From a virus, in IMG/VR virus record IMGVR_UViG_3300048686_000727, positions 1-37,221 of that record: a DNA stretch of 37,221 bases; one strand, given 5' to 3'. The notes under the pieces are model-generated. The model saw only the letters and a program-made list of their open reading frames with translations. It did not search any database and was not told where the DNA came from. Positions 1 to 37,221 of the stretch are shown here, in pieces (the first letter of the stretch is position 1; every line of letters begins with the position of its first letter). The position numbers and the translations under genes were made by a program.

Positions 1-180
1 ATAACAATCTGGGTTACCGCAATCCATAGCATGATGCTTATTAAGGCGATGCGGTTGTTTAACAACCGCATCTTTATTTGTAAACCCGTGTACTTTAGCA
101 ATTTTACTTTGTTTTTTAATTGCTACTTCATCACGATATCTACGTAATGACGTTTTTTGTTTTGATTGTTCACCACTCAT
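1..180 (-). CDS. Conserved phage protein with CGNPDC zinc-type motif (C-terminus cut by window edge)
   Basis: The frame opens at ATG 178-180 and is still open at base 1, giving 60 residues of a longer protein. The N-terminus is basic and polar (MSGEQSKQKTSLRRYRDEVA). It is followed by a His/Lys stretch, KQPHRLNKHHAMDCGNPDCY, at residues 41-60. The C-G-N-P-x-C pair looks like the first half of a two-pair zinc site; in small proteins of this type that I recall from phages and bacteria, a second C..C-NPR motif follows. Function is unknown. It starts 2 bases after the stop of the sulfotransferase-like gene, so it is co-transcribed with it. The coding call is firm; the zinc role is inference. Confidence 0.65.
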   Translation of the reverse strand, partial: MSGEQSKQKTSLRRYRDEVAIKKQSKIAKVHGFTNKDAVVKQPHRLNKHHAMDCGNPDCY

Positions 181-182
181 TT

Positions 183-833
183 TTAACTCAAATTATTTTT
201 TACTAATTCTATACCTTCTTTAGTAGCAGTTCTCCAATTATTTAAATTTTCTAAGTTAAAATTTATAATAGGAAATCCTGTAAAATTACTAAGTTTTTCA
301 ATTAAGTTCTGTGTGTCGTTTTTATATAAATCTTTCCATGATACATATAATACATTTGGATAAATTACCTCATTAGTATATAATTTCTGTTCTAGTTTTA
401 ATGATAATTTTCTAAGATTACATTCTTTTTGACTGTACAATCTTGTTTGTAATTTTTCGTCATATGAAAATTTACCTATGTGTGTACAACATATTTCGTC
501 AATATCTTCTAAATCATATGTTATTCTTATAACCTTATCAAAATTAGTTTGCACTAATTTTAAGTCTACAATATGTGAAATTGTGATATATGGTTCAACT
601 GAGTCTACATAAGGCTCTGCTTCAAGAATATATTTTACCTTTTGTTCATCAAATTCACCATTTACAGGCCCGGGCTCTATTGGCATATCCGCTAACATAA
701 AACTATGAGCATTCCCGTGCTTACTAAATTTAATAAGTCTGCTCGACTCCAACTTAGCAAGTGTTAAAAACTGCTGTAGGAAAGAACCACCTGTTCCCGT
801 ACTATAAGTAATAACGATAATATTATTGCTCAT
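183..833 (-). CDS. Sulfotransferase-like / P-loop protein, paralogue 1
   Basis: 216 residues. Residues 5-19 form a hydrophobic strand followed by a Gly-rich turn (IIVITYSTGTGGSFL), as in nucleotide- or PAPS-binding loops. NAH lies at 41-43, a second strand VIRITYDLEDI at about 101-111, and a C-terminal block VLYVSWKDLY (161-170) followed by LNNWRTATKEG (197-207). The same blocks occur in the same order in the gene at 1238-1933, so the two are diverged paralogues lying either side of iscU. The layout resembles small sulfotransferases, with the phosphate loop at the N-terminus and W..L/W-R near the end, but I see no decisive catalytic signature. The start overlaps the end of iscU by 11 bases. 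The product could be a sulfotransferase, kinase-like enzyme or non-enzymatic relative. Confidence 0.5.
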   Translation of the reverse strand: MSNNIIVITYSTGTGGSFLQQFLTLAKLESSRLIKFSKHGNAHSFMLADMPIEPGPVNGEFDEQKVKYILEAEPYVDSVEPYITISHIVDLKLVQTNFDKVIRITYDLEDIDEICCTHIGKFSYDEKLQTRLYSQKECNLRKLSLKLEQKLYTNEVIYPNVLYVSWKDLYKNDTQNLIEKLSNFTGFPIINFNLENLNNWRTATKEGIELVKNNLS

Positions 834-1209
834 TTTTTTTCCTGTAATCTTCTATCGCGGCTTTGATCGCATCCTCTGCGAGAATACTACAGTGGATTTT
901 GACTGGCGGGAGACTGAGTTCTTCTGCAATAGTTGAGTTTTTGAGGGTAGAGGCTTCAGCAAGTGTTTTACCCTTGACCCACTCTGTGACAAGACTGCTT
1001 GAAGCAATTGCCGACCCGCACCCATACGTTTTAAATTTGGCATCTGTTATTACTCCTGATTTAGGGTTTACTTTAATTTGCAATTTCATTACATCACCGC
1101 AGGCGGGTGCACCAACCATACCAGTACCTACATCTTCGTCATCTTTTGCAAAACTACCAACATTTCTAGGATTTTCGTAATGATCGATTACTTGTGCGCT
1201 ATATGCCAT
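823..1209 (-). CDS. iscU: IscU-type iron-sulfur cluster assembly scaffold
   Basis: 128 residues, the full length of bacterial IscU. It is the scaffold on which IscS-derived sulfur and iron are assembled into [2Fe-2S] clusters before transfer to client proteins. The three ligand cysteines are all present: APACGDV (Cys37, with Asp39), YGCGSA (Cys63) and KIHCSIL (Cys106). The LPPVK segment recognised by the HscA chaperone is intact just before Cys106. From memory, the sequence is very close to E. coli and betaproteobacterial IscU along its whole length, including HYENPRNVGSF and the stretch from SSLV to VKGK. This suggests recent acquisition from a beta/gamma host. No iscS, iscA, hscA or hscB is visible nearby, so it would plug into the host system. 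ATG 1207-1209 has AAAAGGAA upstream, and a GATAAATA late-promoter-like site lies 22 bases upstream. Confidence 0.95.
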   Translation of the reverse strand: MAYSAQVIDHYENPRNVGSFAKDDEDVGTGMVGAPACGDVMKLQIKVNPKSGVITDAKFKTYGCGSAIASSSLVTEWVKGKTLAEASTLKNSTIAEELSLPPVKIHCSILAEDAIKAAIEDYRKKNEQ

Positions 1210-1231
1210 AGTGAATTAAATTCCTTTTATA

Positions 1232-1239
1232 TATTTATC
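1232..1239 (-). promoter_or_regulatory. T4-type late promoter-like site (GATAAATA) before iscU
   Basis: On the minus strand the sequence reads TTGATAAATATATAAAAGG. It contains GATAAATA, one base from the T4 late consensus TATAAATA and fitting the NATAAATA form reported for T4-like cyanophages. It lies 22 bases before the iscU ATG. The TGA stop of the preceding gene is built into the octamer. The same octamer recurs before two long-fibre genes (28330-28337 and 35798-35805). Confidence 0.55.
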
Positions 1240-1933
1240 AATGCGTAATGCGTATTTGATTATCATAAACTTCTATGCATTTTTTTGTGCCTATTCTCCA
1301 ATTTTCTAAAAAATCTATACTAAAGTATAAATTTTTGATATCTAAAAAATTAGAAATTTTATCTGCTAAATCATCATAAGGTAGATTTATTAACTTTTCC
1401 CATGAAATATATAGACAATTTACTACATCATGATTCTGATAAATCTGAATATGATCTAGTAGAGCCAATTTTTGTTGTTTATATAAACTCCTAGTAAAAC
1501 TAGCATTTTGATTCAACAAATCTATACCTCGTTTTACAGCATAAACTTTGGCTATGTCTTCAATGTCTTTTTCTTCATAAGTTATAGTAATAACTTTATT
1601 AAATGCTTCTACTAGATATTTTTGGTATTTAGAATGCACCGGGAAAAAATAAGGTTTATTCAATTTGCCCCCTAGCATTTTATTCCACTGTGGGACGATT
1701 TGTAATGACTGTAGAAACTTTAACTGTTCTTCCCATGTCATGTTTATAAAATACATTCCCTGATCAGGATTTTCCCACTCACATTCTTTTAGATTGTCAT
1801 GTGCGTTAGAGTTTTCGCTTAGTCTATATTCTGAAAAATTATATTTGGCATAGGTAATCCATGATGATAAAAAATGACCGCCGGAACCGCCCATATAATT
1901 AATAGGTATTACATCTTCAAATGTTTCCATCAT
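1238..1933 (-). CDS. Sulfotransferase-like / P-loop protein, paralogue 2
   Basis: 231 residues starting with two ATG codons. The Gly-rich loop YMGGSGGHFLSSW spans residues 13-25, NAH is at 43-45, a strand VITITYEEKDIEDIA lies near 114-128, and the C-terminal block LYISWEKL ... LENWRIGTKKC lies near 180-215. All are shared with the gene at 183-833, although overall identity is low. The protein is His/Tyr-rich and soluble, with no signal peptide. Its start overlaps the end of the upstream gene by 17 bases, so it is translated from the same message. Its stop sits inside the iscU late-promoter-like site. Assignment as sulfotransferase-like rests on the N-terminal loop and overall layout and is inference. 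Confidence 0.5.
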   Translation of the reverse strand: MMETFEDVIPINYMGGSGGHFLSSWITYAKYNFSEYRLSENSNAHDNLKECEWENPDQGMYFINMTWEEQLKFLQSLQIVPQWNKMLGGKLNKPYFFPVHSKYQKYLVEAFNKVITITYEEKDIEDIAKVYAVKRGIDLLNQNASFTRSLYKQQKLALLDHIQIYQNHDVVNCLYISWEKLINLPYDDLADKISNFLDIKNLYFSIDFLENWRIGTKKCIEVYDNQIRITH

Positions 1934-2483
1934 CTTGAATTACTATCCATCCCAATTTCAACAAATCTTCTCTAATTTCGTCTGTAACAAAAGATTCGGA
2001 AACAAAATTATTTTTAGTGTATAGATAGTTTTCTTGCTGTTCTTTTGTCATATTACTGTATTCTTCGTCGGATAACTCTCCGCGAATTCCACTACAATAC
2101 CAATCTATATAATCACCTTTTTCAACCATATTAGCAACGATACCACCGGCACTTCGCCAACTAGCACCCCATCGTTTATCAGTCAATATAGGCCATACAT
2201 CATTCTTTACAAAATCATTATTACATATGGCAGCATATAAATTCTGTGCATATGCTTCACTGTTTTTTGCTTTGTCGCAAATCCATTTAGTAGAACGGAG
2301 ATCATACTCCATATTGTTTATTTTCCACTCATCTGTTTCTTCAAGTTCGAGGCGTTGTTGCTCCCAAGACTTATAAAAGTCAATCATTTCTTGCGCTTCT
2401 TCTATTGTAGTTTCACCTTCATCAACACGCTTAAGTTGACATTCAATCTGAAAACTACCTCGTTCTGGACTTTTATTCATCAT
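1917..2483 (-). CDS. Conserved phage protein of unknown function (AxWRSAGGIV motif)
   Basis: 188 residues, acidic and rich in Glu, Trp and Tyr. The N-terminal half is predicted helical (repeated E/Q/L pattern, residues 15-60). The second half carries WPILTDKRWGASWRSAGGIV followed by DYIDWYCSGI, a motif I recall from unknown proteins of T4-like environmental phages. No catalytic signature is recognised. It begins with a double ATG (2478-2483) overlapping the end of the DUF2452 gene by 11 bases, and ends 17 bases inside the next gene. It therefore belongs to one tightly coupled set with its neighbours. Coding is certain from length and context; function is unknown. Confidence 0.75.
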   Translation of the reverse strand: MMNKSPERGSFQIECQLKRVDEGETTIEEAQEMIDFYKSWEQQRLELEETDEWKINNMEYDLRSTKWICDKAKNSEAYAQNLYAAICNNDFVKNDVWPILTDKRWGASWRSAGGIVANMVEKGDYIDWYCSGIRGELSDEEYSNMTKEQQENYLYTKNNFVSESFVTDEIREDLLKLGWIVIQDDGNI

Positions 2484-2949
2484 CTTTAACCTCTATCCAA
2501 GTATAATCACCCATCCATTTAACTCTACATATATACTGATAATTTGCAGGTGCACCAGTGCACCAGTCATTTGGTCCTAGATGACATAATATAGTTCTAT
2601 TTTTATCTGTTTCAAATGCTAACCAATATGTATTTCCATGATAAGTCTGAAAATCATATTTGGCTGCATGAACCATATCAGTAATATCTAATCGTCTTTT
2701 TAAATCTTCAGCCTGTTGTTGTAATACCTTGACAAGGTCCATGATTCTATCATACTCTTGTTGGGCATGTAGTCTGGCTACATTGACCATTATGTCTTTT
2801 TGTTTTTCGACAGGTATTAACTCAAACTTTGGGCCACCCGCTTCAGTAGGATATTGACTTACATTTCTATTAAAAAAATGAATTAATGAGTTGCCAATAT
2901 TAGAATCATAACTGTCTCTACCTTTAGCAGAATTATGTTCCTGAGTCAT
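2473..2949 (-). CDS. DUF2452 domain protein
   Basis: 158 residues from ATG 2947-2949. A longer frame opens at 3027 but would overlap the hydrolase gene by 95 bases, and its extra 26 residues look unlike the family, so the internal ATG is preferred. Features are GNSLIHFFN (residues 20-28), SQYPTEAGGPKFELIPVEKQ (31-50), a helical VARLHAQQEYDRIMDL segment, and the C-terminal core AAKYDFQTYHGNTYWLAF ... LCHLGPNDW ... KWMGDYTWIEV. That core, Y.F....G..YWL.......L..LGP..W, is what I recognise as DUF2452, a family found in phages and bacteria without a known biochemical role. It is co-translated with the cell-wall hydrolase upstream (17-base overlap). Confidence 0.7.
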   Translation of the reverse strand: MTQEHNSAKGRDSYDSNIGNSLIHFFNRNVSQYPTEAGGPKFELIPVEKQKDIMVNVARLHAQQEYDRIMDLVKVLQQQAEDLKRRLDITDMVHAAKYDFQTYHGNTYWLAFETDKNRTILCHLGPNDWCTGAPANYQYICRVKWMGDYTWIEVKDDE

Positions 2950-3514
2950 TTTTTTGTTTCTTTTCCCTAGAGTAGAATATATGATTACCGATTTTTGCGA
3001 CTTGCTTATAGGGCCATGCGGGATCAACTGTTAAATTGTGAAAAAATAATGTAGATTTAGGAACTACATTAGCATATGCATCATTTGCTAAAACATCATA
3101 AGCAATTTTTTCTGCTTGTTTATATCTAGGGCTATTTTTATTTAAAATACCTTTATCCTCACATACCCAACTAAACTGACACAATTTAGTTTTTATTAAC
3201 TCGCCGTCACTATCTACCTTTTTAACAGTAGTTGTTTGATATATTACTTGACATGGATTTTTACCAAACCCATGTTTGACTCTATTCATCACAACTCTAG
3301 CAACTGCGGCTTGCCCTAAAAGTGATTCACTGCCTGCTTCATAGTAAATGTTTTTGGCTAAACATGCAAGTTGTTTTGGATCAATGTGTACTAACTCTTT
3401 TACCTCAATGGGTTCTATTTTTTGAACCTCAGGTGTATATAAATTACTATGGGTTAATACCAAAAGTAAAAAAACAATAAGAGTAACAGTAATGGTTTTG
3501 TAATTTAATGTCAT
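2933..3514 (-). CDS. SleB-type cell wall hydrolase with N-terminal membrane anchor
   Basis: 193 residues. Residues 7-22 are a hydrophobic segment (TITVTLIVFLLLVLTH) after a short basic start. It acts as an uncleaved anchor or signal and places the enzyme in the periplasm. The catalytic domain (about 47-182) matches the Hydrolase_2/SleB family. It carries ACLAKNIYYEAGSES with the presumed catalytic Glu59, GQAAVARVVMNRV (68-79), CQFSWVCED (112-120), TLFFHN (155-160) and the closing NHIFYS (177-182). Such enzymes cleave peptidoglycan glycan strands. The ATG forms an ATGA overlap with the stop of the 608-residue structural gene. It could be the lysis enzyme in signal-arrest form, or a virion-associated lysin, given its place after structural genes. 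No holin or spanin is seen beside it. Confidence 0.85.
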   Translation of the reverse strand: MTLNYKTITVTLIVFLLLVLTHSNLYTPEVQKIEPIEVKELVHIDPKQLACLAKNIYYEAGSESLLGQAAVARVVMNRVKHGFGKNPCQVIYQTTTVKKVDSDGELIKTKLCQFSWVCEDKGILNKNSPRYKQAEKIAYDVLANDAYANVVPKSTLFFHNLTVDPAWPYKQVAKIGNHIFYSREKKQKNDSGT

Positions 3515-5337
3515 AATCCATCCCAGCAGTCACAATTACATAATATCACTTCCTCTATTGCCTCTGCAACACTATAGGAACTATTACTTAAAATATTTCT
3601 GTAATATTGTTGTTGCCCTGGAGGCGGAATATATCCGGGTCCATACGGCGGTCTATTAAGTGTACCTGGGTAAGGCGGAGTGTATGGGATTACTGGTGCC
3701 GGCGGTCTAGGGATATTAGGATCTCCACCTTGGCCAGGGGGTATCCATGGTGGACGAATATCTATAGTTCCATCAGCGCCAGGTTGTGGAGCAGTTGGGT
3801 CAAGTATAATTGGTGCAGTTGGATCGGGAACCACTAGAGTAGCAACAGGAGTATAATCTCCACCTGATATAGGCAGCGTGCCTATTGCCATTAATTCATT
3901 CATATCTTTGTCAGATAACGTATCAGGAATATTATTATCAAGTGTAACGCCCATTAATGCTAGTCGCTTCTGATTTCTACTTTCACGCATTAACCCTACG
4001 CCACTTCTTGCTCCTAAAGAACCCCAATTTGTAATAGCCTCAATTGTTTGTGCATACATATGTGGTTGTGTGTAGCCTGAATATGAAGGCATAAGGTCTA
4101 TAAATGAATATTGTGTTTGCGGAAATCTAGCATAGTCCGGATCTTTTGCCTTCTCAGGCCATTGAGGCGGTAATGCCGGCAATCCAATTGTTCTTGCTCT
4201 TTGTTCAAAAAATAACGAGTTACCACATGAATTCCATGCGTTGTTAAGTATAGAACAATCGGCAGGCCTATTAACTAATATAACATCTTTAATTTCAATA
4301 TTTGCTCTGTTTATATAATCTTGTACAGTAGCATTCATTAACGGCCAACCTGCAGTACCGGGTGGAGTATTCGAAGCAGTAGCAGGGGGATAAACAATAG
4401 CAGTCGGCGGGCATTCGATTGTAATAATCGGAGGTGTGACAGGAGGCTCTGGCGGCAACCCATATTGCATTACAGAAGTTGTGGCCCATTTGACTGGTAC
4501 TCCTGCGTTTGTTAAATAAAGTGCAATGATTCTGCCAAAATTACCGGGTACTTCTCTGTCGTTTCTACTTATGTCGGCTTCGGCTGTGGCGCCTGACCCC
4601 GGTGAGTAAAAATCAATAATAGTACAAATTGGATCCGGGGCACCCTCTCTACCATATCCTCCGCCACCTAAGTGAGCATTAAATCCCCCTTTCAGTACTA
4701 ACTGAACTCCTGTAATTTGATAATACCAATCATCTATTCTAGGTTGAAAATCTTTTACATTTGTTCCGGCGCCAGTAGCGTAATCAACGTATAAATTAGG
4801 ATCATAATTAGGTTGTGCAGGGTCGGGTTGATAGGCAGGATTGGCTGGATTTTCTATGTAGGGTTGTATATTTACTGGATATTTAGATATTAATACTTCC
4901 CCGATCGCTCTTTCCCATGTTATAGCCAAATAATCTTCTCTATAAGTTCTTATTAGCCAGGGTGTTTGTACTGCTAATATTTTTGCTAAAACAGTTTCCC
5001 AGGGAGTAATATATGGCAAACCACTCATACAACCTAAAAAATTAGACATTGTATATGTCTGATAAGGACCGTCTCCTTTGCCTGTTATAAATAATCCCTG
5101 TCTTGATAACTGCAAATCTGCCGGCAATCCACTCACACTATTAACATTGAGGTTTTTCATACTCTCATTGTTAGATGCAATTTGAGCAAATTTTTGTACT
5201 GGTATATTTTGAATATTTTTAATTTGCCTCATGCTGACACTAAATGCACCAGCCGCGCGGGCTAGATTAGGAGGTAAAATACCTTCTAAATATTCACCAA
5301 AAGCCCTATTTTGTAGTTGAGCATTAATAGTTGCCAT
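3511..5337 (-). CDS. Large virion structural protein (608 aa), proline-rich C-terminus
   Basis: 608 residues. An N-terminal part (1-150) contains helices and the block GLFITGKGDGPYQTYTMSNF (81-100) followed by LGCMSGLPYITPW. The centre is rich in Tyr, Asn and Pro. Residues about 495-575 are low-complexity Pro/Gly/Tyr (PPWIPPGQGGDPNIPRPPAP and similar). The tail ends in CNCDCWDGL, an unusual terminal cysteine cluster. No enzyme motif is seen. It begins 2 bases after the stop of the 1161-residue protein and is followed, with an ATGA overlap, by the SleB hydrolase. Composition and position between tail-associated genes indicate a virion protein, probably tail or baseplate associated. The exact role is unknown. 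Confidence 0.7.
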   Translation of the reverse strand: MATINAQLQNRAFGEYLEGILPPNLARAAGAFSVSMRQIKNIQNIPVQKFAQIASNNESMKNLNVNSVSGLPADLQLSRQGLFITGKGDGPYQTYTMSNFLGCMSGLPYITPWETVLAKILAVQTPWLIRTYREDYLAITWERAIGEVLISKYPVNIQPYIENPANPAYQPDPAQPNYDPNLYVDYATGAGTNVKDFQPRIDDWYYQITGVQLVLKGGFNAHLGGGGYGREGAPDPICTIIDFYSPGSGATAEADISRNDREVPGNFGRIIALYLTNAGVPVKWATTSVMQYGLPPEPPVTPPIITIECPPTAIVYPPATASNTPPGTAGWPLMNATVQDYINRANIEIKDVILVNRPADCSILNNAWNSCGNSLFFEQRARTIGLPALPPQWPEKAKDPDYARFPQTQYSFIDLMPSYSGYTQPHMYAQTIEAITNWGSLGARSGVGLMRESRNQKRLALMGVTLDNNIPDTLSDKDMNELMAIGTLPISGGDYTPVATLVVPDPTAPIILDPTAPQPGADGTIDIRPPWIPPGQGGDPNIPRPPAPVIPYTPPYPGTLNRPPYGPGYIPPPGQQQYYRNILSNSSYSVAEAIEEVILCNCDCWDGL

Positions 5338-5339
5338 AA

Positions 5340-8300
5340 TTAGTATCCTTGATAACCTTTACTATCAAAAATCGTTGGGTCAGGCTTTCCTTCGATTTCT
5401 GATGAGCCTGAGCCATCATAACCCTGATAATTTGGTACAGGATTAGAATTGGGGGTAGTTGCTGGAGGATTAGTTGACGGAATAGTTACAGGTTGAACTT
5501 GTGTCGTAGTCGGTACACCTGTATTATTTTGTGTGGTTGGATTAGTTGTAACACCTGTTTTTGCTTGTTGCAAATCTACACCAAATTTAACGGCTGCAGC
5601 CAATAATGATTCTCTCGTATCACCTGGCATCCATTCCTGTTGTCCGGAAAGTTTTCTACCAACTTCTGCTTGAATAAATGGTAAGGTTCTTTCAAAGTCT
5701 GCTTTGTCTTGTAATTGATAATTATCTAATGGAAGTGTACTCTTACCCTGAGAATCTAACCAACCTTTTTCTAATGCTTTTTGACTAGCCCACTGATCCA
5801 CACTAAGCGGCGGCTGCACTGATCCCGGAGCAAGATCGATTCTTACTCCTCCTTCATTTGTGTATGAAGTTGGGATTACATCTCCTGTAATATTATATGC
5901 TTTTGCATATTCTCTTAATAGTTCTTGTTTTGCATCACGTGGTAATGCAAAGTAACCGGTCGTGTCTGGATTATAAGACCCTGTTTTAAAATATTCTAAT
6001 GCAAAATATTCTCTATCATGCACTTGATTTTTAAAGTTTCCAAATTGGTTGTTAGCATTGTAATCCCAGTTTGGATCTTTATATGTTGGTGTTTGTGTAC
6101 CATCACCTGGGCCCACTACTACCTTTCCGGCACCACCCCCCGGTCCTGCAACAAAATCTGAAGCCGGTTGCTGTGCTATGCTATTTGAAGTAACCGATGT
6201 TGTGGGGTAAGTTGTTGCTGCCGACGCAGTACTTGCAGTATAAGGATTAAATGTTTGTACATAAGGTTTATATGCAGGTGCGTTAGGCACAAACCCGCCG
6301 TAACCTCCTTGTGCTGGTGGGGTCGCTGGAACACTTCCAGCGCCATACAGTGGATAATAAATTTTGCTAGGAGGCGCGGGTTCAATGGGTGCATATCCTC
6401 CACTTTGTGAAACTAATGTAGTTGGCACACTATTGCTATTTGGTGTTACTGGAACTAAATCTATAGTTACATTTGTTAGTGCAACGTTATTAAACGGAAT
6501 AAGCGTTGATGTTGCAAACTGCGTAGATGTATAAGGTGGACTATTAGGTGGACTTACAAATGCTGAGGTGCTGCCCAATGCTCGTATGTACAATGCTCTG
6601 GTTGCTTGGTTGAATACTGGTCCCGAAATTAAATCACTGTATTTTATTTTAAACTCTGAGGATCCGTCGGCTACGATAACAACTTCTTCGCCTTGACTTA
6701 ATCTTGTCCATATGGTTGGATTAGTCCATGAAACCCCGGCTCCTGTCAAGCCTGTTGTATTGTTAACAAAAGTTTGATACTCTGCCGGTGTTAGTGGGGT
6801 GGTTCTAGAAGGTGGGCTATCTAATTTAATAACACACGCAAATCTACCCCATGGAGTGATGTTAGTGTTTAATGCAAATGTTGTCGTATTTTTTGGTATT
6901 ACGAACGCATTTTTTGTAAAGGTAAATGTCTGACTCAGTGGAGGTATGCCTAAATTTAAATTAGCATATAAAGACCAGTCGGCAACAATAGTAGGGCTAA
7001 CGTTAGCAGCAGGAGTGCTAGAACTTGTGGTTGTTGATCCGGGCACTGTCGCATTTGAAACAAAAACATCTCCACCGTCGTAAGTGTACAACGAACAAAG
7101 GAAGGGATAATTTGCAGATACTGCTGATTTTTTAGTTGCTGAGAATGTTAGTAAATACCACCCATTACCTTTAGATTCAACCGTAATAGTTGGATTTACA
7201 TCATAATATATAGCATTGCCGTTAATATCAGTACTGGCACCTTTTTGCAATACGGCACCGGTCGATAAATCAACGTGGGCAGTTACTGTTTGACCATTAA
7301 AAATATTATTCGGAGAATTACTAAAACCTATGATTACTTTAGATGCAAATCCTGCTTTAGCAAGAACAGACCATGTTTCAGGAGTATTAATAGCAGATGA
7401 AGTTCGTTGATAATACATACCGCGATAAGCAAAATTATTATTGCTTCCGGTAAAATGTAATCTCCATGCGGGATTTCCTGAAGGATCTGTAACACCTGTA
7501 CCAGTGGGTTGAATTGTTAATGTTGCAGTTTGTGTTTGGAACGAAGGTAAGATCGATGGTGCTGTTGATGTTTGTCCACCTTCTGGAGTAGGCGTAAATC
7601 TAGGTGGAGTTAATCCTACAGAATTATATATAGGAACAGTCATACTCTGATAACTATTAGGAAATATTTTTTCAATATTCAATAGATCAGCAAGAGATTC
7701 TAGATTTTGAGTTACACAACCGAGTGATATTAAAGTTTCTCTTAATGCAGGGCCTACAATAATTTGAAATGCATTATAAATTTTTACTTCTTGTGCTTTT
7801 GTGGGGGTAACTACTCTACTTAACAAATCACTTAGTTCAGTAGTTTCCATTCCTGAACCTATTAATGCTAGTGTTATTGATTTATTAATTGCATTATTTT
7901 TTTCTAAAGTAAAAAGCAAATTAGAAGGTAAACCAAACGAATCCATATAGGTAAAATCTATAGCATTACCTAAGTTCACTATATCTTGCCCAAATGTTTG
8001 AGTTGCAAGATTAACACCTGCAATGTCAGCAGAAGTCAAATCATCTTGATTACTATATGTACCTTTTAAGAAGTACCTAGCATTTGAAAAACTTAAAATT
8101 ATTTCGTTACTTTGTTGTATAAATCCATACGCTTCATTAAATGAGCCTAAGAAGTCTTTATATTCAGGCAGACCTTGATTAAAATTAAAATCATTGTACG
8201 CTTGTAGCGCCCATAAACGACAAAAGGCCCATTGAGTTACTGGATTAGGATGTTTGTAAAGTGATCCTCCCCAATAAGGAGCACCTTCCCAAACATATGG

Positions 8301-8825
8301 TAAAGGTATAGAATTGCCTAAGGCTGGCACAGAAATATTATAATACATTGATCCAGTTGATGTAGCGTCGCCTGGATCAATAGAACTGTTGAACCAAACT
8401 ACACCCGGAGCACTTTGTGTGACAGCATATGATCCGTTGTAGTCGGGAGGGTTTACATTTTCAAATCGTAAAATTGTGCCGATTGGAAATGTTCTATTCA
8501 GTGGAAAAGTTACTTTGAAAATACCTCTTTCTGACGTAATAGATGTAGGGGCAATACTTGAAGATTGTGCCCCTATATAAATTAAATTGTTATATACGGC
8601 AGGATTGGGTTTTCCATCCGGGTTACCTAACCATGCTTCATGTACGCCATGTGTTTGTAACCTTAAACATGTATCTTCACAAATTTGGCCAAATGTATAA
8701 TTTTCGTAGTTAGTACTTGAACCTGCTAAACGCGGAACACCGGAATTAATTTGAATTCCGTAGTTTTGCAGTAATGATGATAAATCATTAGCACCTAATG
8801 GGCTTTGATGTCCTGTATCTGCCAT
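5340..8825 (-). CDS. Giant virion structural protein (1161 aa) with carbohydrate-binding-like insert
   Basis: 1161 residues. The N-terminus (MADTGHQSPLGANDLSSLLQ) leads to a domain of about 430 residues with helical segments, including LADLLNIEKIFPNSYQSMTV near 380-400. Residues about 440-585 look like a beta-sandwich module. They include GNPAWRLHFTG, TPETWSVLAKAG and VESKGNGWYLLTFSAT, the pattern of CBM-like modules in phage appendages. Residues about 815-930 are Pro/Gly/Tyr/Ser-rich and resemble a flexible linker. Residues about 930-1100 are a helical domain (HDREYFALEYFKTG ... WASQKALEKGWLDSQ), and the final 60 residues are Thr/Pro/Asn-rich. It follows the PAAR gene by 6 bases and precedes the 608-residue protein by 2. 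It is probably a tail or baseplate component contacting the cell surface. No named homologue is recognised. Confidence 0.7.
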   Translation of the reverse strand: MADTGHQSPLGANDLSSLLQNYGIQINSGVPRLAGSSTNYENYTFGQICEDTCLRLQTHGVHEAWLGNPDGKPNPAVYNNLIYIGAQSSSIAPTSITSERGIFKVTFPLNRTFPIGTILRFENVNPPDYNGSYAVTQSAPGVVWFNSSIDPGDATSTGSMYYNISVPALGNSIPLPYVWEGAPYWGGSLYKHPNPVTQWAFCRLWALQAYNDFNFNQGLPEYKDFLGSFNEAYGFIQQSNEIILSFSNARYFLKGTYSNQDDLTSADIAGVNLATQTFGQDIVNLGNAIDFTYMDSFGLPSNLLFTLEKNNAINKSITLALIGSGMETTELSDLLSRVVTPTKAQEVKIYNAFQIIVGPALRETLISLGCVTQNLESLADLLNIEKIFPNSYQSMTVPIYNSVGLTPPRFTPTPEGGQTSTAPSILPSFQTQTATLTIQPTGTGVTDPSGNPAWRLHFTGSNNNFAYRGMYYQRTSSAINTPETWSVLAKAGFASKVIIGFSNSPNNIFNGQTVTAHVDLSTGAVLQKGASTDINGNAIYYDVNPTITVESKGNGWYLLTFSATKKSAVSANYPFLCSLYTYDGGDVFVSNATVPGSTTTSSSTPAANVSPTIVADWSLYANLNLGIPPLSQTFTFTKNAFVIPKNTTTFALNTNITPWGRFACVIKLDSPPSRTTPLTPAEYQTFVNNTTGLTGAGVSWTNPTIWTRLSQGEEVVIVADGSSEFKIKYSDLISGPVFNQATRALYIRALGSTSAFVSPPNSPPYTSTQFATSTLIPFNNVALTNVTIDLVPVTPNSNSVPTTLVSQSGGYAPIEPAPPSKIYYPLYGAGSVPATPPAQGGYGGFVPNAPAYKPYVQTFNPYTASTASAATTYPTTSVTSNSIAQQPASDFVAGPGGGAGKVVVGPGDGTQTPTYKDPNWDYNANNQFGNFKNQVHDREYFALEYFKTGSYNPDTTGYFALPRDAKQELLREYAKAYNITGDVIPTSYTNEGGVRIDLAPGSVQPPLSVDQWASQKALEKGWLDSQGKSTLPLDNYQLQDKADFERTLPFIQAEVGRKLSGQQEWMPGDTRESLLAAAVKFGVDLQQAKTGVTTNPTTQNNTGVPTTTQVQPVTIPSTNPPATTPNSNPVPNYQGYDGSGSSEIEGKPDPTIFDSKGYQGY

Positions 8826-8831
8826 GATATT

Positions 8832-9104
8832 TTACGGTACAAAAATATCAGGGCTCCCTTGATTGATTGAATGACCACAATCGTTCCCTGATCCTACTCT
8901 TAATACCGGAACTCCCTCACAAAAAACAGTAGGGCTACCATCAGTAGTTTTTGCAGTTTTGTGCTTACCTTTAAAAGGCGAGTGTGGAGTAATAGGACTT
9001 ACATGTAAGCCTACTTTAATATTGTTGGCAAAAACAGTATTTGCGCCTCTAATAATCTGTCCACCAACTTGATTAGTATCTCCAACCCTGCTTATTTGTG
9101 GCAT
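8832..9104 (-). CDS. PAAR-repeat tail-spike tip protein (T4 gp5.4-like)
   Basis: 90 residues. The short beta-rich sequence starts MPQISRVGDTNQVGGQIIRG, typical of the sharp cone that caps the central spike of contractile tails and type VI secretion systems. Likely metal ligands are His34, His41 and His48 in the HV..ITPH..FKGKH segment, with Cys76 and His78 near GNDCGHSIN. The closing SPDIFV(P) strand is characteristic. The protein would bind the tip of the gp5-like spike and help pierce the outer membrane. It lies between the LSm-like gene (1 base gap) and the 1161-residue structural protein (6 base gap), supporting a baseplate location. The assignment from motif and size is strong. Confidence 0.88.
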   Translation of the reverse strand: MPQISRVGDTNQVGGQIIRGANTVFANNIKVGLHVSPITPHSPFKGKHKTAKTTDGSPTVFCEGVPVLRVGSGNDCGHSINQGSPDIFVP

Positions 9105-9105
9105 T

Positions 9106-9399
9106 TTACCCTAAAACTAGTTTCTTTTCCGGCACTTTTATGCCTGTCGTTGCTTCCAAATATTTCATTTTAACATTATCGTCTGTCGGTGCAAACACTG
9201 CAACGCTACTAGTATTTAGTCTAACTTCACTACGTGGATCTGCGGTAAACATGCTAGGAACTAACCCTACTCCCTGTGGACTAGGAGCCACACTAACTGG
9301 TTCTTCGATCATTAAATATGTGTCTGTTATTTGTTTGATTTTTGCTATTAATTCTTCACCGCTATTCAATTTGAATGTATAGACTTCGTTTTCTTTCAT
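9106..9399 (-). CDS. LSm/Sm-like small phage protein
   Basis: 97 residues. The N-terminus VYTFKLNSGEELIAKIKQIT followed by YLMIEEPVSV has the strand-turn-strand spacing of an Sm fold, where a ligand loop 'L.SGEELIAKI' is followed by a bent strand. The rest, PQGVGLVPSMFTADPRSEVRLNTSSVAVFAPTDD and YLEATTGI, matches a small family I recall from marine T4-like phages. Sm folds usually form rings that bind RNA; whether this one does is unknown. The ATG has GGATAA close upstream, overlapping the glutaredoxin stop. It may instead be a baseplate or assembly factor, given the PAAR gene directly downstream. Coding is firm; function is inference. Confidence 0.65.
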   Translation of the reverse strand: MKENEVYTFKLNSGEELIAKIKQITDTYLMIEEPVSVAPSPQGVGLVPSMFTADPRSEVRLNTSSVAVFAPTDDNVKMKYLEATTGIKVPEKKLVLG

Positions 9400-9402
9400 T
9401 TT

Positions 9403-9627
9403 TTATCCTAAAAGTTTTTGTCTCAATTCTGTAAATCCACCAACATATTCTTCGCCTAAAAATATTTGAGGTACAGTTCTAGCAGTAGGTACTGCTTCTA
9501 ATAAATCTTCTTTAGTGTATCCGTCTCCGATTTTCTTTTCTTCAAACTGAATACCTTTTTGAGTTAATAGTGCCTTAGCCTGATCACAGTAGGGACAGTT
9601 ATATTTACTCCATACAATCGCTTTCAT
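9403..9627 (-). CDS. Glutaredoxin
   Basis: 74 residues, a compact glutaredoxin. The redox site is CPYC at 11-14 (YNCPYCDQAKALL). The cis-proline motif is TVP at 51-53 (ARTVPQIFLGEEYVGG), with the glutathione-contacting GG at 63-64. It would reduce the C-terminal cysteine pair of the phage ribonucleotide reductase, and it sits directly after nrdB. The start ATG 9625-9627 has a clear GGAG seven bases upstream, and the nrdB stop lies 13 bases upstream. Length and motifs are complete, with no sign of damage. Confidence 0.92.
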   Translation of the reverse strand: MKAIVWSKYNCPYCDQAKALLTQKGIQFEEKKIGDGYTKEDLLEAVPTARTVPQIFLGEEYVGGFTELRQKLLG

Positions 9628-9640
9628 TTAGTTTCTCCGT

Positions 9641-10741
9641 TTACAAATTTGGTAATTCTTCATAATCAACTTTATCACTCATTACACCGATAACGTAATT
9701 AGTGCTTTCATTTTCTTGTAATGCTGTTTGTTTTTTATGTGTATCCTGATGTTTATTAAACCAGGGTATAGGTGTGACTTTTGGTGCAGGATATGAATAT
9801 TTAATCCCGATTTCCTTAAGTGCATTGACAGCGGTATAATCTACAAAGTCTTTTAGAATATTAGCGTTTAACCCAATAACAGGACCTTTCTTAAACAAAT
9901 AGTCAGCCCATTCTTTTTCCTCACGAATTACATCCAGATAAATTTGATACACTTCTTGTTCACATTCTTGTTTTGCTTTTGCAAAGCGAGGATCTTCCTT
10001 AACTACTTGATTGATTAAGAATGCAGTCCAGCCCTTATGCAATAATTCGTCTTGTAGAATCAAACTGATAATGTTACCATTACCGATAAAGATTTTGTTC
10101 TCAACCATTGCTAGACTTGTAGCAAACGATACCATAAAGCGAAACGCTTCTAATGCATAACTTGCATGAAGTGCTAGATAGATTGCTTTAATGTGCTTTT
10201 CTTCATCAATCTTTTCACCAGTCTCTACTACGCAATTGATTAGATGTAGTTTGTCATAATAAAGACCTACGCTACTGGCCATGTCAACAATCTCTTGTGT
10301 ATCATGGATAGTGTTGAACACCTCTTTTGGTACATTATAGATGTTACGAATGATATGACTATAACTACGGCTATGGATGTTTGTTTCAAAGAATGTCCAG
10401 TTATATACTAATGCTTCTAGTTCAGGTAGGCTAATAACTGGAGTAAAGATTTGACTCGGGCCACGTCCTTGCAAACTGTCTAATGCAGTTTGGCGTAATA
10501 GGTTACTCGTAAAGATATGTTTAACCGCGTCACTGCTATCTTTAAAATCTTGTGCATCTTTAGTTAATGAGATTTCTTCAGGGACCCAAAAGAAACCACG
10601 GGCTGTCTTTTCAAAGTCTGCAATCTTATTGTATTTGACTTCCTCAAATCTTTGGATAGTTACAGGACCTGCAGGGTCTAAAAACATTTTACGATTTGTA
10701 TAGTCTGTCTTTGTGTGTAGGTTGTATTGTTGCTTACTCAT
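9641..10741 (-). CDS. nrdB: Ribonucleoside-diphosphate reductase class Ia, beta subunit
   Basis: 366 residues from ATG 10739-10741, which has GGAG six bases upstream (GGAGATGGAATG). A longer frame to 10789 would overlap the methyltransferase-like gene by 56 bases and is not preferred. NrdB carries the di-iron centre and tyrosyl radical that start nucleotide reduction in NrdA. Ligand motifs, numbered from this start: LDSLQGR with Asp88; FFETNIHSRSY with Glu119, His123 and radical Tyr127; ALEAFRF with the third-position Glu; and QDELLH with the last Glu and His. The first Glu-His pair is spaced E-x-x-x-H instead of the usual E-x-x-H, because of an extra Asn. The C-terminus YVIGVMSDKVDYEELPNL is the NrdA-binding tail. 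It is coupled to its upstream neighbour by an 8-base overlap. Confidence 0.95.
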   Translation of the reverse strand: MSKQQYNLHTKTDYTNRKMFLDPAGPVTIQRFEEVKYNKIADFEKTARGFFWVPEEISLTKDAQDFKDSSDAVKHIFTSNLLRQTALDSLQGRGPSQIFTPVISLPELEALVYNWTFFETNIHSRSYSHIIRNIYNVPKEVFNTIHDTQEIVDMASSVGLYYDKLHLINCVVETGEKIDEEKHIKAIYLALHASYALEAFRFMVSFATSLAMVENKIFIGNGNIISLILQDELLHKGWTAFLINQVVKEDPRFAKAKQECEQEVYQIYLDVIREEKEWADYLFKKGPVIGLNANILKDFVDYTAVNALKEIGIKYSYPAPKVTPIPWFNKHQDTHKKQTALQENESTNYVIGVMSDKVDYEELPNL

Positions 10742-11303
10742 TCCATCTCCATAAAATTTGATAACCTTCATATATTGGTTGTTTTCCAATTGCGTTCATA
10801 AATTCTTTTATTAAATATCCTTTTCCATAATTGCTCCAATTATCGTCTACAGCAATTAATGTATTTCCAAGACTTGGAAGTATAGCACAAAATTCTTTTA
10901 AATGATGTTGCATACTGGGTGAATGATTGTCAAAATCAAAATCAAAACTATCCAAATATAATAAATCTATTTTTTTATTATTTTTGTTAAAGTTCCATAA
11001 CCAAGAAATACTATCAGAACAATTCAAATTTGTTCTATCACTAACTAATCTCTTTGCACAAGATACATTATTAGGATCAATATCCACTGAATAAAATTCA
11101 CCGCCATATATATTAATATATCTGTCAAAAATTAATGTACTTTGCCCGTCTCCGTGCCAATTACCTGGCATTCTTGCACATCCAGTTTCTACTATCACTG
11201 GATTTGTGATGGACATTAAGTGCTGAATCATTAATTCAAATGATTCTTTTCTATGTCCTACGCCTGTATTGTCTATGAGATTTTGTAAAGATTCTGCAAT
11301 CAT
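10734..11303 (-). CDS. SAM-dependent methyltransferase-like protein between nrdA and nrdB
   Basis: 189 residues. It has a Rossmann-type layout: VIVETGCARMPGNWHGDGQS at 36-55 (motif I-like, ETGC followed by a Gly-rich loop), an acidic strand end FYSVDID at 70-76 where the SAM ribose would bind, IDLLYLDSFDFDF at 112-124, and TLIAVDDNW at 148-156. This fits the class I methyltransferase fold, Methyltransf_24-like, with the target unknown. It is inserted precisely: ATGA overlap with the end of nrdA and an 8-base overlap with nrdB, so it is expressed with the reductase. I do not know a role for it in nucleotide reduction, and it may simply be a passenger. Fold assignment is moderate; substrate is unknown. 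Confidence 0.65.
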   Translation of the reverse strand: MIAESLQNLIDNTGVGHRKESFELMIQHLMSITNPVIVETGCARMPGNWHGDGQSTLIFDRYINIYGGEFYSVDIDPNNVSCAKRLVSDRTNLNCSDSISWLWNFNKNNKKIDLLYLDSFDFDFDNHSPSMQHHLKEFCAILPSLGNTLIAVDDNWSNYGKGYLIKEFMNAIGKQPIYEGYQILWRWNE

Positions 11304-13618
11304 AGTTTGCAGGCCTCACAATCCTCCTCATCTATCAAACTGGTTGTATCTATAATCGGAACGCTAACCTCATCTTGTACTTTTGACCCATGTTTGTTGA
11401 TTAAACTATAGTAGAAAGTTTTAATTCCCCACAGTTGCGCCTGCATTAAGTTTTTAGCAATTAATGTAGTAGGTACTTTTCTTTCAGGGAAATGTGCAGG
11501 ATTATAAAATGTATTAGTTGAGATACTTTGATCTACATATGCTTGTAATACAGCACTGGTCTTTAAGTAACCTATACAATCATTTTGATCCCACATTAAT
11601 TCATATTTGTTTTTCAATTTGTGATATTCTGGTACGACTTGTGTAAAACTTCCTGCTTTACTTTCTTTTGTAGATATTAATGACATTGGCATTTCAATAC
11701 CATTTGTACTGTTGATAACTACACTACTTGATTCTACAGGAGCGATAGCCATTAGTGTAGCATTGCGGACACCATACTGTTGCATATCTTTACGCAATGA
11801 TTCCCAATTTAATTCAGGAGTAAAATCTGCTAATTCGTTAACACCTTTGGCTCTACGCTCCCAGGGAAACACTCCTCGTCCATACCATGTTAAATCAGAA
11901 TCTTTGCATTTGCCTCTTTCTTGGGCTAACTCAATAGTTGCTTCTGTCAAATAATATGCTTGATGTTCCATCCATGTTTTAACTTCTTGCAATGAGTCTT
12001 TTTCACCATACTTAAATCCCCTCTTTGCGTGCCAAAATGCAAGATTAGTTACACCAATGCCTAATGGTTGTATTTCGTCATTACTAAGTTTACTTTGAAT
12101 ACTCAAGAAATCTTGGTAATCAAGTATATTGCACAGGCTTCGCTGAAGAATACGGCAAGCACGGCGCATATCTTCTGGATTGCGGAAGGCTCCCCAGTTG
12201 ATTGATCCGAGGGTGCAAAGAGCGATACGACCAGACTCATCATCCAAACGCTTAAAGGGTTTAGTAGGAAGAAGAATTTCACAGCATAAGTTTGACTGAT
12301 AGATTGTGTGGTATTCAGGATCGAACGGGCCTTGATTCATTACATTGTCAATGAATACAAGATAAATTCTACCTGTATCAGTTCTCTCCTTTAGTATTCC
12401 ACTTTTAAAAACTTCTTCGGCTGACATAGACTTCTTACGTAAGCCTTTTTGTTTTTCATACTTTACATAAAGTTCTTCAAACTTTTCAGTATTTGAATAG
12501 AACGCTTCGTACAAGTCAGGTACTTCATTGGGGTCAAAGAATGTTATGTCTTGTTTGTTTTTGAATCTTCTCCAGAAGAAACTACTAAGCACAACCCCAT
12601 AATCCATATGACGGACTCGGGTTTCGTCGGTTCCTTGATTGTTCTTAAGTACAATAAGATCATCAAACTGATGATGCCAAATGGGATAAAATACTGTAGC
12701 ACTTGCATTACGAATGCCTCCTTGACTGCAACTACGCAAATCACCGAACCACTTCTTAAGGAAAGGAATCATGCCGGTGTGCATAATCTCACCGCCTCTA
12801 ATCGGACTCCCTAGAGGTCTTAATCTGCCTATTTCTAAACCAATGCCAGCACGTTTACTGGCATATTTTGCCATCATTTCACCACTAGCAAAAATACTAT
12901 CGAGATCATCGTCACTACGTATAAGAACGCATGAACTAAATTGTTTGGTTGGGGTACCAAGGCCAGCAAGAACAGGAGTAGCGAGAGTGAATAAACCATC
13001 CGACGCAGCATTGTAGTATTCCTTTATATAACGCATTCTTGCACTATTTGGTTCCTCTTTATGAAATACAGTTGCGGCGGCAACCATGTACCTCACCTGA
13101 GGGGTCTCATAGATTTCTTTTGTACTACGATTACGCACAAGATATTTTTCAATTAGTTGTTCAATGGCGGCATAACTGTATTGCTCGTCCTTAGAATGGT
13201 CAATGATTGAATCCATCTTGTCCCAATCATCTTCACTGTACCATTCTAACAGTTCAGGGGTGTATAGCCCAATTTTAACATTTCGTTGAACAATTTCATA
13301 TAGTCTGGGAGGCTCATATCCACCATAAACATCTTTACGTAGCATACTTAATCTTTGTTTGCCAGCGACATGTTGATAATTGACATGACCAATTTCAGGA
13401 TTTGCTTCTACATCAATCAAATCCACAATTGCTCTTAAAGTAATTTCATCTATTTCTGTGGTTGTTATACCGTCATAGAAATGTGGGTTACTTCGAATTT
13501 CAATCATTGATGGGCTTACATCAGCGATCCCTCTACATACTTTAGCAACTTGTGCTTGCCATTTTTCTAGTGTGAGAGGCTCTTTATGGCCACTTCTCTT
13601 TGTGACATGTATAATCAT
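11300..13618 (-). CDS. nrdA: Ribonucleoside-diphosphate reductase class Ia, alpha subunit
   Basis: 772 residues, close to E. coli NrdA (761). It reduces ribonucleoside diphosphates with NrdB. The N-terminal ATP-cone regulatory domain is present (residues 1-95, IIHVTKRSG..E.L.L.K ... FYDGI). Active-site residues are all visible: Cys230 in KQFSSCVLI, Asn443-Cys445-Glu447 in SNLCCEILLP, Cys468 in IALCTLGS, and the radical-transfer pair Tyr736-Tyr737. Each is offset from E. coli numbering by 5-6. The substrate loop PVESSSVVINSTNGIEMPMS is intact. The C-terminal reducible pair is C767-x-x-C770 (DCEACKL), shorter than E. coli CxxxxC. The gene starts with an ATGA overlap from the unknown gene before it and ends with one into the methyltransferase-like gene. 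Confidence 0.97.
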   Translation of the reverse strand: MIIHVTKRSGHKEPLTLEKWQAQVAKVCRGIADVSPSMIEIRSNPHFYDGITTTEIDEITLRAIVDLIDVEANPEIGHVNYQHVAGKQRLSMLRKDVYGGYEPPRLYEIVQRNVKIGLYTPELLEWYSEDDWDKMDSIIDHSKDEQYSYAAIEQLIEKYLVRNRSTKEIYETPQVRYMVAAATVFHKEEPNSARMRYIKEYYNAASDGLFTLATPVLAGLGTPTKQFSSCVLIRSDDDLDSIFASGEMMAKYASKRAGIGLEIGRLRPLGSPIRGGEIMHTGMIPFLKKWFGDLRSCSQGGIRNASATVFYPIWHHQFDDLIVLKNNQGTDETRVRHMDYGVVLSSFFWRRFKNKQDITFFDPNEVPDLYEAFYSNTEKFEELYVKYEKQKGLRKKSMSAEEVFKSGILKERTDTGRIYLVFIDNVMNQGPFDPEYHTIYQSNLCCEILLPTKPFKRLDDESGRIALCTLGSINWGAFRNPEDMRRACRILQRSLCNILDYQDFLSIQSKLSNDEIQPLGIGVTNLAFWHAKRGFKYGEKDSLQEVKTWMEHQAYYLTEATIELAQERGKCKDSDLTWYGRGVFPWERRAKGVNELADFTPELNWESLRKDMQQYGVRNATLMAIAPVESSSVVINSTNGIEMPMSLISTKESKAGSFTQVVPEYHKLKNKYELMWDQNDCIGYLKTSAVLQAYVDQSISTNTFYNPAHFPERKVPTTLIAKNLMQAQLWGIKTFYYSLINKHGSKVQDEVSVPIIDTTSLIDEEDCEACKL

Positions 13619-14058
13619 AGCGTACCTATTTTAGTTTTTATTTTGTTTAAATCAATTGAATTGATTATTTTGAAATCTTTTAGTTTATTACTTATGACCG
13701 TATTAGGCCAGTAATTCAGTATATATTTTGCGTTATCGACCAGGACTAGTACCGCATCTTCGTTATTATCGTCTTTTGCGTCAACTATGTCAATATCATT
13801 GATGCCCAATAATAATAGAGTATATATCATTCCCAGAGCCCTGGCATATACACAATAGTTATTTTCGGAAATTAATTCCCAGGGCCCTGGCCATTCGTCA
13901 ACATAATCGGTATGTAGGTAATGGTTGACTAATGGACATTTTTGCCACCAATCATCTACCATTATACATTGTTGTTCTAGGTTCAAATTACCAATTTTTT
14001 GTCGTAGGTCATACCAAGATTGCAATCTTGATTCATAATTACCTTGAAATATATTCAT
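13615..14058 (-). CDS. Conserved phage protein of unknown function (WW..CPLV / WPGPWEL / ARALGMIYT)
   Basis: 147 residues from ATG 14056-14058; a TTG two codons further up is also possible. Conserved-looking blocks are YESRLQSWYDLR, VDDWWQKCPLVNHYLH (about 34-49), WPGPWELISENNYCVYARAL (about 57-76) and GMIYTLLLLGI. They are followed by a beta-rich end with VLVLVDNAKYILNYWPNTVI. I recall this pattern from unknown proteins of T4-like environmental phages. The aromatic-rich body and AKYILNYWPN motif suggest a compact alpha/beta protein, but there is no catalytic signature. Its ATGA overlap with nrdA suggests co-translation with the reductase, though an involvement in nucleotide metabolism is only a guess. 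Confidence 0.7.
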   Translation of the reverse strand: MNIFQGNYESRLQSWYDLRQKIGNLNLEQQCIMVDDWWQKCPLVNHYLHTDYVDEWPGPWELISENNYCVYARALGMIYTLLLLGINDIDIVDAKDDNNEDAVLVLVDNAKYILNYWPNTVISNKLKDFKIINSIDLNKIKTKIGTL

Positions 14059-14071
14059 AGACAATTACTTA

Positions 14072-14335
14072 TCATCCATCGTGTTCCCCATACAGTTTAC
14101 CATTACTATATGCTCTTACTGCACGTATGTAATCAGTTGACGTTAAGTTATTATGTGTTAATACATTATCTACACAATTCCAAAAATCTACAATCACTTC
14201 TGGCTCGCATGTACATGATGATGTCGCTCTATATGGTACATACCCAAATGGCGCACAATCAAAATCACTATTTGTAGTTACTGTACTATTCACTAATCCT
14301 TGTGTAGTCATAATATAAAAATCGTATTGCATCAT
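14072..14335 (-). CDS. Small unknown protein with four cysteines
   Basis: 87 residues beginning with two ATG codons, in ATGA overlap with the fibrinogen-like gene. Cysteines are at 27, 41, 43 and 54 (FDCAPF, SCTCEPE, FWNCVDN), enough for one metal site or two disulfides. The first 25 residues are strand-like (YDFYIMTTQGLVNSTVTTNS) and the last 35 helical (VDNVLTHNNLTSTDYIRAVR). It is the last gene of the adhesin array before the nrd block, which may point to a role as fibre chaperone or accessory, but the sequence does not prove this. No family is recognised. Confidence 0.55.
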   Translation of the reverse strand: MMQYDFYIMTTQGLVNSTVTTNSDFDCAPFGYVPYRATSSCTCEPEVIVDFWNCVDNVLTHNNLTSTDYIRAVRAYSNGKLYGEHDG

Positions 14336-15084
14336 TTCACCATAATCATATATTGATTCGTGCCACCATATGTTAATCCGTTAGATACATAGGTACCGTT
14401 TTGAAAGTTACCACTGCCATCTGTTGTTGATCCACCACACCACGGTCCGGCATAATAGAAATTTGCACCACAATATGTAGTTACCATGCTAGTTGCAACT
14501 CCACCATAACCTGAAAATCCACAACAATCACGCATATAGTATATGTTGTTCGTTGTACCGGTTGTAGGGTACCCAATCGCACTTTGCATACCCGGGAAAT
14601 CAGCATTTCCGTAAACACTAGTGTTTGATTTTAAAACTGCGGTACTTCCACCTTGTTGAGTGTCGCTAGTAGTGAAGGTAGTATAATTCAAATCAAATCT
14701 TTTATAGATGAATGGACCCCAGGCATTATTGTTTATATTTGCTCTATTTCCAAATATAAATGAAGTGAACGTGGCATTTCCATTAAAATATGTCCACCAA
14801 CCTAATTGGTATGCTTGGCTGAAATCTTTTACGTTTCCTATTGCGCCGCCTGTCCAACCCCAGTTAGATCCATTATAATTAACCACAGACGGGTGTGAAC
14901 GTGCAACCATCATCCATCCCCCACCATCAGTTGTCATGTCGCACCATACAGGAACGCCGGCACTATTCGGGCCCTGTGGGTACAGCATATAGTAATTGTC
15001 TTGTCCTGCTAGGTTAGGAAAGGCAGCAAGCAACTCACTTGCTGTTTTATAATTACGATAGTTAGGACCAGAGAATACACTCAT
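14332..15084 (-). CDS. Fibrinogen-like domain adhesin
   Basis: 250 residues. After a short array-type start (MSVFSGPNYRNYKTASELL), residues 32-62 read YMLYPQGPNSAGVPVWCDM followed by TTDGGGWMMVARSH. This is the hallmark opening of fibrinogen-related C-terminal globular domains (YC/WCDM.T.GGGW). The rest is rich in Gly, Tyr, Asn and Trp, with a Cys-Cys pair in RDCCGFSGYGG, further cysteines in YCGANFYYAGPWCGG, and the end GGTNQYMIMVK. Fibrinogen-related domains bind glycans or acetyl groups in animals and bacteria, so a receptor-binding role is likely. It is the last adhesin of the array, with ATGA overlaps on both sides, and it lacks the RGRYGI tail of its LamG neighbours. Confidence 0.78.
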   Translation of the reverse strand: MSVFSGPNYRNYKTASELLAAFPNLAGQDNYYMLYPQGPNSAGVPVWCDMTTDGGGWMMVARSHPSVVNYNGSNWGWTGGAIGNVKDFSQAYQLGWWTYFNGNATFTSFIFGNRANINNNAWGPFIYKRFDLNYTTFTTSDTQQGGSTAVLKSNTSVYGNADFPGMQSAIGYPTTGTTNNIYYMRDCCGFSGYGGVATSMVTTYCGANFYYAGPWCGGSTTDGSGNFQNGTYVSNGLTYGGTNQYMIMVK

Positions 15085-16265
15085 ATTCCGTACAAACTCC
15101 TCTGAGCATTAAAGTTTTGTGCTATTTCTGCCGCTGATAATACTCTATTATAGGCTTTTGATGAATATATTTTTCCATTAAATCCATAACTACTAGAGTG
15201 ATATTCTAATCCTATTCTACCTTGACTACTTCCTGCACTTGACATATTACCAGTAGTTGTTGTTGCTGAATTAATTAACACACCATTCAGATATAAACTA
15301 ATTAGTCCTGTACTTGATGAACGAGTTGCCGCTATATATGCGTTGCCGGCATTTTGTAAAGATGTAGAACTACCAAGCAAATAGTCTGTTGTACCAAACC
15401 CTGCCCATACAGCCATATTTCCATGATATGACGCTAATAATTTCAAACCACATCTATAGTTTAAATCTGTACAGATTGAGGTTTGATGTGGACCATTTGC
15501 TGTTCCCAAATTAACAACTGATTCTAAAGTAACATCTCCAACCAAACTATCTAAATTAGATACTGTACAGTAATTGACTGCTCCGGCAAATGTAAAAGTG
15601 TTATCACTATTATAAGTTAAACTATTTGCAGTAACAGTATTAGTTGCTGTTAAATCTAATAAGGCTTGTGTATTTGATCTTGTTCCGTTCACAAATGGAG
15701 TTGCGAAAGACTGCTGTTCAATTTGAAAATTAGCCATATAGACGTTACCAGTCGGTGTAGTATCGCCGGATCCATCTGTAATAGTTCCTCTTACATAAAA
15801 CGGAGAACTTGCGGGGGCTATAGTTAACGTTTTTGAACCGTATCTCCATCCATTTGTGTTATTTGTGCTAACAAATGTATCGGATGCAACAGATGATACT
15901 ACACTTGCATAACCGCTAGTCCATACATCATTATACCAAATCATAGTTTGAGTGGTAGCGACATAATACCATCCTGAAATAGTGTAAGTATTGCCTGCTG
16001 TTATTGCAAAGTCACCTGCATAACCCCAGTAATTATTACCATTTGTTAATCTCCAAACAGGACCTTTTAATGCAAATGGTAAATTGTTTTTATCAGGGTA
16101 ATCTTGTGTTGAAACATTAGACCACCTTTCTCCACCAAATCCTAAATTTACTCCAGTAGTTGTGTTCGTTGTTGGTTTTCCTAGCCATGAACGGCCGGTA
16201 TTGTTCATGTCATAGTCGAACACTAATCCATTTGTAACTTGATTCGATCCAGTAACTACACTCAT
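15081..16265 (-). CDS. LamG-type adhesin with N-terminal CBM-like module (array member 10)
   Basis: 394 residues from ATG 16263-16265; the TTG just before it would add one residue and is not needed. The N-terminus SVVTGSNQVTNGLVFDYDMN is followed by a beta-sandwich, CBM-like module (about 45-195: FAITAGNTYTISGWYYVATT, NGWRYGSKTLTIAPASSPFY). Then come a linker QQSFATPFVNGTRSNTQALL and a LamG jelly roll (about 215-380, VTLESVVNLGTA ... LISLYLNGVLINS ... GRIGLEYHS). The end RVLSAAEIAQNFNAQRSLYGI is the array tag in diverged form. The linker is nearly the same as in the gene at 16459-17646, so these two are close relatives. The stop forms ATGA with the fibrinogen-like gene. Confidence 0.78.
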   Translation of the reverse strand: MSVVTGSNQVTNGLVFDYDMNNTGRSWLGKPTTNTTTGVNLGFGGERWSNVSTQDYPDKNNLPFALKGPVWRLTNGNNYWGYAGDFAITAGNTYTISGWYYVATTQTMIWYNDVWTSGYASVVSSVASDTFVSTNNTNGWRYGSKTLTIAPASSPFYVRGTITDGSGDTTPTGNVYMANFQIEQQSFATPFVNGTRSNTQALLDLTATNTVTANSLTYNSDNTFTFAGAVNYCTVSNLDSLVGDVTLESVVNLGTANGPHQTSICTDLNYRCGLKLLASYHGNMAVWAGFGTTDYLLGSSTSLQNAGNAYIAATRSSSTGLISLYLNGVLINSATTTTGNMSSAGSSQGRIGLEYHSSSYGFNGKIYSSKAYNRVLSAAEIAQNFNAQRSLYGI

Positions 16266-16462
16266 CAATCAACTCCCCATTTATTTAACGGGCAAATCTT
16301 AAACTTATATGTAGTTACATATTCAATGGGACAAGCACACATATCACATGTAGGTACCGAATTGTTTAGCATATTTTTCTCACAACTATTACACAAATCA
16401 ATTCTAATTTGTTTTTCTCCCTCAGTTGTTAATATTCCAAAATTTTCAACATCCTTAATCAT
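16265..16462 (-). CDS. Small six-cysteine zinc-ribbon-like protein inside the adhesin array
   Basis: 65 residues with cysteines at 24, 27, 39, 42, 44 and 57 (LCNSCEKN, CDMCACP, KICPLNKW). The C-x2-C / C-x2-C-x-C / CPL.KW pattern is that of a small phage and bacterial family I know only as an unknown zinc-ribbon-like protein (DUF6171-like). It lies between two LamG genes: ATGA overlap at its start and a one-base TGATG overlap at its end, so it is fully coupled to them. It might be a folding helper or regulator for the adhesins, or a passenger. Coding support is the clean fit between neighbours and the cysteine spacing. Confidence 0.7.
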   Translation of the reverse strand: MIKDVENFGILTTEGEKQIRIDLCNSCEKNMLNNSVPTCDMCACPIEYVTTYKFKICPLNKWGVD

Positions 16463-17646
16463 AGTCCATATACTCCTCTCAATCCATTAAAATTTTGAAG
16501 TACTTCATCTGCTGATAATTGTCTATTGTATATTTGAACTCTCGGCATAATTCCATTGTAATAATCATCTGCATTACTATGACCTAATCCTATTCTGCCA
16601 TTAGCAGCGGGATTAGTATTTGGAATATTTCCAATTGATCGTGATGTAAATAATGAACCATTTTTGTATATGGCTGAAGTACCGTTTATCTTCCAAGTAA
16701 AACACATGTTGACCCAAGTGTTTAAGGGTATGTTTGTACTAACTGATGAGAAAGACAAATCATTACTGCAACAATCTGATCCGTTACCTAATCTAAAGTA
16801 GAAAGTGTCGCTATAAGGACCTATCCACAACCAGTCTGCGGCATTAGGTACTGCATCTTCTCTATTGACAAAGTAGCCATTACCACCATTGTAACGTGTA
16901 GGATACAACCAGAAATTCATGGTGCCTTCTGTTTTATTTAATGCAGTAGATAATGGAATTGAAACGTATCCCGGGCTACTATATGTGAAACTAAATGTGT
17001 TATCTGAGTTGTATGTCAAATTTCCAGTAGTTGCTATGCTTCTAGAGGTAGCGTCTAATAATGCTTGAGTAGTGCTTCTTGATGGATAACAAAAAGGTGT
17101 TGCAAAACTTTGTTGTTCACATTGAACATCAGCCAACATAAAACTATGTGTGTATGCAGTATAATCATCGCCATCTTGCATAAACCAAAGTATTCTATTA
17201 CAGTTAGCAGGCGTTGTTAATGTGATTTTTGCTGTTTGCCAACCATCAATATCAGTAATACCTAATTGAGCAGTTGTAGCGAAACTCATTACAGACAAAA
17301 ACGTACTGCCATTATATGCTTGAATTTGAAATCTTAATGTCGGTGCGCCAGATAGTTTTTGATATTTTACAGAAAAACTATATGTTGTGCTTGCCGATAT
17401 GCCTGAATTAATATAAATGTTTTGTCGTGTGTTTGAATTAGTATCTGAAATAGTGCAAGCAAAAGGGCTAATAATAGTTCTTGTTCCAATATTTCCTTGA
17501 CCCGATCCGTCAATAGTCCAACTTGACCAATTAGGATCAACTAAATTTGTTGTGGGTGCACCCTTCCATGAGCGGCCGGTATTTTTCATGTCATAATCAA
17601 AGATTAATCCATTTGTAACTATTAATGGTCCACTTGATACACTCAT
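16459..17646 (-). CDS. LamG-type adhesin with N-terminal CBM-like module (array member 9)
   Basis: 395 residues. N-terminal tag SVSSGPLIVTNGLIFDYDMK, then a CBM-like beta-sandwich (about 35-185: ISASTTYSFSVKYQKLSGAP, HSFMLADVQCEQQSFATPF). A linker with RSTTQALLDATS follows, then a LamG domain (about 215-385: EGTMNFWLYPTRYNGGNG, NTWVNMCFTWKINGTSAIYK, NGRIGLGHSNADDYYNGIMP). It closes with RQLSADEVLQNFNGLRGVYGL. The codons of that end contain GGAG ten bases before the next ATG. The sandwich module resembles appendage modules that bind saccharides. The shared linker with member 10 points to duplication followed by divergence. Confidence 0.78.
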   Translation of the reverse strand: MSVSSGPLIVTNGLIFDYDMKNTGRSWKGAPTTNLVDPNWSSWTIDGSGQGNIGTRTIISPFACTISDTNSNTRQNIYINSGISASTTYSFSVKYQKLSGAPTLRFQIQAYNGSTFLSVMSFATTAQLGITDIDGWQTAKITLTTPANCNRILWFMQDGDDYTAYTHSFMLADVQCEQQSFATPFCYPSRSTTQALLDATSRSIATTGNLTYNSDNTFSFTYSSPGYVSIPLSTALNKTEGTMNFWLYPTRYNGGNGYFVNREDAVPNAADWLWIGPYSDTFYFRLGNGSDCCSNDLSFSSVSTNIPLNTWVNMCFTWKINGTSAIYKNGSLFTSRSIGNIPNTNPAANGRIGLGHSNADDYYNGIMPRVQIYNRQLSADEVLQNFNGLRGVYGL

Positions 17647-18914
17647 ATGCCATACCTCCCTCGCAATGCATTGAAGTTTTGTGCTACTTCATTTGCTGTT
17701 AATGCACGGTTGTATGTACTAAGTGCATAAATTGACCCATCAAAATATCTAGTGCTATAATGATGGCCTATTCTAACCATCGTAGGAGTGAATGTACCTG
17801 GTACAATACTAGAAGATAAGGTAGCGTCTAAAACACCATTTAAATAAATCCTCACAGTTGACCCGTCATATGTACCAGTCACATGATAAATCGTATTGTA
17901 TGCTAATACTGATGATATACAACCATCTTGAGTCGATGATGAAGTATTAGAAACAGTAAATCGTATTTGATTTGCTCCATACATTGACATCCAAGTTCTT
18001 AAATTATTCCAATCAGGACCAGTTTCACATGTAAAAATAGTATTGTAATTTGTTTGTGCCGAAGATATCTTAATTACTGCACTTACTGTTCCGGCTGACG
18101 CTCCTACTATTTGTGTATTAGGTAATGATATGTAATCACTAGATCCGTTAAAACTTAAATAATTACTAGTGTTACCCTTAAAAGGTACACCAAAATTCAT
18201 ATGTGCAACTTGAGCCGGATCAACAGAGTAGTTTTGATAGGCCCATGCTCCATTGCCGGGCCCTATTCCCGGTAATCCTACCAATACATATTCAGGTGCA
18301 TCGATATAATCGTTATCTAATGCAGTACCAGCTGGTAATCCTAAATCTAATAGTATAGCTCTAACGGTACTATTTCTATAACTATCCCTATGGCTTCCTG
18401 CCACTATGTATGTACAGTTTGGAAATGTTTTTTTAATAGTATTGTAATTTTCTACAAATTTTGCAAGTTCTCCCGTATAGCCTCCCGGAGCATCCGAACC
18501 AGCATAGGTGTCATAGCAATGCCCACTCAGTCTATATCCGGTAAAATAACTGTCTACAATCCAAGACGCAGTATCATTATTCCAAACCCATAAATGTAAT
18601 GATCTACTAGCATCGTATGTTTTAGTTCCACTAGTTACATTAAACCCCGGTGTAACACCTTGTCGTGATGCGGCCGCACCTCCATATGAACTTTCTGGAT
18701 AGTCAATGGAAAATGCAGTAAAATAAGTTAAATTACCTAGTCGCAACGTACTTGAAGAAGATGTAACGTCAGCCGGGTTAATTAAGTTTTTAATAAGTTG
18801 GGTAGCATTGTTGTAACCAACACATCCTGATGCATTAATGCATTTGGGATTGGCAACGTCCATTGAGAATGTTAGTCCACTAGTTGCAATGTTTGGACCG
18901 CTAGATATACTCAT
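17643..18914 (-). CDS. LamG-type adhesin with ILEI/FAM3-like insert (array member 8)
   Basis: 423 residues. Tag SISSGPNIATSGLTFSMDVA is followed by Cys25 and Cys31. Residues about 100-230 form an alpha/beta module: SLHLWVWNNDTASWIVDSYF, ELAKFVENYNTIKKTFPNCT, YIVAGSHRDSYRNSTVRAIL and LDLGLPAG, then PEYVLVGLPGIGPGNGAW. The order (N..TG/TA..VLDS..F, L..F, IV.AG..D......AI..LG, YV.VG..G) matches the ILEI/FAM3 fold (interleukin-like EMT inducer domain), which I recall also from phage fibres. A LamG domain follows (about 248-405, GTVSAVIKISSAQTNYNTIF ... TVRIYLNGVLDAT). It ends in RALTANEVAQNFNALRGRYGI. ATGA overlaps lie on both sides. The ILEI call is pattern-based inference. Confidence 0.75.
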   Translation of the reverse strand: MSISSGPNIATSGLTFSMDVANPKCINASGCVGYNNATQLIKNLINPADVTSSSSTLRLGNLTYFTAFSIDYPESSYGGAAASRQGVTPGFNVTSGTKTYDASRSLHLWVWNNDTASWIVDSYFTGYRLSGHCYDTYAGSDAPGGYTGELAKFVENYNTIKKTFPNCTYIVAGSHRDSYRNSTVRAILLDLGLPAGTALDNDYIDAPEYVLVGLPGIGPGNGAWAYQNYSVDPAQVAHMNFGVPFKGNTSNYLSFNGSSDYISLPNTQIVGASAGTVSAVIKISSAQTNYNTIFTCETGPDWNNLRTWMSMYGANQIRFTVSNTSSSTQDGCISSVLAYNTIYHVTGTYDGSTVRIYLNGVLDATLSSSIVPGTFTPTMVRIGHHYSTRYFDGSIYALSTYNRALTANEVAQNFNALRGRYGI

Positions 18915-19621
18915 ATGCTATACCTCCCGCGACATGCGTTAAAGTTTTGACTTACATTCGCTGCCGTAAAATAAGTGTTATATATTTTTGCTACTGAAAT
19001 ATTTCCTAACAGATTATAATAAACATCATTTGGATTATTGCCAATAGAAATAGCCATACCACTCCAAATAGTTGCCCCAGACCACGAGCCACCACCACCG
19101 CCTGATGCTCGCACAACATTGTCAATATAGATATAAGCGTCAGTGCTATTTCTAGTGCAGACTATATGATGCCATTGATTGTCAAAACAGTTGACACCTG
19201 TTGTTTGCAAACTCACGATATAACTAGCAGTAGGCCAGGCGTCAGTATTATACAATGAATATTGTATTGATCCATCGCCATGTATATATGATACTTGACC
19301 GTAATCAGGACAGATTAATCCGCCTACATATTTTCCTGCGCCAAGTCCAGGACTTTTTACCCAAATTTCATATGTTTGATTAGGCATAGCACCTATAGTA
19401 TTGACTGATGGAGCATATATAATATCGTCAACCCCATCCATAACCATTGAGCCTAAATTACTACTACTATATCCTACTCCATTTGTCAAACTTGCATTGA
19501 ATCCATTACCACTTATATCTGTCCATGTTGCTCCACTACCGGTATAACTGCGTGGGTTACCGGCATCATAACAAAATCTCAATCCATTTGTTACAATTGA
19601 TGGATTATAGCCGATGCTCAT
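18911..19621 (-). CDS. LamG-type adhesin (array member 7)
   Basis: 236 residues, a single jelly-roll domain. Tag SIGYNPSIVTNGLRFCYDAG, then NPRSYTGSGATWTDISGNGF, the strand VMDGVDDIIYAPS, TYEIWVKSPG, WHHIVCTRNSTDAYIYIDNV and the closing strand ISVAKIYNTYFTAANVSQNF before the end NACRGRYSI. The terminal Cys in NACRGRY is unique in the array. A short Gly/Ser run (ASGGGGGSWSG) occupies a loop where paralogues have other sequence. The end codons contain GGGAGG before the next ATG. It probably presents a saccharide-binding face, as LamG folds commonly do, but binding is not shown by the sequence. Confidence 0.8.
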   Translation of the reverse strand: MSIGYNPSIVTNGLRFCYDAGNPRSYTGSGATWTDISGNGFNASLTNGVGYSSSNLGSMVMDGVDDIIYAPSVNTIGAMPNQTYEIWVKSPGLGAGKYVGGLICPDYGQVSYIHGDGSIQYSLYNTDAWPTASYIVSLQTTGVNCFDNQWHHIVCTRNSTDAYIYIDNVVRASGGGGGSWSGATIWSGMAISIGNNPNDVYYNLLGNISVAKIYNTYFTAANVSQNFNACRGRYSI

Positions 19622-20292
19622 ATTCCATATCTCCCACGTATTGCGTTAAAGTTTTGTAAAATTTCACTTGGTGATAGTGTTCTGTTGTAAAGTTTTACTG
19701 GACCTATTCTTCCTTTAAAAGGATACCAAGTAAATGACGCTTCGCCGTCACCTATTCCAAAAGGATAACTAGGTGCATTTTGTAAACCAGTTAGTGTACT
19801 TTGCGTGTCTAACACCCCGTTAACATAAATGCTTGCTATTGTATTTGATCCACTTTGCTGAGTAGTGAAGCAAGTATAATACCAAGTGTTTAATGATAAT
19901 GTACTAGTTGCAAAAATCGTTTGCTGGCCGGATCCTATCGTGTTAGAAAAAATTAAACTATTACCGTTGTAAAATCCAAAGTACGGTAAATATGAACCCA
20001 TAAACATATTGTAGGTAGAAATATTTTGAGTACAATAAACCCATGCCTCCCATGTAGCACTCAAATTATTTGGACTAAAACTAGTTACTACTCTATCGTC
20101 TACCCCGTCATAAGTAAAATAACCATTAATACCGCTAGTATATACAGGACCATTTGTTAATATCCCGGTATATCCACTATTACTAATATCAAATAAAGTT
20201 GTTCCTGTACCAGGATAACTTCTTAAATTAACTGGATCAGAACAATACACTAGGCCATTCGTGATAATTGATGGTGAATGTTGTAATGCCAT
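19618..20292 (-). CDS. LamG-type adhesin (array member 6)
   Basis: 224 residues with the MALQHSPSIITNGL tag shared with two other members. It is followed by LRSYPGTGTTLFDISNSGYT and GILTNGPVYTSG, then YFTYDGVDDRVVTSF, ATWEAWVYCTQN, NTIASIYVNGVLDTQSTLTG and the closing KLYNRTLSPSEILQNFNAIR-GRYGI. A complete single LamG domain. It starts 2 bases after member 5, with GGAG seven bases upstream lying in the last codons of that gene (20300-20303). It ends in ATGA overlap with member 7, and GGGAG in its end codons precedes that ATG. Confidence 0.8.
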   Translation of the reverse strand: MALQHSPSIITNGLVYCSDPVNLRSYPGTGTTLFDISNSGYTGILTNGPVYTSGINGYFTYDGVDDRVVTSFSPNNLSATWEAWVYCTQNISTYNMFMGSYLPYFGFYNGNSLIFSNTIGSGQQTIFATSTLSLNTWYYTCFTTQQSGSNTIASIYVNGVLDTQSTLTGLQNAPSYPFGIGDGEASFTWYPFKGRIGPVKLYNRTLSPSEILQNFNAIRGRYGI

Positions 20293-20294
20293 GT

Positions 20295-20960
20295 TTATAC
20301 TCCAAATCTATAACGCATTGCATTATAATTCTGTGTAATCTGTGCTAATGTAAGTTTACCACTATACAAATAAGCAGTTGCAAGATAACCAAAAGGCTGA
20401 CTACCTCCTGCGGCACCTACCCACTTATGATAATTTCCACCTGCACTTTGAGCAACACTACTACCTACTTGACTACCATTGATATAAAATGTACTACCAT
20501 TTGTTGTATCACCTACAACAGTCCATTGTGCCCATATACTGTTCCATGGTGTTGTGTCATATCCTGAACTATTAAAGGCTGTACCGTTATTGTCATACAT
20601 ACCCAATGTTGTGCCACCTGATTGTATTAATAATGGATGATCATCGGCTGTCGTTCGCCATAATGTACGCCACTCTGCATTGTTTGATAATAATCTTGCC
20701 CATGCAATATATGTATAGCCTGCAGTAGGTAATTGTGGACCAGTTGTATCACATTCAATGTAATAACCACTAGTATTACAATTGAAACAAGGTATCCCAT
20801 TTAGTGTTGTATATGACGCACCACCTAACATGCTATGTGTAAACCCACTAATCATATCATATATTTTTGTGCCCGTGCCGGGATAACTTCTAGTATTACT
20901 AGCATCAAGTGCTAATAGAAGTCCTGTTGTATATGATGATGGATTATAATTTACGCTCAT
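20295..20960 (-). CDS. LamG-type adhesin, diverged (array member 5)
   Basis: 221 residues. Tag SVNYNPSSYTTGLLLALDAS, then NTRSYPGTGTKIYDMISGFT. It keeps the fold landmarks (YTYIAWARLLSNNAEWRTLW, TVVGDTTNGSTFYINGSQVG, GYLATAYLYSGKLTLAQITQ) but lacks the DG-V-DDYI strand of most paralogues. It ends NYNAMRYRFGV instead of RGRYGI. It is the most diverged single-domain member and may have a different ligand or come from a different source. The preceding gene's end overlaps its ATG as ATGA. Confidence 0.77.
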   Translation of the reverse strand: MSVNYNPSSYTTGLLLALDASNTRSYPGTGTKIYDMISGFTHSMLGGASYTTLNGIPCFNCNTSGYYIECDTTGPQLPTAGYTYIAWARLLSNNAEWRTLWRTTADDHPLLIQSGGTTLGMYDNNGTAFNSSGYDTTPWNSIWAQWTVVGDTTNGSTFYINGSQVGSSVAQSAGGNYHKWVGAAGGSQPFGYLATAYLYSGKLTLAQITQNYNAMRYRFGV

Positions 20961-21601
20961 ATTCCATATCTTCCTCGATATGCGTTAAAGTTTTGTAATA
21001 CTTCTGCGGCTGACAATACTCTATTGTAAATTAATAAAACGCCTATCTGTCCTGCTCCAAATTCTGCTGATCCCTGAGATGAACCTATAGCGAACCCATT
21101 CGGGCCTGCTGATGCATTTGCATTTGGTCCTGCGGTTACTGATCCGTTAACATAGAGAGCCGCCGAATCACTTGATGAGTCCCAAGTTGCTGCATATATT
21201 CTCCAATTTGTGTCTCCTGGGCCGGCGCCTGCGCTACTGACCCAACCCTCAGCATAGTAATTCTCTGTAGTGCCTGACCAATGGCCCATCAACCAGTTAT
21301 TATTTTTTGCAGAAATTAGTCTATTGTTTGCTCCGCCTGTGTATCTTGATGCTCCAAATATAGTATAGGTTGAAGTTGCTAAATTAATAGGTATATCAAT
21401 ATAATCATTTACACCGTCTGTAACAAACACTCCACCATTACTTGAAGAATATGTTGCACCATTGACAAGTGTACCTGTGTATCCATTGCCTGAAGCATCA
21501 CGAATAGTGGTTCCACTTCCAGGATAAGTTCTAGTATTAGCAGGATCAAAACATGCAAGTAATCCATTAGTAACGATTGATGGTGAGTGTTGTAGTGCCA
21601 T
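20957..21601 (-). CDS. LamG-type adhesin (array member 4)
   Basis: 214 residues with the MALQHSPSIVTNGL tag, LACFDPANTRTYPGSGTTIR, ASGNGYTGTLVNGATYSSSN and DGVNDYIDIPINLA. Later landmarks are TIFGASRYTGGANNRLISAK, TWDSSSDSAALYVNGSVTAG and IGVLLIYNRVLSAAEVLQNF, with the end NAYRGRYGI. A compact, intact jelly roll. Its first 30 residues are nearly identical to those of members 3 and 6, whereas the middle differs strongly. That is the pattern expected if ends are conserved or exchanged by recombination. It starts 2 bases after member 3 and overlaps member 5 as ATGA. Confidence 0.8.
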   Translation of the reverse strand: MALQHSPSIVTNGLLACFDPANTRTYPGSGTTIRDASGNGYTGTLVNGATYSSSNGGVFVTDGVNDYIDIPINLATSTYTIFGASRYTGGANNRLISAKNNNWLMGHWSGTTENYYAEGWVSSAGAGPGDTNWRIYAATWDSSSDSAALYVNGSVTAGPNANASAGPNGFAIGSSQGSAEFGAGQIGVLLIYNRVLSAAEVLQNFNAYRGRYGI

Positions 21602-21603
21602 GA

Positions 21604-22287
21604 TTAAATTCCATATCTCCCGCGCATTGCATCAAAGTTTTGTAAAACTTGTGTAGAAGTTAGTGCTATATTATATACTCTTGTAACACCTATTCTGCCA
21701 TTTAAAAAATACGATGAGCCCGGACCATATGCTCCTATATACTGTCCTGTTTGCCCTGTAGGAATAGTACCAGTAAGTCCGCTAGCACTTGCTGCGACTA
21801 CTGTATTTACATAGGTGTATTTTACTCCACTAGCATAGGTAGAAACTATATGATTCCATGCATTTGCTGTACAACGTGTTGATGATGTAAATGTTAAATC
21901 CGTATTGTTTAGACCCATTGTTCTAAAATAGAATGTGCCGTCACCGTTAAAAAAATGACTATACTGTGTATTAACTGCACCTTTTTCAAACAGAAATCCA
22001 TTTTGTGCTAAAGTAGTAGGATATACCCAAGATTCTAGTGTTAAGGCTTGTGTATCAAATACATTTGAAGTATTGGATACCCAATAATCATTAACACCAT
22101 CAAATGTGAAATAACTTGATGCGCCGTTACTAGTAAATGTCGGTCCATTAGTTAGTGTGCCATTGTTACCGGTAATACTTACATCTGCCCAAGTTGTGCC
22201 ACTCCCAGGATAACTGCGTGGATTTCCTGCATCCACACACAGTATTAATCCACTAGTAACAATTGAGGGAGAATGTTGTAATGCCAT
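21604..22287 (-). CDS. LamG-type adhesin (array member 3)
   Basis: 227 residues with tag MALQHSPSIVTSGL, then DAGNPRSYPGSGTTWADVSI, YFTFDGVNDYWVSNTSN, ALTLESWVYPTT, WNHIVSTYASGVKYTYVNTV and RIGVTRVYNIALTSTQVLQN, ending FDAMRGRYGI. All strands of a typical LamG_3 domain are recognisable. The ATG follows the stop of the 91-residue gene by one base, with GGAAG in that gene's last codons. The next gene starts 2 bases after this one's TAA rather than in an ATGA overlap. Confidence 0.82.
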   Translation of the reverse strand: MALQHSPSIVTSGLILCVDAGNPRSYPGSGTTWADVSITGNNGTLTNGPTFTSNGASSYFTFDGVNDYWVSNTSNVFDTQALTLESWVYPTTLAQNGFLFEKGAVNTQYSHFFNGDGTFYFRTMGLNNTDLTFTSSTRCTANAWNHIVSTYASGVKYTYVNTVVAASASGLTGTIPTGQTGQYIGAYGPGSSYFLNGRIGVTRVYNIALTSTQVLQNFDAMRGRYGI

Positions 22288-22288
22288 T

Positions 22289-22564
22289 TTATACTTCCAT
22301 TGGTATTGGTTCAGACCACTCGGGAGTTGCCATTACGTCCAAGATTTCATCGTGTGACATATAAGGACCTTTAGTAGTCAATGTTTGTACACACGGTGGA
22401 ATACCAGCCACTGTTACCCACTTGACTAATGTTTTAAGTTTGTCAACACTAAGTCTGCATGTTTCTGCTGATGTTTGTTCAACTTGATCAAAATTAATTT
22501 TATTTAATTCTGATACATCAAAAATTACATATGTTAGTCCGTTATTTGCTGTAACCATATTCAT
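22289..22564 (-). CDS. Small unknown phage protein embedded in the adhesin array
   Basis: 91 residues. YVIFDVSELNKINFDQVEQT (12-31) leads to SAETCRLSVDKLKTLVKWVT, then KGPYMSHDEILDVMATPEW at about 65-83. The motif order IFDVSEL..I.FD.V..TS..TCR.S.D..KT.VKW ... GPY.H.EIL....TPEW is one I recall from unknown proteins near fibre genes of marine phages. It has an alpha/beta look and two cysteines (36 and 58), with no signal peptide. A good GGAG lies just before ATG 22562-22564. It sits between two LamG genes, so a role as chaperone or adaptor of the adhesins is possible but unproven. Confidence 0.7.
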   Translation of the reverse strand: MNMVTANNGLTYVIFDVSELNKINFDQVEQTSAETCRLSVDKLKTLVKWVTVAGIPPCVQTLTTKGPYMSHDEILDVMATPEWSEPIPMEV

Positions 22565-22579
22565 TCTCCTATATTGTAT

Positions 22580-23296
22580 TTAGATTCCGTATCTTCCACG
22601 AAGTGCATTAAAGTTAGTAAGAACTTCACTTGCTGTCAATGCTCTATTGTATAAACTATAATAAGGTATAGCCCCCACAAAAGCATAAACACCGCTAGAG
22701 TAACCACCTATACTTACTGGGTTCGTTGTGTTTTGACCAGAGACCACATTAGTATCACTAAAAATTTCTGTACCATTATAATACATCTTTCTAGTAGTAC
22801 CGTCGTGAGTCGCAGTCACATTCTGCCAAATATTAAAAGTAGAAGTATAAGTATAGGCTGATGCAACTCCGTCGTTGCCGCCTGTACCTTGCGTTCTAAA
22901 AACTAGAGGAGAACAATAATAAACTTCCCAAGATCCGTCCCATTTAGTCATCGCTGTACAAACCGAAGTAGTAATTTTTAACCACATTGAAACAGACATT
23001 CCGTTTTGGCATAAACAATCTTGTAGTGTTGTGCTGTTGGCAATATTAACAACGTTATTAACAGTACCATCAGACGCTCCTAAATGTCTATCAAACATCA
23101 TCCATTTAGTTGTACTGTCATATCCGCTAGTACTGCCGGCACTAGGACCTGTAAAGTTTGTCATAGTACCATGATTATTATTGCCACTTACATCATACCA
23201 AGTATTGCCTGTGCCGGGATAACTTCTAGGATTCATTGAATCCAGTAGAACAGTAAGACCAGACGTTACGATTGAGGAGTTATAATTTACGCTCAT
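22580..23296 (-). CDS. LamG-type adhesin (array member 2)
   Basis: 238 residues. Tag SVNYNSSIVTSGLTVLLDSM, then NPRSYPGTGNTWYDVSGNNN, HGTMTNFTG and a longer than usual first loop up to WMMFDRHLGASDGTVNNVVN. Core landmarks are LQDCLCQNGMSVSMWLKITT, NIWQNVTATHDGTTRKMYYN and ALTASEVLTNFNALRGRYGI. A CLC pair near residue 91 is peculiar to this member. After its TAA there is a 15-base gap with a fresh Shine-Dalgarno for the 91-residue gene, the only true spacer inside the array. Confidence 0.8.
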   Translation of the reverse strand: MSVNYNSSIVTSGLTVLLDSMNPRSYPGTGNTWYDVSGNNNHGTMTNFTGPSAGSTSGYDSTTKWMMFDRHLGASDGTVNNVVNIANSTTLQDCLCQNGMSVSMWLKITTSVCTAMTKWDGSWEVYYCSPLVFRTQGTGGNDGVASAYTYTSTFNIWQNVTATHDGTTRKMYYNGTEIFSDTNVVSGQNTTNPVSIGGYSSGVYAFVGAIPYYSLYNRALTASEVLTNFNALRGRYGI

Positions 23297-23907
23297 ACAC
23301 CATATCTCCCTCGTAACGCATTAAAATTCTGAGTTGACTCTGCCGCTGTTATCGCTCTATTATAAATCATAATGACAGCCACGCTACCTGCCATCTGCCA
23401 TGATGAGGGATATAACCACCATTCATAATAAGTCCACGGCACCGTTACAAAATCTACATTCTTTGCTTCCCACATGTGGTAAGCACCATTTCTATAATTT
23501 ATGGGCGTTGTAGGATTAGTTGTTAGATTTAAATCTACATAGTTTGTAGGTGATCCGCAGTTTGAATTGTAATATGGATTACCATAACTTGCACTTAAAT
23601 AATAATTATTATTTTGATTTCCACGTACCCATAATTCTTGGGTATCAGAAGTTGAATACCATATGACAACACTACAAGTAGTAGTGACACCTGTAATAGA
23701 TGATGCTCTAGTGAATCCTTGAGTAGACCCGTCTAGTGTGAACTTTCCTGATGCCCATGATGGACTGTTTGTAAGAGTATGATGATTGTCGTACCCGCTT
23801 ACATCATTCCAAGTACTACCGGTGCCAGAATAAGAACGGGGATTCGCTGCATCTAAGCAGCAAATCAGCCCATTCGTTACAATACTTGAGTTATATGAAA
23901 TACTCAA
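23293..23907 (-). CDS. LamG-type adhesin, first of the array, TTG start (array member 1)
   Basis: 204 residues. The start codon is TTG at 23905-23907, supported by AAAGGAGA seven bases upstream and by the alignment of SISYNSSIVTNGLICCLDAA with the tags of other members. No ATG lies near. It continues NPRSYSGTGSTWNDVSGYDN, KFTLDGSTQGFTRASS, CSVVIWYSTSDTQELWVRGN, a Tyr/Trp-rich stretch (VPWTYYEWWLYPSSWQ) and AITAAESTQNFNALRGRYGV. It lacks the usual Y-V-N-G strand and is the shortest member. It starts 12 bases after the stop of the 1457-residue fibre. ATGA overlap follows, with GGGAG in the end codons. Confidence 0.77.
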   Translation of the reverse strand: MSISYNSSIVTNGLICCLDAANPRSYSGTGSTWNDVSGYDNHHTLTNSPSWASGKFTLDGSTQGFTRASSITGVTTTCSVVIWYSTSDTQELWVRGNQNNNYYLSASYGNPYYNSNCGSPTNYVDLNLTTNPTTPINYRNGAYHMWEAKNVDFVTVPWTYYEWWLYPSSWQMAGSVAVIMIYNRAITAAESTQNFNALRGRYGV

Positions 23908-23919
23908 TTGGACTCTCCT

Positions 23920-26900
23920 TTACGCAAATGTTGCGTTTAGAGTGTACCATTGAGTTGTTGATGAAGCAATGAATTCAATTCTAGAGCCAACTGGCTGTGA
24001 ATACGCAGCATTTGTTGCACCTGAGTTTATTGCGCCGCCGCTTGGTGGATAAACGTTCAATGCATTTGCGCCGTTATTAACAACAATCATACGCATACCT
24101 GCCACTGTTGCCGGTAACACAACACCAGTGCTTGAAGATACGGTTGATACTATGTTAATAGGACGAGTCAATGATGTTGCTGTGCCTTGTGTTGAGCCAG
24201 CGGCAGTAATGCTTGATGTTACACCATATGCTACATAACCACCACTGGTTGCAAAGTAAATATTGCCACCTGCATCAACTGCAATCATTGGTATGCCGGA
24301 TACATCGTTAACACTAAAGATGTTGCCTGACATACTATCTGTAATACTAAACAACTGTCCTGCGTTTCCACTCCATGCAAGAGTACCGCCGTTTAACATC
24401 TGAGATGTAATAGTGTTTGCACCGTTGGGCGCAACATATGCCAAATTACTCTTAACTGTTGTGTTACCAACATAACTGTTACCTGCTACGCCAATGCCGC
24501 CTGCAACTGTCAATGCGCCGGTAGTTGTACTTGTTGCATTAGTTGTACCACTAACTATTACATTAGCACCTGTGATATTTCCACTAGCAGTTAATGTTGT
24601 AAATCCACCTGTACCAGAGTTTGCATATAGATTACCGGCGGTCACGTTACCTGATACTGCAAGACTTGACAATGTACCCACACTAGTAATATTAGGTTGT
24701 GCCGCAGTTGTTACAGTGCCGGCAGTAGCAGCACTACCACTTACAGATCCAGTAATGGTTGAACTTACAGTTAATCCAGACAATGTACCTACTGATGTAA
24801 TGTTAGGTTGTGCGGCTGTTGTTACAGTACCTGCAGTTGTTGCCGCACCTGTCAATGCGCCAACAAACGTAGTTGATGTAACGCTTGAAAGACCTGCAAC
24901 TGTTGTTACTGTTGAACCAAGCGTTAATGCTGTGCTGCCTAATGTTACACTTGCATTTGCTAATCTTGCTTGAGCAAGAGTACCTGAACTAATGTTACTT
25001 GCGTTAAGTGCAGTTAACCCACTACCATTACCAGTAAAAATACCAGTGTTTGCTGTGACATTGGCTGCAGTAATGTTACCATTTACACCTAAACTTGTTA
25101 ACGTACCTACACTAGTAATATTAGGTTGTGCGGCTGTTGTAACTGTTCCTGCAGTACCTGCAGTAGCAACATTCAAGTTAGCAACTTGTGTTGTAGATAC
25201 TACTGTAAACGGTGCTGTACCTGTAGCAACATTACTTTCTAGCGTACTGGCAACAACCTTGCCTGCAGTGTTTAGGTTGCCTGCACTAGCATTGCCTGAT
25301 ACAGCCAAACTTGACAATGTACCTAAACTTGTAACGTTGGGCTGACTTGCCGTTGTTAATGAACCAGCCACTGTTGTAAATACACCTGCACTACCACCGA
25401 TATTACCAACGTTAGCATTACCGCTTACGTTTAATGTACCTAATGTACCCACACTTGTTAGGCTAGATGTTACAATTCCTGAATTAAGCGTAGTACCTGT
25501 TAAGTTAGCAGCATTTGCAGTTATTGCGACATTACTTGCCGCAGTTAGTTGACCTTGGTTGTTAACAGTAAATGTAGCAACTCTATCACCATTGCCATAA
25601 CTTGTAGCCGTAACTGCGGTGTTTGATATACTGAATGTTGAGCCAGTTAATGTTAAACCAGTTCCTGCTTGATATGTACCCGCACCTGAGAACTGTGTAA
25701 AATCAATATTGTCAGTGCCAATAGTAGTTACAGTAGATGTTTGTACCCAGCCTGTGTTATCATATAGTGTACCGCCGGTTACGAATACGAAGTCACCTGC
25801 TTCTACTTCTGGAACACTATTGAAGTCTGTGGCACGAACGATTGTTGTACTATTCGCCCATGTATAGATACCGTTCTGTACAGCGTTTGCCTGATTCTTA
25901 ACAAGAATACGTGTACCTGCTGTCTGTACGTTTACCCCGTCGATTAAATTGAATGATCCAGTTGTGACTAAGTTTGCATTCACTCCACCTGTACCGTTGT
26001 TATAAGTAATCGTACCACTAGTGATATTAGCAAGAGTATCCGGTGTTGCAGCCTGAACACTATCGTGTACGTTTAGACCTTGGGCAACATCGTCAACATA
26101 TTGTTTTGTTGCAGCATCTGTGCTTGCTGTTGGAGTCCCTACACTTGTTATTTTTGCATTCGCAACATCTACGGTACCTGTTCCAGTAGGTACAAGTGAA
26201 ATATTTTGATCTGTACCAGTTGCAGTAATTGTCACACCTGTAGTTCTACCCTGAATTAAGTTTGTAACAACGTTAGCATTAGATTGAATATTTCCACTTG
26301 ACACTAAACTTGATAATGTACCTAAACTTGTGACGTTGGGTTGTGCGGCTGTAGTTAATGTACCAGTTAATAAACTTGCACCAATTGTACCACTGTTTGC
26401 ATATACATTACCTGCTGTGACATTTCCTGTAACTGATGCACTTGTAAGTGTACCTAAACTAGTTACGTTAGGTTGGCTTGCTGTAGTTAATGTACCAGTT
26501 AATAAACTTGCACCAATTGTACCACTGTTTGCATATACATTACCGCTTGTTGTGTTTCCACTTACGCTTAAACTTGTTAATGTGCCTGTGCTTGTAATGT
26601 TGGGTTGGCTTGCTGTAGTTAGTGATCCTGCTATAGTTGTAAATACGCCAGCTGCAGCGCCAATATTACCTGCGTTAGCATTACCGGTAACGGTTAATGA
26701 TGATAGACTACCTACACTTGTAATATTAGGTTGTGCCGCAGTAGTTAGAGTACCAGTTAAATAATTTGCACTTACTAAGTTTCCACCTGATACATTACCA
26801 GAAGTAACGTTTCCAGTGACTGCTAGACTTGTCAATGTTCCCAAAGAAGTTATATTAGGTTGACTTGCTGTTGTTAACGTACCTGCAACTGTCGTGAATA

Positions 26901-28293
26901 CACCTTCAGTTGCCCCAATGTTACCAACGTTAGCATTACCTGTTACGCTTAAAGCGCCGGTTGTTGTTAAGTTGCCACCACTTACGTTGCCGGTAGCAAC
27001 AATCAAACCACCTGTACCTAAATTACCTACGTTGGCATTACCTGTTGCATTTAATGTACCTGTAACATTAACACCGGTATCTGTTACGACTACAACGTTT
27101 GAAACTCCAGTTACACTAACTGTTACATTACCATTGGCTGCAACCTTAACATTACTATTACCATTTTGAATACTTGTTGCGTCAATACCTGTAAGTTGAC
27201 TACCATTACCAATAAAATAATTTGCAACTAAATTACCATCTGCATTTCTAACAGGAATAGTATTTGCTGTTGCTGCCCCGTCTGTATTAAATCCATCTAA
27301 TAAATCGGCATTAAGATTTGCAACTAATGATGTACTTGAAACTGCGATTGGGGCACCAGATCCTTTTGTAGATACTAGTTGTCCAGAAGTAGTAATGTTT
27401 CCACCACTTACATTTCCCGTAGCAGATACCAACCCCGAAGTATTTAAATTTCCGCCTGCAACGTTACCAATAGCAGAAAGAACACCGCCGGTAGTAATAT
27501 TACCACCAGATATATTTCCAGTAGCATTTACAACACCGTTGGCATTAAGATTTTGTGCCAATACATTGCTTGTTGCGTTAATATTACCAGTTACAGTTAA
27601 ATTGTTTGTTGCAGTATCAAAAGTTAAATTGGCACTTGCACCAAAATCACCGGCATTGTTAAATTGAAGTTGCGTGTTAGAGCCTGCGGGCTGTTGTAAG
27701 TCCCATGGATTACCGTTGCTATAATATAAATTGTCTGTCTTTAATCCACCAACTCTTAAGTTACCTAACGTGTTAAAAGTTACAACATTGGCAGCAACGC
27801 TAACATTGCTACCCATTGCGAATTCTGCATTACTTGTGTCCCAACCCATAAATGCATCGACGGGAGCAGAAGTATAATAGTGTAAAAGTGTACCGCGATC
27901 ATATCCGTCATTACTTGTAAGTGCATTTCCATTAGGGCCGCCACCAAGTTCAATTATTGGATCTTCTACTGCAAATGTTGTGACGTTGATATATGTAATA
28001 TTACCATTAACAACAAGATCACCATCGACTGTTGCATTTCCTTGAACAGTTAATAATGGGGTAGTCAGTAAACCTGTTGTTTTATTAAATGTAAAATTAG
28101 CATTACCTCCAAGAGCACCCTGATCATTAAAAAATACTTGGGTATTACTTCCGCCTACAGTGGGGAAGCCTTGGGTCGATCCATTGGCTAATTTGACTGT
28201 TAAAACGTCAGTATTGCTTAAAAATATTGTTCCTTTTCCAGCTGGGGGTGTTGGAACACTATTCGCTGCTTCTTGTTTTAATATAAGACTCAT
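23920..28293 (-). CDS. Long tail-fibre-like beta-repeat protein (1457 aa)
   Basis: 1457 residues, dominated by Gly/Asn/Thr/Ala/Ser/Val. The N-terminus SLILKQEAANSVPTPPAGKG followed by TIFLS is typical of T4-like environmental phage fibres. Nine copies of a repeat close to LTTA.QPN(I/V)TSLGTLSSL.V.GN are spread through the protein. At about 715-885 lies a module with STDAATKQYVDDVAQGLNVH, TRILVKNQANAVQNGIYTW and the closing DNIDFTQFSGAGTYQAGTGL, known from phage fibres. The C-terminus (about 1350-1457, GVVLPATVAGMRMIVVNN ... ALNVYPPSGGAINSG ... RIEFIASSTTQWYTLNA) is a conserved cap. GAGGA lies before the ATG and a late-promoter-like octamer 36 bases upstream. Likely a trimeric fibre, location on the virion unknown. 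Confidence 0.82.
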   Translation of the reverse strand: MSLILKQEAANSVPTPPAGKGTIFLSNTDVLTVKLANGSTQGFPTVGGSNTQVFFNDQGALGGNANFTFNKTTGLLTTPLLTVQGNATVDGDLVVNGNITYINVTTFAVEDPIIELGGGPNGNALTSNDGYDRGTLLHYYTSAPVDAFMGWDTSNAEFAMGSNVSVAANVVTFNTLGNLRVGGLKTDNLYYSNGNPWDLQQPAGSNTQLQFNNAGDFGASANLTFDTATNNLTVTGNINATSNVLAQNLNANGVVNATGNISGGNITTGGVLSAIGNVAGGNLNTSGLVSATGNVSGGNITTSGQLVSTKGSGAPIAVSSTSLVANLNADLLDGFNTDGAATANTIPVRNADGNLVANYFIGNGSQLTGIDATSIQNGNSNVKVAANGNVTVSVTGVSNVVVVTDTGVNVTGTLNATGNANVGNLGTGGLIVATGNVSGGNLTTTGALSVTGNANVGNIGATEGVFTTVAGTLTTASQPNITSLGTLTSLAVTGNVTSGNVSGGNLVSANYLTGTLTTAAQPNITSVGSLSSLTVTGNANAGNIGAAAGVFTTIAGSLTTASQPNITSTGTLTSLSVSGNTTSGNVYANSGTIGASLLTGTLTTASQPNVTSLGTLTSASVTGNVTAGNVYANSGTIGASLLTGTLTTAAQPNVTSLGTLSSLVSSGNIQSNANVVTNLIQGRTTGVTITATGTDQNISLVPTGTGTVDVANAKITSVGTPTASTDAATKQYVDDVAQGLNVHDSVQAATPDTLANITSGTITYNNGTGGVNANLVTTGSFNLIDGVNVQTAGTRILVKNQANAVQNGIYTWANSTTIVRATDFNSVPEVEAGDFVFVTGGTLYDNTGWVQTSTVTTIGTDNIDFTQFSGAGTYQAGTGLTLTGSTFSISNTAVTATSYGNGDRVATFTVNNQGQLTAASNVAITANAANLTGTTLNSGIVTSSLTSVGTLGTLNVSGNANVGNIGGSAGVFTTVAGSLTTASQPNVTSLGTLSSLAVSGNASAGNLNTAGKVVASTLESNVATGTAPFTVVSTTQVANLNVATAGTAGTVTTAAQPNITSVGTLTSLGVNGNITAANVTANTGIFTGNGSGLTALNASNISSGTLAQARLANASVTLGSTALTLGSTVTTVAGLSSVTSTTFVGALTGAATTAGTVTTAAQPNITSVGTLSGLTVSSTITGSVSGSAATAGTVTTAAQPNITSVGTLSSLAVSGNVTAGNLYANSGTGGFTTLTASGNITGANVIVSGTTNATSTTTGALTVAGGIGVAGNSYVGNTTVKSNLAYVAPNGANTITSQMLNGGTLAWSGNAGQLFSITDSMSGNIFSVNDVSGIPMIAVDAGGNIYFATSGGYVAYGVTSSITAAGSTQGTATSLTRPINIVSTVSSSTGVVLPATVAGMRMIVVNNGANALNVYPPSGGAINSGATNAAYSQPVGSRIEFIASSTTQWYTLNATFA
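26349..26544. repeat. 64-bp perfect direct repeat, 132-bp period, within the 1457-aa fibre gene
   Basis: Bases 26349-26412 and 26481-26544 are identical for 64 bases, and the 132-base period keeps the reading frame (44 codons). Each copy encodes the NVYANSGTIGASLLTGTLTT stretch of the fibre repeat. Such near-identical units in otherwise diverged repeats point to recent in-frame duplication. Confidence 0.8.
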
Positions 28294-28329
28294 GTTTTTT
28301 CCTCGGTACAGTTTTTACTAGTAATATGT

Positions 28330-28337
28330 TATTTATC
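28330..28337 (-). promoter_or_regulatory. T4-type late promoter-like site (GATAAATA) before the 1457-aa fibre gene
   Basis: The minus strand reads TTTGATAAATAACATATTAC in the 51-base gap between the 122-residue gene and the fibre gene. The octamer lies 36 bases before the ATG, leaving room for a short leader with GAGGA. It is identical to the octamers before iscU and the 1023-residue fibre gene. Confidence 0.55.
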
Positions 28338-28344
28338 AAAAAAC

Positions 28345-28713
28345 TTAGACTTCGATAAGTACTCCCAAAACTTCAAGATTGCCCTCGACATCTAGTGGTA
28401 TTCCAAAAAGTCCTTGATAATTATTCGGTATTACTAGCGTTTCTCCCGAATAAATTACAATTGGCATAGGAGCCGGAGACTGTGATGTTGCAGGATTGAC
28501 AAAAGAAAGAATACCATTTCCATCCGTAGAAATAATATCACCTGCGTTGCCACCAGACACACGCAGGTTTCCTATGCTTCCTAAATCGCTTATTCCCGTG
28601 ACAGTAATAGTCGATGCGTAAAAGTTTCCACCGGTTACATTGCCAGTGGATGCATCAAGTGTGATATTTCCAGCCGTTAAACCGTTCTTAACGTTAAAGT
28701 ATTTTACTGTCAC
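28345..28713 (-). CDS. Mini-fibre protein (122 aa), GTG start
   Basis: 122 residues. The start is GTG at 28711-28713: its product MTVKYFNVKNGLTAGNITLD aligns with the start MTTKNFVVKNGLTVGNVTID of the 768-residue fibre, and no in-frame ATG fits. The middle (NLRVSGGNAGDIISTDGNGI, then LSFVNP) and end (ETLVIPNNYQGLFGIPLDVE, then GNLEVLGVLIEV) match residues about 60-135 of the 539-residue fibre. It is therefore a stand-alone N-terminal/cap unit without shaft repeats. It could be a truncated relic or a real short spike; the clean ends and intact frame favour a working gene. A 54-base gap precedes it. Confidence 0.72.
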   Translation of the reverse strand: MTVKYFNVKNGLTAGNITLDASTGNVTGGNFYASTITVTGISDLGSIGNLRVSGGNAGDIISTDGNGILSFVNPATSQSPAPMPIVIYSGETLVIPNNYQGLFGIPLDVEGNLEVLGVLIEV

Positions 28714-28767
28714 AGTTCCATATTCCCTGTAAAGTTTACTAAATTGTAAAAATGTGTCAAATCATAA
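28714..28767 (-). other. 54-base intergenic gap before the mini-fibre gene
   Basis: The largest clear gap in the window. On the minus strand it holds TTGACA and, 16 bases on, TAAACT (four of six matches to a sigma-70 -10 element). A perfect 10-base palindrome, CATAATTATG (28763-28772), overlaps the end of the 768-residue fibre gene. There is no GC-rich hairpin with a T-run, so I see no factor-independent terminator. Promoter use is only a possibility. Confidence 0.25.
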
Positions 28768-31074
28768 TTATGTTTTTATATAACTTGCTACTAAGTTAAC
28801 AATAGTATTTGCTCCTGTTCCTGTTGCATATACGGCAACATTACCGGATACGCCATTAATATTTGATGTGATATCAATTATGTCAGTTGATACATTACTG
28901 GATACAGAACCGTATATAGTAATGTATGCGTTAGTACCATCATGTACTAATAGAGTTTCGACTGATTGATATCCATTGTCACCCGAAGCACTTATAATGT
29001 ACTTCGCTGTTCTAAATGTTGCCGGATTGAACTCGTCAATAACGGTGTTTGTTACTACGGCAACATTCGTTCTGTTTGATGTTAAACCTGTTGTAAGTTT
29101 AACATTGCCTGCTGTTACATTTCCACTAACACCCAAAGATGTTAATGTACCCAAACTTGTTACATTTGGTTGTGCTGCCGTTGTTAATGTACCCGTTAGA
29201 TTGGCTGCACCGATCGTGCCACCGTTAGCGTATACATTACCTGCGGTAATATTACCACTAACCGCTAACGCACTCAATGTACCTGTACTTGTAATGTTTG
29301 GTTGAGCACCAGTTGTTAATGTACCTGTTAAGTAATTAGCACTTGCTACATTACCTAAGTTGGCATTGGCAGCACTAATGTTACCACTGAAGTTTGCAGT
29401 ATTACCGGATACATTTAAGTTGACTGTTAAGTTTGGTACTGTTACGTTACCACTAAAGTTTGCAGTATTACCAGCAATGTTTGTATTAACAGTTAAGTTT
29501 GGTACTGTTACGTTACCACTAAAGTTTGCAGTATTACCACTTAGTTCTAAATTGACTGTAGCATTTGCGGTAGTCAAATTGCCAGATACACCTAATGTTC
29601 CTGTTACATTTGCACCAGTTCCGGTTACAACTACTACGTTTGCATTACTATTTGCGCCTAATCCTAAATTACCACTAGAATTTACATAACTCGCATTTAC
29701 TGTAGTTACGTTTGCATTTGTACCTACAAAGTTTGTAGCACCAACATTACCTGCATTAGCATTACCACTTACATCCAATGTACCTGCAATGTTTGCACCA
29801 GTCCCAGTAACTATTACAACGTTAGCGGTACCTGATGCACTAATTGCAACGTTTGCATTATTAAATGTTCTTACATTGGCAGTACCGTTTTGAATTGCAG
29901 TTGCATCAATGCCTGTAAGTTGACTACCATTACCGATAAAATAATTAGCAGTAATGTTTCCGGTTGCTGTAATAGTTCCAGCAGTACCTAAATTACCAAC
30001 GTTAGCATTGCCGACAATATTTGCAGTACCTGTTGTAATTAAATTACCTAATTTTACGGCTGGATATGTTGCATTAGCCCAGTCAACTGTTGTTGTAGGT
30101 TGTTGTGTTACTCCGTCAAAGAACGTCCAAACTTTATCCGCTGCATTTCTTGCTAGACCAGTGTGTACATTTGCAGCACCATTGTTATATTCTGCAACAA
30201 AACCTAAATCATATGTATCACCTGCATTATTAGCCCCAATAAAGATTAATGGGTCACCAACAACAAGGTCTGTTACATTAGAGTAGTTGACATTACCAGT
30301 AACATTTAAGTTACCTGTAACATCTAAATTACCTGCTAGTACACTTAATGCACCTGTTGTAACTTGTAAGCCATTACCTGCAGTAATTGAATTTGTAGTT
30401 GATAGATTGTTTGCAGATAAGTTTGCAGTAAATACGCCAGCACCGCCACCAATGTTCCCTACGTTTGCATTTCCAGAAACGTTTAAACTTGATAATGTAC
30501 CCGTGCTTGTAATATTGGGTTGTGCGGCTGTTGTTAATGTACCTGTTACAAAGTTTGCGCTTACTAAATTACCACCAGAAACATTTGCTGCACTTAAGTT
30601 TCCACTAAGAGTTAAAACATTTGTAGTTTTATTAAATGTAAAGTTTGCGCTTCCGCCAAAGTCACCGTTGTCATTAAACTGAACTTCTGTATTCGCTCCG
30701 CCGGGTAATTGAAAATCCCATGGATTACCGTTAGCATAATATAAATTACTTGTTAAAAGGCCGCCTGCAGAAATATTACCAGTTACACTTAAACTTGATA
30801 GTGTACCAACACTTGTAATATTAGGTTGTGCATTATCAACTACTGTATTTGCTGTAATCGCATGTGCTGCATTTGAAATATTACCGCTGATATTTCCTGT
30901 AATATTTGCCCCAGGAATGTTGCTTAAGTTTGCACCTGAACCTATAAAGAAGTTTGCTACTACCGCATTGCCTAAGTTAGCGTTACCTGCACCAGACAGG
31001 TTACCGCTAGTAGCGTCAATTGTGACGTTTCCTACGGTAAGTCCATTCTTAACTACGAAATTTTTTGTTGTCAT
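28768..31074 (-). CDS. Long tail-fibre-like beta-repeat protein (768 aa)
   Basis: 768 residues. N-terminus MTTKNFVVKNGLTVGNVTID, then four QPN(I/V)TS.GTL.SL repeats. It also has the N-P-W-DFQ-PGGANTEVQFND motif near 120-140. A module at about 255-345 reads VTDLVVGDPLIFIGANNAGD followed by TYDLGFVAEYN and the end TTTVDWANATYPAVKLGNL, which I know from T4-like marine phage fibres. Three tandem 22-residue repeats lie near 505-570. The last 95 residues (NTVIDEFNPATFRTAKYIIS, GYQSVETLLVHDGTNAYITI, GTGANTIVNLVASYIKT) form a globular end shared with the 539-residue fibre. AGGAT precedes ATG 31072-31074, 9 bases after the stop of the upstream fibre. Confidence 0.82.
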   Translation of the reverse strand: MTTKNFVVKNGLTVGNVTIDATSGNLSGAGNANLGNAVVANFFIGSGANLSNIPGANITGNISGNISNAAHAITANTVVDNAQPNITSVGTLSSLSVTGNISAGGLLTSNLYYANGNPWDFQLPGGANTEVQFNDNGDFGGSANFTFNKTTNVLTLSGNLSAANVSGGNLVSANFVTGTLTTAAQPNITSTGTLSSLNVSGNANVGNIGGGAGVFTANLSANNLSTTNSITAGNGLQVTTGALSVLAGNLDVTGNLNVTGNVNYSNVTDLVVGDPLIFIGANNAGDTYDLGFVAEYNNGAANVHTGLARNAADKVWTFFDGVTQQPTTTVDWANATYPAVKLGNLITTGTANIVGNANVGNLGTAGTITATGNITANYFIGNGSQLTGIDATAIQNGTANVRTFNNANVAISASGTANVVIVTGTGANIAGTLDVSGNANAGNVGATNFVGTNANVTTVNASYVNSSGNLGLGANSNANVVVVTGTGANVTGTLGVSGNLTTANATVNLELSGNTANFSGNVTVPNLTVNTNIAGNTANFSGNVTVPNLTVNLNVSGNTANFSGNISAANANLGNVASANYLTGTLTTGAQPNITSTGTLSALAVSGNITAGNVYANGGTIGAANLTGTLTTAAQPNVTSLGTLTSLGVSGNVTAGNVKLTTGLTSNRTNVAVVTNTVIDEFNPATFRTAKYIISASGDNGYQSVETLLVHDGTNAYITIYGSVSSNVSTDIIDITSNINGVSGNVAVYATGTGANTIVNLVASYIKT
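29381..29560. repeat. 66-bp tandem repeat, about 2.7 copies, within the 768-aa fibre gene
   Basis: Units start at 29381, 29447 and 29513, exactly 66 bases apart. Each encodes GNTANFSGNVTVPNLTVN-type 22-residue repeats. Units 1 and 2 differ at a limited number of bases and unit 3 fades out. The period in codons and shared ends suggest in-frame slippage or unequal recombination that changes shaft length. Confidence 0.8.
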
Positions 31075-31083
31075 TTTCTATCC

Positions 31084-32703
31084 TTAGTCTGGTACGTATG
31101 TTCCCATTAAATTAACTGTTGTATTCGCTCCTATACCGGTCGCTTTAAGTTCAACATTTCCGCTATTAATTCCCGTTGTAAGTGTCACTAAATCAGCGTT
31201 TGTAGTTGATAAACTACCATATACAGTAATAATACTATTTATGTTATTATGAACTAAAAGGACTTCGATGGCTTGATATCCAGAATCATCTCCTGCTCTA
31301 ATTGTATATTTTGCTGACCTAAAATCTGCGATAGGAAACGAATCTATAACTGTGTTTACAGTCACCGGTACAGCAGTTCTTCTGCTATATAAATCACCTA
31401 CCATTATACTAGGAGAATCAATTACTCCTGAAACATCTAAATCATTACGAACTGTGGTGGTTCCTGTAGTAGAACCTATAGTAACATTTGCCACTAATCC
31501 CAAATTAATGTCGGTAATCGCTGAATTAAATATTCCGGCTGTATTTCCTATAACCGCTACTGCGCCAGTTCCCACTAATACGCAGCCAGAACTTGAAATT
31601 AAATAATTTGCCGAAACAGAATTACCTAAATTAGCACTTACTGTTACAAGATTTCCAATATTAGCATTATTTGCGACTACATTCCCTGTAACAGTCAATA
31701 CATTAGTTGCAGTATTAAATGTCAAATTATTGCTGGCACCAGCATTACCTTGGTTGTTAAACAATACTGATGTATTGCTACCCGGAACTACTATATTTCC
31801 AGATATATTACCCTGAAGGTTTCCTATAAAAGTAGGAGCAGTTATGTTGCCTGTGCTTGTTAAGGTACCAAAAACATTGGCTCCAACATCGGTAACAATA
31901 AAAATAGAACTATTGCCACCTACACTAGTTACTACATTACCATTAGCAGTAATACTAATATTACTATTACCGTTCTCTATTGATGTAAAATTAGCATTGC
32001 CGGCAACAATTAATTGTCCACCGTTTGCACTTGTTAAAGATATATCACCATTGGCATCAGTTCCAATTACCCCTGTACCTAAATATATTGTGTTGCCTGC
32101 AAGGTAGAGATTATTCCATCTTTTAGTACTTGAACCTAAATTATATGTAATGTTGGCATTTGGTAATAAATTACCAACTATATCGACATTACCGGGTAGA
32201 TTTAAGTTACCACTAGCACTATCAAATGTGAATCCTGTATTACCTATTGCATTACCATTTGACGCAAATAAAACTTGTGTTGTGGCTGCATTTACATTTG
32301 CGCCACCTGATCCACTCATATCAATGAGTATGCCGTCTACTTCAAACTCACCATCTATTTCAATTGGTTCGACAAATAAACCTTGAAAATTTTCATTTAC
32401 AATATATGATTCACCTACAGGAACATAATAGGGCATCTGTGCTGCACTATTTGTTGATATACTTGCAAATGACAGATTACCGTTACCGTCTGTTTGAATT
32501 ACTTGTCCAGTTGAACCACCGGTAATCCTTACATTTCCAATTGCGCTTAAATTTGAAACACCATTAACTAATAGTCCGTTACCGATAAGGTTACTGTCGG
32601 CAGTAATAGTATTACCAACAATGTCAAGGTTGGCGTATACGACTACATTACCTGTATCACCTACTGAAAAGCCGTTAAGGGAATTAAGCGGTTTTAATGC
32701 CAT
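31084..32703 (-). CDS. Tail-fibre-like beta-repeat protein (539 aa)
   Basis: 539 residues. N-terminus MALKPLNSLNGFSVGDTGNV is shared with the 1023-residue fibre (MALKPLNSVAGFSVGET). It continues with RITGGSTGQVIQTDGNGNLS, then the AQMPYYVPVGESYIVNENFQ-GLF block with the end EVDGILIDM that also forms the mini-fibre. A shaft of G-N-x-x repeats follows, including ITYNLGSSTKRWNNLYLAGN (about 180-200). The last 90 residues (NTVIDSFPIADFRSAKYTIR, GYQAIEVLLVHNNINSIITV, TGIGANTTVNLMGTYVPD) match the end of the 768-residue fibre. It starts 3 bases after the stop of the 1023-residue gene. A mosaic of modules also found in its neighbours. Confidence 0.82.
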   Translation of the reverse strand: MALKPLNSLNGFSVGDTGNVVVYANLDIVGNTITADSNLIGNGLLVNGVSNLSAIGNVRITGGSTGQVIQTDGNGNLSFASISTNSAAQMPYYVPVGESYIVNENFQGLFVEPIEIDGEFEVDGILIDMSGSGGANVNAATTQVLFASNGNAIGNTGFTFDSASGNLNLPGNVDIVGNLLPNANITYNLGSSTKRWNNLYLAGNTIYLGTGVIGTDANGDISLTSANGGQLIVAGNANFTSIENGNSNISITANGNVVTSVGGNSSIFIVTDVGANVFGTLTSTGNITAPTFIGNLQGNISGNIVVPGSNTSVLFNNQGNAGASNNLTFNTATNVLTVTGNVVANNANIGNLVTVSANLGNSVSANYLISSSGCVLVGTGAVAVIGNTAGIFNSAITDINLGLVANVTIGSTTGTTTVRNDLDVSGVIDSPSIMVGDLYSRRTAVPVTVNTVIDSFPIADFRSAKYTIRAGDDSGYQAIEVLLVHNNINSIITVYGSLSTTNADLVTLTTGINSGNVELKATGIGANTTVNLMGTYVPD

Positions 32704-32706
32704 ATC

Positions 32707-35700
32707 TTAAATTAATCTATATTGTGTTGTCCAAACAGTTGAATTGCTACTTGATGGTGTTACTTGTAATCTTACAAAACCACCAACAACATTAACTGCC
32801 AATGAACCTGTTGTTCCACCTAATGCAACAGTACCAAACACACTATAGTCAACTGATGTTCCGTCTGTCACCGCTTGCACAGTCGCTACGCTATATTTTC
32901 CGTTAGCGTCTATACCTTTAACAAGATATTCTATACCTGTAATTCCTGTAACAGAAAAACTTGCAATAGTTTGATTAGCAGTAATTGCAGTTGTTGTAAC
33001 AGTTGCCCATGTAGTTGTTGTGTTACCTAATACTACTGCGTTACTAATATTGGCATCACCTGTCAAATTCAATACATTCGTTGCTTCATTAAATGTAAAG
33101 TTTGCACTTGCGCCAAAACTGTTAGCATTATTGTATTGAATATATGTGTTTGATCCTGCAGGCTGTTGTAAATCCCAGGGTGCTCCGTTAGCATATAATA
33201 GATTATCAGTTCTTAAATTGCCAACATTAGCAGTATCAGTTACATATAAATTACCCGAAACGTTAGCAGTAACTGTAGTAATTAAATTGTTTGATGTAAT
33301 GTTGTTACCAGTAATGTTTGCGCCAACTGTTAAGAAGTTAGTTACATCACTATTACTGCTGTAGATATTAGCATTGCTATCAATATCATATGTTACTTGT
33401 ACATTTCCGGCAACAGTTAAGTTGCCACTAATATTAGCAATATTACCGATACTTAAGTTATTTGCTGTAACATTACCATTACCACTATTGTTCCATGTTA
33501 AACTTTGGAATGTAGCGTCGCCAACATTTGGAGTTGTCAAGTTGGCACTAGATTTAACAACGATATTACCACCGACAATATCTGTAGTCACTCCATCAAT
33601 ATTTGCACTAATTGTTGTACCAGTAATTGCAATACCATTACCTGCACTATATGAGCCGGCTGCGCTAAACTGACTAAACGCAATATTTGTATAACCAAAT
33701 AATATTTCACCGATAGGAGTAGTTACAACATAACTTGAACCTGCATAACTACTACCATTCTGCACAAAGAAGTAATCTCCGTAACCCAATGCAGTAGTTG
33801 ATGTTGGGCTATATGTATCTTCATCAGTTGCTCTCGTTAGTACCCATGCGGTTGAACCGTTACCTACTGTTGTTACGGTATAGATACCATTCTCAAACTG
33901 ATTAGTTTGTCCTTGTACAAGAACACGGTTTGTAGCAGATAATGTTACCCCGTCAATGCTAATTGCCGCATTTGCTCCAGCATTGGTCAATGTTGCACCA
34001 ACTCCTGAGTTTGCACGTGATGCTTGTGATAATCCAGTACCGTTTGTAAGTGTAGTAACTTCAGCACCGAAATATCCATCTTTAACTGTAATAGTATCAG
34101 CACCTGGTGTGCTATAAACAAAGTAAGGATTATTGTTTGTTAATCCATTAAATGAATTTGTCCAAGAAATTTCATCACCAACACTTAATCCATGCGCCGC
34201 ACTAAATTGAATTGTTTTACCACCGGCAATTGCAATAGTTGTTAAGGTAGAACCACCGTTTGCATAAGTTGCATTCAAATTCGTTGTACTTGTAACTCTT
34301 ACAGCCGCATGAACTGTTAAGCCTTGGGCAGTATTATCAACATATTCTTTTGTTGCCGCATCTCTTGGGTTTACAGGATCAGCAAGTTGAATAATATTCT
34401 TTAAACTTACATCAACTGCGCCAGTGCCCGTTGGTACAAGAATAATGTTTTCGTTGCTGCCGGCTGCGCTTATTGTTAAGTTGCCTGTTGGTGCAATAAT
34501 ATTTGATGTTTTAACACTACCAAATAAACCTTCACCTGTAACATTAGCATTAGCACCATTGAATGTGCCATTAGCAACAACATTACCGTTAGCAATCAAG
34601 TTACCTGAAGTAGATTGAATATTACCTACTACTTGTAAACTATTTCCGGTGAATGTTGCTATATTTGCTACACCACCTATACTGATTTCAACGTTTGAGT
34701 TACTATAAACTTTTACATTACTATTTCCATTTGCCAAATCACCGATAATATTACCGGCGGTAATGTTACCCGTAACATTTAAATCGTTAGCAACATTTAT
34801 ATAATTTGCAGTTGCTAAGTTTCCTAAATTAGCATTTAATGATGTTAAGTTGCCAGTAAAGTTAGCAACATTACCATTTAATGTTGCGTTAACTGTTAAG
34901 TTAGGTAATATAACATTTCCACTAAAGTTTGCAGTATTACCTGCCAATTCTAAATTGATACTTAAATTATTAGATACAATATTGCTTGCAACATTTATAA
35001 AGTTTGCTGTTGCTAAGTTACCTAAATTAGCATTATTAAACTGTCCATTACCATAAACGGTTAATTGATTAGTAGTTTTATCAAAAGTAAAGTTTGCGCT
35101 ACCGCCAAACTGATCACTATCATTAAACTGAATTTGTGTATTAGTACCACCTGGCTGTTGTAAATCCCATGGATTGCCGTTGGCATAATATAAGTTATCT
35201 GTCTTAACTCCGCCAGCTGTAATATTACCGGTAACATTAGCAGTGTTTGAGAATACATTATTCCATCTTGCTAGCGCATTACCTAAACTATAACCCGCAT
35301 CTGTATACGGGTTAACATTGGAATACATTCTTGTAAATTGTGTACCGGGTGCGACAATTAAATCTGTAGCAGCAGGAGTTACCAAATAATTATTAGCACT
35401 TAAATTACCATTTGCAGAAATGTTTCCTGCATTAATATACCCTGCAACTTCAAATCCAGTACTCGTAAATGTTGCAATATTCGCATTGCCTGAAACAGAA
35501 ACAGTAACATTGCTATTGGCCAATACTTGAACATTACTGTTACCGTTTTGAATTCTCCATGTGTCGATGGTTACAAAACTAAGATTGCCTGTGCCGTCCG
35601 TTTGGATAACCTGAGCGTTACTGCCGCCGGCTATTTTAACATTGCTAATGTTATTAAGATTCGCTACACCTGTTGTAGTAAAGTTATTAGTAGTGATATC

Positions 35701-35778
35701 ACCGTTGCCTAAGATGACATTAGACGGTGTTTCACCTACTGAGAAACCTGCTACTGAGTTTAAGGGTTTAAGTGCCAT
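32707..35778 (-). CDS. Long tail-fibre-like beta-repeat protein (1023 aa)
   Basis: 1023 residues. N-terminus MALKPLNSVAGFSVGETPSN and IAGGSNAQVIQTDGTGNLSF, then shaft repeats with NPWDLQQPGGTNTQIQFND near 205-225. A module at about 465-715 contains RDAATKEYVDNTAQGLTVHA, NRVLVQGQTNQFENGIYTVT and IAFSQFSAAGSYSAGNGIAI; it is homologous to the one in the 1457-residue fibre but about 70 residues longer. The C-terminal 95 residues (TVTTTAITANQTIASFSVTG, IEYLVKGIDANGKYSVATVQ, FVRLQVTPSSSNSTVWTTQY) form a different globular end, resembling the end of the partial fibre upstream. A late-promoter-like octamer lies 20 bases before its ATG. Confidence 0.82.
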   Translation of the reverse strand: MALKPLNSVAGFSVGETPSNVILGNGDITTNNFTTTGVANLNNISNVKIAGGSNAQVIQTDGTGNLSFVTIDTWRIQNGNSNVQVLANSNVTVSVSGNANIATFTSTGFEVAGYINAGNISANGNLSANNYLVTPAATDLIVAPGTQFTRMYSNVNPYTDAGYSLGNALARWNNVFSNTANVTGNITAGGVKTDNLYYANGNPWDLQQPGGTNTQIQFNDSDQFGGSANFTFDKTTNQLTVYGNGQFNNANLGNLATANFINVASNIVSNNLSINLELAGNTANFSGNVILPNLTVNATLNGNVANFTGNLTSLNANLGNLATANYINVANDLNVTGNITAGNIIGDLANGNSNVKVYSNSNVEISIGGVANIATFTGNSLQVVGNIQSTSGNLIANGNVVANGTFNGANANVTGEGLFGSVKTSNIIAPTGNLTISAAGSNENIILVPTGTGAVDVSLKNIIQLADPVNPRDAATKEYVDNTAQGLTVHAAVRVTSTTNLNATYANGGSTLTTIAIAGGKTIQFSAAHGLSVGDEISWTNSFNGLTNNNPYFVYSTPGADTITVKDGYFGAEVTTLTNGTGLSQASRANSGVGATLTNAGANAAISIDGVTLSATNRVLVQGQTNQFENGIYTVTTVGNGSTAWVLTRATDEDTYSPTSTTALGYGDYFFVQNGSSYAGSSYVVTTPIGEILFGYTNIAFSQFSAAGSYSAGNGIAITGTTISANIDGVTTDIVGGNIVVKSSANLTTPNVGDATFQSLTWNNSGNGNVTANNLSIGNIANISGNLTVAGNVQVTYDIDSNANIYSSNSDVTNFLTVGANITGNNITSNNLITTVTANVSGNLYVTDTANVGNLRTDNLLYANGAPWDLQQPAGSNTYIQYNNANSFGASANFTFNEATNVLNLTGDANISNAVVLGNTTTTWATVTTTAITANQTIASFSVTGITGIEYLVKGIDANGKYSVATVQAVTDGTSVDYSVFGTVALGGTTGSLAVNVVGGFVRLQVTPSSSNSTVWTTQYRLI

Positions 35779-35797
35779 TTTTTTATCCTATTACTTA

Positions 35798-35805
35798 TAT
35801 TTATC
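35798..35805 (-). promoter_or_regulatory. T4-type late promoter-like site (GATAAATA) before the 1023-aa fibre gene
   Basis: The minus strand reads TTTTGATAAATATAAGTAAT in the 35-base gap between two fibre genes. The octamer lies 20 bases before ATG 35776-35778, with AGGAT between. It is the third exact copy in the window. Confidence 0.55.
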
Positions 35806-35813
35806 AAAATCCA

Positions 35814-37221
35814 TTAAGGGGCGAAGACCGTAATCAACATTTTATATGTTATAGGGTTCGCTGAACTTGGGGTAACTTTCAATTCAATTGACGGTTGAAC
35901 AATAATATTACCTGCGTTGTAATCTACTTCAAAGTTTCCAACGCCTCCATTTACAAATAAACTTGCATATTCATTAAATTGAACTGTACCATTATAGTAC
36001 ATAGAGTTTATTTTACAAAACTGTCTGCTTGGGCCTGCAGGTTCTGTCGCAATAATTTCAAACTCAACACCAGATGCATCTGTTACTGGTATAGAATATA
36101 ATACTTGTGCAGGGCTAGATGAGTTTGTTGTGGCAAAGTAAACAAAACTAGTAGACCACTTGTATGCCCCTGCGCCCATTTGTACTGAGTTAGCAATTAG
36201 ATTGCCACCAACTTGCACAGTATTGGTATAATCATTAAATGTGAAGTATGCACTACCACCAAAACTGCCTGAACTGTTATACTGAATTTGAGTATTGGAT
36301 CCACCAGGGGTTCCGTTTCCGCCACCACCACCAGAAGACCAACTTAAATTACCAGTGCCATCGGTGGTCAACACATACCCGTTAACGCCACCGCCAATAT
36401 GTATATTAGACAATGTGCCTAAATTAATATTGGGGCTACCTGCGGTATTGATGGTACCTACAACTCTTAATGTTCCACTAGAATTTACAGTTAAGTTTGA
36501 TCCAACTGTAATTTTATTTGTGACTGTTACATTACCTGTAGAAACGTTAGATGATAGATTAATATTACCGGCAATTATATTACCGGAAGTAGAAATATTT
36601 CCTAAACTAGTAGTATCACCGTCGATGTTTAAAAACTGCAAATTACCTAGCGATGTAATATTTGCTTGGTTTGGTTGTGCAACATAATTTGCAATATCAG
36701 TTGTTATACCGGTTAATAATGACCCATTACCTATAAAATAGTCAGCAGTAATATTACCATTAGAAACTAAATCTACAGAAAGTGCAATGTTTCCCGTTAC
36801 ATTTACATTACCAATAATATTAACCGTGTCCCCTGCACTATCACCTGCTGCAATATTTTCGACATTCAAGGTATTAGTAGACTTGTTATAAGTAAATCCT
36901 GCATCACCACCAAAACTACCAGCGTCATTAAACTGTACTTGTGTGTTAGCACCACCGGGACTTCCATTACCACCGCCATTGCCGCCAGCAGCCCAAGTTA
37001 AATTGCCTACTCCGTCAGTTTGTAGGAAGTAACCATTGTTACCACCTAAAATTGTAATATTACCAATATCTCCTAAATTTGCTAACTGAGATATATTGAT
37101 TTTTGTTGCTGTTAATGTACTAGTGGCACTATTAAAAGTGAGTGCAGAACTTGCACCAAGATTACCGTTATTATTAAATTGTACTTGAGTATTAGAACCT
37201 GCTACACCTGTACCTGTAAAT
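35814..37221 (-). CDS. Tail-fibre-like beta-repeat protein (N-terminus cut by window edge)
   Basis: The frame is open from the stop at 35814 to the right edge, about 468 residues, with no credible start inside. A TTG at 36867-36869 lies in mid-domain: the codons before it read GGDAGFTYNKSTNT, part of a repeat also present downstream as GGSAYFTFNDYTNT. Shaft motifs include GGNGSPGGANTQVQFNDAGS and GGGNGTPGGSNTQIQYNSSG, ITADYFIGNGSLLTGITTD and GGGVNGYVLTTDGTGNLSW. The C-terminal ~110 residues (SFVYFATTNSSSPAQVLYSI, GVEFEIIATEPAGPSRQFCK, SIELKVTPSSANPITYKMLI) form a globular end related to that of the 1023-residue fibre. It is a further member of the same fibre family. Confidence 0.8.
   Translation of the reverse strand, partial: FTGTGVAGSNTQVQFNNNGNLGASSALTFNSATSTLTATKINISQLANLGDIGNITILGGNNGYFLQTDGVGNLTWAAGGNGGGNGSPGGANTQVQFNDAGSFGGDAGFTYNKSTNTLNVENIAAGDSAGDTVNIIGNVNVTGNIALSVDLVSNGNITADYFIGNGSLLTGITTDIANYVAQPNQANITSLGNLQFLNIDGDTTSLGNISTSGNIIAGNINLSSNVSTGNVTVTNKITVGSNLTVNSSGTLRVVGTINTAGSPNINLGTLSNIHIGGGVNGYVLTTDGTGNLSWSSGGGGGNGTPGGSNTQIQYNSSGSFGGSAYFTFNDYTNTVQVGGNLIANSVQMGAGAYKWSTSFVYFATTNSSSPAQVLYSIPVTDASGVEFEIIATEPAGPSRQFCKINSMYYNGTVQFNEYASLFVNGGVGNFEVDYNAGNIIVQPSIELKVTPSSANPITYKMLITVFAP

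Follow-up and report, generated by a model that had tools for sequence, protein, structure and literature searches.

The window analysed here is the whole 37,221-nt stretch of IMG/VR virus record IMGVR_UViG_3300048686_000727. It contains ten tightly packed ORFs on the minus strand (15081–23907), each with a LamG-type module (Table 1). The genome is that of an uncultured tailed phage, in which the array lies between a tail-fibre gene and the p149-nrdA genes. The first-pass annotation had described ten adjacent LamG genes interleaved with two small genes and capped by a fibrinogen-like gene, and the ORFs bear this arrangement out. Since the listed TTG start of g1 is directly followed by an ATG, the ATG at 16265 is probably the true start. 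The small ORFs recur elsewhere: p65 was also found beside arrays in loci L007, L113, L114 and L103, p91 homologues in other arrays were 28–70% identical, and the p91 family also has members in S-SKS1 and, as gp048, in Flavobacterium phage immuto. The fib–p87 pair was kept in relatives L103, L112 and L126–L133. The 1457-aa protein at the other border matched phrog_697 ("structural protein", 2.9e-22) and, weakly, phrog_6942 ("tail fiber").

Table 1. Features of the LamG array and its borders, in order of position.
Feature	Coordinates	Strand	Length (aa)	Description	Match or basis
p87	14072..14335	-		Small ORF, partner of fib in relatives	Conserved fib-p87 pair
fib	14332..15084	-	250	Candidate fibrinogen-C-related module	PF00147, 24.1 bits
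g1	15081..16268	-	395	N-tag, possibly CBM-like insert, LamG body	Laminin_G_3 1.5e-12
p65	16265..16462	-		Small Cys-rich ORF, coupled to g2	phrog_13558 5.9e-9
g2	16459..17646	-	395	N-tag, insert, LamG body	Laminin_G_3 1.1e-16
g3	17643..18914	-	423	N-tag, unclassified insert, LamG body	Laminin_G_3 2.6e-24
g4	18911..19621	-	236	One LamG module	Laminin_G_3 6.7e-11
g5	19618..20292	-	224	One LamG module	Laminin_G_3 9.6e-19
g6	20295..20960	-	221	One LamG module	Laminin_G_3 2.2e-9
g7	20957..21601	-	214	One LamG module	Laminin_G_3 1.5e-10
g8	21604..22287	-	227	One LamG module	Laminin_G_3 4.6e-21; AlphaFold2 model
p91	22289..22564	-		Small ORF seen again beside LamG arrays	Homologues in other arrays
g9	22580..23296	-	238	One LamG module	Laminin_G_3 8.2e-17
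g10	23293..23907	-	204	Divergent LamG module, TTG start	phrog_24074 3.5e-15
Fibre-like	23920..28293	-	1457	Tail-fibre-like repeat protein bordering the array	phrog_697, phrog_6942

Laminin_G_3 (PF13385) scored above the curated Pfam cut-off of 27.6 bits in nine of the ten array genes (g1–g9, 38.1–86.5 bits). g10 had no Pfam match and hit the same PHROG families as the other array genes. The AlphaFold2 model of g8 was a confident jelly roll of the concanavalin A-like type (pLDDT 93.1) that aligned with LamG-type domains at Z 20–22, and with the profile matches it upholds the proposed LamG jelly-roll fold. Its closest solved structure was domain 4 of AbnA (VIA-align Z 22 over 193 residues), part of an arabinan-degrading enzyme whose structure was solved with arabino-oligosaccharide. 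Matches to neurotoxin and sialidase structures in the PDB, at 9–18% identity, reflected the shared jelly-roll fold only and gave no sign of toxin or enzyme function. LamG folds mediate protein–protein contacts too. From structural neighbours that bind glycans, we infer that the array proteins may do the same, although a shared fold by itself shows no function.

The fibrinogen-type domain proposed for the capping gene is tentatively supported by a PF00147 match barely above the cut-off of 22 bits that covers residues 28–87 only (58 of 221 profile positions); in relative L135, a fib domain covering profile positions 6–192 is fused to LamG. The N-terminal insert was CBM_4_9-like in some relatives: PF02018 matched 4 of 42 insert-type relatives (best 1.8e-7), and the Pfam search gave no CBM_4_9 match in the inserts of g1 or g2. 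The g3 insert (~18180–18665) is common to loci L101, L220 and L221 at 48–56%. An ILEI/FAM3-like domain was considered for it and set aside; Pfam, PHROG and PDB sequence searches returned nothing convincing for that identity. The g3 model showed a LamG-like body at moderate confidence and a poor, low-confidence insert.

The array genes resemble each other at their ends, with a mean identity of 51% over the first 30 aa and 57% over the last 25 aa, versus 27% in the centres, which is the level of shuffled controls. The ends are thus similar, and not identical as had been claimed. An N-terminal tag (N-tag) had been reported for each gene; in g3, its RSYxGxG part is missing. The C-terminal tag (C-tag) also varies (QRSLYGI in g1, RGVYGL in g2, RGRYSI in g4, MRYRFGV in g6), and repeats in the array, in a window that covers part of the genome, were 60–76% alike over 95 nt, not near-identical. 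Targets of diversity-generating retroelements are marked by near-identical template and variable repeats together with a reverse transcriptase. The shared ends recur in at least 560 viral loci and are therefore not due to chance. They form the first strand, the last strand and the terminal helix of the LamG fold, and they are also present in fused multi-module phage proteins and in Bacteroidetes, on single proteins encoded in the chromosome.

Codon usage points to a further role for the C-tag. In coupled C-terminal ends, AGR codons made up 93% versus 69% expected and GGR codons 94% versus 47% expected, counts that are not phylogenetically independent and that use mechanically assigned ORF starts. 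Uncoupled, spaced gene ends had no such bias. Codon-level evidence thus shows that, at abutting genes, each 3′ end would carry the Shine-Dalgarno site of the next gene together with an overlapping start, and part of the codon-level conservation of the C-tag is explained by its predicted service as a ribosome-binding site. This codon bias, which would encode the downstream site and is limited to abutting genes, is what is new here. We tentatively propose an expression-neutral cassette system in which the conserved 3′ end both contributes to the fold and supplies any following gene with a ribosome-binding site and start. A single genomic slot could then gain, lose and reorder adhesins from a community pool without regulatory change, in an integron-like manner without an integrase.

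For each of the ten LamG bodies, a module of some other virus outscored every paralogue in the window, for g9 by a small margin. The g5 and g7 bodies, for example, were 58% and 68% identical to two segments of relative L126 (5802–6473 and 2317–2961). On a quick tree, array labels required 28 changes versus 27.1 for shuffled labels, so that array membership looks random. The syntenic relative L103 (NrdA 88%) had clear orthologues for two of the ten genes, at other positions. LamG runs ranged from 1 to 10 genes across loci, and in loci L044 and L067 the site is near-empty, with a fibre-type gene ending directly before p149-nrdA. Among the 80 loci of the NrdA-anchored synteny comparison, the gene context upstream of nrdA was mostly different and hence not comparable. 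The predicted turnover of number, order and identity between relatives was strongly confirmed by L103, the body comparisons and the tree, and the ten genes are accordingly not a fixed set in all relatives. These sequence comparisons show an array filled with exchanged members of a pool spread over many phages and not with recent local duplicates.

Exchange also extends below the level of the gene. The g1 body was 76% identical to L103 5263–6483 while the inserts were unrelated; the g2 insert was 74% identical to L107, whose body was 31% identical, and the g2 body 83% identical to L007, whose insert was 28% identical. We counted 73 gene pairs with inserts at ≥45% and bodies below 35%, 20 with the reverse pattern and 9 with both high. 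These swaps show sharp nucleotide switches, and the sharpest visible crossovers fall within genes, at the insert/LamG border. As judged from sequence, recombination thus treats the N-terminal insert domain and the LamG body as two independent units.

Local tandem duplication and divergence, with gene conversion holding the ends identical or recombination taking place at them, would account for the tandem order and the similar ends. Unrelated centres do follow N-tags of up to 90% DNA identity in some other arrays, a combination found in 1.8% of within-locus pairs versus 0.07% between loci. In the window, however, codon identity at identical end residues was at the level expected from codon usage (0.455 versus 0.411, and 0.505 versus 0.490), the longest exact match between paralogues was 19 nt, and we detected no signal of gene conversion at the tags. 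Closer resemblance to modules of other viruses than to paralogues and the unclustered tree labels also speak against duplication. This mechanism appears largely refuted for the window array and is quite unlikely as an explanation; the suggestion that the ends act as recombination sites finds no support within this genome.

We found no description of tandem LamG gene arrays in phages in the open-access literature, and megablast gave no near-identical DNA in cultured phages. T4-like cyanophages carry the same LamG module and C-terminal motif (S-SKS1 SWZG_00005/07/08; S-PM2p176, T4-GC 864), fused in large proteins of 470–1058 aa, whereas the window has separate coupled genes. S-SKS1 likewise has a p91-family gene nearby, and S-PM2p176 combines CBM_4_9 with two LamG stretches; it is annotated as structural in RefSeq and as hypothetical in LN828717. 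The closest cultured arrangement found was in Flavobacterium phage vB_FspM_immuto, where separate LamG genes (gp049–gp051) stand in the order tail fibre–LamG–LamG–LamG–p91–tail fibre; gp050/051 are labelled "structural protein" by annotation. It differs in having just three modules, in its ~34% identity to g8 and in that no gene of fibrinogen type was seen in it. In the T4 family, gp38 is a small separate tip adhesin gene that follows the fibre gene gp37; the likeness is one of gene order, as gp38 is a single gene with a different fold. Smug et al. 2023 (PMC10684548) described fragments common to otherwise unrelated phage proteins and enriched in tail fibres and spikes, a domain mosaicism of receptor-binding proteins like that of the array; its main text does not mention laminin, concanavalin or lectin, and cassette arrays with embedded ribosome-binding sites were not measured there. 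Reports on Ackermannviridae multi-tailspike clusters (PMC11414711, PMC8432352) describe several receptor-binding proteins per genome that are swapped between phages; there, a branched complex holds as many as four large tailspikes, compared with ten small LamG modules here.

With a probability of about two in three, we favour a horizontally assembled, expression-neutral array of putative virion adhesins beside the tail fibre, with products that may bind glycans. Because each 3′ end would hold the start signals of the next gene, the cassettes would be position-independent, and arrays could gain, lose and reorder genes while translation is kept. The products would be virion surface proteins made along with the tail fibre, and would bind host or environmental glycans in a repertoire that the array diversifies. 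Gene context and the annotation of relatives make host recognition or virion decoration plausible.

Alternatively, the modules might be Hoc-like decorations of the capsid or neck that attach to environmental glycans or particles, and not receptor-binding proteins. Several copies per genome would fit, and phrog_8510, a recurrent match of array genes, is a virion structural protein family in the head and packaging category. We consider this unlikely, given neighbours that include tail-fibre-like genes, a PAAR protein and long candidate baseplate ORFs, and the flanking tail-fibre genes in immuto. The ends could instead be a docking element by which all modules fit a single place on the virion, for example the 1457-aa fibre tip, and compete for it or share it. 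Conserved ends around variable centres and a fibre gene adjoining the array in several loci agree with such docking, which the first-pass annotation had also raised. A special docking role is unneeded, because the ends belong to the fold and occur in fused multi-module proteins and in chromosomal Bacteroidetes proteins, and because ribosome binding would explain part of the C-tag codon conservation; it is unlikely. That the products are not virion proteins at all, acting as secreted or intracellular superinfection or biofilm factors, is very unlikely: the same module is likewise present in bacterial genome contigs and virion placement in this phage is predicted from gene context, but the array is overlap-coupled and adjoins the fibre gene, and related proteins of cyanophages carry virion structural annotations.

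For phages, continual change in binding is a necessity, and the solutions known so far mostly modify a single fibre gene. On the favoured reading of exchangeable adhesin cassettes, small LamG modules that are most likely receptor or glycan binders appear to be present in hundreds of environmental phages, and shuffling of whole and half genes would explain rapid change of the binding repertoire. The link between C-tag and ribosome-binding site offers a concrete, testable reason why arrays may be freely reshuffled, and the short version of the array in the cultured phage immuto is open to bench work.

The window, 37,221 bases long, comes from an uncultured virus. From the fibre side, the gene order on the minus strand is tail-fibre-like genes, g10, g9, p91, g8–g2, p65, g1, fib, p87, p149, nrdA and nrdB, where g1–g10 are the LamG genes, fib is fibrinogen-related and p65, p87 and p91 are small ORFs. 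Many adjacent genes share ATGA overlaps or sit a few bases apart. In a Pfam profile search, nine of the ten modules passed the Laminin_G_3 cut-off; g10 was assigned through PHROG profiles only. p91 matched no family in Pfam or PHROG, and it is a recurrent neighbour of LamG arrays, present in many contigs and two cultured phages. The fibre-like genes are mutually similar (34–40%). In several relatives, IscU-like genes (identified by eye) are likewise found close to nrdA or nrdB.

Table. Coordinates of features in the window
Feature	Position	Strand	Remark
IscU-like Fe-S scaffold gene	823–1209		128 aa; identified by eye
Fibrinogen-related gene (fib)	14332–15084	minus	between g1 and p87
g3 insert domain	18180–18665	minus	~160 aa; motifs LHLWVWNNDT and GHCYD
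p91	22289–22564	minus	
1457-aa tail-fibre-like protein	23920–28293	minus	last of the fibre-like genes before g10
Successive long repeat-rich fibre-like genes	23920–37221	minus	1457, 768, 539, 1023 and 351 aa, ahead of the array; a head-decoration PHROG is among the matches of the 1023-aa protein

A structure model of g8, built from a 101-sequence alignment, was confident (pLDDT 93.1, pTM 0.91). The similar first ~30 aa (N-tag) contribute strand 14–19, and the last ~25 aa (C-tag) supply the last strand (196–205) and a helix (211–225). The top solved match was domain 4 of the arabinanase AbnA (Z 22, 193 residues, model positions 13–222), followed by many further LamG-type domains. Given these tag elements and the span of the AbnA match, both tags are parts of the common LamG fold. 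Mean identity was 51% for N-tags, 57% for C-tags and 27% for centres, the last at the level of the shuffled control. The C-tag motif also ends phage proteins in which several modules are fused, as well as chromosomal LamG proteins on Bacteroidetes contigs. LamG proteins with this motif, some arranged in tandem, occur on Bacteroidetes, Saccharibacteria and Parcubacteria genome contigs.

The first-pass annotation had suggested that the shared ends could act as recombination sites changing copy number and specificity. The window does not bear out the sites themselves: identical residues shared a codon at close to the rate predicted from codon usage (N-tag 0.455 versus 0.411, C-tag 0.505 versus 0.490, centres 0.445 versus 0.436), and exact matches between paralogues reached at most 19 nt. 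In other arrays, a few gene pairs had N-tags up to 90% identical and unrelated centres (4 of 223 within loci versus 10 of 14,853 between loci), so occasional N-tag exchange is possible there; none is visible in the window.

Turnover in gene number, order and identity did find support. A relative with 88% identical NrdA (fib 73%, p87 80%) has a syntenic array, in which clear orthologues exist for just g1 and g8, both at other positions. Another locus carries at least 12 modules, which lie on both sides of the fib–p87 pair, and in two more (L044, L067) a fibre gene of the same type ends directly before p149, leaving a near-empty site. All ten bodies (LamG parts) matched another virus better than any window paralogue, g9 only marginally. 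A quick tree was built from 134 bodies; the labels of six arrays changed 28 times on it, versus 27.1 when shuffled, so the members of an array are no more closely related among themselves than to the pool. Many forks had low support, so this result is an absence of clustering and not a statement about single branches.

Swapping also reaches below the level of whole genes. In three genes of the window, a second domain sits between N-tag and body. Among 84 such two-domain proteins, 73 pairs shared the insert (≥ 45%) and not the body (< 35%), 20 pairs the body and not the insert, and 9 pairs both. In g2, the insert is 74% identical to one locus (L107) and the body 83% identical to another (L007). 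Identity switches sharply at the border, as between L110 and L112, where nucleotide identity drops from 92% to ~40% in the space of 50 codons. In relatives, some inserts are of the CBM_4_9 type; that of g3 matched no known family and turned up in three other viral loci only, on different LamG bodies.

Where genes abut, the C-tag appears to double as a ribosome-binding site for the next gene. At coupled ends (next start no more than a few bases from the stop codon), 93% of 147 conserved C-tag arginines were AGA/AGG, compared with an expectation of 69% for these loci (p = 8e-13). For the glycine just before this arginine, GGA/GGG made up 94% of 104, with 47% expected (p = 5e-25). These p-values assume independent sequences and so overstate the strength of the result. 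Uncoupled ends, an internal control, showed no codon bias (arginine 72% versus 74%, glycine 60% versus 49%). SD-like sequences were present at 112 of 150 coupled ends, at 19 of 72 with the next gene 7–60 bases off and at 20 of 36 with no next gene found. The RGR residues are no longer present in g1 and g2, whose DNA nevertheless retains AGGAG.

Gene context, with fibre-like genes and a PAAR protein nearby, points to tail structures. In the cultured phage immuto, a tail-fibre gene is followed by three LamG genes, a p91 homologue and a second tail-fibre gene. S-PM2 encodes the LamG protein d174/p176 next to the adhesin-block gene d175/p177, a variant allele of which rose to 100% in three replicate chemostats (PMC9910659); this sweep concerns the neighbour, not the LamG gene. 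For the LamG products, we infer a place in the virion, binding of glycans and an influence on host range.

A phage with 86% identical NrdA carries four tandem genes of another family before p149–nrdA (L082:1684–5550; 315–320 aa, starts like MSITITGGF), so tandem small-gene arrays at this site may not be limited to LamG. On the opposite side of the fibre gene, L067:1051–6554 holds tandem genes of 278–368 aa with a common MATLKNTTINDTGY start, one with a Gly_rich_2 domain.

The fold of the array is ordinary but its organisation is unusual, a variation on the modularity already known from phage receptor-binding regions. What is distinctive is that the cassettes are whole genes taken from a shared pool and that translational coupling appears to be built into them.
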